Origin: an uncultured Opitutia bacterium
GTDB lineage: Bacteria; Verrucomicrobiota; Verrucomicrobiia; Opitutales; Opitutaceae
DNA: 62,385 nucleotides
Reading direction: 5' to 3'
Assembly (NCBI GenBank): GCA_903840415.1
Contig: CAIMFY010000038.1
Coordinates: 1-62,385, forward strand
In this document: positions 1 through 62,385 of the stretch, piece after piece
Position numbering within the stretch: the first letter of the stretch is position 1
Layout: each line of letters opens with the position of its first letter
Position numbers and translations under genes: made by a program
Notes under the pieces: model-generated
What the model saw: the letters and a program-made list of their open reading frames with translations, nothing else
What the model was told of the DNA's origin: nothing
The model's database searches: none

Positions 1-3000
1 AGATAGCTGCACGGGGGTGCCGGGCGGCAACGCGTTCGCCGAGCCGAGTTGGACCGTGCCCGCCTGAATCGTGGCGTTGCCCGTGAAGGTGTTGTTGCCG
101 CCAAGCGTGAGCATTCCGGTGCCCGCCATGGTGAAGCCGCCAGTGCCCTGCAGCGCGCCGGTGAAGGTCGAGCTTCCGGTCTGGTTGATCGTCAGCGCGG
201 CGCCGCCCAGGGCGACGTTGCCTGCGCCGGACAGCTGGCCGACGGTGACCGGGTTGCCGTTCAGGTCGAGCATCGCGCCGGCAGACAGCTGAAGGGGGGT
301 ATTGGGCGGCAGCGCACCCGGAGTCAACGCCGCGAGCTTGACCATGCCCGATTGGATGGAGGTTGTGCCGGTGTAGCTGTTATTTCCGCTGAGGGTAACC
401 ATGCCAGTGCCTGACATCGTGAAGCCGCCCGCGCCCTGCATCTGACCGCCGTAGGTGCTCAAGCCGGAGGGTTGAAAAGTGAGCCCGGAACCCACATTCA
501 TGGTGCCGGATCCGGAGAGATCGGCAAACGTCTGCGCATGGCCGTTGGCGTTGAAGGTCGCGTTGGGGTCGATTTGAAGTGTCGTGAATGGGCTCAGCGA
601 GTTGTCGGCGGTGAGCAGGAGCGTGCCTTGCTTCACGTAGGTGGCGCCCATGTAAGTGTTGTTGCCGCCCAACGCAAGTGTGCCACTGCCAATTTTCAAA
701 AGTGTGCCGACGCCGGTGATGGGGCCGTTCAAGTCAAGCCGGTAGGCGTTAGGCGTATTGATGGTGCCACCACCGCTGTTGAGCGTGACCGGGCGTATGG
801 ACGTGATTGAGTTGGAAATCGCCAAAGTGCCACCGTTGAGAGTCAATGGCGTAGACGCCGTGCCAAGCTGGCTGTCGGCGCCGACGACAATGTTGCCGCC
901 AGTGATGGTGGTGCCACCATAGTAGGTGTTGTTGCTCGAGCCAAGCACGAGCGTGCCAATACCGCTCTTGATGAGACCGCCTGGGCCGCCAATGTCACCG
1001 CTCCAAGTGATGTTGTTCGCAGCATTGTCGAGGACAAAGCCGCCACCACCGATACCAAGGGAGACAGCGCGGTTGGAAGTGATGTTGTTCGAGGCGAGGA
1101 GGACCCCGCCGCCGTTCAGGCTGAGCGGGCCAGTGCCAGCGCCGAGCGGGCCACTGGCAGCGCCGAGCACGTCGTTGCCGCTGATGCTGAGTGTGCCGCC
1201 GGCGATTGTCGTGTTTCCGCTGTAAGTGTTGGTTCCACTGAACACGACTATGCCGCCCGCCGCGATGGTTACATCATTAGTGCCGGTCAGGCCCTGAGTC
1301 AGGGTGAGGGTGCCTGGGGTGGCCGGGATGATGCCTGGCAAGACACTGTAAGTGCCCGGCACGCCGCCGAAGCGGTAGCCGCTGCTGCCAGGCGTCACAT
1401 TGCCGCTGTAACTAAACTGGCCCGCCGCGCCGAGGCTGACATTAGGGAGACTGGTAAAGTTGAGAGAGCTAGCGCTGGTGGCGCCGAGAGCCACCGCCCC
1501 GGTGGAATTGGTGCTGATGTAGTTGAGGAATGACGGATCGATTGCGGTATCAGTGCCGACCGCGCCGCCGCTCTGCACCGTGATGCTCCCGGAGCTATTG
1601 GGCGCGCTGGTGAGCGCGCTGGTCGTCTGAAAGTATAGCATGCCACCCGAATTGATCGTCGTGCCGCCGGTATAGGTGTTGGTGCCAGAGAGCACCACCT
1701 TCCCGCCTTTGACGACGGTCAGCGCACTTGAGCCAGTGAGGTTGCTTGATACGATGAGCTTGTTTGAACCACCGCCCAAGAGATAACCGGAGGCTCCGGG
1801 AGTGAGCACGCCACTGTAGGTGACGCTGCTTGTGCTAGCCGCACCGAGGCTGACGCTTGAGAGACTCGTGAAGTTGAGGGCGTTGCTGCTGTCGATGCCA
1901 AGGGCCACGGCGCCGGTGGAACTGGAGTTAATGCGTCCAAGAAAAGACTGATCGATGGCATAGTTCGTCGCCGCAATTGCAATCGCTGGCACGCCGTTTT
2001 GCACGGTGCCTTGCACGGTGATATTGGCTCCACTGTCACCGATGGCACTCGCGGAACCGAAAGCAACCGTGCCGCCGGCAATCGTGATTCCACCACTGTT
2101 GCTATTGGGGCCATTGAGCAGGAGCGTGCCAGAACCGTCCTTCGTGAGTGCACCTGAGCCAGAGAGACTACCTGAGGCAGTAAGCGTATTATTTCCGCCT
2201 ACTTTAATGGTGCTGTTGGCATTTAGGCTGAAGGTGCGGTCGGTGGAAAATGTGCCGCTGGCAAGCAGCGTGCCGCCGTTGAGAATGACGGAACTGATAT
2301 TGGGGCCGAGTTGGCCGGCGGTGGTTACATCGAGCGTGCCTTCAGAAATGCGGATTGCCCCCGTCATATTGTTATTGTTATTGTTTATGCCGGGGCCGTG
2401 CAGCAGCAGCGTCCCGAGGCCGACCTTCTCGAGTTGGCCGTTGCCGGTCAGATTCCCAGCAGCGAAAAAGTAGATTGAATTACCTTGCGCATCGACTGAC
2501 TTGACATCGATCGCGCTATTGGAGGTGACGTTAATGTTGCGGTCGGTCAGAAAATTGCCGCTCACGCGCAGCGTGCCGCCGTCGAGTATGAGCGAGTTGA
2601 TGGCGCAACCTAACGAGGCCGGATTGGACACATCGAGGATGCCGGCCGCTATGCTGACATTGCCGGTCAGGTTGTTGAACCCACGCAGCGCGAGGGTGCC
2701 GGTGCCGAGTTTGTCGAACTGCCCGTTGCCCATGAAAGGACTACTGACGGTGAGCGTGGAGGTGTCCGCAACGGAGATGCGGCCCTCGGTGAAGACATTG
2801 AACATACGCCCGCTGGAAATGGGAAAAGTCGTGCTGGCGAGCAATGTGCCGCCGCTCAGGAAAACCGGCCCGTAAGCATTTCCGAGGTTGGACTCACTCG
2901 CGATCGAAAGCACACCCTTGGAGATCATAGTGCCACCAAAGTAGGTGTTGGTGCCGGAGACCACGACCGTGCCTGTGCCATCCTTGGTGAACAGCCCTGG

Positions 3001-3447
3001 GCCACTGATGGAACCAGCGAGCGTGATGTCGCCGCTGTCGGTGTAAAACATTGTCGGTCCCGATAAAATCAGAGGATTGTTGATCACGGTCGTGGCGTTG
3101 TTGCTAAACTTGCCAATGCCAGCCACGGGACTGAGGTTGAACTGGAAGGTGCTGCCACCGAGCGTGACGGCGCCGCTGGGAAACAACAACTCTGTGACCG
3201 ACCACGGCAGGCTGACGCTCTGCGTGTCGTTCGGCGTGCCCCCCACCAATTTCATGTAGCTGTTGCCCTGAGTTGGCGGCACCGCGTTGCCCTGCCAATT
3301 GGCGGCGACGTTCCAGTCACCGCTCGTCGAGCCGGTCCACACATAGAGGGACGAGTTGGTTTGGGCGCGAAGAAGTCCGATGCTAGCGACAAGGAACAGT
3401 GCTGCGCAAAATGCAGCAGAAAGCCGGTGGCTGGGTAGTAGGTGCAT
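1..3447 (-). CDS. Autotransporter-associated beta-strand repeat surface protein (partial, C-terminus beyond left edge)
   Basis: The minus frame stays open from an ATG at 3447 to the window edge (1149 codons, no stop). Residues 1-33 form a signal peptide: a hydrophobic stretch ending LLRAQ. The mature part begins with a YVWTGSTSGDWNVAANW block typical of passenger proteins with PATR (TIGR02601) repeats. After that come many repeats of the form GGNNTFTG / GTLxLxG / SGTNTYSGxTTIxxGG, roughly every 90-130 residues, which fold as a parallel beta-helix. Two blocks near 1400-1500 and 1790-1920 are near-duplicates (STGAVALG, LNFTSL, VSLGAA). Composition is Gly/Ser/Thr/Asn-rich and Cys-free after the signal peptide. 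In Verrucomicrobiota such proteins end in either a PEP-CTERM anchor or an autotransporter barrel; the deciding C-terminus is not in the window. Role: probable large exported surface adhesin or matrix protein. Confidence 0.85.
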   Translation of the reverse strand, partial: MHLLPSHRLSAAFCAALFLVASIGLLRAQTNSSLYVWTGSTSGDWNVAANWQGNAVPPTQGNSYMKLVGGTPNDTQSVSLPWSVTELLFPSGAVTLGGSTFQFNLSPVAGIGKFSNNATTVINNPLILSGPTMFYTDSGDITLAGSISGPGLFTKDGTGTVVVSGTNTYFGGTMISKGVLSIASESNLGNAYGPVFLSGGTLLASTTFPISSGRMFNVFTEGRISVADTSTLTVSSPFMGNGQFDKLGTGTLALRGFNNLTGNVSIAAGILDVSNPASLGCAINSLILDGGTLRVSGNFLTDRNINVTSNSAIDVKSVDAQGNSIYFFAAGNLTGNGQLEKVGLGTLLLHGPGINNNNNNMTGAIRISEGTLDVTTAGQLGPNISSVILNGGTLLASGTFSTDRTFSLNANSTIKVGGNNTLTASGSLSGSGALTKDGSGTLLLNGPNSNSGGITIAGGTVAFGSASAIGDSGANITVQGTVQNGVPAIAIAATNYAIDQSFLGRINSSSTGAVALGIDSSNALNFTSLSSVSLGAASTSSVTYSGVLTPGASGYLLGGGSNKLIVSSNLTGSSALTVVKGGKVVLSGTNTYTGGTTINSGGMLYFQTTSALTSAPNSSGSITVQSGGAVGTDTAIDPSFLNYISTNSTGAVALGATSASSLNFTSLPNVSLGAAGQFSYSGNVTPGSSGYRFGGVPGTYSVLPGIIPATPGTLTLTQGLTGTNDVTIAAGGIVVFSGTNTYSGNTTIAGGTLSISGNDVLGAASGPLGAGTGPLSLNGGGVLLASNNITSNRAVSLGIGGGGFVLDNAANNITWSGDIGGPGGLIKSGIGTLVLGSSNNTYYGGTTITGGNIVVGADSQLGTASTPLTLNGGTLAISNSITSIRPVTLNSGGGTINTPNAYRLDLNGPITGVGTLLKIGSGTLALGGNNTYMGATYVKQGTLLLTADNSLSPFTTLQIDPNATFNANGHAQTFADLSGSGTMNVGSGLTFQPSGLSTYGGQMQGAGGFTMSGTGMVTLSGNNSYTGTTSIQSGMVKLAALTPGALPPNTPLQLSAGAMLDLNGNPVTVGQLSGAGNVALGGAALTINQTGSSTFTGALQGTGGFTMAGTGMLTLGGNNTFTGNATIQAGTVQLGSANALPPGTPVQLS

Positions 3448-3807
3448 GAGTGGGGGCTTCTGAGGGCGGTTGAAAATTTTCTTGGGAAGCAGATTCATCT
3501 GGCACCGGTGCTTGGCGTTTGCCGGTGGATGAGCGAGTCGTTGCTAGTAGGCTTTGCACGGGCCTCCGTGCTTGGCAAAAGATTCCGAAGCCAAAAATTA
3601 CACCGGCCCATAGGGGGTTGACCTGTTTTTTGAGAGTGGAAAAAGGCCCTCGAATTGCAATTTGTGATGAAGGCGCCGCGGTCGCAAAGGCTCTGGGCAG
3701 GCGAGCAGAAAATTCCGAGTCGGCGTTTTTTCGGAGCCAAAAGCCACACTGAATGCGTTCGCTGGTGGGCTCGGCAGCCAAGTCACATCCTGATCAGAAG
3801 CGGTTCA
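3448..3807. other. Intergenic region, 360 nt, no gene recognised
   Basis: This lies between two minus-strand genes and should hold the promoter of the surface-protein gene starting at 3447. Short open frames occur in several frames but have no recognisable domain and overlap one another. The near-repeated segments around 3574-3597 and 3707-3750 (both rich in ATTCCGA and GCCAAAA) suggest a decayed repetitive sequence, which I cannot confirm without a genome. Confidence 0.4.
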
Positions 3808-5493
3808 TCAAGAATGCTGACTGATCCCGAGATTGAGCCAGTGCTCGGTCATTTTGAGCTCGGCGCTTTTGCCGTCGGTGATGAGCAGCCCTATCTGATA
3901 GTTTCCCGTCGGCAAAAGATTCCGCGCCACCACAAAACTATAGCCGCAGTCTCGCCAGAGTGGTTCATGGAACGCTTTCGCCACGTCTGGGCGCGCGACT
4001 CCAAACGCCTTAAACACCAAGGTCTGCGCATCCGACCGCAGCACGACGTAGATCTGTCCGGACTTGGATTTGCGCTGCGGAAACATGGCCCAGCCTTCGA
4101 ACCCGACCGCATGTTGGTCAGCAGTTAGATCGGTGATGTAGGTAACCATTTGGGGGTTGAATACCGGTTCAGGCACTTTGGACTGGTCGCAAAAACGCGG
4201 AAGCCGGTAGATGCCGCGGGCGGCCGCCTGAGCGAGGATCCGCTTGGCGGTATCCCGTTCTGGGTGCAACCGGAACGGTGCGGCGTGACCTTCCTCACCG
4301 TATTGCTCGAAGCGGATGGCGGGGTAGACGCGAGAGAACGCAAACGTCTCGGCGTCTTGGGCGGACGCGATGTTGGCGGCAACGTTAAACAGCGCGAGCA
4401 CCGGCAGGCAACCGGCAAGGAGGCCGAACGGGTGCGTGGGCATCGTCCATTGTTCGAGCACCATGAAGACCGTCAGGGTCCAGGCCAGTGAACCGAGAAT
4501 GAGGTAGCGCGATTGTATCTGACTGCTGGCGACCTCATACCTTCCAAACGCCACCAGCGCAAGCGATACGACCGTAAAAAGCGTGAATGGCATAAGCACG
4601 GGCTCGCGCCGCCACGCTCCCCGCCAGCCGAGCCAACTAAGCGCGACGACCAAAACCATTCCAAACAGCGGTGCGGGACTCCGGGCACCGAATGTTAGCG
4701 GGCCACCGAGCAGAGCCAGCCAAAATTGCGTGAGCCGGCCGAGACCAGCGGGTGAAAAATCTCGAATGTGATGCGAGGCATGAATCTCAAATCCATGGGA
4801 AAAAAGGGCGAGGTTCAACCCGGCGAGGGCGCACCAGGCGAACAGCCTCCGCTGTCGCTTGGCGCTCCAGAGCATCGCTGCTCCAATCAGCCAGACGACA
4901 CAACCGTGCGCCAGACTGTAGGTGGCGAGCACCGCACACATGGCTCCTGCAACCCACGCCAATCGTCCCTCGCGCGCGATTGCAACAACGGCGCCGCCAG
5001 CCAGGGCTAAGACGAGAAAATGATCAATTGACGCGCCTGACCAAAGGAACGGTTCATAGTGCTCGAGGTGAAACAAGCCAAAGGCTAGCAGCACGCCGAG
5101 CCGGACGCGCCGCTCCCATGGCCGCACCGCAGCGATTAAAGTCGCACACAGCCCGAACAGCGCAAAATTGCCCAATACGCTGATGATGTCGAAATTCACG
5201 CCGCCACTCAGGCCATAGCTAGCTGCGAAGATCAGCCGGCTCGTCGCAGTGCGGTGTTCGTTTTCTAGTCTGAACAACCACCCCACGAATTCCCTCCAGT
5301 TCATTCCGGCGTCGATTTGCAGCAACGGCGCGAGGACGCTATCGTATTCATCCCAAAACGCGATGTTATGGCACGCTGCGGCAATTTGGACAATAATGTA
5401 AGCCACCGGCACCGCGGCGACTGCTGTTAAAAAAAGAGGTAACGTGAAACGGTGCGCGCCGCCGTTGTGGGGCGCTTTCGGCGCGTCGATCAT
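3808..5493 (-). CDS. Polytopic membrane protein of unknown function
   Basis: 561 residues, which I do not recognise as a named family. Residues 17-40 form the first membrane helix, followed by a conserved-looking acidic loop FWDEYD at 46-51. About eight to ten further hydrophobic helices extend to about residue 400. The last 140 residues are soluble and predicted extracytoplasmic, with beta-rich character (VGFEGWAMFP, IYVVLRS). A multi-helix core with an acidic motif after helix 1 and a soluble C-terminal domain resembles GT-C-type glycosyltransferases or polymerases, where an early D/E loop is catalytic. That is only a structural analogy. It stands alone on the minus strand, 360 nt upstream of the surface-protein gene, so a joint role at the cell surface is possible but unproven. 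Confidence 0.7.
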   Translation of the reverse strand: MIDAPKAPHNGGAHRFTLPLFLTAVAAVPVAYIIVQIAAACHNIAFWDEYDSVLAPLLQIDAGMNWREFVGWLFRLENEHRTATSRLIFAASYGLSGGVNFDIISVLGNFALFGLCATLIAAVRPWERRVRLGVLLAFGLFHLEHYEPFLWSGASIDHFLVLALAGGAVVAIAREGRLAWVAGAMCAVLATYSLAHGCVVWLIGAAMLWSAKRQRRLFAWCALAGLNLALFSHGFEIHASHHIRDFSPAGLGRLTQFWLALLGGPLTFGARSPAPLFGMVLVVALSWLGWRGAWRREPVLMPFTLFTVVSLALVAFGRYEVASSQIQSRYLILGSLAWTLTVFMVLEQWTMPTHPFGLLAGCLPVLALFNVAANIASAQDAETFAFSRVYPAIRFEQYGEEGHAAPFRLHPERDTAKRILAQAAARGIYRLPRFCDQSKVPEPVFNPQMVTYITDLTADQHAVGFEGWAMFPQRKSKSGQIYVVLRSDAQTLVFKAFGVARPDVAKAFHEPLWRDCGYSFVVARNLLPTGNYQIGLLITDGKSAELKMTEHWLNLGISQHS

Positions 5494-5941
5494 ACGGGTG
5501 CAAGTCTAGGGTTTTGGGAAAAATATTTGGTCAACTCGCAACCAATTTTCCAGGGGAGGAGCGATTGCGACGAAATCACGGGGCAATTCTCGGACAGTAA
5601 GTTAGGGTATATCACCCACCAATCCGATCGCATGCAGTACTTTGATAAGCGTTGGATAATTTCCCCGCTCCACCTGATAGAATCTAGGCAGCCATCTTGC
5701 CCCGGAGCCAGCCGGCCGGCCGTCAAATCGCTAGGGCATCGGCGCGCGCCCAGAGCTTCTCGCCCGTTCTATTCCAATCAGGCCAATCTCAATTCCAGAA
5801 CAGCCTTTCGGCTGGGGCACATAACCGTCGCCCTGCCATGGTAAGCCTGTTGATCCCTGTTTCGCGAAAATCGTTCTAGAACCGCTAACGGATTCCGCGC
5901 CTCGGTCGTAAAGCGATGGGTGATCTGATCATCAAATCCAT
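5494..5941. other. Divergent intergenic region, 448 nt
   Basis: This separates the minus-strand membrane-protein gene from the plus-strand kinase gene and should hold both promoters. At 5886-5913 (plus) there is TAAC, 15 nt, GTCGTAAAG, ending 28 nt before the kinase ATG. It resembles, with mismatches, the sigma-28-like motif found at four other sites in the window and is only a weak candidate. No conserved gene is visible. Confidence 0.4.
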
Positions 5942-7471
5942 ATGACGCCCAAGATTCTTATCGTGGATGACGAGGAAGTTAACCGCCTCGCGCTAGAGGC
6001 ATTTCTGGCCGTCGATGGCTATGAGGTGCATTTCGAATCGCGAGGTTCCCAAGCCTGCGAGCGAGCGAGAGCGCTGCGTCCAGATCTGATCCTGCTGGAC
6101 GTGATGATGCCCGATATAGACGGATTCTCGGTCTGCCGTCAGATCCGGGCGGATCCTGTCATCGGGCGTATACCGGTCATCTTAATAACCGCACTGGACG
6201 ACGACGCTTCTAGGCTCGAAGGCCTGCAGGCTGGCGCCGACGAGTTTGTCACGAAACCCTGCCACCGCGGGGAGTTGAGGGCCCGCGTCAAAACGATCGT
6301 GATGCTCAATCGATTTCGGAGCATCGCTGAGTCACGCGCGCGATTTGAGCAACTATTCGAACTGGCTCCCATGGCCATTGTGTTGGCAGACCCGAAGGGC
6401 CGAGTGCTGCATGCCAATCCATGGGCGGATTCGTTGCTCGCGTTCAATCCTGTCAGCCATCTCGCCGGCACAAGACTCGCCACCTATTTCAACACTGCGG
6501 GTGCGGCGGCCGTGCTGGAGGGAATCAGCGGAGCGCTGGCGGGAAAAATACCCGAGCCGCGTGAAGTGAGAACCGGTTCGGGCTCCACTGAGCGCATCAT
6601 GCAATTGCGGGTCACAAGCGCGCCGGATGGTGACGGGCAGATCGCCCTGCTGGTATTCGATGATATCACGACCGAGATGCGAGCACGCCAAGCCTTGGAA
6701 AATCTAAATGCACGATTGGAAAAAATGGTGCGGGCTCGCACCGGACAATTGGAGGAGGCAAATACCCTGCTGATGTCCTATGCCAGCTTCGTGTCGCACG
6801 ACCTCCGATCACCACTCACGGTCGTGAAGGGAAATCTGGCGTTGATCCAGGAAGGCATGGTCCCCATCAATGCCGAGGCGGCCCCGTTAGTCGGTGAGGC
6901 TTGGTCGGCAGCGACCATGATGGATGAATCGATCCAGAATATCCTGCAACTCGCGCGCGACGAACACGCCGGCCACGCGATGGCGCCGGGGACCGCTGTT
7001 GATCCCGCGCCCATTGTCCAGCGGCTGGTCGGTTACCTTCGGGGCTCCATGTCAAATCGGCATATTAATTTCGCAATCGGCGAGCTTCCTCCGGTTGGCG
7101 CCAGCGCGGTGGTGCTGGAGCGTATCTTCTACAACCTGCTCATCAACGCCGTGAAATATTCGGCGGCGCAGAACGCACCCTGCGTCGAAATCGGAGCGAG
7201 GGACGGAGAAAAATCTCCGGTGCTCTACGTCCGCGACAATGGGATCGGCTTCGATCCGAACGAGACGGACCGGCTGTTTCACGAGTTCTCCCGTCTGTCC
7301 ACGGCCGCTGGCACCGACGGGATGGGGCTCGGGTTGTCATTCGTCTCCCGGCTCGTCAAGGCTCACGGCGGTCGCATCTGGGCGGAGAGCAAACCCGGCG
7401 CGGGCGCCACGTTTTTTGTGCAATTGCCAGCGCCGCAAAGCGAGCCCGCCATGGCGCTGGCGTCCGGGTAA
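5942..7471 (+). CDS. Response-regulator/histidine-kinase hybrid (REC-PAS-HisKA-HATPase)
   Basis: 509 residues, no membrane segments, so a cytoplasmic sensor. REC domain 1-125 has the acidic pair DD at 9-10, phospho-acceptor D53 (LLDVMMP) and K105. A PAS domain spans about 130-255. A coiled linker leads to the HisKA box with H286 in SHDLRSPL. HATPase follows, with N box around N402 (NLLINAVKYS), G1 DNGIGF and G2 GMGLGLSF. All catalytic motifs look intact. An N-terminal receiver ahead of the kinase means it probably accepts a phosphoryl group from another kinase or is modulated by one; it has no DNA-binding output. The ATG at 5942 directly precedes the REC fold. It is the first gene of the signalling block that runs to the H-NOX module. 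Confidence 0.9.
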   Translation: MTPKILIVDDEEVNRLALEAFLAVDGYEVHFESRGSQACERARALRPDLILLDVMMPDIDGFSVCRQIRADPVIGRIPVILITALDDDASRLEGLQAGADEFVTKPCHRGELRARVKTIVMLNRFRSIAESRARFEQLFELAPMAIVLADPKGRVLHANPWADSLLAFNPVSHLAGTRLATYFNTAGAAAVLEGISGALAGKIPEPREVRTGSGSTERIMQLRVTSAPDGDGQIALLVFDDITTEMRARQALENLNARLEKMVRARTGQLEEANTLLMSYASFVSHDLRSPLTVVKGNLALIQEGMVPINAEAAPLVGEAWSAATMMDESIQNILQLARDEHAGHAMAPGTAVDPAPIVQRLVGYLRGSMSNRHINFAIGELPPVGASAVVLERIFYNLLINAVKYSAAQNAPCVEIGARDGEKSPVLYVRDNGIGFDPNETDRLFHEFSRLSTAAGTDGMGLGLSFVSRLVKAHGGRIWAESKPGAGATFFVQLPAPQSEPAMALASG

Positions 7472-7689
7472 ACACGGTCGTTCATGTCGTCTCCTTCCAT
7501 TGCACAACCTGCGTATGCCATCCTCCGATCAAGCAGGGGGATCTACTCGCCCGGGCTTAAATCCTCCCGTGGCTCAAATGCGCAAGGAAACTTCCCTCAG
7601 CTGGCGGGAGAAATATTGTCCTCGAAATCCACTGCAAATAAAGGGAGGGGCTTTTATTTGTAGGCACAACCGATGGAGAGTAGCGCAAA

Positions 7690-8031
7690 ATGAAGGATAT
7701 ATCTAACCGCGTCGGCGCCGCTCCTGTTGGAGTTGCGACCGATTCACCCCGGGCAAGCTCGCCTCAATCGGTGGAGTTGTTCCACCAGCATCAGGACGAG
7801 ATCGGTTGCGTGCTGTGCGATGCGGTCATGCCCCGGATGGACGGTTGGGCGACCCAAGCGGCGTTGCGGCAACTCGCACCTGATCTGCCGGTGGTTCTGG
7901 CCAGCGGATACGACGAGGCCCAAATCAAGCAAGGCGATCATCCCGAACGCCCCCAAGCCTTCCTGAAGAAACCTTTTGAGTTAGAGGCATGCATCAAAAT
8001 GATCCATCTCTTGACCACTCCACGGGATTGA
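7690..8031 (+). pseudogene. Truncated receiver-domain remnant
   Basis: 113 residues. From about residue 28 on it matches the second half of a REC domain as found at the C-terminus of hybrid kinases: VELFxQHQDEI, a D in CVLCDAVMPRMDG, then LPVVLASGYDE and the KKPFE lysine. The first two strands and the acidic pocket (normally IxxVDDE) are missing and replaced by unrelated sequence, so a functional metal site cannot form. It is most likely a leftover of a degraded hybrid kinase. Its end overlaps the annotated start of the next kinase by 43 nt, which suggests that gene's true start may be later. Confidence 0.55.
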
Positions 8032-10910
8032 ATTTTTGGAAAAACAAGGAAACCAAGCTAAGGGGAAAGCCCCGGACCGGTAATGTGCATACACCGGTCT
8101 CACAATCGCGCGCTCGAGTCGGCGTCCTCGCTGCGGTCATTGGCTTGGCGGCAGCGCTGAATTGTCTGGAGTCGGATGTGATTGGTGGCGCGCGGTTTTT
8201 TCTTGGCACCTTTGTGATCATTCCGTTTGTGCTTTCGAGTGAGCCCGTGTGGGCGATCTTGGCGGCTATGTTGGCGATGGCCCCGACGATCGTGACTTTG
8301 GGGCAGCCATTTGCATTCCTTCTCTCCGGTCTCGAGGCGACCTGGCTGGTGCTAGGCTTGCGCTACTCGCGCCGCCATGCCATCGTCGTTGACGGCGCGT
8401 TTTGGTTGCTGGCTGGTCTGCTGCTGATGCTGTGGTGGAATACGGAGGTGGGCTATATTCCACGCGACCTTGCGGGCGTGATGTTCGCAACTCGAGCGGT
8501 CACCGGGATAGCCGCCGTTGCGACCGGATCTTTTGTGCTCCACCATACCGCCCTCGGCGGGAGGTTGAGGGGCGGCGACACTAAAGCCAGCACGGTCCGC
8601 GAGGTGATATTCAACTCCGTCTTCATCCTCAGCCTGGTGCCGCTCACATTTGTGGTGCTCGGGGTTTCCATGGTGTCGCGTCGGGAGGTGGAATCCGAAG
8701 CAAATGAGCGCGCATTTTACGCGGCGCATGATGCCGTTCGCGAAATCGATCTGTTCTTCGAAATGCACCAATCTGCGCTGGTCAGCGTCGCGCGCGAGTG
8801 CGAGCAATCGTCTGACCGCACCGCGTCATTGCTTGAGGAAACCAAGCGGACTTATCCGCGATTTCTCACGATGCTGGTCGCCGACGCCACCGGGCATATC
8901 ACCCAGATAGCTCCAGGTGATCAACTCACCCGGCTGCGAGGAACGAGCGTGGCGGATCGCGATTACTTCCGCGCCGCTCGCGATTCCCGCCGGCCGTTTG
9001 TTTCGGGCGTGTTCCGCGGCCGGGGTTTCGGCCATGACACTCTGGTGGCGATGAGCATTCCCATGTTCTCCCGCAGCGGAAACTTTCTGGGCATTGTCGA
9101 GGCGTCGGTGCGAGTCGATTGGCTGGCCGAGGTGGCCGGCGGTTCCAACCTGCCGCAGAACATTCAGCTCGTGTTGGCGGATTCCGCCGGGCGGGTGATT
9201 TTCGCCGACAAGGACACCGGCCTGCATTCCCTGCAGCGCGTGCAGGACACGACCCTTGCACCCATGCTGAAATCGGGGGCAGGCATGGCGCAGTTCACCT
9301 CGGACCGGATCGAGCCTGATGGCACGGCACGGCGGGTGAGCAACCGGGCGGAACGATGCCGCACGGTGGGTATCCTGGTCATCGCACAATGGCCAATCCT
9401 CAATGCACTCGATAGCATGAAAACGGCCTATGCCATGCTGGCTGCCATTCTGCTCGGCATCGTCGGCACGGCTGCGCTGGTTGCGCGGATGGCGCACCGA
9501 CGTCTCTCGGCTCCGCTGGAGCGATTCGCTAGACACACGACGCGCCAGTTCGAAGCAGGTGCGGCGGCTTTGATTCCGCCGGCCGCCGGAGCCATCCCAC
9601 AGGAAGTGGCCAAGGTGTTCGAGACCTTCAACCGTCTGGCGGAGCGCCTCAATGAAACGATGGCCCAATTGCACCGCGACAATGCGGAACTCGACCGCCG
9701 GGTCGCCGAACGCACGCACGAAGCCGAAAAAAGCCGCGAGGAAGCCGAGGCCGCAAATCAGGCGAAGTCCGATTTTCTTGCGATGACCAGCCATGAAATC
9801 CGCACGCCACTCAATGCCATGAGGGGACTGGCTGAGGTCGTGGCGGCAAATCCCGCCGACCCGCAGGCTCCGGAACGGCTGCGCACGATTCACGACTCTG
9901 GCGCGCGTCTGCTCGGTGTCGTCAACGACCTGCTCGACCTTTCACGAGCCGAGGCCGGCAAGCTTGAGTTGCGTCCGGCACCGGTCGAGCTCGGCGCCCT
10001 CTGCGCTGAGCTGCGCACGCTTTTTTCTCTGCGCGCGGCGCAGCAGGGCTTGCGGTTTGAATTCGCCGTGGCACCGCCGCTGCCCTGCTGGCTGGAGACG
10101 GATGGACCGCGTCTGCAACAAGTATTGATAAACCTGATCGGCAACGCGTTCAAATTCACCCCCACGGGCGGCATCACGGTGCGCATCGAGCTCATTAACC
10201 AGCGAGACACCGAAGTGGAACTGCGTTTCGCGGTGGTCGACACCGGGCCAGGCATCTCGCCTGAAGAACAGAAACGGCTGTTTCAACCTTACGTCCAGCT
10301 TGCTGGTGCGGCATCCAACCGCCACCACGGCACCGGACTTGGGCTCTCGATCAGCCGGCGGCTCGTAGCATTGTTCGGCGGCGAGCTGACGCTGCGCAGC
10401 GAGCCCGGAAAAGGGGCGGAGTTTTTTTTCACCATTGTGGCTTTTTGCACCGCGCCGCCATCGTCGGTCATCCCAGAGGAATCAGAACTCTCGGCCTTGG
10501 CCGATTTACGGGTGCTCGCCGCGGATGACAACGCGATCAACCGCGAGGTCTTGCGCGGACTACTTGGGCAGCAGTTCAGCCACCTCGAGCTGGTGGACTC
10601 CGGGCGGGATGCCATCCGCGCACTCCAGGAGAAGTATTTCGACATCGCGATCATCGATTTGGAGATGCCGGAAATGGACGGGTTCCAGGTTGCGTGCACC
10701 GTCCGGTCGTGGCACGGGATGGAGGCGTCGCGCACGTGCCGCTTGATCGCGTTTTCGGCCCATCACCGAGCCGAGATATGGGAACGTTGCGACGCCGCCG
10801 GCTTTGATGATTTTGTCGAGAAGCCGGTTGAGCGATGTGAACTTCATCGCGCCCTGACCGACTGTTCGACGCTTGGCTGCTTCGACTGCAACTCAACGGC
10901 AAACTCGTAG
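7989..10910 (+). CDS. Membrane-bound Cache-domain hybrid histidine kinase (MASE-like/Cache/HisKA/HATPase/REC)
   Basis: 973 residues from this start; a start inside the next 100 nt is possible because of the overlap with the upstream fragment. Residues 45-185 hold about six membrane helices of a MASE-like input domain. Another helix at 208-230 precedes a periplasmic Cache-type sensor (230-470; ADRDYF and FRGRGFG signatures) and a helix at 478-500. A coiled coil follows, then HisKA H602 (SHEIRTPL), HATPase (N719, DTGPGI, GTGLGLS) and a C-terminal REC with D890 (IIDLEMPEMDG). It closely resembles the kinase at 57030-59456 in the membrane and Cache parts, so the two are paralogs. It ends 23 nt before the H-NOX gene, so it may share a transcript with the NO module. 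The ligand is unknown. Confidence 0.88.
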   Translation: MHQNDPSLDHSTGLNFWKNKETKLRGKPRTGNVHTPVSQSRARVGVLAAVIGLAAALNCLESDVIGGARFFLGTFVIIPFVLSSEPVWAILAAMLAMAPTIVTLGQPFAFLLSGLEATWLVLGLRYSRRHAIVVDGAFWLLAGLLLMLWWNTEVGYIPRDLAGVMFATRAVTGIAAVATGSFVLHHTALGGRLRGGDTKASTVREVIFNSVFILSLVPLTFVVLGVSMVSRREVESEANERAFYAAHDAVREIDLFFEMHQSALVSVARECEQSSDRTASLLEETKRTYPRFLTMLVADATGHITQIAPGDQLTRLRGTSVADRDYFRAARDSRRPFVSGVFRGRGFGHDTLVAMSIPMFSRSGNFLGIVEASVRVDWLAEVAGGSNLPQNIQLVLADSAGRVIFADKDTGLHSLQRVQDTTLAPMLKSGAGMAQFTSDRIEPDGTARRVSNRAERCRTVGILVIAQWPILNALDSMKTAYAMLAAILLGIVGTAALVARMAHRRLSAPLERFARHTTRQFEAGAAALIPPAAGAIPQEVAKVFETFNRLAERLNETMAQLHRDNAELDRRVAERTHEAEKSREEAEAANQAKSDFLAMTSHEIRTPLNAMRGLAEVVAANPADPQAPERLRTIHDSGARLLGVVNDLLDLSRAEAGKLELRPAPVELGALCAELRTLFSLRAAQQGLRFEFAVAPPLPCWLETDGPRLQQVLINLIGNAFKFTPTGGITVRIELINQRDTEVELRFAVVDTGPGISPEEQKRLFQPYVQLAGAASNRHHGTGLGLSISRRLVALFGGELTLRSEPGKGAEFFFTIVAFCTAPPSSVIPEESELSALADLRVLAADDNAINREVLRGLLGQQFSHLELVDSGRDAIRALQEKYFDIAIIDLEMPEMDGFQVACTVRSWHGMEASRTCRLIAFSAHHRAEIWERCDAAGFDDFVEKPVERCELHRALTDCSTLGCFDCNSTANS

Positions 10911-10933
10911 GAAAACCTCAAACCGATCCGCCC

Positions 10934-11476
10934 ATGTATGGAATGGTCAATAAAGCCATCGAAGAGATGGTGGTCAGCGCCCACGGCGAAGCCGCCTGGG
11001 TCGAAATCAAACGCCGCGCCGGCGTCACCGAAGAAATCTTCATCAGCGATGAGGGCTATTCAGACGAGATCACCTACAAGCTGGTGGGTGCCGCCAGTGA
11101 GGTCATGGGCACACCCGCGGAAAAAATCCTGCACGCTTTCGGCGAGCATTGGGTCCTCAACACCGCGAAAAAAGGCTATGGCCCGATGATGACCGCCGGT
11201 GGTCGCACCCTGCGCGATTTCTTGACGAACCTGCCGCATTTTCATGACCGCGTGGCGATGATTTATCCGAATCTCGCTCCGCCCCGCTTCGAAATTGCAG
11301 ACGACGGGGAGCGCTCGCTGCGGCTGCACTACCGCTCGCACCGGACCGGCTTAACCGCGTTCATGGAGGGCCTGCTCAGCGGTCTGGGCAAAATGTTCGC
11401 CACGCCGATCCGCGTGACGCTGGAGGCTTCCAAGGCGGCCGGCGCTGACCATGATATCTTCCTCGTCCAATGGTAA
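10934..11476 (+). CDS. H-NOX heme-binding nitric oxide sensor
   Basis: 180 residues, the usual size of a stand-alone H-NOX (HNOB, PF07700). It starts with the family hallmark MYGMVNKAIEEMV. H104 in the LPHFHDRV segment aligns with the proximal heme ligand. Y133-x-S135-x-R137 is the YxSxR motif that holds the heme propionates. PxM/GxG turns near 84-90 also fit. Family knowledge: facultative-anaerobe H-NOX proteins bind NO at sub-nanomolar levels and control a neighbouring kinase or cyclase. Here the next gene, overlapping by 7 nt, is a histidine kinase with an HNOBA partner domain, which supports that role. Gas selectivity (NO only or also O2) cannot be read by eye. Confidence 0.93.
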   Translation: MYGMVNKAIEEMVVSAHGEAAWVEIKRRAGVTEEIFISDEGYSDEITYKLVGAASEVMGTPAEKILHAFGEHWVLNTAKKGYGPMMTAGGRTLRDFLTNLPHFHDRVAMIYPNLAPPRFEIADDGERSLRLHYRSHRTGLTAFMEGLLSGLGKMFATPIRVTLEASKAAGADHDIFLVQW

Positions 11477-12669
11477 ACGAAACTAATCCAAGTCCCACCT
11501 GTTTTACCGCGGCCGAGTTCGACGCGGTATTCCCCTTTCACGTCAGTTTTGGCCGGGATGGCCTGGTCGCCGACGTCGGGCTTTCACTGCGCAAGCTGGC
11601 CGACGGAGTGCGGCCCGGAGTAAAATTTGCCGAGGTGTTTGCGCCGAAACGCCCGGAGGAGCCTTTCGCATGGGAGGGATTGACGGTGGCTGCGAGACGG
11701 CTCTATGTCATCCGGGAGTGTGCCACTGGCACGGTGCTCCGGGGACAGTTCATGGTATTGAACGAAAAGATGTTCTTCCTCGGATCGCCTTGGCTCGCGG
11801 ACAGTGCAGAAATGGAAGCCCGCGGTCTCACGCTCAATGATTTTGCCGTGCATGACCCGACGCTTGATTTGCTGCAGGTGCTGCAATTGCAAAGAATCGT
11901 CGCCGAAGATCTGAAAAATCAGACTGCCCGGCTCAAGGCGCAGAGCACCCAAGTCGTCGAAGCGGCGCGGGCAAAGGATGTCTTCCTCTCGAGCATCAGC
12001 CACGAATTGCGCACTCCCCTCACCGGGATTCTCGGCATGTCGGAAATCCTTGCTGCCCAGTTGCACGGCCCTTTGAACGAGAGGCAAGTGCAGGACGCCA
12101 AGATCATTCACACCAGCGGCAGCAACCTGCTGAAGTTGATCAACAACATCATTGACCTCGCCAAGGTCGGTGCCGGGCACGCGGAACTGAAGAAGGAAAA
12201 TTTCCCGATCGAGAGCTTTTGCGTTCCGGCCTTCGAGCGGGTCCGGGCGTTGGCGCTACCACGTCGGCAGCACATTACGTTTACCAACGAAGCAACCGGC
12301 GCGCGGGTGGCGGTCGATTCGCGCCGGATGACCGAAGTATTGACCAACCTGCTGAACAATGCCGCCAAGTTCACTGACGAAGGCGGCGAATTCGGCCTGC
12401 GCGTGACCGCTTCGCAGCGCGAAGTGCGTTTCGAGGTTTGGGACCACGGGATCGGCATCGATCCGGAGAATGTCGCGAAGCTTTTTCAACCCTTTGTGCA
12501 ACTCGATGGCCGACTCACCCGCCGTTTTGATGGCACAGGAATCGGGCTGGCTTTGGTCAAACAATGGGTGGACCTGCATGGCGGCCGCGTCGAAGTCGAA
12601 AGTGAGCGAGGCGTAGGCTCCCGCTTCATTGTCATCCTTGGCCGCGTCGACGGTGGTGGCCAAGGATGA
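11470..12669 (+). CDS. H-NOX-associated (HNOBA) histidine kinase
   Basis: 399 residues, soluble. Residues 14-160 form an HNOBA domain (PF07701), the PAS-like and coiled partner of H-NOX known from soluble guanylate cyclase. Clear marks are FPFHVSF, the central MFFLGSPW strand and LTLNDFAVHDPTLDLL followed by a signalling helix. HisKA has H178 in SHELRTPL; HATPase has the NLLNNAAKF N box, DHGIGI and GTGIGLAL. Its start overlaps the H-NOX stop by 7 nt, implying translational coupling and a stoichiometric complex. Prediction from known HnoX/HnoK pairs: NO-bound H-NOX inhibits autophosphorylation. It has no receiver of its own; candidate recipients are the REC domains of the next gene and of the LuxR-type regulator at 14329. 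Confidence 0.9.
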   Translation: MVNETNPSPTCFTAAEFDAVFPFHVSFGRDGLVADVGLSLRKLADGVRPGVKFAEVFAPKRPEEPFAWEGLTVAARRLYVIRECATGTVLRGQFMVLNEKMFFLGSPWLADSAEMEARGLTLNDFAVHDPTLDLLQVLQLQRIVAEDLKNQTARLKAQSTQVVEAARAKDVFLSSISHELRTPLTGILGMSEILAAQLHGPLNERQVQDAKIIHTSGSNLLKLINNIIDLAKVGAGHAELKKENFPIESFCVPAFERVRALALPRRQHITFTNEATGARVAVDSRRMTEVLTNLLNNAAKFTDEGGEFGLRVTASQREVRFEVWDHGIGIDPENVAKLFQPFVQLDGRLTRRFDGTGIGLALVKQWVDLHGGRVEVESERGVGSRFIVILGRVDGGGQG

Positions 12670-12721
12670 GATTGAGTGCCGGAGGAATTTTCGCGTAGCT
12701 GTCTACTCCACCCGCTTAAGT

Positions 12722-14332
12722 ATGCGCCCACTCGCGACTATCCTGATCGTCGACGACAACGAGACCAATCGATTCGCGTTGCGCATGCAACTCGAAGCGC
12801 TGGACTATGCGGTATTGGAAGCAAACGACGGCGTGGATGCGCTTGAACTCCTCGGACGCCAAGCAGTCGACGGGGTCGTTTCCGACATCCTGATGCCCCG
12901 GATGGATGGCTATCGACTGTGCCAAGAAATTCGCCGGCACGAACGCCTGCGGCATCTGCCGATCGTGGTCTACACCGCCACCTATATCGCGCCCGAGGAT
13001 GAAAAGCTTGCGCTTCGCAGCGGGGCCGACCGTTACCTGATGAAGCCAGCGCCGCTGGCGGCGTTGCGGCAAACCATGAGCGAGGTGCTGAACACTCCCG
13101 TGAGGCCGGCGCTGCAGCCACGCTCGTCAGATGACCAGACGGTCATGCGGGAATACAATGCGGTGCTGATTAACAAGCTTGAGGAGAAGACCCGCGAGTT
13201 GGAGGCGAAAAATGTCGAGTTGGCCGCCGTCAACACCGCGTTGGAAGAAAGCCGCGCCCGCGCCGCTGGCATCATCGCCTCGGCGATGGATGCCATCGTG
13301 ACGGTCGACCAAGACGATTGCATCGTGGTGTTCAATGCGGCAGCGGAAACCATGTTTCGCGTTGCCGCGGCCGCAATGATCGGGCGTTCGATCGAGGATT
13401 TGCTGCCGGAGCGGCTGCGCCGGGGCGCGAGCGGATCCACACGGCCGTGGCCAGGGGCGAGTGCTACGAGCCAGGAGTTTTTGGCCAGCGGCACCATTGC
13501 CGGCCTGCGATCCGACGGAACGGAATTTCCCCTCGAGGCATCGCTGTCGTATGTCGAGGTTGCTGGCCGCAAACTCGCCACGGTGATCCTCCGCGATATT
13601 ACCGAGCGCAAACGCGCCGAGCAGGCGCTGCGCTTAGCGTCGGAGCAGATGCGCGCTCTGGCGCTGCGTCTGGAAAACATTCGCGAACAAGAGCGCACGC
13701 GAATAGCCAGGGAAATTCACGACGTGCTGGCGCAGGAACTGACACGGTTGAAGATCGATCTGGTTTGGCTGGCGAAACGCGCGGCCAAGCTGATCGACGA
13801 GACGACCCGGCCGCTCGTGAGTGGCCGCATTACTGATGCGCTGGCCCAGACAGATGTCGCCATTTCCACGGTTCAGCGCATTGCGACCGAGCTTCGCCCC
13901 GTGATCCTCGATAGTCTCGGACTGCCCGCCGCGGTCGAGTGGCAGGCGGAGGACTTCTCGCGCCGCGCCGGCATTGAATGCCATGCGTCCGTGCCCGGCG
14001 GCGAATTTTCGCTCGATCGGGAGCGCGCCACCGCGCTATTCCGCATCTTGCAGGAGAGCCTCACTAACATCGCGCGGCATGCCCAAGCGTCACGAATCGA
14101 CATTCAACTCGCGACGATCGAAGGCTACGTGATGCTGACGGTGCGCGACGACGGCCGCGGGATCACCGCGGAGCAACTGGCCGATCCCTTCTCGATCGGG
14201 CTGATGGGAATGCGCGAACGCGCCCAAACGTTTGGCGGCACCATGGAGATTGCACCGGCTGGCGCCGGCGGCACCGTAGTGGCTGTCCGACTGCCGCTCG
14301 CTCCACCCGAACGCACGCCGGTTTCGCCATGA
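12722..14332 (+). CDS. REC-PAS-HisKA_3 sensor kinase of NarX/DegS type
   Basis: 536 residues from the ATG at 12722. An upstream in-frame start at 12629 would add 31 residues without domain character and overlap the previous gene. REC 1-125 carries DD at 11-12, D55 (VSDILMPRMDG) and K108. A coiled linker leads to PAS 180-300. The HisKA_3 dimerisation domain has H333 in AREIHDVLAQ and is followed by a NarX-type HATPase (DDGRGI, GLMGMRERA). HisKA_3 kinases pair with LuxR-type response regulators, and exactly such a gene follows with a 4-nt overlap (ATGA). The N-terminal receiver makes it a plausible relay point: HNOBA kinase to this REC, modulating output to the regulator. Confidence 0.9.
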   Translation: MRPLATILIVDDNETNRFALRMQLEALDYAVLEANDGVDALELLGRQAVDGVVSDILMPRMDGYRLCQEIRRHERLRHLPIVVYTATYIAPEDEKLALRSGADRYLMKPAPLAALRQTMSEVLNTPVRPALQPRSSDDQTVMREYNAVLINKLEEKTRELEAKNVELAAVNTALEESRARAAGIIASAMDAIVTVDQDDCIVVFNAAAETMFRVAAAAMIGRSIEDLLPERLRRGASGSTRPWPGASATSQEFLASGTIAGLRSDGTEFPLEASLSYVEVAGRKLATVILRDITERKRAEQALRLASEQMRALALRLENIREQERTRIAREIHDVLAQELTRLKIDLVWLAKRAAKLIDETTRPLVSGRITDALAQTDVAISTVQRIATELRPVILDSLGLPAAVEWQAEDFSRRAGIECHASVPGGEFSLDRERATALFRILQESLTNIARHAQASRIDIQLATIEGYVMLTVRDDGRGITAEQLADPFSIGLMGMRERAQTFGGTMEIAPAGAGGTVVAVRLPLAPPERTPVSP

Positions 14333-14967
14333 AACGCATCTTAATCGCCGACGATCACGTAATACTCCGGCAAGGATTAAAGCAGATCCTGGTCGACGAG
14401 TTTGCCAACGCTCGGTTCGGCGAGGCGGGCGACGCCACGCAGGCGCTGGCCCTGCTGCACAAGCAGACCTGGGACGTGTTGATCCTCGACATCAACATGC
14501 CCGGGCGAAATGGCTTTGAGGTCCTCGACGAAGTTAAACGCCATTTCCCCTTTCTCCCGGTGTTGGTGCTCAGTTCGACCCCCGAGGATCAGCTTGGCCT
14601 GCGGGCCATCAAGGGTGGTGCCGCGGGCTACCTCAACAAGCAAACGGCACCCGAGCAACTTGTCGAAGCCGTGGAGACAGTCTTAACCGGAGATCGCTTC
14701 ATCACCCCGACGCTCGCATCGCGACTCGCGGCGGAGTTTCACCGTGGCGGCGATCGCCCAAGTCACGAATTGCTTTCCGATCGGGAGTTGCAGGTTTTTA
14801 AGCTCACCGCCGCGGGAAAATCGGTTAAGGAGATCGCGGCGGAGCTTTCGTTGAGCGCCAAGACGATCAGCACTTTTCGCAGCAGAGTTTTCGAAAAACT
14901 AGGTGTGAAGAATGACGTGGAGTTAGTCCGTTACGCGCAGCAGCACGGCTTGCTTCAGGGCGATTAG
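14329..14967 (+). CDS. NarL/FixJ-family response regulator
   Basis: 212 residues. REC domain 1-120 has DD at 8-9, D54 (LILDINMPG), a conserved Ser/Thr in VLSST and K in LNKQTAP. The C-terminal LuxR-type HTH (about 145-205) carries LSDRELQVFKL, IAAELSLSAKTIS and the recognition helix region FRSRVFEKLG. It overlaps the upstream kinase by 4 nt and ends the NO module, so it is the likely DNA-binding output. A perfect 9-bp inverted repeat lies 19 nt after its stop and about 250 nt before the sigma-factor gene. NarL-type regulators bind such dyads, so that site is a natural target candidate. Confidence 0.92.
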   Translation: MKRILIADDHVILRQGLKQILVDEFANARFGEAGDATQALALLHKQTWDVLILDINMPGRNGFEVLDEVKRHFPFLPVLVLSSTPEDQLGLRAIKGGAAGYLNKQTAPEQLVEAVETVLTGDRFITPTLASRLAAEFHRGGDRPSHELLSDRELQVFKLTAAGKSVKEIAAELSLSAKTISTFRSRVFEKLGVKNDVELVRYAQQHGLLQGD

Positions 14968-14985
14968 AAAGGCGGCGCGGGTGTG

Positions 14986-15009
14986 GTTTGTAGGGAAAAT
15001 CCTACAAAC
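14986..15009. promoter_or_regulatory. Perfect inverted repeat, candidate operator upstream of the sigma gene
   Basis: Arms GTTTGTAGG (14986-14994) and CCTACAAAC (15001-15009) are perfectly complementary around a 6-nt spacer. A third half-site CCTACAAA sits at 15023-15030 in direct orientation to the right arm. A second small hairpin (TCCCGC/GCGGGA, 15041-15057) follows. There is no T-run, so a classical terminator is unlikely. The spacing and symmetry suit a dimeric LuxR/NarL-type regulator. The region 14968-15255 otherwise holds no gene. Confidence 0.45.
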
Positions 15010-15255
15010 GGACGCGCCGCAGCCTACAAATCTATCAGGCTCCCGCCAATAGCGGGAATCTGCTGCCTCAGCGATAATGGCGGCGATGAATTCAACGCCT
15101 CTTTCCATTCGCATGCCGCACCCACTCCGCAGCCGGATCAATTGCATGGCTGGCGGTTCCAATGGCCGAAGCACGGTCACTCCCCAGCGCGCCCACACAT
15201 CCGCGGACGGCACCTCATTTTCACTCTAAACCCTCCGTCAACTACTCGCACTTCC

Positions 15256-16050
15256 ATGTATATCGAATCCCTCATCTCCACCTCAGAGTCCAACTCGCCG
15301 TTCGTTGATTCGTGGCAGGACGACGCCGATTCCGCGGCTCCGGTCAACGAACAGGAGTTGATCGAAAATCACCTTCACCTTGTGCGTTCCGCCGTCGCAC
15401 GCATCAAGCGGACCGTGCCGGCCCATATCGATGCTGATGATCTTTACAGCATCGGCCTCGCTGGCTTGGTGTCCGCGGTGCGCAAGTTCAACCCTATCCA
15501 AGGCCGGACTTTCGCGGGCTATGCCGCCATGCGGGTTCGGGGCGCCATGCTGGATGAGTTGCGTCGACTCGACACCTGTTCAAGACGGGCCCGCGCCCGG
15601 TCCCGCCAGCTCAAAGCCGCGACCAATGAACTCGAGCAGAAGTTCGGGCGCGAGGTCACGGATGCGGAAGTTTGCTCTTCCCTTGGCTTGAGCCGGGGCG
15701 AATACAAAAAGTGGGTGAATGAGGCGCAACCGGTGGGCTTTGTCGCCATTGATCGCCAGTCGAGATTCGAGGATGGCGATGGTCCATCGCTGCACGACTT
15801 GATCGCCGACGAAAACGACCAGACGGGCCGCGATCAGATCGACAAAGAGGAACTGGCGGAATTGCTGGCCAAGCAGATCGAAGAGCTTCCCAGCCAGAAA
15901 AAACAGATCCTCGCCATGTATTACTACGAAAACATGCGCATCGGCGAAATCGCGAAGGTGTTTGGTGTCACTTCATCGAGGATCAGCCAGGTTCATTCGC
16001 GAACTCTCAATGAACTGCGTGACTGTTTGTCGGTGGCTCGGGAGCAGTAA
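15256..16050 (+). CDS. FliA/WhiG-family (sigma-28 type) RNA polymerase sigma factor
   Basis: 264 residues from the ATG at 15256; the same frame is open upstream to 14983, but that extension has no conserved content. Region 2 (about 35-105) contains LIENHLHLVRSAV, DADDLYSIGLAGL and FAGYAAMRVRGAMLDELR. Region 3 (110-165) has RARARSRQ and a variant helix set. Region 4 ends the protein with IEELPSQKKQIL and the HTH IGEIAKVFGVTSSRISQVHSR. The lack of region 1.1 and the AMRVRGAMLDELRRLD signature mark the FliA/WhiG/SigB-F group. No flagellar genes are in the window; instead it stands at the border of the polysaccharide island. Sigma-28-like motifs precede several of that island's operons, so a role in EPS and surface-protein expression is the favoured inference. 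Confidence 0.9.
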   Translation: MYIESLISTSESNSPFVDSWQDDADSAAPVNEQELIENHLHLVRSAVARIKRTVPAHIDADDLYSIGLAGLVSAVRKFNPIQGRTFAGYAAMRVRGAMLDELRRLDTCSRRARARSRQLKAATNELEQKFGREVTDAEVCSSLGLSRGEYKKWVNEAQPVGFVAIDRQSRFEDGDGPSLHDLIADENDQTGRDQIDKEELAELLAKQIEELPSQKKQILAMYYYENMRIGEIAKVFGVTSSRISQVHSRTLNELRDCLSVAREQ

Positions 16051-16080
16051 CCTCCCGGTTCGGGCAGATTGTGATGGCCG

Positions 16081-16467
16081 CTACCAATTCAAGGCGCGCT
16101 GCCAAATTCCACGCTCACTCGTTGAAGTGATCGCGCCCGACGAATCGAGGCGAAGGGTGACAATGGGCGAATAACGCCAGTCGAAGTTTTCGCGCAGGAT
16201 CGGTTCTTCTGACCATGCGGTCACCTTGACGACGACCTCGACGGCTCCACCGGAATGCACGCGAAGCCGTCGGCTTTCCTGAGGCTCGAGTTCGCGCATC
16301 GTCCAGTGCTCCTGGCCGGCCCGAAGGCTAATTTCGGTGATCGGCTCGGCGCTGTCGTTGTAGACCACTAGCCAGTCACCTGACTCGAGCGCCCACATTA
16401 CCAGCGCCGCGACTAAAGGCAGCAGCACGACGATCGCGATCCGGCGCTGCCGCTTGGTTCGAATCAT
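16081..16467 (-). CDS. Small single-pass membrane protein, unknown function
   Basis: 128 residues from the ATG at 16467, which overlaps the stop of the upstream ligase gene by 4 nt (ATGA). An alternative ATG at 16485 would add six residues. Residues 1-6 are basic and 7-25 form one membrane helix. The remainder is an exported or periplasmic beta-rich domain with regular alternation of hydrophobic residues and repeated E/R pairs, ending in Trp. No family recognised. As the last gene after a glycosyltransferase and a polymerase/ligase it probably serves the same polysaccharide. Confidence 0.65.
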   Translation of the reverse strand: MIRTKRQRRIAIVVLLPLVAALVMWALESGDWLVVYNDSAEPITEISLRAGQEHWTMRELEPQESRRLRVHSGGAVEVVVKVTAWSEEPILRENFDWRYSPIVTLRLDSSGAITSTSERGIWQRALNW

Positions 16468-17828
16468 GGGTTCAATTTTTTCCATTTTCGTAAAGTTTCC
16501 ATGCGCGCGACGACCCCGAGCAACAAGAGCCACATCGCGAGATTTTTTGTTTGGGTGAGAACGCGCTCCAGCGTGCTGTGCGCGTAGGCCAGGGCGAAGG
16601 CGACGGTGAGCCCCATCAGGAATGCGCCGATGAGTGTGCCGCGGTGAGCCCACGCACCGCGCAGGGCCCACCAAGCCGTCAACCCGGCGAAGGCGAAGAA
16701 GCCGATTGCTCCGGGATAGCCGTTCTCGGACAAGAGCAGCCAATAGAGGCTCTCGGAAAGTCCCTTCGGGGCGTCCTCGTTTACGGTGTGACCGCGATCG
16801 CGCTCCCAATCGTCGATGGCATCGCCGTAAGGAAAAGGATGGTTGATGGTGATACCGTAGTTGTTCCAGCCCACCCCAAGCCAGTGATCATGAAGCATCG
16901 CCCGCGAGGCCGCGTTGAGCAGGTCCCGCGTCTCCTGGCTCGAGGCATTTCCATTGTCGTGAAAACGCGCAATGATGGTGCCCAGCGCGACGAGCAGTCC
17001 GAGCGTCCCGACAAACCCGACACCGAAGAGAATGCGCAGTCGCTTGAGATTGATGCCGTCCGCCAAGCTCAGCAACGACACGGCGATCACGCCCACGCCA
17101 AACATCATCAAAGCTGCGCGCGACAGGCTGCATTCCACCAGAACGGCGGACGCCATAAACCCGGCCAGTTGCCAGCGCGTCTCGATCGGATCGCCCGGCC
17201 CGAGGGCGGCGGCAAAAAGCGGAAGCCCGAGCATATAGGACCAGATGGCGAGGGCGTTTTGATGCTCGAACCATCCGCTAATCTGATAATGGCCGTCCAC
17301 ATATTTGAGCTTCAGCACGACCAAGACCTGCACGAGCAATGTGATGGTCACGGCGCGCAGCATCAGGCGCAGATCCTCTGCGTCGCGCACCATGTGATAG
17401 GCGGCGGCCAGCATCACCGTCGCGCTGGTAAATTTCCATGCGGCCATGAGGACATAAGACGCATTGGGCGCGGTGAAGATCGAAAGCGAACACAGGATGC
17501 ATTGCAGGAACCAGAGTCCGGCTCCGGGGGGCAGCCAGCGAAATTCCCCGGGAACCTCGCGGCGGCGCGCCCACAGGAGCGCCAGCGCCAGCACTTGCAT
17601 ATGGGAACCCTCAAAGCCCTTCGTGTGACCGCGGTAGGTCTCCACCGACATGATCATCAAAGTGAGCTTTTCGATGTGCCACGAAGTCATGAAGACCATC
17701 AGCCCAAGCACCAGGCGTTGCCAGGGCCGCTTACGGGCAAGCAGCCAACCGATCATCGGGGCCACCACCAAATAAGCGAAAAGCTCAGCCGGCAAATGGA
17801 GAAGATCGTTGTGCAGAAATTCCTTCAT
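16464..17828 (-). CDS. O-antigen ligase / Wzy-type polysaccharide polymerase
   Basis: 454 residues with about ten to eleven hydrophobic helices. The Wzy_C/O-antigen ligase hallmarks are present: GWFEHQN at 185-191, the SLSR segment at 234-237 after a helix pair, and a large extracytoplasmic loop holding ASRAMLxDHWLGVGWNNYG at 307-325. Family role: periplasmic polymerisation of undecaprenyl-linked repeat units or their transfer to an acceptor. Start and stop overlap both neighbours by 4 nt, so it forms an operon with the glycosyltransferase at 17825 and the small membrane protein at 16081. Ligase and polymerase cannot be told apart by sequence alone; the presence of Wzx and Wzz-like genes in the island makes a polymerase plausible. 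Confidence 0.85.
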   Translation of the reverse strand: MKEFLHNDLLHLPAELFAYLVVAPMIGWLLARKRPWQRLVLGLMVFMTSWHIEKLTLMIMSVETYRGHTKGFEGSHMQVLALALLWARRREVPGEFRWLPPGAGLWFLQCILCSLSIFTAPNASYVLMAAWKFTSATVMLAAAYHMVRDAEDLRLMLRAVTITLLVQVLVVLKLKYVDGHYQISGWFEHQNALAIWSYMLGLPLFAAALGPGDPIETRWQLAGFMASAVLVECSLSRAALMMFGVGVIAVSLLSLADGINLKRLRILFGVGFVGTLGLLVALGTIIARFHDNGNASSQETRDLLNAASRAMLHDHWLGVGWNNYGITINHPFPYGDAIDDWERDRGHTVNEDAPKGLSESLYWLLLSENGYPGAIGFFAFAGLTAWWALRGAWAHRGTLIGAFLMGLTVAFALAYAHSTLERVLTQTKNLAMWLLLLGVVARMETLRKWKKLNP

Positions 17829-19114
17829 TGGAACACTCGGTGGCCAACGTCCTGCAGAATCCCCTCCCGATGCGTCTCGGCACCGCGATAGATTGCCTCA
17901 AGGGCGGACGCGATGCACGGCCAAGCGTAATGCTCGCGGGCCAGCCGCCGTCCTGCGACCGCGCATTTCGCAGCCAGACTCGGTGTCGTCAGCATCCGCC
18001 CTATCGCCCTCGCGCATTGGCCCACTTCGCCAGGTTCGAAAAGCAGGCCGGTCTCCTCCGGCGTGATTAAATCACGGAGTCCACCCGCCGAGCTGGCAAC
18101 CACTGGGAGTCCGGCACTCCAAGCTTCGAGGACAACGATCCCGAATGGCTCGTGACGTGAAGCCAGTGCAAACACGTCGGCGGCGTGAAGGGCATCCGGC
18201 AGGTCGGTGCCGGTCGGCGATAGTGAGCTCAATCGGCGAATCCGGTTCGCATACGGCGAGGCTGTGATTCTGCGATCAAGTGTGGCCAAATAGTCCGCTG
18301 CCGTAACCGGGCCCGCAAACACCAGATGCAGTTTCGGATCGGTTGCGGCGAGGTAGTCAAACGCCTCCACGAGCAAGCGTTGGTCCTTTTGCGGATCAAT
18401 TCGGCTCAAGCACAGGATCACGCGGGCATCTGCGGGAATGGAATGTTTCTCCCGGAAAGCCGTGCGGCTGCCTCGCTCAAAACGAGCCGAATCAACGCCA
18501 TTGGGGAGATGAAAAACTCGATCGTGTCCGAGGCTCGCCCGGGCCTTCTCCGCTTCACTGCGGCTGACGCAAATAACCGCGTCCGCATCGCGGAGCACTC
18601 GGCGCGAACCGAGTAATGCACCCGCAATTCGGCCCCACTCGACTTTGCCGGCCTGATTTTCGATCAATTGGGCATACTCTTCCGCCGGCACATCGAACAT
18701 GCCGCCGTGCAGTGTGATCACGTAAGGTCGGCGGCGCAGGCGGGCGGCCGTGCGCACAATACCACCCAGACGTTTCGCCGTGTGGGCATGATAGATTCGG
18801 ACGTTTGGAGCACGCATCAATCCGAGGAGCAAAGACCAGGACAGAAGGTTGCCGCCTTTCTTATCCATCGCGTGTCGCTGTTTTGCGCTCAAGCCGAAGA
18901 ACGGATAGCAATAAGGGAAACGCCGCACCGGCACCGCTCCCAACGATTCACGCGGTCGGTCACTTAACGCGAGCGACGTGAAAATTTCGGGCCGCCATCC
19001 TGCAGCGAATTGTTCGCGCACTAGGTTGACAATCACGGACTCCGTCCCGCCCCACTCGTGTTCAACAAAGCGGCGGGGCACATGAATTATAGCACGGTGA
19101 TCGGTGGAGTTCAT
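17825..19114 (-). CDS. GT4-family glycosyltransferase
   Basis: 429 residues from the ATG at 19114 (a TTG at 19123 is also open). GT-B fold. The N-terminal Rossmann half carries the EWGGTESV acceptor-side glycine motif and HAHTAKRLGG. The C-terminal half has LSRIDPQKD, DVFALASRHEPFGIVVLEAWSAG with the EX7E glutamates, and GLLFEPG. It is a clear paralog of the enzyme at 25046-26293 (shared WGGTE, GGNLxS, HGGxFDxP, WGx segments), so both probably use similar acceptors. First gene of a three-gene minus operon with the ligase/polymerase; the divergent GT2 gene starts 112 nt away. Confidence 0.88.
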   Translation of the reverse strand: MNSTDHRAIIHVPRRFVEHEWGGTESVIVNLVREQFAAGWRPEIFTSLALSDRPRESLGAVPVRRFPYCYPFFGLSAKQRHAMDKKGGNLLSWSLLLGLMRAPNVRIYHAHTAKRLGGIVRTAARLRRRPYVITLHGGMFDVPAEEYAQLIENQAGKVEWGRIAGALLGSRRVLRDADAVICVSRSEAEKARASLGHDRVFHLPNGVDSARFERGSRTAFREKHSIPADARVILCLSRIDPQKDQRLLVEAFDYLAATDPKLHLVFAGPVTAADYLATLDRRITASPYANRIRRLSSLSPTGTDLPDALHAADVFALASRHEPFGIVVLEAWSAGLPVVASSAGGLRDLITPEETGLLFEPGEVGQCARAIGRMLTTPSLAAKCAVAGRRLAREHYAWPCIASALEAIYRGAETHREGILQDVGHRVFQ

Positions 19115-19225
19115 TCGCAACAAAAGGTGGGTCGTTTTAAGGCCAGTCTTAAAAGGGGGCGGAAGTCATTTTTCAGGTAGTTGCCGCTCACAAACGGACA
19201 AATTCGCCGATTGGTGAGCGCACAA

Positions 19226-20116
19226 ATGAAGAAATGCGTAGAAATTGTCATGCGGTCGAAAGACGACGGTCCCCTCATTGGCGCCGTGCTTCGCCGCATT
19301 CATCGCCAGAGATATCCGGCGTCCGTGCGAATTGCGCACTTCGACTCTGGCTCAACCGATAACACGGTCGAGGTGATCAAGACATTTCGCCCGTGGAAAC
19401 TCATTCAGATTCGGCCGGAGGAATATGTGCCCGGCGTGGTGCTCAATCGCGGCATGCGTGAAACGACCGGCGACTGGGTCGTGTTTCTGAATTCAGATGC
19501 CGAGCCGGCCAACGATGAGTGGCTGGCGAACTTGCTGGCGGCGGCAAACGCCGCGCCCCGGACTGCCGCGGTATTTAGCCGGCAGATTCCGCGACCAGAC
19601 TGCCACGCAGTTTATGCACACGACTACGATCGCTGCTTTGGTCCCGGGCGCGAATCGGCGCAATGGGAGCACTTTTTTAGCATGGTTAGCTGCGCGGTCT
19701 ACCGTCCGGCCTGGGAAGAGCAGCCGTTTCGCGAGGACCTGCAATATGCCGAGGACGATGAATGGTCGCGCCGATTGAAGGCGCACGGCTGGGCCGTGGC
19801 CTTCGCCGAAAACTCGATCGCGATCCACTCGCATAACTACACGTTGCGACAGGCCCACAAGCGCTGCCACGGCGACCTGTTCGCCGTCGCGGCCTCGCAG
19901 CCTAGCCGCGCACCTCGGCCCCAGGACTGGCTTTTCGGTTTCCTCCTCGCGTGGCTCGGCGATGTCAGGCGCGACGCCGCGTGGTGCCTGTGCAACGGCC
20001 GGCTGCTCGATCTGCCACATGCGATCGCGGTGCGCGCGGCGCAACGCCTCGGGAAAACCGCCGGTTTCCGCGCCGGCTGGCGCCACTATCACGGCCGCAC
20101 TCTCGCCATCGCATGA
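19226..20116 (+). CDS. GT2-family glycosyltransferase
   Basis: 296 residues from the ATG at 19226; a longer TTG-started form (19181) lacks extra conserved sequence. GT-A fold: EIVMRSKDD at the start, DSGSTDNT at 40-47, the metal-binding NSDAE at 89-93 and an ED pair in AEDDEWSRRL. A basic C-terminal tail may lie on the membrane. Rhamnosyltransferase-like GT2 enzymes have this layout. The stop overlaps the next start by 4 nt. First gene of a five-gene plus operon ending with the Wzx flippase and a small membrane protein. A GCCGATTGG element with a poor -35 match lies at 19206-19214, only 11 nt before the ATG, and is a weak promoter candidate. Confidence 0.85.
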   Translation: MKKCVEIVMRSKDDGPLIGAVLRRIHRQRYPASVRIAHFDSGSTDNTVEVIKTFRPWKLIQIRPEEYVPGVVLNRGMRETTGDWVVFLNSDAEPANDEWLANLLAAANAAPRTAAVFSRQIPRPDCHAVYAHDYDRCFGPGRESAQWEHFFSMVSCAVYRPAWEEQPFREDLQYAEDDEWSRRLKAHGWAVAFAENSIAIHSHNYTLRQAHKRCHGDLFAVAASQPSRAPRPQDWLFGFLLAWLGDVRRDAAWCLCNGRLLDLPHAIAVRAAQRLGKTAGFRAGWRHYHGRTLAIA

Positions 20117-21060
20117 ACGCACGCACGACCATTGTGACGGCTTGCGACCGAAATTACGTTTGGGGCGCCTATCTGCTGATCGCGAGCGCCGCGCGCTCAA
20201 TTCCGACCGTTCCCGTGCATCTCCTGCACACAGGTTTTTCGGAAGCCGATCTCGCGCTCTTTCGACAATTTCCCGGCGTGCGTTTAATGCCGATGTCCGA
20301 CTCCAACCGCCGCAACGTCTGCAACCGGAAAGCCGAGGCTATCCTGTCGGCCGACACCGAATTCGTCGCGTGGCTTGACGCCGACTGCTTCGTGATCGGC
20401 GACATCACCGAACTGCTCGTGCCAACGAATGGCGAATTTCAGATCCAGCTGCGTGACCGCACGGAAAACGCCCGCGTGTGGCGGCACCATTATGCGCCAG
20501 GTGAAGCCCGCGGTGGCTTGCCCCGAGAAGTCCGGCAACGCTGGAGCGCAGACGTTGGGCAGTTGAGCGAGCCCCGCATCGACACGACCTGCGTGACCAA
20601 CGCGATAGTGACTCATCGGCGCCACCTCGACTTCATTCGCGAGTGGCAGAGCCAGATTGCCAAGGTCCTGCCCGCAGGCGACACAGGCGTCGTCGACAAG
20701 AGCCGCCCGGAATATTTCATGACTGACGAGTCGGTTTTCACCTCGCTGCTGGCATTCGCAAGAAATGCGCCGCCGATCAGTGCGATGCGCACCAACCTCG
20801 AACCCGCGCGGCACGTTGCGCACTTTGGTGCGAATCCCAAGCCTTGGAAGCAGTGGCGCCACGGCGTGTGGTATTGCAACGCACCTGTGCTCGATGTGCT
20901 CGACTGGACTCGCGCTCAAGGCTATCGGACGCCCCCGGTGCCATGGAGCCTCCGGAGGTCGAGCCGGCCGGCGGCGTATGGGATCGCGCTGGCGCTCGAA
21001 GCCAAAGCGCGCGTCCGCGGTTTCGGAGGGCGCATTCTCAAACGGAGATACCTGCGTTGA
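20113..21060 (+). CDS. GT-A-type nucleotide-diphospho-sugar transferase
   Basis: 315 residues from the ATG at 20113 (ATGA overlap with the previous gene; the open frame from 19951 upstream is a shadow of that gene). The N-terminus TIVTACDRNYVWGAYLL and the DAD motif at 89-91 in VAWLDADCFV are typical of GT8-like and related retaining GT-A enzymes that read a nucleotide-sugar through a metal at DxD. The C-terminal 60 residues are basic. Its specific sugar is unknown. Position between GT2 and GT4 enzymes supports assembly of one polysaccharide repeat unit. Confidence 0.78.
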   Translation: MNARTTIVTACDRNYVWGAYLLIASAARSIPTVPVHLLHTGFSEADLALFRQFPGVRLMPMSDSNRRNVCNRKAEAILSADTEFVAWLDADCFVIGDITELLVPTNGEFQIQLRDRTENARVWRHHYAPGEARGGLPREVRQRWSADVGQLSEPRIDTTCVTNAIVTHRRHLDFIREWQSQIAKVLPAGDTGVVDKSRPEYFMTDESVFTSLLAFARNAPPISAMRTNLEPARHVAHFGANPKPWKQWRHGVWYCNAPVLDVLDWTRAQGYRTPPVPWSLRRSSRPAAYGIALALEAKARVRGFGGRILKRRYLR

Positions 21061-22292
21061 AAATCCTCGTGATTTCCAACCTCTATCCTCCGCACGCCAT
21101 TGGCGGTTACGAGGAGCGCTGCCGCCAGATCATCGACCTGCTGCGCGGGCGTGGACACGAAGTGCGCGTGCTGACGTCGACTCATGTCGTCGGCCGCGAG
21201 ACTCGCGAGGGTCACGTGCACCGGCGGTTGCGCATCCATGGTTTTTTCGGTCATCCATGGCTAGGCATCCTGCGACTCTACGGGCTCGAGAAACACAACC
21301 ACGCGGTGCTCCGCGAGGAACTGGTCGAATTTCGACCCGATGTGGTCCACGTCTGGAATCTCGGCGGTCTCAGCAAGACCCTGATGGTGACGCTCAAGGA
21401 GTCGCTCGTGCCGGTAGTCTACGATGTGTCCGATCACTGGATAGCGCGGAGCCTGCGCGCCGACGTGTGGCTGAAATGGTGGAACGGCGACGCCGGCGGA
21501 GTGAGTGCCCGGATCGTTCGGATCCTGCTGCGCGCGACCGGACTGGCTCGGATAATTATGCGGCAGGCTCCGGTGCTGCCATGGAGCGAGCTGCATTTTG
21601 ATCGGATCTATTTTTGCAGCGATGCACTGAAACAACTGACGCTGGCGAAAGGTTGGTCCCTCGCGCATGCGGCAGTGATCTTTTGCGGCGTCGAAACCGT
21701 TAAGTTCACTCATCGCCCCTCGAACGATCGCTTCGCGCGGCTGTTGTGGGTGGGCCGGCTCAACGAGGACAAGGATCCACTGACGGCGATTCGCGCACTC
21801 GACCAGCTCGCCGCCCGCGGCAACACGACGCTCACGCTCGACCTCTACGGGCGAGGCGATGAAGCTTATGTGCAAATGCTCCGGCAAACCGCGGCGGAAC
21901 TCGGCGTGGAGGAGCGAGTGAACTTCCGGTCGGCAAACGCCGACGAAATGAAGCGGGTCTACGCGGACTACGACGCGCTCTTGTTTACGTCAGCGTGGGC
22001 TGAGCCGTTTGCGCTCACGCCGCTCGAGGCGATGGCGGCGCACCTGCCGGTGGTGAGCACCCTCGAGGGCGGCAGTGCCGAGCTCATCCGCCATGGCGAG
22101 AATGCCCTCGCCTATTCGGTTGGCGACGCGACGGATCTTGCCACGCAAGTGCAGCGCCTCGAAGCCGATCCGGCGCTCCGGCGGCGGCTCGCCGTGACCG
22201 CTGAGGCCGAAGTCGCAACGCGCTTCGATCTCGGAGTGATCATGACGCAGATCGAAACCTATCTTCGAGAAAGTGTGAACCGCCATGGCTAA
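21057..22292 (+). CDS. GT4-family glycosyltransferase (TTG start)
   Basis: 411 residues with a TTG start at 21057 that overlaps the upstream TGA (TTGA). The frame upstream of it is only a shadow of the previous gene, while LKILVISNLYPPHAIGGYEE is the standard GT4 beginning with the acceptor-side glycine loop. The C-terminal domain shows LLWVGRLNEDKDP, GRGDE, and the ALLFTSAWAEPFALTPLEAMAA stretch with the catalytic EX7E pair. It is cytoplasmic and membrane-associated, acting on the lipid-linked repeat unit. Overlaps the flippase gene by 8 nt. Confidence 0.88.
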   Translation: MKILVISNLYPPHAIGGYEERCRQIIDLLRGRGHEVRVLTSTHVVGRETREGHVHRRLRIHGFFGHPWLGILRLYGLEKHNHAVLREELVEFRPDVVHVWNLGGLSKTLMVTLKESLVPVVYDVSDHWIARSLRADVWLKWWNGDAGGVSARIVRILLRATGLARIIMRQAPVLPWSELHFDRIYFCSDALKQLTLAKGWSLAHAAVIFCGVETVKFTHRPSNDRFARLLWVGRLNEDKDPLTAIRALDQLAARGNTTLTLDLYGRGDEAYVQMLRQTAAELGVEERVNFRSANADEMKRVYADYDALLFTSAWAEPFALTPLEAMAAHLPVVSTLEGGSAELIRHGENALAYSVGDATDLATQVQRLEADPALRRRLAVTAEAEVATRFDLGVIMTQIETYLRESVNRHG

Positions 22293-23793
22293 CCAAGACT
22301 GGCAACATCATTTCTGGCGCAACACGGCGACGAATTATCTGCGCACGATCCTGCGTCTGCTGTCGGGCTTGATCCTATTTCGGCTCACGTTCGAGCAGCT
22401 GCCGGCCGAGCAGTTTGGATTCTACGCCCTCATGTGGTCCCTCTTCGGCTATGCCATTCTGCTCGACTTCGGGCTGGGCTTCACGGTGCAGAAAACCGTC
22501 GCCCTCCACAGCGCCCAAGGCAATTTTTCCGGAGCGAGCCGGCTTCTGGCCACGGTGTTCTGGGCGTTTACCGGCATCGCCGTGATCCTCTTGGTGCTGG
22601 CTGTTGGGTTGCGCGGGACGTTCTTGGACTGGACGCATGTGGCCGCGGCAGATCAGGCGGAATTTGGTCGGGCCTACCTGGTATTTTTCGTATTTCTAGC
22701 CCTGGGATTTCCCCTCGGACTTTTCCCGGAAATGCTGCGCGGAGTTCAACGCCTTGACCTCGCCAATTGGCTCCAGATCGGGTCGCTGCTCACTAATTTC
22801 GGGCTGATGGCGTGGGCGCTGCTGGGTCACTGGGCATTTCATTTTGTCATGCTGGTGAGCGTCGCCACAACCGTGCTGCCCAACCTCGGCGCGGCCTTGC
22901 TCGTGCGGCGACACTTGCCCGGCCTCAGCCTGCACCCACGACACTTTCATTTGGGAAGTTTGCGCGGAGTCCTCTCGTTCTCAATTGTGGCCTATCTGAT
23001 CACGTTCACGAATCTTGTGATGGGTCGCACCGATCAGGCGGTGATCAGCTTCGGGCTCGGCGTGGGCGCGGTCGCCATCTACCAGGCCGGTTTCAAGGTA
23101 GCGGACATGTTCGGGCTTTTTTCGGTGCAAATGCAGGACGCATTGACCCCAGCGGCTGCCCAGTTGCATGGCCAAGGCAATCGGACGGCTCTGCTTCGCC
23201 TGCTCGCGCAAAGCACCCACATCACAGTCGCCATGGTCACGCCGTTGGCCGGTTTGTGCGCCGTATATCTTGAGCCCCTGATCCGTATCCTAACCGGTTT
23301 GAAAGAGGTGGATCAGCAGACGATGATCACTGGTTGGTGCCTGCTGGCGGCGACGTGGACTTCGCTGGTTACGAGCAGTTGCTCGAAGCGGATTCTGATG
23401 ATGTGCGGCTGGGAGCAGCGACTCCTGCGGGCCAGCTTGGTCGATGCCGCCATCAACCTGTTGCTCAGCGTGTCACTGGTGCGGTCGATGGGCGTCGTTG
23501 GCGTAGCCGTTGGCACACTGGTTCCCACCTTCCTAGTGGGCTGGCTGTGGATCATGCCTCTCACCGCGAGTTTTATGGGCGCCGGTGTCGGGAGGTTTTT
23601 TCGCGAACTTTATCTGCCAGCGTGGAAACCCGTGGTTGCGGGATTGTCTGTGCTGCTGGTGGTTGCCTGGCTGGCTCCGGCTGACTCGAGCGCCAAAATG
23701 CCGGCCCTTGCTTGGCGCGGACTGCTGGTGGGAGTTGCCACGTTGGCGGCTGCCTGGCCGCAGTTGCGGGCCTTGAGGGCAAAGCCGCAATGA
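22285..23793 (+). CDS. Wzx-type polysaccharide flippase
   Basis: 502 residues, about twelve to fourteen membrane helices, matching polysaccharide-biosynthesis (MOP/PST) exporters in length and layout. Typical features: short cytoplasmic N-terminus with WRNTATNYLRT, a conserved FGFYALMWSLFGYA second helix, and an internally repeated two-bundle pattern. It would flip the undecaprenyl-diphosphate-linked repeat unit to the outer face of the inner membrane, feeding the Wzy-like enzyme at 16464. Overlaps both neighbours (8 and 4 nt). Confidence 0.88.
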   Translation: MANQDWQHHFWRNTATNYLRTILRLLSGLILFRLTFEQLPAEQFGFYALMWSLFGYAILLDFGLGFTVQKTVALHSAQGNFSGASRLLATVFWAFTGIAVILLVLAVGLRGTFLDWTHVAAADQAEFGRAYLVFFVFLALGFPLGLFPEMLRGVQRLDLANWLQIGSLLTNFGLMAWALLGHWAFHFVMLVSVATTVLPNLGAALLVRRHLPGLSLHPRHFHLGSLRGVLSFSIVAYLITFTNLVMGRTDQAVISFGLGVGAVAIYQAGFKVADMFGLFSVQMQDALTPAAAQLHGQGNRTALLRLLAQSTHITVAMVTPLAGLCAVYLEPLIRILTGLKEVDQQTMITGWCLLAATWTSLVTSSCSKRILMMCGWEQRLLRASLVDAAINLLLSVSLVRSMGVVGVAVGTLVPTFLVGWLWIMPLTASFMGAGVGRFFRELYLPAWKPVVAGLSVLLVVAWLAPADSSAKMPALAWRGLLVGVATLAAAWPQLRALRAKPQ

Positions 23794-24170
23794 GCGCTGA
23801 ATTTGGCAAGAGGCGCCAAGATTCCAGCGAAATCCTAACCGGCTGCACGCTGATTGGCGCGACGATTGGCTGGGTGATCATGACCGCGCTGCGCGAGACG
23901 CCGATTTTTTGGCACAACTCCGGTGGTTATCCCGTCGGCTTGCGGATGTTTGTCCTCGATTTCTACCAGCCAATCACGGCCGTGCTGCTTCTGGCCGGAG
24001 TCTGGCGGGGATTGGCACTATTGCGCCCGAATGGCTCCGCGCGAAGGAATATTGGGCTAACCCTCATTCTTTGGACGCTGCTGATGTTGGGGATCGGCCT
24101 CATGGCGGCAAACAACATGATCAATTTGATCGAAGGGCGACCGTTGCATTGGCATCCCACGAGCCGGTGA
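23790..24170 (+). CDS. Small polytopic membrane protein, unknown function
   Basis: 126 residues from an ATG overlapping the flippase stop by 4 nt. Three hydrophobic helices (about 17-35, 54-75, 86-108) separated by short charged loops; no recognised domain. Tight coupling to Wzx suggests an accessory of the export machinery. It ends 36 nt before the convergent deacetylase gene; that short gap shows no clear terminator hairpin. Confidence 0.65.
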   Translation: MSAEFGKRRQDSSEILTGCTLIGATIGWVIMTALRETPIFWHNSGGYPVGLRMFVLDFYQPITAVLLLAGVWRGLALLRPNGSARRNIGLTLILWTLLMLGIGLMAANNMINLIEGRPLHWHPTSR

Positions 24171-24206
24171 ATCTGTCGGACTGGTGGCCCGCTGCGGTTG
24201 CCTAAA

Positions 24207-25049
24207 TCAACCTAAGCCTGACGCGCGCAAAGCTTCGCCAAGCGCAGCGTCAGGGTGCAATAAGTCGTCGAATGAGATGACGCGAATATCGGCTTCGCTG
24301 GCGAGCAACGCCGCCGTTTGGTGCAGGACGTCGATGTAGGCGGGATTGCGGACACCGCGATGGAAATACTCCCACCAGTGGGTGACGAGCACGGTGAGCG
24401 GAGCGTTCTCGAGCGCGCGGCGAATCGTGTCGAGCATTCGGCTCAAGTCTCGTTGGTGCGACAACAGGCAACCAGGGTGCGTCAAGAGGCGCGTGGTGCC
24501 GACGCGCCAGTGTGGGGTGCGGCGAAGCTTCTTGCGGAGATAAACCGGCCACCAGCGCACGGGCAAACGGCCAAGTTCAAACCAACCGGTCGAAAGAATC
24601 GGCAAGCGTTGCGTCACCTCGCACAGGGCGGCCCTCGACAACTGATCATATGGCGCGACAAAAGTCGTCGGTGGAGAAAAACCAGCTTGGGCGAAAAATT
24701 TTAGTCCGTGGTCGAGGCGATGGACCAAATCGGCGCCGCGCGCCCTCTGAAATTCCATATAGGTATGCTCGTAGCCGTGGAGCGCGAGGCGAAAGCCTGG
24801 GTTGGCTTTGAGGTAACCGACGAGGTCCGGGTTATCAGCCAGCGCGAGATGCGGCGGTTCCTTACCTGAAGCAAAAGCGCGGAAGCCTTCCGGGCTGCCG
24901 TCGCGCCAGACGGCGCGCGTGTTTACTCGTGGGATCGCTGCCAGATTGACTGGTAGCCCGCGCTGCAGAAAAGGACGGTATAGCTCCTCGAGGCAGGCGA
25001 CCGGTGTTAGAGCGCACGTGTCGTCATCTCGGATGATCACGTATCTCAT
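24207..25049 (-). CDS. Polysaccharide deacetylase-like protein (NodB/DUF2334 type)
   Basis: 280 residues. The N-terminal strand YVIIRDDD (D8-D10) and the motif LHGYEH (H91, H95) form the Asp-His-His metal site of the NodB homology fold. FVAPYDQLS and a late VLVTHWWEYFH segment fit the remaining catalytic strands. No signal peptide, so it either acts in the cytoplasm or on a lipid-linked precursor, as DUF2334-type members may. It follows the GT4 gene at 25046 with a 4-nt overlap. Likely function: removal of acetyl groups from N-acetylated sugars in the EPS. Confidence 0.78.
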   Translation of the reverse strand: MRYVIIRDDDTCALTPVACLEELYRPFLQRGLPVNLAAIPRVNTRAVWRDGSPEGFRAFASGKEPPHLALADNPDLVGYLKANPGFRLALHGYEHTYMEFQRARGADLVHRLDHGLKFFAQAGFSPPTTFVAPYDQLSRAALCEVTQRLPILSTGWFELGRLPVRWWPVYLRKKLRRTPHWRVGTTRLLTHPGCLLSHQRDLSRMLDTIRRALENAPLTVLVTHWWEYFHRGVRNPAYIDVLHQTAALLASEADIRVISFDDLLHPDAALGEALRASGLG

Positions 25050-26293
25050 CGGTGGCGTTTCTCGGCTGACAGCGATTGGTAAAGTTCCTTGACGCGTTTT
25101 GCTAGGACCACGGCGTCGAATTCTTTTTTTGCGAGCTGACGTCCTGCGTCAGCGAAGGCACGGGTGGTTTCAGGTTGGGCGAGTGCCTCTTCGGCTGCGG
25201 CGAAAAACTGGGCTTCGTTGTCGATATCGAAAAGCCAGCCGTTTTCGCGATGACGCACGAGAGAGGCGGCTCCCGATGTGCGGGACGAGATGGCCGCGGT
25301 GCCGGCAGCCCAAGCTTCGAGAATAACCAAACCAAAAGTCTCATTGGTGGAAGGCAGCACGAGCACCTTCGCTTCTTGGAATAGCCCCACCAATTCATCG
25401 CTGCCGGGCGGTAGGCCGCCCACATGATGGACGTGGTCACTCAATCCCAGCCGGGCAATCGTCGCCTGCAATCCAGCCCAATATTCGGCGTGCGTGTTGG
25501 CTCCTGCCATTACAAGGAGCACGTTGGGAAACCGACGCTTCAATGCAGGGAGTTGCTGGAGGAGCCAGTCTTGGTTCTTCGCAGGATCGATGCGCGCCAC
25601 GGAGAGCAGCACTTCGCGACCAACAATCTGGGGAAACGCGGCGCGGGCTGCAACTCGGTGATCACGTTCATAAACCGAGGTCGGCACGGAATGCGGTTGT
25701 ACGACAATTCGCTGCCGTGGGTAGTGGGAACAAAGCAACTCCGCTTCGCGAGGATTGCAGGTAAGCACCGCATCCGCATTTTTCAGGATGCTCCGGCTCT
25801 GGAGCAGCCAGCCGAACACCTTGCCCCATTCCCAGCCACCCTTGAGCGGTTCGACGAGGGTAGCGCGGGTTTTCTCTGGCAAATCGAAGGCGCCACCGTG
25901 AACGGTTACGACAAAGGGTATCCGCCGTAAGCGCGCGACAAGGAGTCCGATTCCGGCGAGCCGGTTGAGCGCGTGGGAATGAATGAAGTCTAACTTAGGT
26001 TCACGCCAGAGGCGCCACAGTAGTTCAAACGACATCAGGTTGCCACCCAGCGCAACCAACTGCATCCGCTGAGCCGCGGAGATGCCAGAAACTGGAAGAA
26101 AGGCGTGAAAGCGCCGGACCTTATGCCCCGAGTCCGCAATTGGGTCGAAGGCGGGCGTATGTTTGCCGGCCGGGCACCATACCGTCGACTGAACGCCGTG
26201 ATTGCCAAGGCCGTTCAGAAGGCGTTTGACCGCGGTCTCGGTGCCACCCCATTCCGCCGGTTCGTATTTTCTCAGGATATGCGCACCATTCAT
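25046..26293 (-). CDS. GT4-family glycosyltransferase
   Basis: 415 residues from the ATG at 26293, where the conserved MNGAHILRKYEPAEWGGTE begins; the open frame extends 30 codons upstream without homology and into the PAP2 3-prime end. GT-B marks: SHALNRLAG, VTVHGGAFDLP, SVARIDPAKNQDWL, VLPSTNETFGLVILEAWAAG (EX7E) and SGAASLV. Paralogous to 17825-19114. It sits between a PAP2 phosphatase gene (46 nt upstream) and the deacetylase. Confidence 0.88.
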   Translation of the reverse strand: MNGAHILRKYEPAEWGGTETAVKRLLNGLGNHGVQSTVWCPAGKHTPAFDPIADSGHKVRRFHAFLPVSGISAAQRMQLVALGGNLMSFELLWRLWREPKLDFIHSHALNRLAGIGLLVARLRRIPFVVTVHGGAFDLPEKTRATLVEPLKGGWEWGKVFGWLLQSRSILKNADAVLTCNPREAELLCSHYPRQRIVVQPHSVPTSVYERDHRVAARAAFPQIVGREVLLSVARIDPAKNQDWLLQQLPALKRRFPNVLLVMAGANTHAEYWAGLQATIARLGLSDHVHHVGGLPPGSDELVGLFQEAKVLVLPSTNETFGLVILEAWAAGTAAISSRTSGAASLVRHRENGWLFDIDNEAQFFAAAEEALAQPETTRAFADAGRQLAKKEFDAVVLAKRVKELYQSLSAEKRHR

Positions 26294-26339
26294 GCTCAAT
26301 TTAAAATGCAATCTTTTGCGATTCTGCCCGGCTGGTTTT

Positions 26340-27038
26340 TTAAAATGCGTGGAGCAGCGCTTGTCCAGCGGCTCGGGTCGCATTGAACAGATCGCAGATC
26401 TGGTAGCTGAGGAGGAAGAACCCAGTGTAGAATAGGGCTGGCTTTGCCTCCATTAAGCGTAGCGCATGTCGGGCCAACCAGTCACGCATCCGCTCGGTGT
26501 TGAACCAAGCCGCGACCCCCACGCCAATCGCCGCCCCTGCGAGCACGTCCGTTGGATAATGAATGCCCATGTAGACCCTAGTCCCGCAAATTCCCAAGAA
26601 CACATAAAAGAAACAGACGCATCCCGCCCAACGGGAAACAAACCACAGGCCGGACGCGAGCGCACACAACAGTGCAGCATGATCGCTAGGGAACGAACTC
26701 CACGACATGAAGAAAGAAACGTCCGTGCCGAAGGGCGGCTTGAATGCTAGCGCGTCGATGTAGAGCGGTCGCACCCGGAAGGGCAGGTAGGTTGCAAGCG
26801 CCCGGCCCACGAACAGACTCACTAGGGCGCCGAGAATCGTGGCGATCAGGTGGGAGCGACACACCCGTTGGGTGGTTTCATCTCCCTTACGAAACCAAAA
26901 CCACCAGAGGATCGGCATCAGCGCGCCGGCTTTCAGCAGGTTGTTCTCCTGCACGGTGGCGACCGCATAATCAAAATACGACGAGACCTGCGAATACTGA
27001 TTCAGAAACCGAAGGATCGAGGCATCGAATGAGTTCAT
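26340..27038 (-). CDS. PAP2-family membrane phosphatase (undecaprenyl-diphosphatase-like)
   Basis: 232 residues from the ATG at 27038; a TTG four codons earlier is possible. Six membrane helices. The three PAP2 signatures are present: the R-rich entry FRVRP, SSFPSDHA at 114-121, and GTRVYMGIHYPTD at 152-164 with the catalytic His. BcrC-type enzymes of this size recycle undecaprenyl diphosphate, the carrier used up by the surrounding Wzy pathway. A sigma-28-like element lies directly upstream (27054-27081), and a GGAAAT ribosome-binding sequence sits just before the ATG. Confidence 0.85.
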   Translation of the reverse strand: MNSFDASILRFLNQYSQVSSYFDYAVATVQENNLLKAGALMPILWWFWFRKGDETTQRVCRSHLIATILGALVSLFVGRALATYLPFRVRPLYIDALAFKPPFGTDVSFFMSWSSFPSDHAALLCALASGLWFVSRWAGCVCFFYVFLGICGTRVYMGIHYPTDVLAGAAIGVGVAAWFNTERMRDWLARHALRLMEAKPALFYTGFFLLSYQICDLFNATRAAGQALLHAF

Positions 27039-27053
27039 GCGAATTTCCAAAAG

Positions 27054-27081
27054 CCATACGGCTCGCTTTCGAGCTTGTTAA
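27054..27081 (-). promoter_or_regulatory. Sigma-28-like promoter, site C
   Basis: Read on the minus strand: TTAAC (27081-27077), 14-nt spacer, GCCGTATGG (27062-27054), ending 15 nt before the PAP2 ATG. It matches the strict pattern TTAAC-N14/15-GCCGWWWGG shared by four sites here, and resembles the FliA/WhiG consensus TAAA-N15-GCCGATAA. Confidence 0.5.
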
Positions 27082-27219
27082 CCGATGCTTCGCCAAATTT
27101 CTCCTAAGTAGAATTCCCAAACACCCGATCGGTTTATGAACTCCGGCGAATGACGCCGCTGCACAACGAAAGCAATGGCGATTCCGCTTATTCGTTGGGC
27201 CAGTCACTTTCGGCATGAA

Positions 27220-28455
27220 TTACTGAATTGCGCTCGAAGGCAAAAATGGCCGAGCGACCGCCATGGCGGCGGTCAATTCGGGATATCGTTCCAAGAAGGC
27301 GGCCAAGAGCGGAGCATCGTTCTGTGGAAAATCCAGATGGGCGCGACCAAGATAAGGACTGCGCGGATCTCGCAATAATTCTTGGGGGAAAAAAGCCAGC
27401 AACCGTTCTGAGTAGTGGCCAGCCTCGGGGGGTAGCCGACCCAGCAACGCATCGCGAAATAACTCACACAGATCGGAACCAACCATGCCCCCGAGGTGCG
27501 AAACCGGGGTCGGTCGCGGATTACATTCCAGAATGTAGGCATGGCCAATGCTCTCCTCGATCATGAAATCGAAACCGGCGAATCCCGTCATGCCTGTTCG
27601 GCGAATCAAGTCAGCACAGGCTTTGCTGACCTCGGGGATCTCAGTCAGGCGCACCACGCAGCTTGGACCCGTTCCGGGCGGACTGGATGTTTCTACGACT
27701 GCAGTAACCCCACCCAATCGCCGTCCCTTCCAAGCAACCACCGCATGAAATGCTGGCCGCCCCTGGATGAACCTTTGCACTGATCTCCGGGCGACATGCC
27801 AATGAAATGGAGGCTTCAGGAAACTCAGGGCTTTGCTCTTTAAGGACGGCGCGGTCTGGTTCGCATCGAGATCTTTCCATGCGGCGCGAAGCGTTGCTGC
27901 GTCCGGACAGATCTTCACGCCCGCACCACCGGCGGCGAACTCGTCCTTGAGCACCACTGGGTAACCGATCTCCTCGGCAAGGGCCACAGCCGATTCCAAG
28001 TCTGACGCCGCCTGATCGTTGGGTGTTCGAATGCCGAGCGATCGGGCAAGACGCTGGAGTTGAATCTTGCCATCGAGCGCGGCGGTCCGATTGGGATCGC
28101 CCAAGGATTCACGTAGAATGCGACGCAATCTTTTTTGCCCAGGATTGAACCAACTCGGCCGAAGAGCCAATTTACGGAGAAAGGCAGCCACGGTTTCGTC
28201 GGCGGGGATAATGACAGTCGGCTGCCAATCCTCTACGATCCGCAACAATTCGCGGCGCCAATTGGCGTGAATATCCCAAGGATAATGTTTAGTGAGTCCA
28301 CCTGAACGGGCGATGAAGGACTCCTCCGGGCACCAAGCTGCCACTTCAAACCCTGCCTGCCGCAGGCCCATGGGCAGCCGCGAAACCCCAATCCACCAGC
28401 GCTTCATCGTAACGATGAGCACACGGATCGTTACGTCGTTCGTGATGGTAGTCAT
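27220..28455 (-). CDS. ATP-grasp domain protein
   Basis: 411 residues, soluble. An N-terminal pre-grasp Rossmann-like part (IRVLIVTMKR) is followed by the ATP-grasp core: GYPVVLKDE with K170, the glycine-rich AAGGAGV loop, GFAGFDFM and the metal-binding ILECNPRP (E310, N312). The fold forms carboxylate-amine or related bonds through an acyl-phosphate; the substrate is not predictable here. In an EPS island it may attach an amino acid to a sugar or modify a lipid carrier, which is inference. It has its own long leader with a sigma-28-like element (28531-28558) and is separated from the exosortase operon by 188 nt. Confidence 0.8.
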   Translation of the reverse strand: MTTITNDVTIRVLIVTMKRWWIGVSRLPMGLRQAGFEVAAWCPEESFIARSGGLTKHYPWDIHANWRRELLRIVEDWQPTVIIPADETVAAFLRKLALRPSWFNPGQKRLRRILRESLGDPNRTAALDGKIQLQRLARSLGIRTPNDQAASDLESAVALAEEIGYPVVLKDEFAAGGAGVKICPDAATLRAAWKDLDANQTAPSLKSKALSFLKPPFHWHVARRSVQRFIQGRPAFHAVVAWKGRRLGGVTAVVETSSPPGTGPSCVVRLTEIPEVSKACADLIRRTGMTGFAGFDFMIEESIGHAYILECNPRPTPVSHLGGMVGSDLCELFRDALLGRLPPEAGHYSERLLAFFPQELLRDPRSPYLGRAHLDFPQNDAPLLAAFLERYPELTAAMAVARPFLPSSAIQ

Positions 28456-28530
28456 AGTTTGGATAAAGCCGATGAGGCGAAATGAAGAAGAAGAGCAGTC
28501 CTCATGATCACATGGGAAAGTGTATGCGCT

Positions 28531-28558
28531 CCAAACGGCACGGCGGACGGTTTGTTAA
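28531..28558 (-). promoter_or_regulatory. Sigma-28-like promoter, site A
   Basis: Minus strand: TTAAC (28558-28554), 14-nt spacer, GCCGTTTGG (28539-28531), 75 nt upstream of the ATP-grasp ATG. The -10-like GCCGTTTGG is identical to that of site B before the PEP-CTERM gene, and the similarity continues upstream of the -35-like box (28571-28601). Confidence 0.55.
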
Positions 28559-28643
28559 CTGTGGTCGCTGGGGATGATCACGGAGCGGCCCCATTCGCTC
28601 CCAACAGTAACTTCCTCACGACTTCCGCTCGAATCGCACCGGC

Positions 28644-29228
28644 TCAAAGTCGCGTTAGAGCAGGCCAGCGCCTCAGCCATTCACTCCAGTCGCCGCTGAC
28701 TCTTTGCGCCGGCACCACCAGCACCAGGACCGGCTCGGCACCACTTGTCCCCAAGGTCAGGCGCCGAACTGTGGCGTCGATCCAGTAGCGGACCGCCGAA
28801 CCGTGCGCGTGCTGGCCGTCGGAAAACCAATACAAAGCTTCCATGTCCTCCTTCTCGCGGCGTAGTAAGACCCGCTTGGCGGTGCCGTGCGGCAAGATCA
28901 TCTCTGATTCGTCGACCACACTCCAGCCCGCCCCCCGAAAACAAAAACCCGGATCGTGCACGGCCCCGCGATTTCCGCTGCCGTCCACCACGGTCACGAC
29001 CATCGCGGAAATGTTGTCAGAAGCGAGCCACCGCGTGGCCTGAGCCTTGCCAAAATACTCTAGCTCCCACGGGGCGAGCGGCAGCACCCGCAATCGTTGC
29101 CCTTGGCTGGCGGCGACAATCCCAAGGCGCGCTCGCGCATCGGGCAAGGGAGTTAGTTTCCAAGCGAGCGAGGCTAGAACCACCAAGCCGGCCAGCGCAC
29201 ACGATAGTTTGGGCATGTTTTTTTTCAC
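28644..29228 (-). CDS. EpsI-like exosortase-associated protein (GTG start)
   Basis: 194 residues. I chose the GTG at 29228: it overlaps the upstream TGA by 4 nt (GTGA) and has GGAGG at ideal distance, better than the ATGs at 29243 or 29216. One N-terminal membrane helix (10-25) precedes an extracytoplasmic domain containing HDPGFCFRGAGW at 91-102, the Cys-centred HxPxxCxxGxGW signature of EpsI proteins that accompany exosortases. Late strands (YWFSDGQ, ALTRL end) agree with the family. It ends the operon that starts with the PEP-CTERM gene. Function in EpsI families is unresolved; coupling to exosortase and EPS export is known only by association. Confidence 0.72.
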   Translation of the reverse strand: MKKNMPKLSCALAGLVVLASLAWKLTPLPDARARLGIVAASQGQRLRVLPLAPWELEYFGKAQATRWLASDNISAMVVTVVDGSGNRGAVHDPGFCFRGAGWSVVDESEMILPHGTAKRVLLRREKEDMEALYWFSDGQHAHGSAVRYWIDATVRRLTLGTSGAEPVLVLVVPAQRVSGDWSEWLRRWPALTRL

Positions 29229-29674
29229 AGCGCCCGCCTCCATCGCCACGCCAATCCCAAAGCGATACCAGAGTCCAGCAAACGAATCAGGTTGGTTGCG
29301 ACTGGGCCTGCCCAGCGCATGGCCCAGCCCAACGCCGGCATCCAGCCCACCGCGAGGAAGAGCAGCCAATACCCCTTGGAACGACCGCCGACGATTGCCG
29401 CCGCCACCATGGCCAAAGCCGCATGTTGGGCGACGTTCAACTCACCTGCGACACCCACAAAGGAAGCCACCCCGCCGGCGAACAGCCAAAAGCCCGACAG
29501 ATCGCGAGTCGTGCGTGCAGCCGAGCCGAAGGCGAGACTCCACGCTAGGGCCGCAACCGCCCCGAGTCGGTCATACGGAGCATGGATCCACGCCGCGATC
29601 AGGTCACCGCTCCACGCTGCACACCAAAGCAGGGCGAGCCAGCCGATGCGTTTGACTCCTGCGACCTCGTTCAT
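29225..29674 (-). CDS. Small membrane protein between exosortase and EpsI-like genes
   Basis: 149 residues from the ATG at 29674, which overlaps the exosortase stop by 4 nt; the longer open frame upstream is a shadow of the exosortase gene. Four to five hydrophobic helices with short loops, ending in a basic RWRRAL tail. I recognise no family. Being sandwiched, with 4-nt overlaps on both sides, between an exosortase and an EpsI-like gene makes it a probable dedicated component of this exosortase system. Confidence 0.7.
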   Translation of the reverse strand: MNEVAGVKRIGWLALLWCAAWSGDLIAAWIHAPYDRLGAVAALAWSLAFGSAARTTRDLSGFWLFAGGVASFVGVAGELNVAQHAALAMVAAAIVGGRSKGYWLLFLAVGWMPALGWAMRWAGPVATNLIRLLDSGIALGLAWRWRRAL

Positions 29675-30432
29675 GTGGCCGTCTCCCACTTGCGTACCCA
29701 AGTCACCCAAGCCGCGGCGAATGCAAACACGCAAACGATCACTGCCAACCCTCCCCAAGTGTGAAACCAACCCGTCGCCGCCTCGCGACCCAAAGTCATG
29801 GCCACCGCGCCCAAGAGTGAGATGCGGAGGGTGTTGGCCAACCAGGCCAGCATCGGCAACAATGCAACACCAGCAATCCACCCACGGGTGGTCTTCAAGC
29901 TATCTGTCATCCACAGGCCGACCACCAAGGTGGCCTGTAGTGTGTCGATACCCGCACACGCCGCATCGACCGCGAGCGGCTGATCTTCGATCCGCAGCCA
30001 CGTGCCTTGTAGTTCCACAGGGAAACCCAGCATATGAAAAATGCCCGCTGATATCCAGGCTCCGCTCAAACGGAAAACCCATCCGAGCACTCCCGCGTCC
30101 GCTGCAAGCCACGGCACGGCGAGGAGGGCCCACAGCGCTAGCCGACGACTTGACGCGGCATCTTTTCCGTTACGGCCGACCACAATGGCTGCGACAATCG
30201 CCGATGGCCACGTCCATCCCATGGACAGTCCAACCGCCGCCACCACCACTGCGCATGCTTCCTTCACGCCGAGACTCAGAGAAGTGCTTCCTCGCATCCG
30301 GTAAAACACCATGCCGGTAGCGACAATGGCCGCAGCCTGTTCCCACACGGCGATACCCGCGCCGGCCGCGGCCAGCCAGCCGCAGCCCAAGATCAAGGAG
30401 AGCACTAACACCCTCTGCCCACGATTGCTCAT
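29671..30432 (-). CDS. Exosortase (archaeosortase/exosortase family)
   Basis: 253 residues, about eight membrane helices. The catalytic triad is visible: Cys159 in VDAACAGIDTLQ, Arg203 in ANTLRISLLG and His224 in GWFHTWGGL. It lacks the C-terminal EpsI domain that some exosortases have fused; an EpsI-like gene is encoded separately two genes on. Family role: transpeptidase-like cleavage of the PEP-CTERM tail and attachment of the target protein to a cell-envelope acceptor. Its probable substrate is encoded at the head of the same operon (32408). The subclass (Xrt letter) cannot be assigned by eye. Confidence 0.88.
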   Translation of the reverse strand: MSNRGQRVLVLSLILGCGWLAAAGAGIAVWEQAAAIVATGMVFYRMRGSTSLSLGVKEACAVVVAAVGLSMGWTWPSAIVAAIVVGRNGKDAASSRRLALWALLAVPWLAADAGVLGWVFRLSGAWISAGIFHMLGFPVELQGTWLRIEDQPLAVDAACAGIDTLQATLVVGLWMTDSLKTTRGWIAGVALLPMLAWLANTLRISLLGAVAMTLGREAATGWFHTWGGLAVIVCVFAFAAAWVTWVRKWETAT

Positions 30433-32372
30433 GGAGTGGCTCCAGTTCGCTCCGCCGCTGAAATCGCCTCCAGATTCGCCCTGAGTTGAAGATTATCGGG
30501 CAATCGATTCAGCCAGTATTCGGTAATCTCTCGGGCGCGTTTCCAATCCCGCGCGGCAAACGAATGTCGGGCGATAAAGGCTCCGGACTCAAGGGAACTA
30601 TCCAAGATCGACTCGTAGAGTTTCCGGGCGGTTTCTTGCTGACCTTGGACCAGGGCACAGCGGGCCAACATCTCCGTGCCCAAAACCGTGGCGTGCAGCG
30701 GGGGCGAATTCATCACGATTCGCTGGGCCTCAGCCGCATGGCCCTGCTCCATGTGCCACGTCGCAAGTCTCCAACTCGCCGCATAACCCGTGTCGTCGCT
30801 CCTGGTCGCCAGCCGGGCAAGGGTCGGCTGCGCCGCAGAGGCCATTCCCACGGTCATTTGGATCTCAGAACGCAACAGTTCGATGACTGGAGCCGCCGGC
30901 AATCCATTGGCCCACTTCAGCGCAGGGGTAGGTCCTTCCACCATTCTTCTCGCCTGAAGCAGGCTGTATTGAAGCCAAACCGGTGTATCCGCTTTTAGCG
31001 CCCGGTCCCAATTGACCAATTGGCACGCGGGCCCGGTCCAACCGGCGGCGATCAGCGCCGCCACTTCCGCGTGGGGGCCGGCGGCCATGGCGCTTAATTC
31101 CGCCACAGCTGCAGCCTCTCCCTGAGCGGCGGCACCCAGAATATCCCGCCAACGGTGCCCGCTGCCGCGAGTATTCGGCCACACGATGCCAGTTTTTTCC
31201 GGCTTGGTTCCAGACCGCACAGCCAAGGTCACTCGCAGCGCCGCATGCAAAGCAGGCGCCGCCTGAACCGCGGCCAATGGCGCCTGGTTCAGGGTCGCCG
31301 TGGCATTGGTGCGGTCTCCCACGCGGAGAAATTCGAGGACTCTAAGCCAGGTTACAGCCGGCTCGCGCTGGGCGTGGGTGATCGGCAGGTAGAGTTTTTC
31401 ATAACCCGCTTCATCCCAGAAACGGCCCGCAGGCAGGTTGGCCAAAAAACCGACGAAACCTATTTTTCGCGAATCGCCCAAGAGGCCCGGAGCGGGGGCC
31501 ACCACGCCGAGCACGCGGCCCCAGAAAAGCGCCCGTTCCCACATGAAATCGGGCGAAGTCGGACCGAGACCTTCCCGCCAGGTGGCAACGGCATCCAGCA
31601 GGTTGCCCTGACGAAGATAGAATGACGCCAGCTCGTCTCGCCGCAGCGGATTTTTCGGGTCCGCGAGCACTGCCGCCACATAATCAACCCGGGCGTAGCC
31701 GAATTGGCCAACCGATTCAAGGGCTGCCGCCCGCAAGGAACGAAGATCAGCGTTCTTGGGGTCCAACTGGTAGGCTTGGTTGAAGACCGCCGTCAGTTCC
31801 TTCGGATCAGCAGTCAACATACCGCGTCGCAGCAATAACGGCACGTCGGCAGGGCTCTGCGGCTGGAACTTGGCCAGCAACTTCATCGCCTCTCCTCGCT
31901 GCCGATTGCTCACGAGGCTGTCCACCTCGGCACAGAGCCAACCCACCTTATCGTGGCCAGCCTCTCGCCAATGGGCGCGCACCATTTCCGCACCGGCGTC
32001 ATCACCTGCGACCCTGCGCAGGCGCCACAACCAGAGAGCGGCCGTCTCATCCGACTCATACAGGCTGGGATCCAAGCGAACCAGCGCCTCAATGCTGGCA
32101 AAGTCTTTCAATGCGCCGGCAACGCGGAATTCCAGCCGCCGCCAACGCTGAGCAATGATCGGGTCAGCTGGGCGGCCGTGGCGTCGTGCCTGATCCTCTA
32201 GGATCGCGCGGGCGTCAATCCAGCGATCCTTGCCAGCGGCTTGCTCTGCAGCTGTAATTGAACGAAACCCTGCTGCAGCAGCGGTGGATTTTTGCCAATT
32301 TGCGATCGCTGCGAAAAGGCCACCTACGGCAACCGTCATCCCAATTGCCCAATATAGAATTCGGCGCTTCAC
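30429..32372 (-). CDS. TPR-repeat protein with N-terminal membrane anchor
   Basis: 647 residues. Residues 5-25 form an uncleaved signal anchor (RRILYWAIGMTVAVGG). The rest is all-helical with tetratricopeptide-like pairs: for example LDPKNADLRSLRAAALES, ADPKNPLRRDELASFYLRQG and a late ARKLYESIL repeat. The predicted topology puts the TPR array outside the cytoplasm. TPR proteins of this kind are standard companions of exosortase/EPS loci (PrsT-like), where they may scaffold assembly. It overlaps the exosortase start by 4 nt and follows the PEP-CTERM gene by 36 nt. Confidence 0.78.
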   Translation of the reverse strand: MKRRILYWAIGMTVAVGGLFAAIANWQKSTAAAAGFRSITAAEQAAGKDRWIDARAILEDQARRHGRPADPIIAQRWRRLEFRVAGALKDFASIEALVRLDPSLYESDETAALWLWRLRRVAGDDAGAEMVRAHWREAGHDKVGWLCAEVDSLVSNRQRGEAMKLLAKFQPQSPADVPLLLRRGMLTADPKELTAVFNQAYQLDPKNADLRSLRAAALESVGQFGYARVDYVAAVLADPKNPLRRDELASFYLRQGNLLDAVATWREGLGPTSPDFMWERALFWGRVLGVVAPAPGLLGDSRKIGFVGFLANLPAGRFWDEAGYEKLYLPITHAQREPAVTWLRVLEFLRVGDRTNATATLNQAPLAAVQAAPALHAALRVTLAVRSGTKPEKTGIVWPNTRGSGHRWRDILGAAAQGEAAAVAELSAMAAGPHAEVAALIAAGWTGPACQLVNWDRALKADTPVWLQYSLLQARRMVEGPTPALKWANGLPAAPVIELLRSEIQMTVGMASAAQPTLARLATRSDDTGYAASWRLATWHMEQGHAAEAQRIVMNSPPLHATVLGTEMLARCALVQGQQETARKLYESILDSSLESGAFIARHSFAARDWKRAREITEYWLNRLPDNLQLRANLEAISAAERTGATP

Positions 32373-32407
32373 AATCAGGAGTTGTCAGTGATGGATGAAA
32401 CAGGAAA

Positions 32408-33265
32408 TCAAGTCCCAATAAACTGGTCCTTAATGTTCATCCGGCTTCGCCGCCAAATGAGCGCAACCAGCCCGAAACCAAGAAGACTGAGCCAAGCAGA
32501 GGGCTCCGGAGCAGAAATCAACTGCTGAGATTTCAGGGCTTCAATTTGAACGACGATTACGACATCGTTGGTATCACGGTCGCCTCCGCCGGCCATATCT
32601 TCGAAACTTATCATCAAGAACGGGCTGTTGGGCAGGGAAAAGGCTGCCATGTGCCGGACCCCGTCTGGATTTCGGGACATCGAGTCAGTCCAGATATTTT
32701 GCCCGCCATAAGCGCTGTTTGAGCCCAACCAGAAGTCTAGTGTTGAACCAGCGCTGATTTTTCCCAAATCCACAAAATCGCCGGGTAACAAAGGCTCGGA
32801 TGCGGTCCGCACTCCGGGTGTCGCGGGAGTGTAGTAGCTTGAGACCGAACTGGAGGCGTCCGGGAAGATCAGTTTGGCCGAATCGGTCAACCCGCCAGTC
32901 GGGGTTTGTCCGGGAGCAAGCGTGTTATATCCAAGTGTATTATGATATCCCGCACCTTCGCTGAGGAAGTAAACCCGTGCGGTGGAATCCACGCTTACCT
33001 TGAGTAAGCTCGGATCAAGTGCGTATTGGCTGGCCTTTGCGAACGCAATATACTCTGGCAAGTTTTTCTGGAGAAAATTTATATCTGTCGGAAGGGTGGT
33101 TCCTTGGAATTGCGCGGCTGCGGCGTCCGAGCCGGCCGTCTGAACTTTATCCACGATGCTTAGCCCGAATGGCTGGGCGATCGATTGCACATTGTTATAA
33201 ACTTGAGCCCGCATGGCCGCACTGGACAAGGCGAGAGCGAGAAGAAGGAGAAGAGGAGTTCTCAA
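32408..33265 (-). CDS. PEP-CTERM sorted protein with DUF4114-like domain
   Basis: 285 residues from the TTG at 33265. An upstream TTG (33298) would lie inside the promoter-like element at 33295-33323, so I prefer 33265. Signal peptide: RTPLLLLLALALSSAAMRA, cleaved before Q. The middle contains a DUF4114-type beta domain: FLSEGAGYHNTLGYN, LDFWLGSNSAYGG and the acidic GGGDRDTNDVV turn, which probably binds calcium. The C-terminus is a full sorting signal: APEPSAW, a hydrophobic helix, then WRRSR. It is the only PEP-CTERM protein seen here and heads the exosortase operon, so it is the natural dedicated substrate. Confidence 0.88.
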   Translation of the reverse strand: MRTPLLLLLALALSSAAMRAQVYNNVQSIAQPFGLSIVDKVQTAGSDAAAAQFQGTTLPTDINFLQKNLPEYIAFAKASQYALDPSLLKVSVDSTARVYFLSEGAGYHNTLGYNTLAPGQTPTGGLTDSAKLIFPDASSSVSSYYTPATPGVRTASEPLLPGDFVDLGKISAGSTLDFWLGSNSAYGGQNIWTDSMSRNPDGVRHMAAFSLPNSPFLMISFEDMAGGGDRDTNDVVIVVQIEALKSQQLISAPEPSAWLSLLGFGLVALIWRRSRMNIKDQFIGT

Positions 33266-33294
33266 GATGATGATAGGAATAGTTGCCGCGCGTG

Positions 33295-33323
33295 CCAAAC
33301 GGCACGGTGAGCGAGTTGGTTAA
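33295..33323 (-). promoter_or_regulatory. Sigma-28-like promoter, site B
   Basis: Minus strand: TTAAC (33323-33319), 15-nt spacer, GCCGTTTGG (33303-33295), ending 29 nt before the TTG start of the PEP-CTERM gene. A GTGCC/GGCAC dyad overlaps the -10-like box. An upstream block (33334-33366) resembles the one upstream of site A. Confidence 0.55.
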
Positions 33324-33539
33324 TTTTTTGTTAGGGACGATTACGTAGCACCGGTCCACTTGCTCCGGTAGCAGTCACCAGAGTGACGGGCCGGAAACAC
33401 GAGGACAGGCGTGCGCATGGCATCCCCTTACCACGGCGCATGCCGCACAGCGCTCGGATGCGGCAAGTAACTCGTCCACAAATAAATCAAACTGATCGGC
33501 TAATTTTGCGCCGCATTGGCCGATTGCGCTGCACGACCT

Positions 33540-34895
33540 ATGCAATGCACCTTGAATGCAAGCGCGCCGCGGCTTCCTGTCATCACCCTAGGAGATGAGC
33601 CAGGGACGATCGCAACATCATTGACTGCCGCCGGCTGCAGCGTGCGACGCATGGCTGCCGCCGAGTGGACCAAACTTGCGCAGCGCGCTGAGGGGGTGCC
33701 GGTCGTCGCGGCCTCTGAACTCGACCGTTCCAACTGGCCCTTCCTGCGTGTGCGACTGGCGGAATCAGGCCGGTTTTTCGTCGTGGCGACGCCGCGCGCC
33801 GACTCGGGCACCTGCGTCCGCGCCCTCCGTGACGGGGCGTATGAGGTATTCAGCTCCGACGATTCCCGCGAGCGCATCTACGCCGCCATTGCGCAAACCA
33901 TCGAGGCGGAAAAACTCTGGCAGCGGCTCGCCGGCTCGCCGCAGGCGCATCGGCCGGCGGTCGAATTGCTGGCGGGACGTTCCGAGGCCATGGGCAAGCT
34001 GCGCGATTTGGTCCTGCGCGTCGGTAGCACACGCGCGACCGTGCTCGTCCTGGGCGAGTCCGGCGTTGGCAAGGAGCGCGTCGCAGAGGCGCTGCATGCC
34101 ACCTCCGGCCGGAAGAAGTTTGTCGCGCTGAACTGCGCCGCCATTCCCCGCGACCTCCTCGAGGCGGAGCTTTTTGGCTGCATGCGCGGCGCTTTCACCG
34201 GCGCCACGGAAGACCGGCCCGGCCTAGTCGAACAGGCCGACGGGGGCACGCTTTTCTTCGATGAAGTCGGTGAGATGGACCGCGTCCTTCAGTCCAAGCT
34301 GTTACGGTTTCTCGAAATGCGCCGCGCCCGCCGCGTCGGCGGTCGCTCCGACTACACGGTCGACGTGCGGATCATCGCCGCGACGAACGCCGATCTGCGT
34401 GCTCGTGCCGTCGGCGGGTTTCGCGACGATTTGTATTACCGGCTCGCCGAGATCACCCTTGAGGTGCCACCGCTGCGCACCCACCTCGAGGATATTCCGG
34501 CGCTGTGCAGCCGCTTCCTCGCCGAAGCCACCGAGCGCCATGGCAAGCTGGTGAGCGGCATCGAGCCGGCGTTGATCGAAAAAATGATGCGCTGGTCCTG
34601 GCCCGGCAACGTGCGGGAGTTACGTAACGCGATCGAACGGATGGTCGTGCTGCTGAGTGGCCCCGTGCTTGGTGCCGGAGCTTGGGAGCCGCCGGCACCA
34701 GCAGCGATCGCCGAGCTGCCTGCCGTCGCATCATCGTCCGTAGCGACCGCAGGTCCGCTGAGCCGACGGCAAAAACGCGAACTGGCTTTCAAGTTAATGG
34801 ACGAAAATTCGGACGATTACGCGTGGGTGGCCGCCCAACTCTCCATCCATCCGACAACCCTCTACCGCTGGCGCAAGCAAGCGGGCCGCGCCTGA
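33540..34895 (+). CDS. Sigma-54-dependent activator with degenerate receiver domain
   Basis: 451 residues from the ATG at 33540 (a TTG at 33516 is also open). Residues 10-125 have receiver-like spacing but no acidic pocket and no phospho-acceptor Asp in place, so phosphorylation control is doubtful. The AAA+ domain is complete: Walker A GESGVGKE 172-179, the sigma-54-contacting GAFTGA loop 217-222, Walker B GGTLFFDEV 235-243, and the late WPGNVRELRNA. A Fis-type HTH ends the protein (DYAWVAAQLSIHPTTLYRWRKQ). It stands between the divergent exosortase operon and the downstream glycosyltransferase operon, just as PrsR-like activators sit in PEP-CTERM/EPS loci. I found no clear GG-N10-GC sigma-54 promoter nearby. 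Confidence 0.88.
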   Translation: MQCTLNASAPRLPVITLGDEPGTIATSLTAAGCSVRRMAAAEWTKLAQRAEGVPVVAASELDRSNWPFLRVRLAESGRFFVVATPRADSGTCVRALRDGAYEVFSSDDSRERIYAAIAQTIEAEKLWQRLAGSPQAHRPAVELLAGRSEAMGKLRDLVLRVGSTRATVLVLGESGVGKERVAEALHATSGRKKFVALNCAAIPRDLLEAELFGCMRGAFTGATEDRPGLVEQADGGTLFFDEVGEMDRVLQSKLLRFLEMRRARRVGGRSDYTVDVRIIAATNADLRARAVGGFRDDLYYRLAEITLEVPPLRTHLEDIPALCSRFLAEATERHGKLVSGIEPALIEKMMRWSWPGNVRELRNAIERMVVLLSGPVLGAGAWEPPAPAAIAELPAVASSSVATAGPLSRRQKRELAFKLMDENSDDYAWVAAQLSIHPTTLYRWRKQAGRA

Positions 34896-34910
34896 TCAAA
34901 CCGCACTTCC

Positions 34911-36122
34911 ATGCGCATTCTCGTCATCTATCCATACGCCCCTTTCCCCATCGTTAGCGGCACTTTTCAGCGCACGTATCATCTGCTGCGCGAACTCGCG
35001 CAGCGCAACACGGTCGATTTTTTTGCACTTGATGAAAGCGGCCGGGGTGGGCCCCATGTGGGAGTATTTGAGGAATTCTGCGAGCGAGTGCATCTCCAGA
35101 CTTTTCACCATCCGGTATGGCCCAGGATGTTCGGCTCCCGGCTCGTGCACCCGATGCCCACTACCGTTCGCCACTGGCACGACGCGGCGGCCCACGAGGC
35201 GTTGGCCGCGTTTACCTCTGGGCAAGACTACGACCTGATCCTTTTTTGCGATCTGGTGATGTGGCCCTATGCGAAGCGCCTGCCGCACAACTGCCCGCGG
35301 GTAATGGATCGCAGCCGCGTCGATCTCATGTTTCAAACCGACGAACTGCGCACCCTGCCGCTCAATTCGCAGGAGCGGTTCAATCGGCGCGAAAACCTGT
35401 TCAAGCTCGGTTTTCTCGAGCGCGACGCCGCCCGTCACGTCGCTGCCACGGTTGTCTGCGGCCCAGATGACGAGCGATTCCTGCGCGAGCACGTCGCCGC
35501 GGACGCGAATATCTTCGTTCTGCCGAACGGCTGCGACCCCACCTTCTTCAATCTCGAAACGCATCCACCAATTCCACAGGTAGACCCGACCTGGTTATTT
35601 TGCGGGGCGATGGATTATTCGCCCAACGTCGACGGCATCGGCTGGTATTTCGACACCGTCGATCCACGGGCGCGCTCGGTCCTGCCGTGGCGCCGGGTCA
35701 AGATCGTCGGGAAGAGCCCGACCGCAGGCGTCCGCGCCCAAGCGGGCCTGCCGGGCGTGACCGTCACCGGTGAAGTGCCGGACGTGCGACCGCATTACCA
35801 ATCAAGCATGTTCCAAATTGTGCCGCTGCGTATCGGCGGCGGCACCCGCCTGAAGATTGTCGAATCTCTCAGCATAGGTTGCCCTGTTATCTCGACAACC
35901 ATCGGCGCGCAGGGGCTCGAACTGCGTCACGGCGAACATCTGCTGCTTGCTGACACCCCACTCGAGTTCGCCACCGCCGCGGTGCGACTGGCAGGTGACT
36001 CCGGGCTCCGCCAACGCCTGCGCGTCGCCGGCCGTCAGCAAGTGCTCGAGCTCTATGGCTGGCCCCAACTCGGGGCGCGCCTCCACGACTACTACGAATC
36101 CTTGGTTTCCGTCCACGCATGA
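34911..36122 (+). CDS. GT4-family glycosyltransferase (PEP-CTERM/EpsH-locus type)
   Basis: 403 residues, 15 nt after the activator gene. It begins MRILVIYPYAPFPIVSGTFQRTY, the acceptor loop form typical of sugar transferases in exosortase-linked EPS loci. The C-terminal half shows WLFCGAMDYSPNVDGIGWYF, VTGEVPDVRPHY and PLRIGGGTRLKIVESLSIGCPVIST, the conserved donor-side motif of this GT4 subgroup with the E of KIVE. Overlaps the next gene by 4 nt. Confidence 0.88.
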   Translation: MRILVIYPYAPFPIVSGTFQRTYHLLRELAQRNTVDFFALDESGRGGPHVGVFEEFCERVHLQTFHHPVWPRMFGSRLVHPMPTTVRHWHDAAAHEALAAFTSGQDYDLILFCDLVMWPYAKRLPHNCPRVMDRSRVDLMFQTDELRTLPLNSQERFNRRENLFKLGFLERDAARHVAATVVCGPDDERFLREHVAADANIFVLPNGCDPTFFNLETHPPIPQVDPTWLFCGAMDYSPNVDGIGWYFDTVDPRARSVLPWRRVKIVGKSPTAGVRAQAGLPGVTVTGEVPDVRPHYQSSMFQIVPLRIGGGTRLKIVESLSIGCPVISTTIGAQGLELRHGEHLLLADTPLEFATAAVRLAGDSGLRQRLRVAGRQQVLELYGWPQLGARLHDYYESLVSVHA

Positions 36123-37561
36123 ATATTGCCACTCCTCCTCCCCGCAGCGCTGTGATCCTCGGCGTGCCGTTTCACGACCTCACACTCGATGAAAGCATAA
36201 CCCGAATCGGCCACGTAATCGCTCAGCGCACGCCCCGCTATCTCGCGACCGCCAATCTCGACTTCGCCATGCAGGCCAGCCGTGACGTTGAATTGCAGCG
36301 GATTTTGCTGGAAGCAGAATACGTGCTTTGCGATGGCACGCCGCTCGTCTGGGCTTCCCGCTGGCTTGGCACTCCGCTGCGCGAACGCGTCGCTGGCTCG
36401 GACCTCGTGCCCCGCCTTGCTGCCGAAGCAGAACGAAACAATTGGCGCATCTTCATTCTTGGCGGCACTCCCGACAGTCTGGAAAGCGCACTCGCCAACC
36501 TCCGGGCGCGCCATCCCAAACTGGCAGTGGATGGTTTTTCACCGGCATTGGCGCCTCTCTTGGAACTGAACCACCTAGAGATTTCTGAAAGAATCCGCGC
36601 CGCCCGTCCTGACATTCTCTTGGTTGCCTTTGGGTGTCCGAAGCAGGAGAAATGGATTTACATGCACCACGGCCGGCTTGGCGTGCCGGTGAGCATTGGG
36701 GTCGGCGCGACGATCGATTTTCTTGCCGGCAAATACCGCCGCGCCCCGCGGTGGATGCAGCGCACCGGCTCCGAATGGATTTTCCGACTGATTCAGGAGC
36801 CGCGCCGGTTGTTCAACCGTTACATGCTTGATCTGGTCTTCTTTGTCCGCGCGCTGCGGCGCGAACGGCGGATTCTGCGCAAGCGAGATGTGCCATTGGT
36901 CGTCCCGCCCCGCCCAACCAATGCTCCGTCATCGATCACCGTGCACCGCTGGTCGGGCGACATCGACGCAGCGGCGATCCACAGCGGCGGTTTCGCGCCG
37001 GTTCCACCGATGCTTCCTGGAGAAGCTCTCGCACTGGACTTGTCCGGCGTTACCTTCATGGACAGCGCTGGTGTCGGGCAGCTCGTTGGCCTTTACCGGG
37101 CGCGCGTCCGCAGCGGTGCGGGCATGGTGCTGATCAATCCGTCTGAGCCGGTTAGAACTCTGCTCACAGCGCTGAAACTTGATCGGATTATCCCGACCGC
37201 GAATGAACCCAGTGAGGTTCCGGCCGTGCTCGGTCTGCGGCGCGTCGGCCCAGCCAATACGGTGGATCAGCAGACAGTGTCGGTGAAATTTATTGGCGAA
37301 CTAACCGCCCCGCGCGTGCCCGGCCACCTCAACTGGCTCAACGATGCTTGGGCCGCCAAGCCGGCAGCATGCCACCTTCAGCTGGATCTTTCCCAGATCG
37401 GCTTCATCGACAGTTCGGGTCTTGGCCTGCTCGTCCACGCGCACAAACTCGCGAAGCAACGTGCAGGTGCCAATCTTCGAATCCGCGGCGCTGGCTCGAA
37501 TGTGCGCAATGTCACCCAGCTGGCACGGCTCGACACGATGTTTCAGTTCGAAGATGCGTGA
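36119..37561 (+). CDS. GT26 (WecG/TagA/CpsF) glycosyltransferase fused to two STAS domains
   Basis: 480 residues, about twice the usual GT26 length. The enzyme part (10-250) has all family marks: LATANLDFA, CDGTPLV (D72), FGCPKQEKW 171-179, GVGATIDFLAG 194-204 and the basic RRAPRWMQ...EWIFRL membrane-binding tail. After a linker, residues 272-362 form a STAS domain with DSAG at 315-318, and residues 385-480 a second STAS domain with DSSG at 431-434. Each carries the Ser that an RsbW-like kinase phosphorylates in anti-sigma antagonists. The fusion joins a lipid-linked sugar transferase to partner-switching modules. The same island encodes a lone STAS protein and an RsbW/RsbU fusion, so direct phospho-control of this enzyme is a reasonable inference. 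Confidence 0.88.
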   Translation: MNIATPPPRSAVILGVPFHDLTLDESITRIGHVIAQRTPRYLATANLDFAMQASRDVELQRILLEAEYVLCDGTPLVWASRWLGTPLRERVAGSDLVPRLAAEAERNNWRIFILGGTPDSLESALANLRARHPKLAVDGFSPALAPLLELNHLEISERIRAARPDILLVAFGCPKQEKWIYMHHGRLGVPVSIGVGATIDFLAGKYRRAPRWMQRTGSEWIFRLIQEPRRLFNRYMLDLVFFVRALRRERRILRKRDVPLVVPPRPTNAPSSITVHRWSGDIDAAAIHSGGFAPVPPMLPGEALALDLSGVTFMDSAGVGQLVGLYRARVRSGAGMVLINPSEPVRTLLTALKLDRIIPTANEPSEVPAVLGLRRVGPANTVDQQTVSVKFIGELTAPRVPGHLNWLNDAWAAKPAACHLQLDLSQIGFIDSSGLGLLVHAHKLAKQRAGANLRIRGAGSNVRNVTQLARLDTMFQFEDA

Positions 37562-38696
37562 ACCTGAAAAACTCCTGCGGGTGGGCTTGAGCACGAGCGT
37601 CTGCCAGCGCGGCCGCTCCGGCGTGGCCACCTATATTTTTGGGTTGATCGACGGCATTGTTCGGTCCGCTCCTCACGTCCGCCTTACTCTCTTCGGCTTC
37701 GCCCACGACAAGCCGTTGTTTGCGAAATGGCTTGATCGTTGTGACTGGGAGGAAGTCCCGGAATACTGGCGTCCCGCAGTGCGCGATGTGTTCTGGCACC
37801 AATTCATCCTCCCGCGGCGTTTGCAGGAAGCGCGCTGCGATCTCGTGCACATTCCCAGCTACCGCCGCGTGCTCGCCCGCCCGGGCCGGCCGCAGGTCCT
37901 TACGATTCACGACTGCGCCTCGTTCCGCCTGCGCGGGAAATATGATGTTTTCCGCTCGACCTACACGAAACGTGTCGTGGTTCCTCTGGCCCGCCGCGCC
38001 AAGGGTCTGATCACGGTAAGCGGGACGACGGCAGATGATGTTGCGCAGTTTTACGGCATCCCCCACAATGCCATTCAAGTCATTTGGAACGGCATCGATC
38101 ACGCACGATTCAATCCTGCGGCCGCGGCCGATGCACCGGCGCTCGACTGGCCCTATTTTCTCTATGTGGCGCGGTTTGAGCACCCGGCAAAAAATCACGT
38201 GCGGTTGATCGAAGCCTTTGAGCAGATGGTCACCGAACATCCGCATCTGCCCCATCGCCTTGTGTTGGCTGGCGCCGACTGGCATGGGGCCCCGACGATT
38301 CATGCTCGCATCGCCGCATCGCCTGCACGCACGCGGATCGTCGCGCCCGGTTTCGTGAAAACGGAGGCGCTGCCCGGTTGGTATGCTGGAGCGGAGGCGA
38401 TGGTCTATCCCTCGCTTTTCGAAGGTTTCGGCTTACCGCCAGTGGAGGCCATGGCGTGCGACTGCCCAGTCGTCTGCTCTGCCCGGGGTTCGCTCGGTGA
38501 AGTCGTGGGCGATGCCGCCCGGCTGGTCGATCCTGAAAACCCGACCGATATTGCGGCTGGCCTGCTCGAAATGCTGCAACCGGCCAATCGTGCACTCTGG
38601 CGGGAACGAGGGCTGCGCCGTGCGGCCCGGTTCGATTGGCTGGAAGTGGCGAAAAATACCGTCGCCACCTACCGCCGCGCGATTTTGTCCGATTAA
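37554..38696 (+). CDS. GT4-family glycosyltransferase
   Basis: 380 residues from the ATG at 37554, overlapping the GT26-STAS stop by 8 nt; the open frame upstream is a shadow. It follows the mannosyltransferase-like GT4 pattern: VCQRGRSGVATYIFGL near the start, TIHDCASFRLRG, TVSGTTADDVAQFYGIP, VIWNGIDHARFNP, FLYVARFEHPAKNH and YPSLFEGFGLPPVEAMACDCPVV with the EX7E pair. Nine nucleotides separate it from the Wzz-like gene. Confidence 0.88.
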   Translation: MREPEKLLRVGLSTSVCQRGRSGVATYIFGLIDGIVRSAPHVRLTLFGFAHDKPLFAKWLDRCDWEEVPEYWRPAVRDVFWHQFILPRRLQEARCDLVHIPSYRRVLARPGRPQVLTIHDCASFRLRGKYDVFRSTYTKRVVVPLARRAKGLITVSGTTADDVAQFYGIPHNAIQVIWNGIDHARFNPAAAADAPALDWPYFLYVARFEHPAKNHVRLIEAFEQMVTEHPHLPHRLVLAGADWHGAPTIHARIAASPARTRIVAPGFVKTEALPGWYAGAEAMVYPSLFEGFGLPPVEAMACDCPVVCSARGSLGEVVGDAARLVDPENPTDIAAGLLEMLQPANRALWRERGLRRAARFDWLEVAKNTVATYRRAILSD

Positions 38697-38704
38697 GCCA
38701 CAAA

Positions 38705-40651
38705 ATGTCTTCGAGTCTCACCGTCGTTCCTCCCGCTCCGCTGGCTCCGGTGCAACCCACTGCCGCGCCTGAGGTTCAGCTACCGTTCGATCCGCGGCGG
38801 CTGCTCGGAGGGTTTATTGCACGCAAGCGTTGGATCGTGCTCGCAGCGGTGGTGGGACTGTTAGCTGGTGCAGGACTCGGCCTGTTCCGGTCGGAAACCC
38901 GATACGAAGTTTCGGTTCAGCTGATGAAACGCGAGATCCCGAGTGGCTTCCGCGCCAGCGATTTTGGCGAGGCTTTCAAGCCAAGGGTGATTAACAATGC
39001 GACGCTGATCGGGATCGCCCTTTCGGAAACCGTGCTCACCCGAGTAGTGAACAAGGCGCATCCGGCGGTCTCGCTCGCTTTATTGCGCCGATCGGTGGAG
39101 GCCAATGAGCAAAAGGGAACCGATTTTGTCATGTTGACGGTCTCGGGCTACTCAAGTCCCGCGGACACGGTCGCGTTGGCCAATCTCTGGGGCCAGGAAA
39201 TCGTTGAGTTTTCACGCGAGTTGCAGGTTCGCGAAAGTCGCGAAGTGCGGACGTATGTGCAAAAGCAGATTGAACTGGCGGATGCCGATATTCGGCGCCT
39301 GAACCGGGAAATGATCGATGTGTCGCAGCGGGAGGGAGTGGTCGACGCCGATCGCCAAATAGAGGCGTATCTCCGCTTGCTTAACGAGCTAGATCTTAAG
39401 ATCCAAGCACTGCACAGCAATTTGTCTTCCTCGGAACTCCAATTGCGGAGCATGGAAGCCGAACTCGATCACCTGATTCCGCTCAACGAGCGAATCGATC
39501 AGCTTCAGCGTGAAATTATAAACGCCCAGACAACTTCCGGCGAGGCCAGCACAGTCACCCAGGATCTACGGCTACAAATGACGAAATTGCAGGCGGATTA
39601 TCGTCGCCAGCAGAAAAAAGAGTATAACCCGACTTCGGCTTCATCGACCACCCTCGGAACGACCCTATTCCTGCAGGTAATGCAGGCGCGATCTCAGCGC
39701 GAGAGCGGCCTGCGGGAACTGCCAGAACTGGAACGTATGCGTGCGGATGTTCAGCAAAAGCTCGCCGCGATGCCCGAGAAAGCGGCGCATTTTGCCCAGT
39801 TACAGCAACAGCGCGCGGCCCTAGAAGCGCCTCGGCACATCATGACTGCCCGCCTAAGCGAGGCGCAACATTTCGAGGAAAATGCGTCGGGGTATTTTCA
39901 AGTCTTTACGCACGCCAACGTCGGCGAAGTGGCCGTGCGGCCGTTCTGGCTTAAGCTGCTCGTTTTTGGGGCCGGAGGGCTCGCGGTTGCCACCGCCCTC
40001 GGCACGGTCGGTGCAATCGGAGCAGAGTTGATTGACAGCCGACTTCGCACCTCCGCCGAGGCCAGCCGCCTTTACCGCAGCCCGGTTTGGTCAAACCTAA
40101 GCCGGCACGACGGGCGTTCAGCTTGGCGCGGAGCAGTCGAACGTCTCTGGCTGCAATGGATTTCGACCAGGGATGGTTTCGCCGCCCCCTTGGCGATGTG
40201 GAGCGCTATTCCTGGGCCGACTGAGGAACAATTCTGGGAAATAGTCATTGATGAGGCCAGACGCCTTCTTGACGGCATGTTAATCGTCGATGTCGGCGAG
40301 GAGTGGAGTCCGCAACTTGCTTCGTTGCCGATTGCCTCTGGCGAACCGATCTTGGGCGTGCAATCGCTAAGAGTCGATCCCCACTCGATCTCAGTCGCTG
40401 ATGCAGAGCGGCTGGTTGATCGCCTTGCCGCCATAGGCCAGACCACTTTGGTCTGCGTGCGCTTTGCTGGTGCGGTGCGCGAACCGGTTACTACGATTGC
40501 CCAAGCCTGCGCCCCGGCGCTCGTATTTGTTAACGCGGACATTGCACGACTCGACTTCTGGGAGAAGCATGCCAACCTGCTTCGTTCTGCAGTTAAGGCG
40601 CCCGCCGGCTTGATCTTGGCAGACGAGTCCGAGCTATTTCACGCGATTTGA
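38705..40651 (+). CDS. Wzz/GumC-like polysaccharide co-polymerase with a degenerate C-terminal domain
   Basis: 648 residues from the ATG at 38705. Membrane helix 1 lies at 42-61 and helix 2 at about 414-440. Between them is a large periplasmic domain with long coiled coils (190-300, 330-390), as in PCP-2 chain-length regulators. After helix 2 about 200 cytoplasmic residues follow the position of a BY-kinase domain. They keep strand-like segments (MLIVDVGEEW, TTLVCVRFAG, ALVFVNAD) but have no Walker A or Tyr cluster, so kinase activity is lost. Likely role: control of chain length together with the Wzy-like enzyme. Last gene of the plus operon beginning at 33540 or 34911. Confidence 0.82.
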   Translation: MSSSLTVVPPAPLAPVQPTAAPEVQLPFDPRRLLGGFIARKRWIVLAAVVGLLAGAGLGLFRSETRYEVSVQLMKREIPSGFRASDFGEAFKPRVINNATLIGIALSETVLTRVVNKAHPAVSLALLRRSVEANEQKGTDFVMLTVSGYSSPADTVALANLWGQEIVEFSRELQVRESREVRTYVQKQIELADADIRRLNREMIDVSQREGVVDADRQIEAYLRLLNELDLKIQALHSNLSSSELQLRSMEAELDHLIPLNERIDQLQREIINAQTTSGEASTVTQDLRLQMTKLQADYRRQQKKEYNPTSASSTTLGTTLFLQVMQARSQRESGLRELPELERMRADVQQKLAAMPEKAAHFAQLQQQRAALEAPRHIMTARLSEAQHFEENASGYFQVFTHANVGEVAVRPFWLKLLVFGAGGLAVATALGTVGAIGAELIDSRLRTSAEASRLYRSPVWSNLSRHDGRSAWRGAVERLWLQWISTRDGFAAPLAMWSAIPGPTEEQFWEIVIDEARRLLDGMLIVDVGEEWSPQLASLPIASGEPILGVQSLRVDPHSISVADAERLVDRLAAIGQTTLVCVRFAGAVREPVTTIAQACAPALVFVNADIARLDFWEKHANLLRSAVKAPAGLILADESELFHAI

Positions 40652-40675
40652 AGCCAATCGCACTCGCGGTCTTCG

Positions 40676-41794
40676 CTAGTTGTAAAGGCCCCACCAGCGA
40701 CGATAGGAAATCCGCCATGAGCGGCGACTTTCGCTGACGCATCTCGCCGCGGCAGCTTCGCTGAGGTCCACACTGTGCGCGGCCACCAATGCTCTTTGCA
40801 GCGCCGCGCGCGGGTAGTCGAGCCAGCCGGGCAAGGCCAAGCCTCGTCGCATCAAATCGCGCACATGCAAAGAAAAGTTCCTGAGCCGCGACGAATGGGG
40901 AAAGAGGCGGCCGCTAAGCGCCAGATAGTCAGCCCCATTCTTGATCGCCTTCCCGAGCCGGCGGGATTCAAGCCAAAGGAAAACTTCCAGCCAAACCGCG
41001 GTCAGCTCGCGATTCTCATCGGCAAGTGCCGCCGCGCCCGGATGCAGGTGCCGGGGCTGCAATTTGAACTGCACACCTTGCGTGTGCCACTCCTGCAGTT
41101 GAGCAAAAAATGGCGGCTTAAAGAAATTTGCTGCCGCGATCCGCCGGGAGCGTTCAAGGCAAGAGCCGTCGTGCAGTCCCGCCGCGGCCAGCACGGCGTC
41201 CGCGAGGGCCAGTCGTGCTTTCGCATGGTTACGCTCAACGAAGCCATCCGGATCGTCGGGTTGCTCCTCTAATCGCCAGCGCGCGAACAACAGGCCGCTG
41301 CCGCGATTGAAAAGGAGCCGGACTGGCTCGCTCAGCGGAATCTGCGTGGGGTGCCGTAAGGTGGCTGGCGCATTCGAAAGTATCTTCGGGTCACCCCACA
41401 CAAGTTGGTGGCCTTGCAATAAATCGAAGTAAAACATCGTCGGCACCGCGGTCGCAAAAACGCCGGCGGGTAGCTGTTTAAACTCCACGTCGATGCCCAA
41501 CTCGCGCGTTCCTTGGTGCTCCCAGCGGTGGCACCAAGCAGTCAGGGGAGTGGCGATCGCCCGGCTCGTGGAAAAGATGAAAAACTCGAGGTCGTTGTAG
41601 AGTTGTGCTTCACCAGATTTGGTCGCGCGAAAGACACCGCCTTCGCCGCGGCCATATCCGCCTCCGAGCACCAGCGCAGCAACCCCTTGGCTGAATGATT
41701 GTGCACCTAAGTCCGCGGCAAGGCGTGCTAGAAACCGTTCGAGTTTCGCCGCGAGCGTCGGCTCGGCCTCGAGAAAATAACGGGACCCGCTCAC
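40676..41794 (-). CDS. Predicted nucleotidyltransferase-fold protein
   Basis: 372 residues, soluble. The N-terminal region carries LVLGGGYGRGEGGV followed after about 20 residues by YNDLEFFIF. This reproduces the GS/GG-x-G...DxD/E core of minimal nucleotidyltransferases, with a late acidic strand IDVEFK as third acid. The rest is helical and unrecognised. Possible roles are NMP transfer to a protein, sugar or small molecule. It lies 6 nt downstream of the lone STAS gene on the same strand, so the two probably form an operon and may act in the same regulatory switch. Confidence 0.62.
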   Translation of the reverse strand: MSGSRYFLEAEPTLAAKLERFLARLAADLGAQSFSQGVAALVLGGGYGRGEGGVFRATKSGEAQLYNDLEFFIFSTSRAIATPLTAWCHRWEHQGTRELGIDVEFKQLPAGVFATAVPTMFYFDLLQGHQLVWGDPKILSNAPATLRHPTQIPLSEPVRLLFNRGSGLLFARWRLEEQPDDPDGFVERNHAKARLALADAVLAAAGLHDGSCLERSRRIAAANFFKPPFFAQLQEWHTQGVQFKLQPRHLHPGAAALADENRELTAVWLEVFLWLESRRLGKAIKNGADYLALSGRLFPHSSRLRNFSLHVRDLMRRGLALPGWLDYPRAALQRALVAAHSVDLSEAAAARCVSESRRSWRISYRRWWGLYN

Positions 41795-41800
41795 CGCGGG

Positions 41801-42109
41801 TTAAGAATTTATTTCGAACACCCGGTGGAGTCGCAGGAGTTCGAGGACGGCGCGCACTTCTGGCTGCACCTTTGCCAGTTGCACGACGGCACCGGGCGTC
41901 AGCCATTTGTAGAGCGTCAACAACACGCCGACACCGGAGCTGTCGATGAATTCTACAGAGCCAAGATCGATCACCACGCGCAGGACGCCGTCAAACGCCA
42001 ACGCGCGTAGGTTTTGTTTCAGGTGCTGCGAGGCCGAAGCATCGAGCTGACTAATTGTGAAGGTGAGGTTAACGGTGGCGCCTTCGCGCCGATAGGCGGG
42101 TGCATTCAT
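41801..42109 (-). CDS. STAS-domain anti-sigma-factor-antagonist-like protein (SpoIIAA/RsbV/SypA type)
   Basis: 102 residues, a single STAS domain. VVIDLGSVEFIDSSGVGVLL contains DSSG at 56-59, the phosphorylation loop of RsbV/SpoIIAA proteins; length and helix pattern are standard. Partners encoded nearby are the RsbW-GAF-RsbU fusion (45226) and the STAS domains fused to GT26 (36119). Only 2 nt separate its start from the start of the divergent gene at 42112, so the two promoters must overlap the genes. In Vibrio fischeri the comparable STAS protein SypA is switched by SypE to control biofilm polysaccharide. Confidence 0.88.
   Translation of the reverse strand: MNAPAYRREGATVNLTFTISQLDASASQHLKQNLRALAFDGVLRVVIDLGSVEFIDSSGVGVLLTLYKWLTPGAVVQLAKVQPEVRAVLELLRLHRVFEINS
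42069..42096 (+). promoter_or_regulatory. Sigma-28-like promoter, site D
   Basis: Plus strand: TTAAC (42069-42073), 14-nt spacer, GCCGATAGG (42088-42096), ending 15 nt before the ATG at 42112, the same distance as at site C. It lies inside the first codons of the divergent STAS gene. GCCGATA is the closest of the four to the FliA -10 GCCGATAA. Confidence 0.45.
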
Positions 42110-42111
42110 AA

Positions 42112-43356
42112 ATGATACCCTTTACGACCCAAACGCCCGTTTCGTTACCACAGCCGCTGAAACTTCTCTACGTCCACGAGGCGTTCGGCAGCCTAGGCGG
42201 TGCCGAAGCCAACGTCCTCATCACCGCCACCGAGATGCGGAAGCGTGGGCACATTGTCGGCCTCTGGACGCAGCGATCCACCGGCCGCGGCGAGGAATCG
42301 TGGACGAAGACTTTTGGCGACAACATCTGGCATCTTGAGCAGGCCGACCTCGCGGTCGTCCGCGCGCAGTTCGCGCCGGATGTCGTCTACGTACACAAAT
42401 GGGATCATCTTTCGACACTCGCGGCGTTGGGTGAGAGCGGACTGCCGCTTATCCGTATGATCCACGATCATGATCTCTATTGCCTGCGTAGCTACCGCTA
42501 CAACGTCTTCACGCGCGAGGTGTGTCACCGGAAAGCCTCTGCGTTTTGCGTGTTCCCCTGCCTCGCGACGATCAAGCGCAACCGCGACGGCGGTTTTCCG
42601 CTCAAGTGGGTGAGCTATCCGGACAAGCGCCGCGAGATGGAACTCAACCACCGCTTCCACCGTTTTCTCGTCGTCACCGAATATATGCGGCACGAACTCG
42701 AACTGAACGGCTTTGATCCGACGCGAATTGAAACCTTCCCGCCGGTGCCGCGTGCTGCCGATGCCGTCCGTTCGACGTTCTCCGATCGCAATCTCCTCGT
42801 CTACGCCGGCCAGATCATCCGCGGCAAGGGCGTCGACATGCTGCTAAGCTCGCTGGTCCATGTGAAGAGTAAGTTTGAACTCATCATTCTTGGCGATGGC
42901 AACGACCGGGCCAATTGCGAGAAACTCGCCCGCAAGCTTGGCCTCGCCGATCGCGTGCGGTTCGCCGGCTTCGTGCCTCAGGCCGAGCTCAAGTCCTTCT
43001 ATCAGGAAGCCTCAGCCGTCCTCATTTCCTCGGTGTGGCCAGAACCGATTGCGACCATCGGTCTCGAAGTGATGCGCCACGGTTTGCCGGTGGTGGCGTT
43101 CGATGCTGGCGGCATCAGCGACTGGCTAATCGACGGGCACAACGGCCGGCTCGTGAAGTGGTGCGACACGCAGGCCTATGCCGGCGCGATCGACGAACTG
43201 CTGAAGGACAAGACCAAGGCCCGCGGTTGGGGCGGAGCCGGGCTGGCCCTTGTGACAGAGCGCTACGACTTCGCGCGTTACATCAGCAACCTCGAGGCGC
43301 TCTTTCATCGGGTGAACGCCGAGGTAAACGCTAAAACCCCGGTCGAAGTCTCATGA
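42112..43356 (+). CDS. GT4-family glycosyltransferase
   Basis: 414 residues. Starts with KLLYVHEAFGSLGGAEANV, the GT4 acceptor-loop form. A Cys/His-rich insertion at about 125-160 (DHDLYCLRSYRYN...CHRKASAFCVFPC) is seen in a GT4 subgroup where it may bind zinc. Donor domain: LLVYAGQIIRGKGVDMLL, FVPQAELKSFYQEAS, SSVWPEPIATIGLEVMRHGLPVVAF. First gene of the operon that continues with the initiating transferase and the phosphatase fusion; overlaps the next gene by 4 nt. Confidence 0.88.
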   Translation: MIPFTTQTPVSLPQPLKLLYVHEAFGSLGGAEANVLITATEMRKRGHIVGLWTQRSTGRGEESWTKTFGDNIWHLEQADLAVVRAQFAPDVVYVHKWDHLSTLAALGESGLPLIRMIHDHDLYCLRSYRYNVFTREVCHRKASAFCVFPCLATIKRNRDGGFPLKWVSYPDKRREMELNHRFHRFLVVTEYMRHELELNGFDPTRIETFPPVPRAADAVRSTFSDRNLLVYAGQIIRGKGVDMLLSSLVHVKSKFELIILGDGNDRANCEKLARKLGLADRVRFAGFVPQAELKSFYQEASAVLISSVWPEPIATIGLEVMRHGLPVVAFDAGGISDWLIDGHNGRLVKWCDTQAYAGAIDELLKDKTKARGWGGAGLALVTERYDFARYISNLEALFHRVNAEVNAKTPVEVS

Positions 43357-44069
43357 ACGACCAGGAACTGATCAATTACTGGGTGGAGGCCGGGACCCCG
43401 TTGGGACGGGCCCGGCGCCAGCTTCGGCAACGCGGCAAGCGCGCACTGTGGTTCGCGACCGTGAACAGCACGCTTATTCTGAAGCGTGCGATCGATGTTG
43501 CCGCTTCGGCTCTGGCGCTCCTCGTGCTTACGCCACTCTTTGTCGCCACTGCAATAGCGATCAAGCTTGAGGACCGCGGCCCCATCTTCTTCCGCCAGCA
43601 GCGTGTCGGCCTGCGCGGGCGCCTCTTCGGCATGTGGAAATTTCGCTCGATGTTCATCAACGCCGAGAAGTTGAAAGACCAACTCGTGCAGCAGAACGAA
43701 ATGCAGGGAGGCGTGACTTTTAAGATAAAGAACGATCCCCGCGTGACCCGTGTCGGTCGTTTTATTAGGAAATATTCGATCGATGAATTACCGCAGTTCT
43801 GGAATGTCCTTCGCGGTGACATGTCGCTCGTCGGACCGCGGCCGCCGGTGCCGCGCGAGGTTGCGCTCTATTCACCAGAGGACCGGCAGCGGCTGCTCGT
43901 GGTGCCTGGCCTGACCTGTTTCTGGCAGGTCGGCGGTCGCAGTTCGATCGACTTCGCCGGGCAGGTCCAACTCGACGTCGAATACATCCGCTCGTCGAGC
44001 GTCTGGCTTGATGTAAAGCTGCTCGTGCGGACAGTTCCGGCGGTTCTCTTTGGGAAAGGCGCCTTTTGA
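43353..44069 (+). CDS. Initiating undecaprenyl-phosphate sugar phosphotransferase (bacterial sugar transferase)
   Basis: 238 residues, a monotopic phosphoglycosyl transferase (PF02397). A re-entrant hydrophobic helix spans 43-70. The catalytic pair is D144-E145 in SIDELPQFWNVL; MWKFRSM at 94-100 and GDMSLVGPRPP at 155-165 are textbook motifs, followed by PGLTCFWQVGGR. It transfers a sugar-1-phosphate to undecaprenyl phosphate at the inner membrane, the first step of the Wzy pathway whose other parts lie in this island. Overlaps both neighbours by 4 nt. Confidence 0.92.
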   Translation: MNDQELINYWVEAGTPLGRARRQLRQRGKRALWFATVNSTLILKRAIDVAASALALLVLTPLFVATAIAIKLEDRGPIFFRQQRVGLRGRLFGMWKFRSMFINAEKLKDQLVQQNEMQGGVTFKIKNDPRVTRVGRFIRKYSIDELPQFWNVLRGDMSLVGPRPPVPREVALYSPEDRQRLLVVPGLTCFWQVGGRSSIDFAGQVQLDVEYIRSSSVWLDVKLLVRTVPAVLFGKGAF

Positions 44070-45229
44070 AAATTGAAACCCTTGTGCTCGCGGCCCCCGA
44101 CTTTGCCACGCTCGATCTGGTGGCCAGAAGGAAAGAGCCATCGGTCCTCTGGCCTGTCGGCGGACAGTCGCTCGCTGCCCACTGGCTGGATCACGCAGTG
44201 CGGCTTGGTTGCAAGCGTGTCGTGATCCACGCCGCGGATCGACCGGCAGAAGTGCGCGCGGCATTGGGTGGCGGCGGTTATTGGTCGCTTGAACTGGAAG
44301 TTTCTTCGCAGAGAGCTCCAGCCGATGCCATCCCGATGTTTGGGCTGCCGAACGATCCTAAGCCGGTTGCGCCAACCACTCCGCTTGAACTCCTCGGCTG
44401 GTGGTTTGACCTGAACTGCCGCTGGCTCGCTGGCCGTAACATTAATGCTGTCTCGATCGACCAGTGCCGCGAAGCGGGCGGCTGGATCGGGCCTCGGGTG
44501 AAGATTTCTGCAAGCGCCAAACTAGTCTCACCGTATTGGATCGGCGCTGGCGCTGAAATCGGACCCGAGTGTCGCATTGGACCCAATGCCTTCATCGGAT
44601 CGGGCAGCGTGCTCGAAAGCGATGTTCACGTGGAAAATTCTTTCGTCCTGGCACGCACGTTTCTCGGTAGTCACATTGACGTGCGCACAAAGATCATCGA
44701 CGGGAACACGCTCCTTGACCTGGTCGCCGGCACCCGGGTCGAACTGCGGGACAACTTCGTCGCCAGCGCCCTCACATCTGGCGCCGGCCGTGTGGACTGG
44801 CGTGAGCGCGTGCTCGCGGCCATCCTTTGGGTGCCTGCCATCCTGCTTGCACTGGGATGTGGTCGCCCTGTCACAGATATGGTCCGGCTACCCGGCGGCG
44901 CGCTGCTTGCCCTCTCGACCCGCTCTCGTGGCCCTCTGCTCGCGCGCCGTGCCAGCTGGCTCCGGCACGTTATCGCCGGCCACATGCGGCTCGTCGGCGT
45001 ATTGCCTCGCGCGATAGTTCCCAATCTTCCGCCGGACAGCCGATCATTGCTCGAGGAATCTACGCCCGGCATGTTTGCATTGTCGGACTTGCACGGTATT
45101 CACACGACGGCCGACACGGAAGAATCCGTGCACGCGGTTTACCAGGCTGCGGTGCCCGCAGCAAACGCCGAGGTGTGGAGAAATCTCTTTCGACTCTGCC
45201 GCTTGCGGCCAGCAACCTCCAATGCATGA
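44066..45229 (+). CDS. Left-handed beta-helix protein with degenerate sugar-transferase-like C-terminus
   Basis: 387 residues. The N-terminal 130 residues resemble a nucleotidyltransferase fold (TLVLAAPDFAT, PVGGQSLAAHWLDHAVRLGCKRVVIH). Residues 140-235 carry hexapeptide turns of a left-handed beta-helix (WIGAGAEIGPECRIGPNAFIG). A hydrophobic helix at 249-266 follows. The C-terminal part has VIAGHMRLVGVLPRA at 302-316 and TPGMFALSD at 334-342, which parallel LRGDMSLVGPRPP and PGLTCFWQV of the preceding enzyme. It lacks the catalytic DE pair and keeps no clear active site. It may be a non-catalytic partner of the initiating transferase. Overlaps both neighbours by 4 nt. Confidence 0.72.
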   Translation: MKIETLVLAAPDFATLDLVARRKEPSVLWPVGGQSLAAHWLDHAVRLGCKRVVIHAADRPAEVRAALGGGGYWSLELEVSSQRAPADAIPMFGLPNDPKPVAPTTPLELLGWWFDLNCRWLAGRNINAVSIDQCREAGGWIGPRVKISASAKLVSPYWIGAGAEIGPECRIGPNAFIGSGSVLESDVHVENSFVLARTFLGSHIDVRTKIIDGNTLLDLVAGTRVELRDNFVASALTSGAGRVDWRERVLAAILWVPAILLALGCGRPVTDMVRLPGGALLALSTRSRGPLLARRASWLRHVIAGHMRLVGVLPRAIVPNLPPDSRSLLEESTPGMFALSDLHGIHTTADTEESVHAVYQAAVPAANAEVWRNLFRLCRLRPATSNA

Positions 45230-46929
45230 GCGCCCTGCTCGAGACTTACACACTGGAAATGCCGGCTGACCTTACCGCAAGCCGCGAGGCCATCGGGGCC
45301 GTGCTGGCCTGGCTCCAACTTCAGGGACATGCGCTGGAGAATACCAGAGCCTGGCGCCTACCGATCACCGAGGCTGTCACCAATGCGATCCTGCACGGTT
45401 GCCGGGACCACGCCAGTGCCCGTGTTACGATCATGGCCCGCGTCGGCGCCGAATGCACGGAGGTGCTTGTTCGCGACCCAGGCTTTTACCAAGCCTCGCC
45501 TGAGGCCAGCCGCCTGCATGATGACCCGCTGGCCGACCATGGGCGCGGCGGATTTTTGATCGCGCAGGGCACCGACAGCTTCGAACACCTCAACGAGGCC
45601 CGCGGGCATACGCTATTGCTGCGTTGGAACCAGCGACCCCGCACGCGGCTGGGCCTCGCTGCTACCTCCGCGGCCGAACAAACCCTTGACCAACTGGCCG
45701 CACAATTGGGCGACGCCTACGAGGCAATTACAGCCTACACGGAGTTCGCCAGCCTGCTTGCAACCACGAGCGACTTCGGCGAATTGCTCGTCCACGCGCG
45801 GCGGCGGCTCGCGGAGTCCATTGAACATGAATCGCTGCTGCTGCGGTTCTTCGAGGACGACGCCTTAGTGCTCACCACACCGGCGCCCGGTTTTCCAATT
45901 TCGATTCCCCTCTCCTCCTCCGCGCTTGAGGCTCGGGTCGGCACCGCGCGCAACTTTGCTGCGCTAGCCTCGCCCGCGGAAATTCCCGCCGCTGATCCGC
46001 TGAGTGCCGCCGCTGGCCCGGTCGTGATTGTCGCCGTGGGTTGTCCGAAAAAGACCCGGGGCACGCTTGCCCTGGTGAGGAAGAAAGACGCGCCGGCGTT
46101 TACGGCTGGCCAGATCGCTTTCGTGCGATCGGTGGCCGATTTCCTCGGCACCGCCCAGAGCCTTTCGGAATCATGGCACCAGCGCGCGGAGCAAGTCCGG
46201 CTGGAGCAGGAGCTGCAACTGGCCGCCCGCATCCAGCAGCAACTTTTCCCCCAGTCATCGCCGCCAATATCCGGTTGGCGCGTCACGGGGAGTTGTCAGC
46301 CATCGCTTGCCATGGGGGGCGACTATTTTGACTGGATCGTGCGGGGTGACGGTTCGTGTCTTGTGCTTGTCGCGGACGTGATGGGCAAGGGTATGCCCGC
46401 AGCCATGGTGGCCACCATGCTGCGGAGCACGTGGCGGGCGCTCGCCACACGGACCGACAGCCCCAGCGCGCTCCTCACGGAACTCAACGCCCAGCTTGCA
46501 CGGGATCTAGCCACCCTCGAAGTGTTCATCACGGCCGTGCTGGTCCGACTATCTCCGAACGACTCCCGCGTGCAGTATGCGAATGCCGGCCACTGTGCGT
46601 TGTTGCAGAGCCTAGGGGCGGACCGTGATTATTACCACCACGCCTGCGGTGGCCCTCCACTCGGAATCAATCCCGATGCGCACTTTGATGCGACCGAGAT
46701 CACGATGACCCGAGGCAATTCGCTCTTTGCTTTTACAGATGGCTGTTACGAAATCGACCGAAAGCGCGGGTCTACTGCCGGCCTGCAACGATTGGAACGG
46801 GAGCTGCGCAGCGCCAGCGAAGGCGACAGCGGCGACGTGGTCGCGACCGTGCTTCGCCAGCTGCGAGGTCAGGCGGCGTATGAACTTCCTGACGATTGCA
46901 CGCTCGTCTCCATGCACTATCTCTCATGA
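45226..46929 (+). CDS. RsbW-like kinase / GAF / PP2C (RsbU-like) phosphatase fusion
   Basis: 567 residues from the ATG at 45226 (ATGA overlap; the longer open frame is a shadow). Domain 1 (1-135) is an anti-sigma-type HATPase: ITEAVTNAILHG with E49/N53, RDPGF with D84, and HGRGGFLI. Domain 2 (165-315) is GAF-like. A coiled segment with QLAARIQQQLFP leads to a PPM/SpoIIE phosphatase (345-567): GGDYFDW, ADVMGKGMPAAM, YANAGH, FTDGCYE and DDCTLV, all metal-site acids present. One protein thus holds both the kinase that would phosphorylate a STAS Ser and the phosphatase that would remove it, as in SypE. Candidate substrates are the STAS protein at 41801 and the GT26-STAS enzyme. Confidence 0.9.
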   Translation: MSALLETYTLEMPADLTASREAIGAVLAWLQLQGHALENTRAWRLPITEAVTNAILHGCRDHASARVTIMARVGAECTEVLVRDPGFYQASPEASRLHDDPLADHGRGGFLIAQGTDSFEHLNEARGHTLLLRWNQRPRTRLGLAATSAAEQTLDQLAAQLGDAYEAITAYTEFASLLATTSDFGELLVHARRRLAESIEHESLLLRFFEDDALVLTTPAPGFPISIPLSSSALEARVGTARNFAALASPAEIPAADPLSAAAGPVVIVAVGCPKKTRGTLALVRKKDAPAFTAGQIAFVRSVADFLGTAQSLSESWHQRAEQVRLEQELQLAARIQQQLFPQSSPPISGWRVTGSCQPSLAMGGDYFDWIVRGDGSCLVLVADVMGKGMPAAMVATMLRSTWRALATRTDSPSALLTELNAQLARDLATLEVFITAVLVRLSPNDSRVQYANAGHCALLQSLGADRDYYHHACGGPPLGINPDAHFDATEITMTRGNSLFAFTDGCYEIDRKRGSTAGLQRLERELRSASEGDSGDVVATVLRQLRGQAAYELPDDCTLVSMHYLS

Positions 46930-47306
46930 AACCCGCTGCTCTGAAAAAAATCCTGATCGTGGAAGACGATCTTGCGATTCGTCGGCTGCTAGAAGTGTGC
47001 CTGCGATCCTTGCCTGCGGCGCAGATTGCCGTCGGCGAAGGCCAGGCCGCCCTCGACCTTCTGCGGCGCGAAAAGGTCGATCTTGTGGTGACCGACCTGA
47101 TGATGGCTGGCACTGGCGGTTTCGACATCGTCCGGGCGATGCGCGCGGACTCCGCGCTGCATGAAATCCCCGTCGTGCTTCTTTCCTGCCTGGGCAGACC
47201 TTCGCTTCCGACGGAAGCAAAGGAGGCCGGGGTGCAGGAATTTTTCATGAAGCCGTTCAGTCCATCCCAATTACTCGGCGCGGCCCGCCGGCTTCTGGCC
47301 CTTTGA
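46926..47306 (+). CDS. Single-domain response regulator (CheY-like)
   Basis: 126 residues from the ATG at 46926 (4-nt overlap). Acidic pair ED/D at 13-15, phospho-acceptor D57 in VVTDLMMAGTGG, Ser in LLSCLG and K in FFMKPFSP: an intact receiver with no output domain. In SypE a receiver sits between the kinase and phosphatase domains; here it is a separate gene directly after the fusion, so it may gate the two activities in trans. The cognate histidine kinase is unknown; kinases without a partner regulator lie in the second signalling block. Confidence 0.87.
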   Translation: MKPAALKKILIVEDDLAIRRLLEVCLRSLPAAQIAVGEGQAALDLLRREKVDLVVTDLMMAGTGGFDIVRAMRADSALHEIPVVLLSCLGRPSLPTEAKEAGVQEFFMKPFSPSQLLGAARRLLAL

Positions 47307-48451
47307 AACCGCGGCCACTCAACCTCTTCGTCTTTGCTGACGCGCTCGGCTGGCAGATTGCGCAACGCCGTCAGTTTCTTGTGGAGCTTCTTCCGCATAG
47401 GTCCGAGGTGGAGACCCTGCTGGGCTACTCCTGCACCTGCGACCCGACCATCCTGACAGGTGCGGAGCCAGATGAACACGGACATTTTTCCTTTTTTGTC
47501 TTCGATCCCAAGGGGTCCCCCTTTGGGTGGGCGCGTCACTTGGGCTGGCTGCCGGACTCGATCGCCGCGCACCACCGAGTGCGTAATCGCGTGAGCCAGT
47601 TCACTGGGCGTCGGCTTGGTTACACCGGATATTTCCAACTCTACAGCGTTCCATTCGCTAGGTTGCCGTGGCTGGACTACACTGAGAAACGCGACCTCTA
47701 CGAGCCCGGTGGAATTATCGGCGGGCAGGAAACCATCTTTGCGCAATGGTCGCGGGCCGGCCTGCCTTGGACGCGATCCGACTGGCGACGGAGCGACGCC
47801 GAGAATGTCGAGCACCTCCGAACTGAAATTCGGCGCGGGGAAATTCGCGCGGCGTATTTGTTCACCGCTGGACTCGACGCCATCATGCACCGTCACGGCA
47901 CAAAACATCCCGCGGTTGACGCTGCCTTCGACCGCTTCGAAGGCTGGCTGCGCGGATTATGGGAACTCGGCCACAGCCACTACTCCGAAGTCCGGCTCCA
48001 CGTGTTCAGCGACCACGGAATGACTGACACGGTCGCTTCGAGCCGAATGATGCTGGAGTTTGAAGCGCTCGGCCTGAGCTACGGTCGCGATTATGCTGCC
48101 GTGTGGGATTCAACGATGGTCCGGTTTTGGTTTCCAGGCGGAGCGACCGTGCGTCGCGAAGTGGAAGCTTGGCTCGGCGCCCGCCCGGAAAGCGGTCATA
48201 TCATCGCCGATGATCAACTAGCGCGCTGGCGCTGCCTCTTTCCCGATCGGCGATACGGCGAACTCTTCTACCTCCTCTCCAATGGGACGATCCTTGCTCC
48301 CTCTTACATGAATCGCGGTTTTGTCCACGGCATGCACGGATACTCGCCTGACGAGCCGGACAGTGCGGCGTGCCTGTTGAGCAGTCATGTGCCAACCATG
48401 CCCGTAACCAAACTTTCGGGTCTACATAGACTACTTCGGCAAGCCGAGTAG
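47303..48451 (+). CDS. Alkaline-phosphatase-superfamily protein (type I phosphodiesterase-like), TTG start
   Basis: 382 residues; the TTG overlaps the receiver-gene stop by 4 nt (TTGA). Metal-site motifs of the superfamily are visible: D13 in FVFADALGW, a nucleophile region SCTCDPTILTG at 43-53, FSDHGMTD about residue 235, and HGMHGYSPD near the end. No signal peptide, so probably cytoplasmic. Related phosphodiesterases and phosphatases hydrolyse nucleotides, phospholipid head groups or sugar phosphates; the substrate here is unknown. It closes the EPS and partner-switch operon, followed by 400 nt of transposon debris. Confidence 0.7.
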   Translation: MKPRPLNLFVFADALGWQIAQRRQFLVELLPHRSEVETLLGYSCTCDPTILTGAEPDEHGHFSFFVFDPKGSPFGWARHLGWLPDSIAAHHRVRNRVSQFTGRRLGYTGYFQLYSVPFARLPWLDYTEKRDLYEPGGIIGGQETIFAQWSRAGLPWTRSDWRRSDAENVEHLRTEIRRGEIRAAYLFTAGLDAIMHRHGTKHPAVDAAFDRFEGWLRGLWELGHSHYSEVRLHVFSDHGMTDTVASSRMMLEFEALGLSYGRDYAAVWDSTMVRFWFPGGATVRREVEAWLGARPESGHIIADDQLARWRCLFPDRRYGELFYLLSNGTILAPSYMNRGFVHGMHGYSPDEPDSAACLLSSHVPTMPVTKLSGLHRLLRQAE

Positions 48452-48850
48452 TCAGTTTTGCCGGCACCTATGCGCCGCAGCCTCGATAGCTCCTGAGGTC
48501 CTGTTGCATAAATAGCGTAATTTTCTGTTAACCCGCCGTTCAGTCCGAAGCGAGGAGGGCGAGGCACGTGGGAGTAGCCCAAGTGTTAAGCAGATGGGCC
48601 CGCAGTAGTGCTTCGTGGGCCTGATTGCCTTTTGTGGCGGGAGCGGTGGCGTTGGCCGAAGGCTGCTGTGAGTCGGTGCCTGGTGGACTCGGCCAGGGAA
48701 CGACGGCCGTAATTTACGGCCCGCTTCCAGTCTGGCAGACCGAGAAAGCGGACTTCCTCGATCGTTTGGTTGCGGGTCTGCCAGTCCATTCCGTCATGGA
48801 GGACTGCGCGTTTACCTGGCGGGGAGAGAAGCCGGGCTTGGTGGTGTTTA

Positions 48851-50159
48851 GGCCTCGCGTCAGTATAAGTTGACTTATTTTATGTATAGCGATTTGCTCG
48901 CCCATGCAGTCGGAGGCCACGCTCGAGCGGATCGAAACGAAGTATCGTTTGCTGGCACCGTATATGGATGAACGGATGCGCAGGAACTGGGCGGCGACGG
49001 AGGTGCAGACCTGTGGCTGGGGTGGACTGCGGGCGGTCAGTCGGGCGCTGGGCATGTCGCCGAACACGATCCGGAAGGGTTTGGGCGAGTTGGCGATCCG
49101 TGCGGAGAATCCGGATGCGCCGGTGGATCCGCGCTTGCGCCAACCGGGAGGGGGCCGCAAACGCCAGACCGAAGTCGATCCTGAGCTGGCGGATCAGTTG
49201 GAAGGTCTGGTGGAACCGGGGAGCCGCGGCGACCCGGAGTCGCTGTTGCGCTGGACTTGTAAAAGCACCACTCGATTGGCTGAGGAACTGCGTCGACTGG
49301 GGCATCCGGCCAGTCCGAGGACGGTGGGCCGACTGCTGAACGCCGCGGGCTACAGCCTGCAGAGCAACCGCAAAACCAAGGAGGGTGCGGCTCATCCCGA
49401 CCGCAATGCGCAGTTTGAGCATATCCAGAAAACGGCCCGTGCCTTCCAGCAACGTGGTGAACCGGTCATCTCGATCGACACGAAGAAAAAGGAGCTGGTC
49501 GGCGCATTCAAGAATGCCGGGCGCGAATGGCGACCGAAAGGCGAGCCGGAAGCGGTGCAGGTTCACGATTTCCTCGATCCACAGCTGGGCAAAGCGATTC
49601 CTTATGGCGTCTACGATGTGAGCGCCAATCAGGGTTGGGTGAGTGTCGGCATTGATCACGACACCGCCCGCTTCGCCGCCGAAGCGGTCCATCGGTGGTG
49701 GAAGAAAATGGGCGCCAAACGCTATCGGCAGACCCGGGAACTGTTGATCACCGCCGATGGCGGCGGCAGCAACGGCAGTCGCTCTCGCTTGTGGAAGGTC
49801 GCCCTGCAGGAGTTGGCCAACCGGTTTGAGTTTCCCATCCGCGTGGGTCATTTCCCGCCAGGAACGAGCAAATGGAATAAGATCGAGCATCGTATGTTTT
49901 CCCACATTACCCAGAACTGGCGCGGGCGGCCCTTGGTCAGCCACGAGGTCATCGTCCAACTGATCGGACACACGAGCACCGCCGCCGGCTTGAAGATCCG
50001 GGCCGAATTGGATGCCGGGTTGTATCCCACCGGCATCAAGGTCACCGACTCGGAACTGGACGCCTTGAATCTCAAGCGGGCGGATTTCCATGGAGACTGG
50101 AACTATACGCTCCTTCCAAAGAGGATGAATAAGTAGTCAGTTTATTCTGACGTGACCCC
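48851..50159 (+). mobile_element. Complete ISAzo13-family insertion sequence
   Basis: 1309 bp. The left end GG-CC-TCGCGTCAGTATAAG and the complement of the right end GG-GG-TCACGTCAGAATAAA form imperfect terminal inverted repeats that continue into TGACT. A TTA duplication flanks it (48848-48850 and 50160-50162). It carries one transposase gene and interrupts an IS5-type transposase; the interrupted reading frame becomes continuous when the element is excised in silico. Confidence 0.85.
48904..50136 (+). CDS. ISAzo13-family transposase
   Basis: 410 residues, full length for the family. It begins with an HTH region (RAVSRALGMSPNTIRKGL), then the winged SPRTVGRLLNAAGY segment. The DDE-type core shows ISIDTKKKELVGAF (first D), LITADGGGSNGSR (second D) and GTSKWNKIEHRMFS (catalytic E). 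The frame is intact and the ends are recognisable, so the element may still be active. Confidence 0.9.
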   Translation: MQSEATLERIETKYRLLAPYMDERMRRNWAATEVQTCGWGGLRAVSRALGMSPNTIRKGLGELAIRAENPDAPVDPRLRQPGGGRKRQTEVDPELADQLEGLVEPGSRGDPESLLRWTCKSTTRLAEELRRLGHPASPRTVGRLLNAAGYSLQSNRKTKEGAAHPDRNAQFEHIQKTARAFQQRGEPVISIDTKKKELVGAFKNAGREWRPKGEPEAVQVHDFLDPQLGKAIPYGVYDVSANQGWVSVGIDHDTARFAAEAVHRWWKKMGAKRYRQTRELLITADGGGSNGSRSRLWKVALQELANRFEFPIRVGHFPPGTSKWNKIEHRMFSHITQNWRGRPLVSHEVIVQLIGHTSTAAGLKIRAELDAGLYPTGIKVTDSELDALNLKRADFHGDWNYTLLPKRMNK

Positions 50160-50791
50160 TTAGCTGCGGCGTAGCACAGGCGCCGGTCGTAGGCGCCGTC
50201 ACCGATGATGGTCGTCCCGTCCTCAGGCTGGGCAACGTCGAGGACATCCCCGAGCACCTGACTGTCGTGCAACTGGCAGGAGGTGACGACCCCGGCCACA
50301 ACCAGCAAGGCCGTCGGGTCAACCCCGAGATGAATCTTGCGATAGGTGCGACGCCGGTCGCCGTGGGACAGTGGTAAGCCAGGTGCCGGGTCCGCGGATC
50401 TGCAAGCCGGTGGCGTCGACGACAATGCAGCCACCCGCCGTGGGCCAGCGCGGCAGGGTCGAGCCCTTGCGGCGTCGGCAGAGCGTGGAGTGGTCTGGAA
50501 CTGGTAGCAGCAGTCCAGCTAGGTGGAGGACCGAGCGAAGTAATCCCACCGTTTGGCGCAGTGGCAGTCGGTAAACCTGCTGGAGCACCAACCCGAGGCG
50601 GATGACGGCATCCGGGTAGACCTCCGGCCGCCCGCGTGCTCCGTTCCTGCAACCTGCGGCCCACTTTTGCTCCACATCGGAACCCAGGTACAAGGTGAGG
50701 CTGCCCCGCTGGGTGAGCGCACGGCTATACCGTGACCAACACTGGTTGCGCTTGCGGAACCTGGATGGCACGGTAGTGTTAATCTAAACAC

Positions 50792-51873
50792 ATGATAGCG
50801 CGCAAACCAGGCAAAACCAGGGGCGGCACCGGGCCTGAGGAGGAGGAATCCTCCGTGCCGCCGGAGACCATCCGGCGCAGGCTCCGGTCCTCCGCGGCCA
50901 GCCTGATGATGCAGGAAAGTACCGCCCAGTTGCGCAACGACGTTACTTTTGCACTCCGGGAGGCCCATGCCAACCGGACCCGCCTGCCGAGCGAGCAGGC
51001 GTTCCGGCAAGAGCACAAGACTTCCCCCTCAGGCCAGGCCTTGGGTCGGGCCAAGCAGGTGCAGTACGCCATCAAGGATGCCCTGGCCTCCTTCCGCACC
51101 TTTCGGAGCAACTTCTTCGACTGGGTGGCCGACCACAACAGCCGGCCGGGGCCAGCCCCGCCCGCCCGGCTTCTTCCGTCTGGGCCGACGGGCCCGGGTG
51201 CGGTTCGATTACCAGGACTTCACCGTAGAGCGGAATCGACTCCGGTTACCTGACTCGCTCGGTCTGGATGCACGACCGCTCCTCAACCGGGATGGGACGC
51301 CCCTGCTCCAGTTCGGAGACAACCTGGTGGAGGTGCGGCTGGAGCCCTGCCGGTCCCGCAAGTGGATCCTGGACCTGGTCGTCAGGCGAGCCCCAAGGGC
51401 GTCCCTGGTACTCCGTGAAGGCACCCTGTACGTGGATCTGGGTGTGGCCCGGTTGGTGACCTGCTTGGACGACCGGAACCTCCTCGCGTTCTTTGTCTGC
51501 GGCGGGGTGGCCAAGGCCATCCTGCAACGGGGAGCCGGGAGCCAAGTGGCACGCCGCCTTGCGGAGCGAGGCCGCCACGGGGAGCCGCCATGGTCATCGC
51601 AAGGCCAAGGCCTTGGCCCTGCGCAGCGCCCGCCAGATGGAGGACCTGATGAAGAAGGTGACCCTCCTGATCGTCACCTACGTCCTGACCCGAGGGCTAA
51701 AGCGGGTGGTCGTGGGCCGGAACAAGGACTGGAAGCAGCACGTGAACCTGCTGTCCCCCAGAGGTTGGCTCCCTACGAAAGTTGCCCTACTGCAGTCGGG
51801 CTTAGTCCCAGCAGTAGGGACCAGGGTCGCGTTGCCGACCCATAATACTCAGGCGTTCTCCGTCGCGGCATAA
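50792..51873 (+). pseudogene. Frameshifted TnpB (IS200/IS605 OrfB-like) remnant
   Basis: Three plus-strand frames together resemble one TnpB protein. The N-terminal helical part runs in frame from 50792 to about 51140. Near 51145 the frame changes to give PPGFFRLGRRARVRFDYQDF, RLPDSLG and the RuvC-I-like YVDLGVARLVTCL. By about 51550 it changes again to HRKAKALALRSARQMEDLMKKVTLLIVTY and VVVGRNKDWKQHVNL. After that the C-terminal zinc ribbon and third RuvC acid are missing. At least two shifts and a truncation make it non-functional. It starts 20 nt from the beginning of the IS5 remnant, which may explain the missing IS5 end. Confidence 0.5.
51785..51819. repeat. Hairpin at the 3-prime end of the TnpB remnant
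   Basis: CCCTACTGC (51785-51793) and GCAGTAGGG (51811-51819) form a perfect 9-bp stem around a 17-nt loop. IS200/IS605 elements carry subterminal hairpins and a guide (omega) RNA at this end, so this may be a remnant of the right end. That role is inference. Confidence 0.4.
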
Positions 51874-52267
51874 CCGCTTCGGATATCAACCTGGTTTATA
51901 CAACAAAGCCGCTCCTGATATCTCAGCGGGACAACTTTCATCAACCATCAGCGGCACTTGGATGTAAGAGCGCTGGGGCACAGCCGATTTCCGGATCCAT
52001 TCCAACAAATAGCCCGCCTTTCGAACAAAGTTGGAATCCATGGTGATTTTCTGGCAGGACGCGATATTGGCCGTGGGTTTTTCGTTGAAGGTGGCTTAGC
52101 GTCCATCTCACACACGGGAGAGATTCAGCCACTTGATCCGTTGGTCAGTAAATGCATTGTCTGCGCCCTGGGTTTGTTATCGCAAAGGGCGTAGGTATCT
52201 TTACTCATGAAATCCGCGGGAAATCGGACAGCATTTCGTTCGAATGGGGCCGATATATTACAATTTG
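51874..52267. other. Intergenic region, about 390 nt
   Basis: No recognisable gene. An imperfect dyad ATTCCAAC ... GTTGGAAT is visible around 52000-52045. The promoter of the regulator gene at 52268 should lie in the right half; no clear match to the sigma-28-like motif was found there. Confidence 0.4.
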
Positions 52268-52948
52268 ATGGATGACATGCCTACCAGTCCTCTTCCCCAG
52301 CCGGTCAGGGTCTTCATTATCGATGATCATCCGATGTTTGCGAACGTCGTAGCGGAAATTATCCGCGCATTGGAGGGCTTCGAGGTTGTCGGTGTTGCAA
52401 TGAGTGGAAAGGCCGCGACCGAAATGCTGTCTGACAAGATCGTCGACATCATGCTCGTCGATTTGATGCTGCCTGACTTGGGCGGCCTCGAGCTGATTCA
52501 CAGGATCCGCAAGACGCACTCGCATGCGCGAATTTTGGTCTGCAGCGGATTGGACACGCCTGAGTCCATAGAAATGGCGTTCCGGTGTGGTGCCTACGCG
52601 TTCGTAAAAAAGAGTGGCCGCGTGGAGGATCTAATTGCCACGCTAAAGGCGGTGGCTGCCGGCAAAACTCTTTTGGATGAAGAGGTCGCAACCATTCTTC
52701 GGAAGGCCGTAGCCTCGTCACGCTCCCTGAAGTCGCTTACCGCAGTTGATTTGGTGATTTTGCGCCGGCTCGCCGAGGGAGTAGATCCTAAGGATGTTGC
52801 GCTAGAAACGGGTGTGTCCCTTTCAGGGATTTACAAGTCACGCAGCCGCATCTTTCAGCGCTGCGGTCTTGTGGATAAAAAGAATCTCCATGGCACAGCG
52901 GCGAGACTGGGACTGGTCGCCTCATCTGACATCAACACAATCAGATAA
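52268..52948 (+). CDS. NarL/FixJ-family response regulator
   Basis: 226 residues from the ATG at 52268; an ATG at 52277 is equally possible. REC: VRVFIIDDHPMF with DD at 19-20, D65 in IMLVDLMLPD, Ser in LVCSGLD and the KK pair in FVKKSG. The C-terminal LuxR-type HTH is diverged: LTAVDLVILRRLAEG, DVALETGVSLSGIYKSRSRIFQRCG. Its partner should be a HisKA_3-type kinase, but the adjacent kinase is of HisKA type, so the pairing is uncertain. Opens the second signalling block. Confidence 0.87.
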   Translation: MDDMPTSPLPQPVRVFIIDDHPMFANVVAEIIRALEGFEVVGVAMSGKAATEMLSDKIVDIMLVDLMLPDLGGLELIHRIRKTHSHARILVCSGLDTPESIEMAFRCGAYAFVKKSGRVEDLIATLKAVAAGKTLLDEEVATILRKAVASSRSLKSLTAVDLVILRRLAEGVDPKDVALETGVSLSGIYKSRSRIFQRCGLVDKKNLHGTAARLGLVASSDINTIR

Positions 52949-52971
52949 TTCCGACCGCCCTCGCTCCGCAT

Positions 52972-54906
52972 ATGCCCGTCCAAAATCCGTTCGCCTCAAC
53001 TTATCCAGTAGATGTGGACTCAAGTTCGCCCTCTGCCTCGACCGCAGGAGGGACTAAATCGGGCAACGGCGCCTCCGGAAAAGAGGCGAGCGCCGCCGTC
53101 TATACCCGCCTGATGGGATCGGGTAAGTTTGTCCACTGCTCCGAGGAATTTGCGCGGCTGATTGGCTGTAAGGCGGAGCAGCTCTATGCCGATCCGGAGC
53201 TTTGGTCCCATTGTGTCGTGGGAACCGATCTGTTCGGAGACTCAGGACTGCTCCAATCACTTGTTTCCAACGGTTGCGTCAGCTGTGAATTCAAGCTCAA
53301 GCCGGCCCACGGCCCATTGCTGGACGTGCGGGAATCCGCGCTTTTCAGCATGATAGATGGTCGCATGGTCGTCGTGGGGACCGTCAGACTAGTGGCCAAC
53401 AACGTCAACGAAGCGGACACGTTGCTGAACGAACATGTGTTCAAGCGTGCGGTTGACGAAGCGGCCAAGGGCGTCGTCATCGCAGATACCAACGGGATCT
53501 TGGTTTACGCCAACGCCGAGCAAGCACGTCTTTTTGGCTACAACTCCGCCCAAGAGATGATCGGATTCTCGTGGCGCAAACTCCATGCGCCTGAGTCGGG
53601 GCGCTTAATGGACACTGTTGCTGCGATCGCGCTTAAGACCAAGGGCCGCTGGTTGGGCCATTGTGTCGCCTTGCGCAAGAACGGGACAAGTTTTGACTCA
53701 AACCTGTCGCTGTCGCTTGTTCCGGGAGGACGAGTCATTTGTGTGACAGGTGATTCCAGCGGGGACATAGATGAGGTTAGGCGGCTCCAGACCGACGACT
53801 CGCTGTTTCGGCAATTGCTCTACGTCCTACCGACGGGCGTGCTGGTTCGGGCGCGCACCGGAGCCTATGTCTTTGCCAATGAAGCGGTCTGCCGCGAACT
53901 CGGGCGCGGGCAGGACGAAATCTACGGCATGGCCGTTCTGGACGGGAACGAGCCAGCGATATTTGCCGAGATCCGCAAATTAGATGAGCAGGTTGCCATT
54001 TCGGGAGAGCGCTTTGATCGCGAATTTGAAGTCAACTGGAACGGGTCGCACCGCGACTGGCACATCGTCAAGATTCCGGTGAGGGACAAGGGCGATGCGG
54101 TTTCCCACATTATCACGCTGGTCGAGAATGTGACCCCGCAGAAAACTTTGGGGAGCGCCCTGCAGGCGAGCCAGAACCAGCACCAGAAGTATCTGGAAAT
54201 GCAGCGGGAGTTTATCTCGATGGTTTCTCACGAATTTCGCACTCCGCTCACGGCGATCCAGGGTGCGCACTATCTTTTTTCGCGCCACGCCGCCAAGCTG
54301 CCGCCGGACACAGCCAAGATTTTCGATCGCCTGCTCAAGTTGCAGTCGCAGGCGCTGACCACCATGGGGGAATTGGTGGACCAGGTGCTGTTTCTCAACC
54401 GGATGGATCAGGCCCGGTCCGCCAAGGCCGCCGCACCCTGTCCGATCAGCAGCAATATCACGCAATTGGTCGCTATTTTCAATGACGGGACGCTGCCGCC
54501 CCGTGTGCAACTGGTCGAACAGTTGCCACCGGGATTTTCGCCCATCATGGATCCGGGCCTTCTCCGGGCCATCGTCGAAAACCTCGTGTCGAACGCCGTC
54601 AAATATTCGGCTACTGCTTCACCGGTTGTCGTCACGCTGTCTCCCGCTGAGGCTGGTTGGGAACTCAGAGTGGCCGATCGCGGGAGAGGCATCCCCAAGG
54701 AGGATCAGGCCAGATTATTTGCACCCTTCTACCGCGCGAGCAATGTAGATACCGTTCCAGGCACCGGTTTGGGTCTTGTCATCGTGAAACGTGCCGCAGA
54801 ATTTTGCGGTGGCACAGTCGCCCTCGAGAGCGAACCCGGCGTCGGGACGACCGTTTCCGTCAGATTTCTGGTCACACCACAATCTACCCCACTCCATGCA
54901 GACTGA
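52972..54906 (+). CDS. Multi-PAS sensor histidine kinase
   Basis: 644 residues, soluble. Three PAS-like modules: about 44-140, 155-265 (GVVIADTNGILVYANAEQARLFGY) and 278-390 (GVLVRARTGAYVFANEAVCRELG). HisKA has H420 in SMVSHEFRTPLT; HATPase has LVSNAVKYS, DRGRGI and GTGLGLVI. No receiver or DNA-binding domain. It lies 23 nt after the LuxR-type regulator and overlaps the next REC-kinase by 11 nt, so the three are co-transcribed. No heme, flavin or metal ligand signature was recognised in the PAS modules. Confidence 0.9.
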   Translation: MPVQNPFASTYPVDVDSSSPSASTAGGTKSGNGASGKEASAAVYTRLMGSGKFVHCSEEFARLIGCKAEQLYADPELWSHCVVGTDLFGDSGLLQSLVSNGCVSCEFKLKPAHGPLLDVRESALFSMIDGRMVVVGTVRLVANNVNEADTLLNEHVFKRAVDEAAKGVVIADTNGILVYANAEQARLFGYNSAQEMIGFSWRKLHAPESGRLMDTVAAIALKTKGRWLGHCVALRKNGTSFDSNLSLSLVPGGRVICVTGDSSGDIDEVRRLQTDDSLFRQLLYVLPTGVLVRARTGAYVFANEAVCRELGRGQDEIYGMAVLDGNEPAIFAEIRKLDEQVAISGERFDREFEVNWNGSHRDWHIVKIPVRDKGDAVSHIITLVENVTPQKTLGSALQASQNQHQKYLEMQREFISMVSHEFRTPLTAIQGAHYLFSRHAAKLPPDTAKIFDRLLKLQSQALTTMGELVDQVLFLNRMDQARSAKAAAPCPISSNITQLVAIFNDGTLPPRVQLVEQLPPGFSPIMDPGLLRAIVENLVSNAVKYSATASPVVVTLSPAEAGWELRVADRGRGIPKEDQARLFAPFYRASNVDTVPGTGLGLVIVKRAAEFCGGTVALESEPGVGTTVSVRFLVTPQSTPLHAD

Positions 54907-56047
54907 CTCCAAAGTCCCGACCAAAGTCATCAACCCTGAAAGGAAGCATTTGATTCTTCTGGTTGAGGATGAGATCGTGGTGCGCACCATCGCCGCCGAA
55001 ATCCTCAAGGACGGCGGCTACGATGTCGCCGAGGCGGGCGACGGTTTCGAGGCTTGGGCGGCACTGCAGGAGCGCCGCCCTGATCTTATTTTGAGTGATG
55101 TGCGCATGCCGCGGTGCAACGGCTTCGATTTTCTCCAGCGGGTCCGCAGCAATAATTTGGTGGCGGACATCCCCTTTGTAATTGTCTCGGCGGCTGCGGA
55201 TCGGGCGGACCATCGGATGGGCATGTCGCTGGGGGCCGACGATTATGTCGTGAAACCCTATTTGCCGCCCGACTTGCTCAAGACGATAAGCATCCGACTG
55301 ACCCGGGCCAGTGTAGTTTCGGACAAGATCAAGGCGCACCAGCGTTTTCTCTCCAACATTCTTCCGCATGAATTGCGCACCCCTCTGACCGGTGTGCTCG
55401 GCTACGCCGAGTTGATGCTGATGACCGGGCGCGAAGGCGGGACCCTCCTGCCGGAACAATTGGTCGAGTATGGCACCAACATTCAGCGCTCGGGATTGCG
55501 CCTCCTTGAAATGGCGAAGGATTTCTCGCTCTGGGCGGAGCTTGACCGGATGGCTGCTGCGGCCAAATGGAATCCGATTAAATCCGAAACCTACGAGCGG
55601 ATCAACGCCGTGGAACTGGCGCGAATCCTCGGCGAGTGCGCCTAAGAGTATGGGCGGGCTGCCGATTTGACCGTTTCGGCTCAAGACGCCGTCGTGCATG
55701 TGCCCGTGGATGGCCTGCCGCGAGTGCTACGGCACCTGGTCAGAAACTCCTTGCGGTTTTCTTTGCCGGGCAAACCGGTGGTCGTCACGGGCCGCTCAGT
55801 CGGAGCGAGCTACGAATTAACCGTGGCGGACCAAGGCAGGGGCATGACCCCCGAACAAATCAACCAGATGGGAGTGTTTCAACAATTCGGGCGGGACAAG
55901 CAGGAGCAGCAGGGCATAGGTGTCGGCTTGGCATTGGCCCGTTCTTTTGTGGAGCTGTGCGGCGGGAAATTCCAATTGCTGTCAAACAGTCCACAATCTG
56001 GCGTGACGGCATGCCTAGCGTTTCCCACGGCCTCGTTATCGGCATGA
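54896..56047 (+). pseudogene. REC-HisKA-HATPase hybrid kinase interrupted by an in-frame TAA
   Basis: From the ATG at 54896 a receiver (ED at 24-25, D68 in ILSDVRMPRCNG, K120) leads into a HisKA helix pair with H158 in ILPHELRTPLTG. The frame then meets TAA at 55643-55645 after 249 codons. Exactly the same frame continues as EYGRAADLTVSAQD and supplies the missing ATPase domain: LRHLVRNSLRFS (N box), DQGRGM and GIGVGLALAR, to a stop at 56045-56047. So a single stop codon separates two halves of a standard kinase. A TTG at 55667 could start the second half as its own protein. Either a recent nonsense mutation or a split protein; both halves look otherwise well kept. Confidence 0.75.
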
Positions 56048-56145
56048 ACGCACCCAGACTTCGAGACCTAGTTCCCACACTCGCCGAGGTCACAAATGGC
56101 GGATCCGGGTCAGCCTGGGTTCACTCGCACTGATCGGGCATCGAT

Positions 56146-57033
56146 ATGAGTGAAACCACGCCCGCGAAGATTTTACTCGTGGAGGACAATTCGGACCTGC
56201 GAGAAGTCGCCATGTATCTGCTGGAGTCGTTTGGCTACACGGTCGTGGCAGTGGCTGACGGTCAGGCTGCCCTCGCAGCTTTCAACGACCGCCGCCCGGA
56301 CCTCGTGATGGCTGACATCACGATGCCGGGGATCGATGGCATTTCCTTGGCCGGGCTGATTAGGAAACACCCCTCTGGGGCGGACATGCCGATCGTCCTG
56401 ATGAGCGGCCGGTCATCGCGGGCAGAGATGCAACAAGGCCTGGCTTCCGGTGCAGACGAGTATGTGATCAAGCCGTTTGATCCGGAAAAACTCCAACAGA
56501 TGCTCGCGGGCTTGATCGGACGACCCCACCATAGTGGCTTGATTTCGACCTCCGCCGCGAGCACCCCGCCCACATCCGCGCCGCAACTGCCGACTGCCCC
56601 CCATGACTCTGAATCCCTCGCCTCGGCCAACATCCTGTTTGTTGAAGACGACCTGAATATTCGGGAAACCGCTTCAGACCTGCTTTCCCTGACGGGTGCA
56701 AATGTGCTGGCCGTGGGCTGCGGGCGAGAGGCCAGCCAGGTGCTGGCGACAACAAGGATCGATCTCATAATTTCCGATTTGATTATGCCGAATGGAGACG
56801 GGCGGTGGTTGCTTCACCATGTGCGTTCGTCGCCCAATCTCCGTCACATCAAGTTTATCATTTTGTCGGCTCTCACCCTAGCTAAGGACATCGACCCAAC
56901 GATGCTGGAGGGCGCAGATACCTACATCACCAAGCCATTCGACCCAGACACTCTGCTCAAGACGGTCAGCGATTTCTTGCGGTCGCCGTCACGCGAAACA
57001 GCCCGCGAACTGCCGACATCGGACGCCATTTGA
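56146..57033 (+). CDS. Tandem receiver-domain protein (REC-REC)
   Basis: 295 residues: REC1 at 6-125 (ED 13-14, D57 in VMADITMPGIDG, K109) and REC2 at 160-280 (ED 167-169, D211 in IISDLIMPNGDG, KPF lysine), joined by a Ser/Thr/Pro-rich linker. Both phosphorylation sites look intact. No output domain, so it may act as a phosphate sink, a relay or a protein-binding switch between the kinases around it. The stop overlaps the TTG start of the next membrane kinase by 4 nt, which suggests that kinase as a direct partner. Confidence 0.88.
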   Translation: MSETTPAKILLVEDNSDLREVAMYLLESFGYTVVAVADGQAALAAFNDRRPDLVMADITMPGIDGISLAGLIRKHPSGADMPIVLMSGRSSRAEMQQGLASGADEYVIKPFDPEKLQQMLAGLIGRPHHSGLISTSAASTPPTSAPQLPTAPHDSESLASANILFVEDDLNIRETASDLLSLTGANVLAVGCGREASQVLATTRIDLIISDLIMPNGDGRWLLHHVRSSPNLRHIKFIILSALTLAKDIDPTMLEGADTYITKPFDPDTLLKTVSDFLRSPSRETARELPTSDAI

Positions 57034-59456
57034 ACGCCCCAGAGTCAATGGCTCAACCCTCCAACCCCGACTTGCGCAGCGATGGCCAGATTTCATGCCC
57101 GTCGCGCAGCATGTGGTTGGTCACGGTGCTCTTGGTGGCGCTGGCCGTGGACGTAAACTGGTTCGCGCCTGTGATGTTTGGCAGTCACCGGCTCATTTTT
57201 GGCTTGACCATCTACTGGCTGGCCTTGCTTCGGATCGGGCCGGTGCAAGCCTTGCCTGTGCTGGCGGCCGGGACGCTCACGCTCACCCTCAAATGGAGCC
57301 AGCCATTCACCGGATTACTTTTCGCCTTGGAAGGCTTGCTCGTCGGCTTGGCCTGGCGTCGCTGGCGCAGCGCGGTTTTGGTTGATGTCTTGTTCTGGGT
57401 ATGCTTCGGGACCCCGGCCTCTTGGTTTATTTATAAATACGTCAGTGTCATTCCCCATCCCTCCTTCGAACAGGCGCTCATCTTGCAGCCGGTGAATGGC
57501 TTGGTGGCGGTTTTGGCCACGTTTTTTTTCCTCGAGGTGCTGCCCGACGTCTATGACCGCGAACCGGTCACAGCAACCAATAATTTTCGCAGCTATCTGC
57601 TCAAACGCTACCTCGCGTTTGGCACTTTTCCGGTGATTGTCGGCGGGTTTGTGGCTGCCCGCAGTTTCGAGTCCCACACGCTGGGGGAGGTGGGCGCCAA
57701 CCTGGGTCGCAGCGCCGAAAGAATCACCGTGGCGGTGAACCTCCGCTTGGATGTTGGCTTGGAGACTATTCGGGAAATAGCCGCGAGACAGTCGGACAAA
57801 TCGTGGTTCATGGACCCCGCGCGACTGTCGGGCGAACTGAGCGAGACCTTAGCAGCGCAACCTGCTTTCCTGACGATGCTGGCGGCGGACTCGTCGGGCA
57901 ATATCCTGGCCACGGCTGCGCGGTCGAGTTTCGGCCCCAGTCCGCCAGTGGCCCTATTGGCCCAGATTAATGACCGTGAGTATTTTTCCGCACCCATGGC
58001 GACCGGGCAATCGCATGTTTCGAATTTGTTTCGCGGTCGCGGTTTGGGCAGCGATTTTTTGGTCGCTCTGAGCGCCCCGGTCGTGGCCCACTCCGGGGAG
58101 CGGTTGGGCGTGATTGAAGGTTCGTTGCTCGCCAGCGAACTTTCGGAAATCATATTACCCAGTCCCGAGGAGAGTTCCTTGGTGGTGCTGCTCTGCGATA
58201 GGAGTAAGCATGTAATCGCAGCCCACGGGATGGATTTTCCAACGTTGAGCCCCATCGCGGATACGCCGGTTGGACAGATGATCGATCGGAATTCAACGGC
58301 AACCACCCGCATCGCACTCGACGATGCTTCCGAAAAAAAGTTTTACCTGATTCACACCGTCCCGGTGCCGCTCACGGATTGGTCGCTAACCGTTTTGCGC
58401 CCATGGGCGGATGTGATGCAACCCGTGATGGGCGCGTATGCCTGGATTCTGGCGATCGCGTTGTGCACTGCGTTGTGCGCCGCCATTTTCGCCCGATGGT
58501 CGATTCATAACTTCCTGCGGTTCTGGCAGAGCGTGATGGATTTTTCGCACTCGCCAAACCTCCAACCGGCCTTGCTGAAATACGCGGCGCCGGCACAATT
58601 GCCGCTCGAATTTAGCTTGTTGGTTGATAATCTGGTGGTCATGGCCCAACGGGTCGAATCCGAGGAGGACAAGCGCGGGCTGCTGCTGGCCGAACTCGAG
58701 TCGAGGGTGGTTGAACGCACCAAGGAATTGGAGATAGCCTTGGCCGCGGCCAAAAACGCTGATCACGCCAAGAATGCTTTCCTTTCCACGGTGACCCATG
58801 AACTCCGCACTCCGCTGACTGCGATCATCACTGGCGTCCGCCTGCTGAGGATCAGCAAATCAAACTGGTCCGAACGCGAGGCGAGAACTCTTGTGACCCT
58901 TGAGAAATCCAGTCATTCGCTGATGAACGTCATCTCGGAGGTGCTGGATTACTCCAAGCTGGAATCGGACAGCGTGACGCTTCATCCCCGTATTTTTCGC
59001 CCGGCGGAACTCATCGCCGATGTCATCCTGATCCTGACGCCTGCGGCCAAACAAGCTAATCTGGACCTGCACCAAACGATCGAGCACACTCCCGAGATGG
59101 AATGGCACGGGGATCCGGAGCACCTTCGTCGAATTCTCCTCAATCTGGCCGGCAATGCCGTCAAGTTTACGCTGGAGGGATTGGTCGAAATCGCCAGCTG
59201 TGTCGAGCTGTCGTCTTCGGGCCTGCGTCGGCTGTATTTCTCGGTCACCGACTCCGGAACTGGGATTCCGCCCGATCGCCTGGAGGCCATTTTTAAGCCA
59301 TTCGTGCAGCTGGAAACCGACCGGGTGCTGGCGCAGGCCGGCACGGGCCTTGGTCTGACCATCTGCCGCAAGCTGGTCGAGAAGATGGGCGGCGAGATTT
59401 CGGTCACCAGCACTCTGGGGAAAGGTTCTAAATTCGAATTTTGGATTCCACAATGA
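57030..59456 (+). CDS. Membrane-bound Cache-domain histidine kinase (paralog of 7989-10910), TTG start
   Basis: 808 residues; the TTG at 57030 overlaps the previous stop (TTGA). About six membrane helices (28-172), helix at 195-212, periplasmic Cache domain 215-460 (NDREYFSAP, LFRGRGLGSDFLVAL), helix 470-490, coiled coil, HisKA H590 in TVTHELRTPLT, HATPase (NLAGNAVKF, DSGTGI, GTGLGLTI). It differs from its paralog in lacking the C-terminal receiver; the tandem receiver gene just upstream may supply that function. The shared membrane part contains QPF...LLxxLE...GL and VDxxFW in both proteins. Confidence 0.88.
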   Translation: MNAPESMAQPSNPDLRSDGQISCPSRSMWLVTVLLVALAVDVNWFAPVMFGSHRLIFGLTIYWLALLRIGPVQALPVLAAGTLTLTLKWSQPFTGLLFALEGLLVGLAWRRWRSAVLVDVLFWVCFGTPASWFIYKYVSVIPHPSFEQALILQPVNGLVAVLATFFFLEVLPDVYDREPVTATNNFRSYLLKRYLAFGTFPVIVGGFVAARSFESHTLGEVGANLGRSAERITVAVNLRLDVGLETIREIAARQSDKSWFMDPARLSGELSETLAAQPAFLTMLAADSSGNILATAARSSFGPSPPVALLAQINDREYFSAPMATGQSHVSNLFRGRGLGSDFLVALSAPVVAHSGERLGVIEGSLLASELSEIILPSPEESSLVVLLCDRSKHVIAAHGMDFPTLSPIADTPVGQMIDRNSTATTRIALDDASEKKFYLIHTVPVPLTDWSLTVLRPWADVMQPVMGAYAWILAIALCTALCAAIFARWSIHNFLRFWQSVMDFSHSPNLQPALLKYAAPAQLPLEFSLLVDNLVVMAQRVESEEDKRGLLLAELESRVVERTKELEIALAAAKNADHAKNAFLSTVTHELRTPLTAIITGVRLLRISKSNWSEREARTLVTLEKSSHSLMNVISEVLDYSKLESDSVTLHPRIFRPAELIADVILILTPAAKQANLDLHQTIEHTPEMEWHGDPEHLRRILLNLAGNAVKFTLEGLVEIASCVELSSSGLRRLYFSVTDSGTGIPPDRLEAIFKPFVQLETDRVLAQAGTGLGLTICRKLVEKMGGEISVTSTLGKGSKFEFWIPQ

Positions 59457-59583
59457 TGGCTGAACCACACACGCCTTGCCCGCCGAGGCCTTGTCACTTG
59501 TGGCCTGGCCTGCCGTTTGACCTGCTTCGTGAAGGGGAAAACGTCCGCGGCGCTGTGCGCCGGGCGAGAAATGAAATTTTTTC

Positions 59584-61185
59584 GTGAACTCTATTAAACC
59601 GCCACCGGGATCGGACTCAAAACCAGGAGAGCGCCGCGCCGCGGAATCAACCCCGGTTTCGTCAGTTGCCTATCCCGATTTTCATATCCTTTCCAACGCC
59701 CACGAAGGTGTGCTGGCCGTGAATTTGGCCAACGAAGTCTTGTTTTGGAACCACGGGGCCGAGGAGATTTTCAGGTGGACCGCAGCCGAGGCCTTGGGCC
59801 GCCAGCCCGAGGAATTGCTCGGCATGGAAGATCCCGAAGTCGCGCCCGCACTGTTTGCGGCGATCGAGCGGGACGGGTTTTGGAACGGAGAACTGCGAAC
59901 CAATGATCGCAACGGCAGGAAACTCACGGTCGATTGCCGCCTCTGGCTCGTGCGGGACCAAGCCGGCCGGCCCAGCTACCGCCTTTATTTCATCGTCGAC
60001 TTGACGGCAAAGAAACTGCTTGAGGAAAAATTCCTCCACGCGCAGCGGTTGGAGAGCATCGGCATGCTCGCCTCGGGCATCGCCCACGACCTCAACAATG
60101 TGCTGGCCCCGATCGTGTTTGCCGCCCCGATGCTGCGGAGCAGCCTGTCCACCCCGCGCGACTTGAAGATCCTCGATACCCTCGAGCGGAGCGCGACGCG
60201 CGGCATCGGGCTCGTCAAGCAGGTGCTGGGTTTTGCGCAAAGCGCCACCGGCGAATTTCGATCCACGCAGGTGAAGCACCTCGCCCGCGAAACCGTCAGC
60301 GTCATCGAGGAGACCTTTCCCAAATCCATCCAGTTGGAGCACCATATCCCTTCCGACCTCTGGCCGGTGATGGGCAACGCCACGCAAATCCACCAGGTGC
60401 TCATGAACCTGTGCGTGAACGCCCGCGACGCCATGCCCTCGGGCGGCACCCTGCGGGTCACGGCCTCCAACCGCCGGCTGGAAACGGCTGAATCCACTCC
60501 GGGCGCAGAACCCCAGCTTAGCACCTGGCTTGTGATCGAGGTTGCGGATACCGGTAGTGGCATTCCGCCCGAGTTGCTGGATCGCATCTGGGAGCCGTTC
60601 TTCACCACCAAGGACATCCGCAAGGGCACGGGACTGGGTCTTTCGACGATTCGCGGCATCGTCAGCAGTCACCATGGTTTTGTCGAATTGCAATCCGAAG
60701 TGGGTCGCGGCACGACTTTTCGCGTTTTTTTTCCCGCAGTCGAGAGCGGGACAGTCCAAGCCGTCAGCGCCTCGCCCTTCACCATCGTGGTTGGTTCAGG
60801 TGAACTCATTCTCCTGGTGGAAGACGATGCCCCTATCCGCGACCTTACCTCCGAGATTCTCGAACAGCATGGCTATCGCATTTTAACCAGTGCCAATGGG
60901 GAGGAGGCTTTCAGCTTGTTTAGCGCCCATCCCAACGATTTCGCCCTCGTTCTGACCGATGTCGACATGCCCCGCCTCAGCGGCGTGGCGCTGTCCCGCG
61001 CTTTGTTACAACTGCGTCCCGAAGTCCGAATCCTGGCGATGAGCGGTTTGTCCCGCCATGAAACCGACGGTGCGGATTTCCGCGAAATCCAGCAACTGGC
61101 GCACGCGTTTCTCCGCAAACCGTTCAAGCCGGAAATTCTACTGCGTGCCGTGCAGGACTTGTTGCATCCACCTGTCAAAATCTGA
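59584..61185 (+). CDS. NtrB-like hybrid kinase (PAS-HisKA-HATPase-REC), GTG start
   Basis: 533 residues, soluble. PAS 35-150. HisKA of the subgroup with GIAHDLNNVLAPI (H168), HATPase with NLCVNARDAMPSGG, DTGSGI and GTGLGLST, then REC with ED 413-414, D459 in LVLTDVDMPRLSG and K in FLRKPFKP. This layout (HDxNN kinase with C-terminal receiver) is common in Verrucomicrobiota and may relay through its own receiver. It begins 128 nt after the previous gene in a gap without an obvious promoter, and is the last gene of the second signalling block. Confidence 0.88.
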   Translation: MNSIKPPPGSDSKPGERRAAESTPVSSVAYPDFHILSNAHEGVLAVNLANEVLFWNHGAEEIFRWTAAEALGRQPEELLGMEDPEVAPALFAAIERDGFWNGELRTNDRNGRKLTVDCRLWLVRDQAGRPSYRLYFIVDLTAKKLLEEKFLHAQRLESIGMLASGIAHDLNNVLAPIVFAAPMLRSSLSTPRDLKILDTLERSATRGIGLVKQVLGFAQSATGEFRSTQVKHLARETVSVIEETFPKSIQLEHHIPSDLWPVMGNATQIHQVLMNLCVNARDAMPSGGTLRVTASNRRLETAESTPGAEPQLSTWLVIEVADTGSGIPPELLDRIWEPFFTTKDIRKGTGLGLSTIRGIVSSHHGFVELQSEVGRGTTFRVFFPAVESGTVQAVSASPFTIVVGSGELILLVEDDAPIRDLTSEILEQHGYRILTSANGEEAFSLFSAHPNDFALVLTDVDMPRLSGVALSRALLQLRPEVRILAMSGLSRHETDGADFREIQQLAHAFLRKPFKPEILLRAVQDLLHPPVKI

Positions 61186-61577
61186 CCCAGCGGCCACGGT
61201 GAAGAGGTTCTCCGCAGTTATCTATTTTGGGGTGCGACCACCGTCGGAATGGATTGACCGATTGCAGCCTCAAGCCGCCGCAGTGCCATGGGTCGCCAGT
61301 CGGTGCCCTGCATGCACGGCTTTCTGGTTTGAAAACGGAATAGCCGCGGACACGCAGGGCGGCGCTCGCCACCGGAGTGGCGGCGAGGGAGGCGGAATGA
61401 TCGGAAAGGCGATCGTTTAGCGGTGAAGGGAAGAAGCGCGGTGTGGTGCGGAGGGAGTGGGAAAAGCGGTGACCACCGCTGGAAGCTGCAGGACGGTGCG
61501 GGAACCGAAACGGCAGAGCGTGTAGCTTCGGTAAGCGTGCGTAACTCGGCGGCAGGAACGTGCTACGATGGGTGGTG
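61186..61577. other. Intergenic region, about 390 nt
   Basis: No convincing gene. GGCGGCGCTCGCCACC and GGAGTGGCGGCG around 61359-61390 can pair imperfectly, and the purine-rich stretch 61385-61460 is unlike coding sequence of its neighbours. It may contain the left end of the IS66-type remnant that follows. Confidence 0.35.
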
Positions 61578-62000
61578 ATGACGACCACCACGATGGCAAC
61601 GGTACAGGCTTCCAAGCCGGCGGGCCTGCACTCGCTCGCCCGGCGTTTCATGACTTGGCGAGCGACCCGGCCACGGGGGCAGCGCATTCCCCCGGAACTG
61701 TGGCAAGCGGCGACGGCCATGGCACGGGTCCACGGGATCAATCCGACGGTGGCGGCGCTCAAGATCAATTATTACGATCTGCAACGCCGGCTGCAAAACG
61801 GTGAAGGGTGCCGCCGCGGGAGTCTGGCCGCGCCGGTGTTCGTCGAGGTGCCGCCGGTGGCGTTGTCGCCCGACGGCGAAGCGCGCGGCCTGGTCGAGTT
61901 GGTCCACGCCGGAGGCGCCCGGCTCATCTTGCACCGTTGCGCTGCCGGGGCCGACGAGTTGCTGCCGTTGGTGGAGCTGTTTCTGCGCCACGGCCGATGA
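61578..62000 (+). CDS. IS66-type accessory protein TnpA-like (orphan)
   Basis: 140 residues from the ATG at 61578. The N-terminal half is a helix-turn-helix of the IS66 TnpA kind (ARRFMTWRATRPRGQRIPPELWQAA, NPTVAALKINYYDLQRRL). The C-terminal half has FVEVPPV, GLVELVHAGGARLILHRC and ELLPLVELFLRHGR. In complete elements a TnpB gene starts at the ATGA of the TnpA stop. Here an ATG does overlap the stop (61997) but is followed by only 13 codons, so the rest of the element is gone or replaced. Confidence 0.65.
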   Translation: MTTTTMATVQASKPAGLHSLARRFMTWRATRPRGQRIPPELWQAATAMARVHGINPTVAALKINYYDLQRRLQNGEGCRRGSLAAPVFVEVPPVALSPDGEARGLVELVHAGGARLILHRCAAGADELLPLVELFLRHGR

Positions 62001-62121
62001 TTGTCCAGCGCGGATTAGCTTTCGAGGTCAGCGCCAACTAGAATCCGTGTCGGATGGGCTGTGTTGCCTCACGTAAGAATGTTACCGGATGGCTCACCCC
62101 ACGATGTTCATGGGCAACTGG

Positions 62122-62183
62122 GATGAACTCCGGACGGAGGGAAGGCCCGGCTTGGCGGGCCTGACCGGAGTCCGGAGTTCATC
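62122..62183. repeat. Long perfect inverted repeat
   Basis: GATGAACTCCGGAC (62122-62135) and GTCCGGAGTTCATC (62170-62183) are perfect complements. Inside, AGGCCCG and CGGGCCT form a second 7-bp stem, so the whole can fold as one long, slightly interrupted hairpin. No T-run follows. It lies 120 nt after the IS66-type gene. Confidence 0.7.
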
Positions 62184-62385
62184 GCAAAAGTTTCGGGCCA
62201 TGACCGGGGATGGCGTGGTTGGCAGATTTCTTGTTGCGGGCTGGACAAGCCACCCGGCTTTCCGTTGAAGGATGCGATGGTCAAGATCGCCAGCGCGAAA
62301 CGCCCGAAAGATTCTTCTGTGCGGCAGAGGCTGGAGCGCCTCTGGAAGGAATTTAAGTCCGTGTGCGAGGCGATTGATGCGGCTG
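62184..62385 (+). other. Right-edge segment with a possible partial reading frame
   Basis: An ATG at 62277 opens a frame (MVKIASAKRPKDSSVRQ..., 36 codons) that is charged and helical and runs off the edge. Too short to identify; it could be the beginning of a real gene or part of the mobile-element debris. Confidence 0.25.

Follow-up and report, generated by a model that had tools for sequence, protein, structure and literature searches.

The window, the whole 62,385-nucleotide stretch analysed, holds an exosortase/PEP-CTERM polysaccharide island, recognised from Pfam matches, which is home to the genes for a lone STAS protein, a kinase/PP2C fusion and a receiver. The relevant genes are as follows:

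29671..30432, - strand: exosortase, marker of an exosortase-linked polysaccharide island (PF09721, 9.2e-17)
33516..34895, + strand: sigma-54 activator related to the PEP-CTERM regulator PrsR, with no receiver detected by Pfam
36119..37561, + strand: GT26 (WecG/TagA/CpsF) glycosyltransferase with two C-terminal STAS domains (Pfam), proposed output of the switch from co-occurrence
40676..41794, - strand: predicted nucleotidyltransferase-fold protein (predicted structure), encoded on the strand of the lone STAS gene and downstream of it
41801..42109, - strand: lone STAS protein (PF01740, 4.5e-14)
42112..43356, + strand: GT4-type glycosyltransferase (Pfam Glycos_transf_1), first of the six genes in the chain
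43353..44069, + strand: initiating sugar transferase (Pfam Bac_transf, 3.1e-68)
44066..45229, + strand: hexapeptide-repeat protein (Pfam Hexapep), adjoining the switch in both switch types
45226..46929, + strand: HATPase_c_2/GAF-like/PP2C fusion (Pfam), predicted bifunctional STAS kinase/phosphatase
46926..47306, + strand: stand-alone receiver (PF00072, 6.5e-21)
47303..48451, + strand: type I phosphodiesterase/nucleotide pyrophosphatase-like protein (Pfam, 6.8e-13), last gene of the chain

The first-pass annotation had the coordinates and domains of the lone STAS protein, the RsbW-type/PP2C fusion and the single receiver right, as judged by Pfam. Its placing of all three in one polysaccharide island is borne out, and the island is now further identified as an exosortase/PEP-CTERM locus. 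The 4-nt overlap it described between the fusion and receiver genes is confirmed; it belongs to an unbroken run of five 4-nt overlaps that chain six genes from 42112 to 48451, tying the fusion gene both to the initiating transferase side and to the receiver. The lone STAS gene diverges from its neighbour, with the two start codons separated by 2 nt. Scanning positions 40600-48600 gave one promoter-like site where 1.1 would be expected and 12 terminator-like sites where 7.6 would be expected; both results were set aside as evidence.

In the fusion, HATPase_c_2 spans residues 12-134 (Pfam, 1.5e-13) and SpoIIE/PP2C residues 375-564 (Pfam, 5.9e-41). Residues E49, N53, D84, G106 and G108 on the HATPase side and D366, D384, D505, D556 and D557 on the PP2C side are invariant in 30/30 fusions aligned, counts that leave out L029, a fusion without the middle domain. 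The G1 box of the window HATPase is shortened or varied (D-P-G-F), and position 86 is variable among the fusions. The retained residues point to a dual-function STAS kinase/phosphatase. The structure model of the fusion has a mean pLDDT of 80 and a pTM of 0.53, and a structure search matched its PP2C region to the phosphatase domains of Rv1364c, RssB and SiaA.

The middle of the fusion, about residues 148-340, had been called a GAF domain. A GAF-like domain is plausible, though the signal from this protein by itself is weak (Pfam E-value 0.13). The assignment rests on Pfam matches in relatives and on predicted fold order: six of eight aligned members, the window fusion included, have a GAF match with E no higher than 0.5 (best 3.3e-5), and the fold order of the modelled region fits GAF. 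Structure searches gave no GAF confirmation; matches to the PP2C domain filled the lists. A hidden receiver in this region was ruled out, with Response_reg matches at E up to 0.5 in none of the eight members.

Of 387 genomes of the phylum, 23 (the source genome among them) encode a near-full-length relative of the fusion, as do seven named contigs. The STAS, fusion and receiver trio is kept on all seven of these contigs and is found in part in 22 other genomes. Because the trio recurs in distant relatives, its linkage is above chance. Gene order around the switch is kept in several relatives whose fusions are only about 27-55 percent identical to that of the window. Polysaccharide genes accompany the switch in 17 of 29 window-type loci, with an initiating sugar transferase (Bac_transf) in 16. 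The other 12 have no homologue of the window's polysaccharide genes in the stretch examined, and the module therefore also works elsewhere.

A lone STAS gene lies on the fusion's contig in 28/29 window-type loci, within about 10 kb in 24 of them and at 15-35 kb in four, where it is near or overlaps a GT26-STAS gene. The predicted phospho-acceptor of the window STAS protein is S57, in a D-S-S-G motif; D56, S57 and G59 are invariant in all 28 aligned STAS partners of the window switch type. The receiver adjoins the fusion in 19/29 loci, and no receiver was found beside the fusion in the remaining 10. In other families the receiver is fused to PP2C-HATPase, which supports the receiver and the fusion working together.

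These other families of the phylum carry a second switch type, with the HsbR-type order REC-PP2C-HATPase in one protein (L234 and relatives). Its profile derives from three loci next to GT26-STAS, which are therefore not independent. The second-type loci that were read have an initiating sugar transferase in 12/14 and a lone STAS in 13/14. Across both switch types the D-S-x-G motif of the lone STAS is invariant in 42/42 aligned proteins, a count that omits the L274 STAS and includes, on the second-type side, the L236 STAS, which has no fusion beside it. No genome carried both types (23 and 32 genomes); mutual exclusion as a sign of equivalence was dropped, as chance alone gives 0.13.

The first-pass annotation had counted three possible STAS substrates, correctly, as the GT26 protein at 36119-37561 carries two STAS domains, and had suggested a co-occurrence analysis. 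Either switch type is present in 31/33 genomes that have a GT26 with at least one STAS domain versus 24/354 others (Fisher 2e-28), an association that is clustered by family. Counted by genus, the figures are 18/20 versus 17/178 (5e-14). Among genomes with a GT26 without visible STAS, 5/61 have a switch. The classes behind these counts were limited to GT26-STAS matches reaching position 354 of 485, to near-full-length fusions for the window type, and to near-full-length matches with E below 1e-100 for REC-PP2C-HATPase, which leaves out a partial match in G132. All limits were fixed after the tables were seen, and only three to four candidates per genome were scored, so that misses are possible. 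We re-inspected five GT26 matches without visible STAS, all in switch-positive genomes: G029 and G157 carry STAS, G303 is cut by a contig end, and G126 and G321 show none. Adding G029 and G157 gives 33/35 versus 22/352. We keep 31/33 versus 24/354 as the primary figures because the re-inspection covered switch-positive genomes only.

Where GT26-STAS and a window-type fusion are both present, they lie on one contig, no more than 33 kb apart, in 8/9 genomes. No GT26-STAS was detected in 14 of the 23 genomes carrying the window-type fusion, and in 12/20 GT26-STAS loci (L224-L229, L231, L232, L235-L237, L240) the stretch read has no kinase/phosphatase gene. Its strong co-occurrence with the switch suggests that GT26-STAS is an output and not simply a third substrate of a generic kind. 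A serine is kept in the second STAS of 20/21 two-STAS GT26 enzymes and at the first-STAS position in 27/30 aligned enzymes. L171 has lost the serine from both STAS domains, and most second-type families have lost the aspartate from the first.

Partner switches of this kind are best known for transcription control. The first-pass annotation had likened the window genes to SypE/SypA of Vibrio fischeri. The likeness extends to an N-terminal serine kinase and a C-terminal serine phosphatase in one protein, and to a single STAS partner with a conserved serine in a polysaccharide locus, as far as described in excerpts of PMC10120452 and PMC4517449. The catalytic domain order, the polysaccharide locus, the likely cognate single STAS and the presence of a receiver thus stand. 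The central receiver that SypE carries, according to the same part of PMC10120452, is missing from the fusion, which has a GAF-like domain in its place, with the receiver as a separate protein. By analogy the window switch would work like SypE/SypA but falls outside that group on the central receiver. The window locus also differs from the syp locus in its STAS-fused GT26 and its phylum.

HsbR/HsbA (Pseudomonas aeruginosa) and CrsR/CrsA (Shewanella oneidensis) likewise combine receiver, PP2C and kinase functions with a single STAS, and HsbA also acts on an enzyme (excerpts of PMC8457831). Their REC-PP2C-HATPase order is that of the second-type relatives (L234), not of the window fusion; the window has HATPase-GAF-PP2C, a separate receiver, no sigma partner found and a polysaccharide linkage. 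SiaC-SiaD, HsbA-HsbD and BgrV-BgrR are precedents, in the sections consulted of PMC8457831, in which a STAS-type switch has an enzyme as its direct target. In SiaABCD (P. aeruginosa), as set out there, the state of a STAS-like protein is set by a phosphatase and a kinase, and this protein directly switches an enzyme; the fusion's PP2C fold matches SiaA at Z 25.8. In contrast to the window, the output enzyme is a diguanylate cyclase, SiaC is a DUF1987 protein, and the SiaB kinase and SiaA phosphatase are separate proteins. HmpUWV (Nostoc punctiforme) is a partner switch tied to polysaccharide and hormogonium motility (excerpts of PMC8256260). Its PP2C, RsbW and STAS components are separate proteins. 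For the STAS proteins SypA and HmpV, the partner acted on is given as unknown in the portions consulted of PMC8256260, PMC10120452 and PMC4517449. A search limited to open-access papers, some available as excerpts, found no STAS switch paired with a glycosyltransferase, WecG or exosortase.

RsbUVW and Rv1364c share PP2C and RsbW modules and a STAS protein with the window. The top structural match, at Z 26.1 across the PP2C part, is Rv1364c. In that protein the phosphatase precedes the kinase. RsbUVW/SigB differs in that the window genome has no SigB/F/G-class sigma over the cut-off.

On balance, we lean slightly towards the window module being a polysaccharide-dedicated partner switch that acts on sugar assembly, with the STAS tail of GT26 as its likeliest target. 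As read from sequence, it is best taken as a SypE-like switch, with the GT26-STAS enzyme as its probable output. The HATPase domain would phosphorylate the lone STAS on S57 and the PP2C domain would take the phosphate off, as the retained residues suggest. Which activity wins may be decided by the receiver from the adjacent gene, phosphorylated by a histidine kinase, together with a signal at the GAF-like domain, either a ligand or conformational; families with the receiver fused to the enzyme support a receiver role in setting this balance. Unphosphorylated STAS would then act on the lipid-linked sugar assembly machinery rather than on a sigma factor, most likely, from co-occurrence and gene order, on the STAS-bearing tail of GT26, which by its family is expected to add an early sugar after the initiating transferase. 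More tentatively, and at somewhat less than even chances, the phospho-state of the lone STAS switches lipid-linked repeat-unit synthesis through the GT26-fused STAS domains, early in assembly, once the initiating transferase has acted, with two unlike fusions doing so in different families of one phylum. If true, control of polysaccharide output would be post-translational and would act early in assembly, and a sugar transferase of the GT26-STAS kind would be a candidate for the target of SypA-like proteins. The genomes supply a named candidate partner, a STAS-bearing glycosyltransferase found mostly where such a switch occurs.

Alternatively, the HATPase could sequester a sigma factor encoded elsewhere, which the STAS protein would free, with indirect effects on polysaccharide. 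HsbR and CrsR, with receiver, PP2C and kinase domains, bind RpoS (excerpts of PMC6482189), and the genome has an RpoD/RpoS-like 361-aa sigma (contig 102) and two FliA/WhiG sigmas, one at 14983-16050 of the window. We consider this unlikely. The six-gene chain contains no sigma gene, and a search of the 4948 ORFs in the loci with three of the genome's own sigmas revealed no clear sigma next to the relatives; the lone weak match is at the edge of L013 (E 2.7e-4), in a search that ECF sigmas could escape. In the genome-wide check that the first-pass annotation had proposed, TIGR02980 (SigB/F/G) gave 15 matches, none above the 234-bit cut-off, which is strict and was passed in only 1 of 14 control genomes; the best match, an RpoD-like gene, scored 136.5 bits. 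A sigma target also leaves the GT26-STAS association unexplained. It is improbable that the fusion is a phosphatase only, with another RsbW, such as that on contig 96, as the kinase. The altered G1 box fits such a loss, but the N-box residues E49 and N53 and also D84, G106 and G108 are invariant, and the contig 96 RsbW has neighbours of its own: REC-PP2C and STAS genes, then a CheA-type kinase and a hemerythrin-domain MCP. We rejected that set as a SigB-type operon; given the CheA-type kinase and MCP, it looks like a different system.

The GT26 STAS domains might themselves be the main phospho-substrates, with the lone STAS as decoy or adaptor. Their largely conserved serines would suit this, but the D-S-x-G motif is invariant in the lone STAS whereas the GT26 motifs vary, and in many genomes the switch has a lone STAS, not GT26-STAS, as its neighbour; we regard it as quite unlikely. 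Least probable of all is a generic stress-type switch that came to lie in the island by accident, without any role in polysaccharide. The 12 relatives outside recognisable polysaccharide genes would be expected then, but the conserved gene order at such low fusion identity and the repeated polysaccharide setting of the second switch type argue against it. The three other PP2C loci read in the genome (contigs 96, 14 and 17) have no polysaccharide genes of the window kind; contig 14 carries one gene for PP2C and one for STAS, and no HATPase_c_2 match. A fourth, partial PP2C match, outside this count, lies on contig 47.

Two genes flanking the switch also recur. The protein encoded at 40676..41794 has neither a Pfam nor an NCBIfam match; its model (pLDDT 85) has weak Foldseek matches to aminoglycoside nucleotidyltransferases (best 8.7e-4), and a homologue adjoins the STAS gene in L013-L016, L180 and L241-L243. 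The phosphodiesterase/pyrophosphatase-like gene at 47303..48451 has an equivalent position in L013-L016.

The first-pass annotation placed a lone STAS protein, a kinase/phosphatase fusion and a single receiver among polysaccharide genes, and translations with Pfam searches find all three where it put them. Taken together, these genes likely form a STAS switch belonging to polysaccharide synthesis. The nearby GT26 glycosyltransferase, annotated as a STAS fusion, carries two STAS domains by Pfam.

36119-37561 (+), GT26 glycosyltransferase with fused STAS domains (GT26-STAS)
40676-41794, protein with a predicted nucleotidyltransferase fold
41801-42109 (-), lone STAS protein
42112-48451 (+), six-gene chain, in order: GT4-type transferase, initiating sugar transferase, hexapeptide protein, fusion (45226-46929), receiver (46926-47306), phosphodiesterase-like protein

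The chain is joined by five consecutive 4-nt overlaps. The lone STAS gene is divergent from it, with its start codon 2 nt from the start of the chain's first gene (42107-42114), which leaves no promoter space between the divergent STAS and glycosyltransferase genes. The gene after the lone STAS gene, the one with the nucleotidyltransferase fold, is kept adjoining it in several relatives; its protein has no match in Pfam or NCBIfam and may also be targeted by the STAS protein. Around these genes, the island encodes an exosortase, a DUF3485/EpsI protein, a PEP-CTERM protein, a sigma-54 activator, several glycosyltransferases, a MatE protein and a weak O-antigen-ligase match under the Pfam cut-off. 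The sigma-54 activator (33516-34895) is related to PrsR; Pfam finds no receiver in its N-terminal part, the length of which would permit a degenerate one. A transposase (DDE_Tnp_ISAZ013, 48904-50136) lies soon after the chain.

Pfam assigns residues 12-134 of the fusion to HATPase_c_2 and 375-564 to SpoIIE/PP2C. The GAF label proposed for the middle is plausible: six of eight aligned members match GAF (E <=0.5, best 3.3e-5), among them the window protein, weakly, at E 0.13. An AlphaFold model of the fusion built from eight sequences (mean pLDDT 80, pTM 0.53) predicts an alpha/beta domain flanked by helices 148-199 and a long helix 294-340. In an alignment of 30 fusions, E49, N53, D84, G106 and G108 of the kinase domain and D366, D384, D505, D556 and D557 of the phosphatase domain are invariant; D369 and G86 vary. 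By analogy with other members of these families, some of the conserved residues are expected to bind ATP or metal. The D-S-x-G core is invariant in 28 aligned STAS partners, and S57 of the lone STAS protein, the predicted phospho-acceptor, occupies what we take to be the position of the serine phosphorylated in SpoIIAA. GT26 enzymes with two STAS domains keep the serine of the second in 20/21; across 30 aligned GT26 enzymes, the first STAS domain lacks it in three.

The layout is similar to the known SypE/SypA and HsbR/HsbA switches. The suggested SypE likeness holds for layout; membership fails on the central receiver, a domain matched in the middle of none of the eight aligned fusions (Pfam).

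Among the best 80 of 98 loci in a scan of named genomes, seven (L013-L019) match nearly the whole fusion; five have Verrucomicrobia-group titles, one 'Bacteroidetes' and one 'bacterium'. The nearest named relative, an Opitutae bacterium (L013), is 55 percent identical, which places the window's source probably in Verrucomicrobiota. L013-L016 share the window's gene order (STAS, transferases, fusion, receiver, phosphodiesterase), and L017-L019 have the STAS gene immediately ahead of the fusion. Another of these 80, L029, has the kinase and phosphatase parts but no middle domain, and there too a STAS gene adjoins (L029:9477-11221). A fusion profile run over 387 genomes from the phylum gave 23 near-full-length matches, the window's own counted. 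Across 29 other loci (22 from phylum genomes, seven named), a lone STAS gene lies within about 10 kb of the fusion in 24 (17/22 and 7/7); four more have it 15-35 kb off on the same contig, near or overlapping GT26-STAS. The receiver adjoins the fusion in 19/29. An initiating transferase is present in 16/29; 17/29 have at least one polysaccharide gene like those of the window, and the other 12 show none.

Other families show a second architecture in the neighbourhood of their GT26-STAS genes. Here three loci (L230, L233, L234) combine a REC-PP2C-HATPase protein, its domains seen by Pfam in L234, with a lone STAS protein, an initiating transferase and a hexapeptide protein. Across the 387 genomes, a profile built from them gave 32 matches that are near full length and have E below 1e-100. 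Fourteen such loci, a chosen sample because all are in genomes also holding GT26-STAS, contain a lone STAS gene in 13, an initiating transferase in 12 and both in 12. Since the receiver is fused to the enzyme in this type, the assignment of the window's stand-alone receiver to its fusion is supported. Hybrid histidine kinases stand beside the switch or one gene away in L183, L256 and L266.

A GT26-STAS profile built from three proteins matched 94 genomes, extending into STAS in 33. Among the 33, the window-type fusion occurs in nine and the second type in 22, so that either switch is found in 31/33, against 24/354 other genomes; by genus, the counts are 18/20 against 17/178. Where the GT26 match lacked STAS, 5 of 61 genomes have a switch. 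The GT26-STAS genomes without one are G122 and G192. GT26-STAS and the window-type fusion share a contig, <=33 kb apart, in 8/9 genomes holding both, and are on two short contigs in the ninth (G314). The frames of the lone STAS protein and of GT26-STAS overlap in G158. In second-type genomes the switch and GT26-STAS are often distant (3.2 Mb in G383 and 0.54 Mb in G081, along single contigs).

On the strength of this co-occurrence, GT26-STAS is the best candidate for the output here, and a glycosyltransferase as the output of a partner switch is a tentative proposal to which we give somewhat less than even chances. Diguanylate cyclases are known examples of enzymes on which a STAS-type switch acts directly, according to an excerpt of PMC8457831; passages of PMC4517449, PMC10120452 and PMC8256260 describe the SypA target as unknown. 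The output could instead be a sigma factor, which we consider unlikely. The genome has four sigma region 3 genes (one RpoD-like, one RpoD/RpoS-like, two FliA/WhiG), and one FliA/WhiG gene lies in the window (14983-16050). The genome-wide search for a cognate sigma factor suggested in the first-pass annotation gave 15 matches to a SigB/F/G model, none at the cut-off. Queries with three of the four sigmas (the RpoD/RpoS-like one and both FliA/WhiG members) over 4948 ORFs from the loci recovered just these sigmas and one weak match at the edge of L013; ECF sigmas could be missed this way.

Two other signalling clusters were seen. A row at 10934-16050 of the window encodes a haem-NO-binding protein, two histidine kinases (one with HNOBA, one with receiver and PAS), a LuxR-type regulator and the FliA/WhiG sigma, which has about 120 extra N-terminal residues. 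On contig 96 of the same genome (L189, about 8870-16058), REC-PP2C, RsbW and STAS genes precede those for a CheA-type kinase and a hemerythrin-domain MCP. This looks like a partner switch linked to a chemosensory system.
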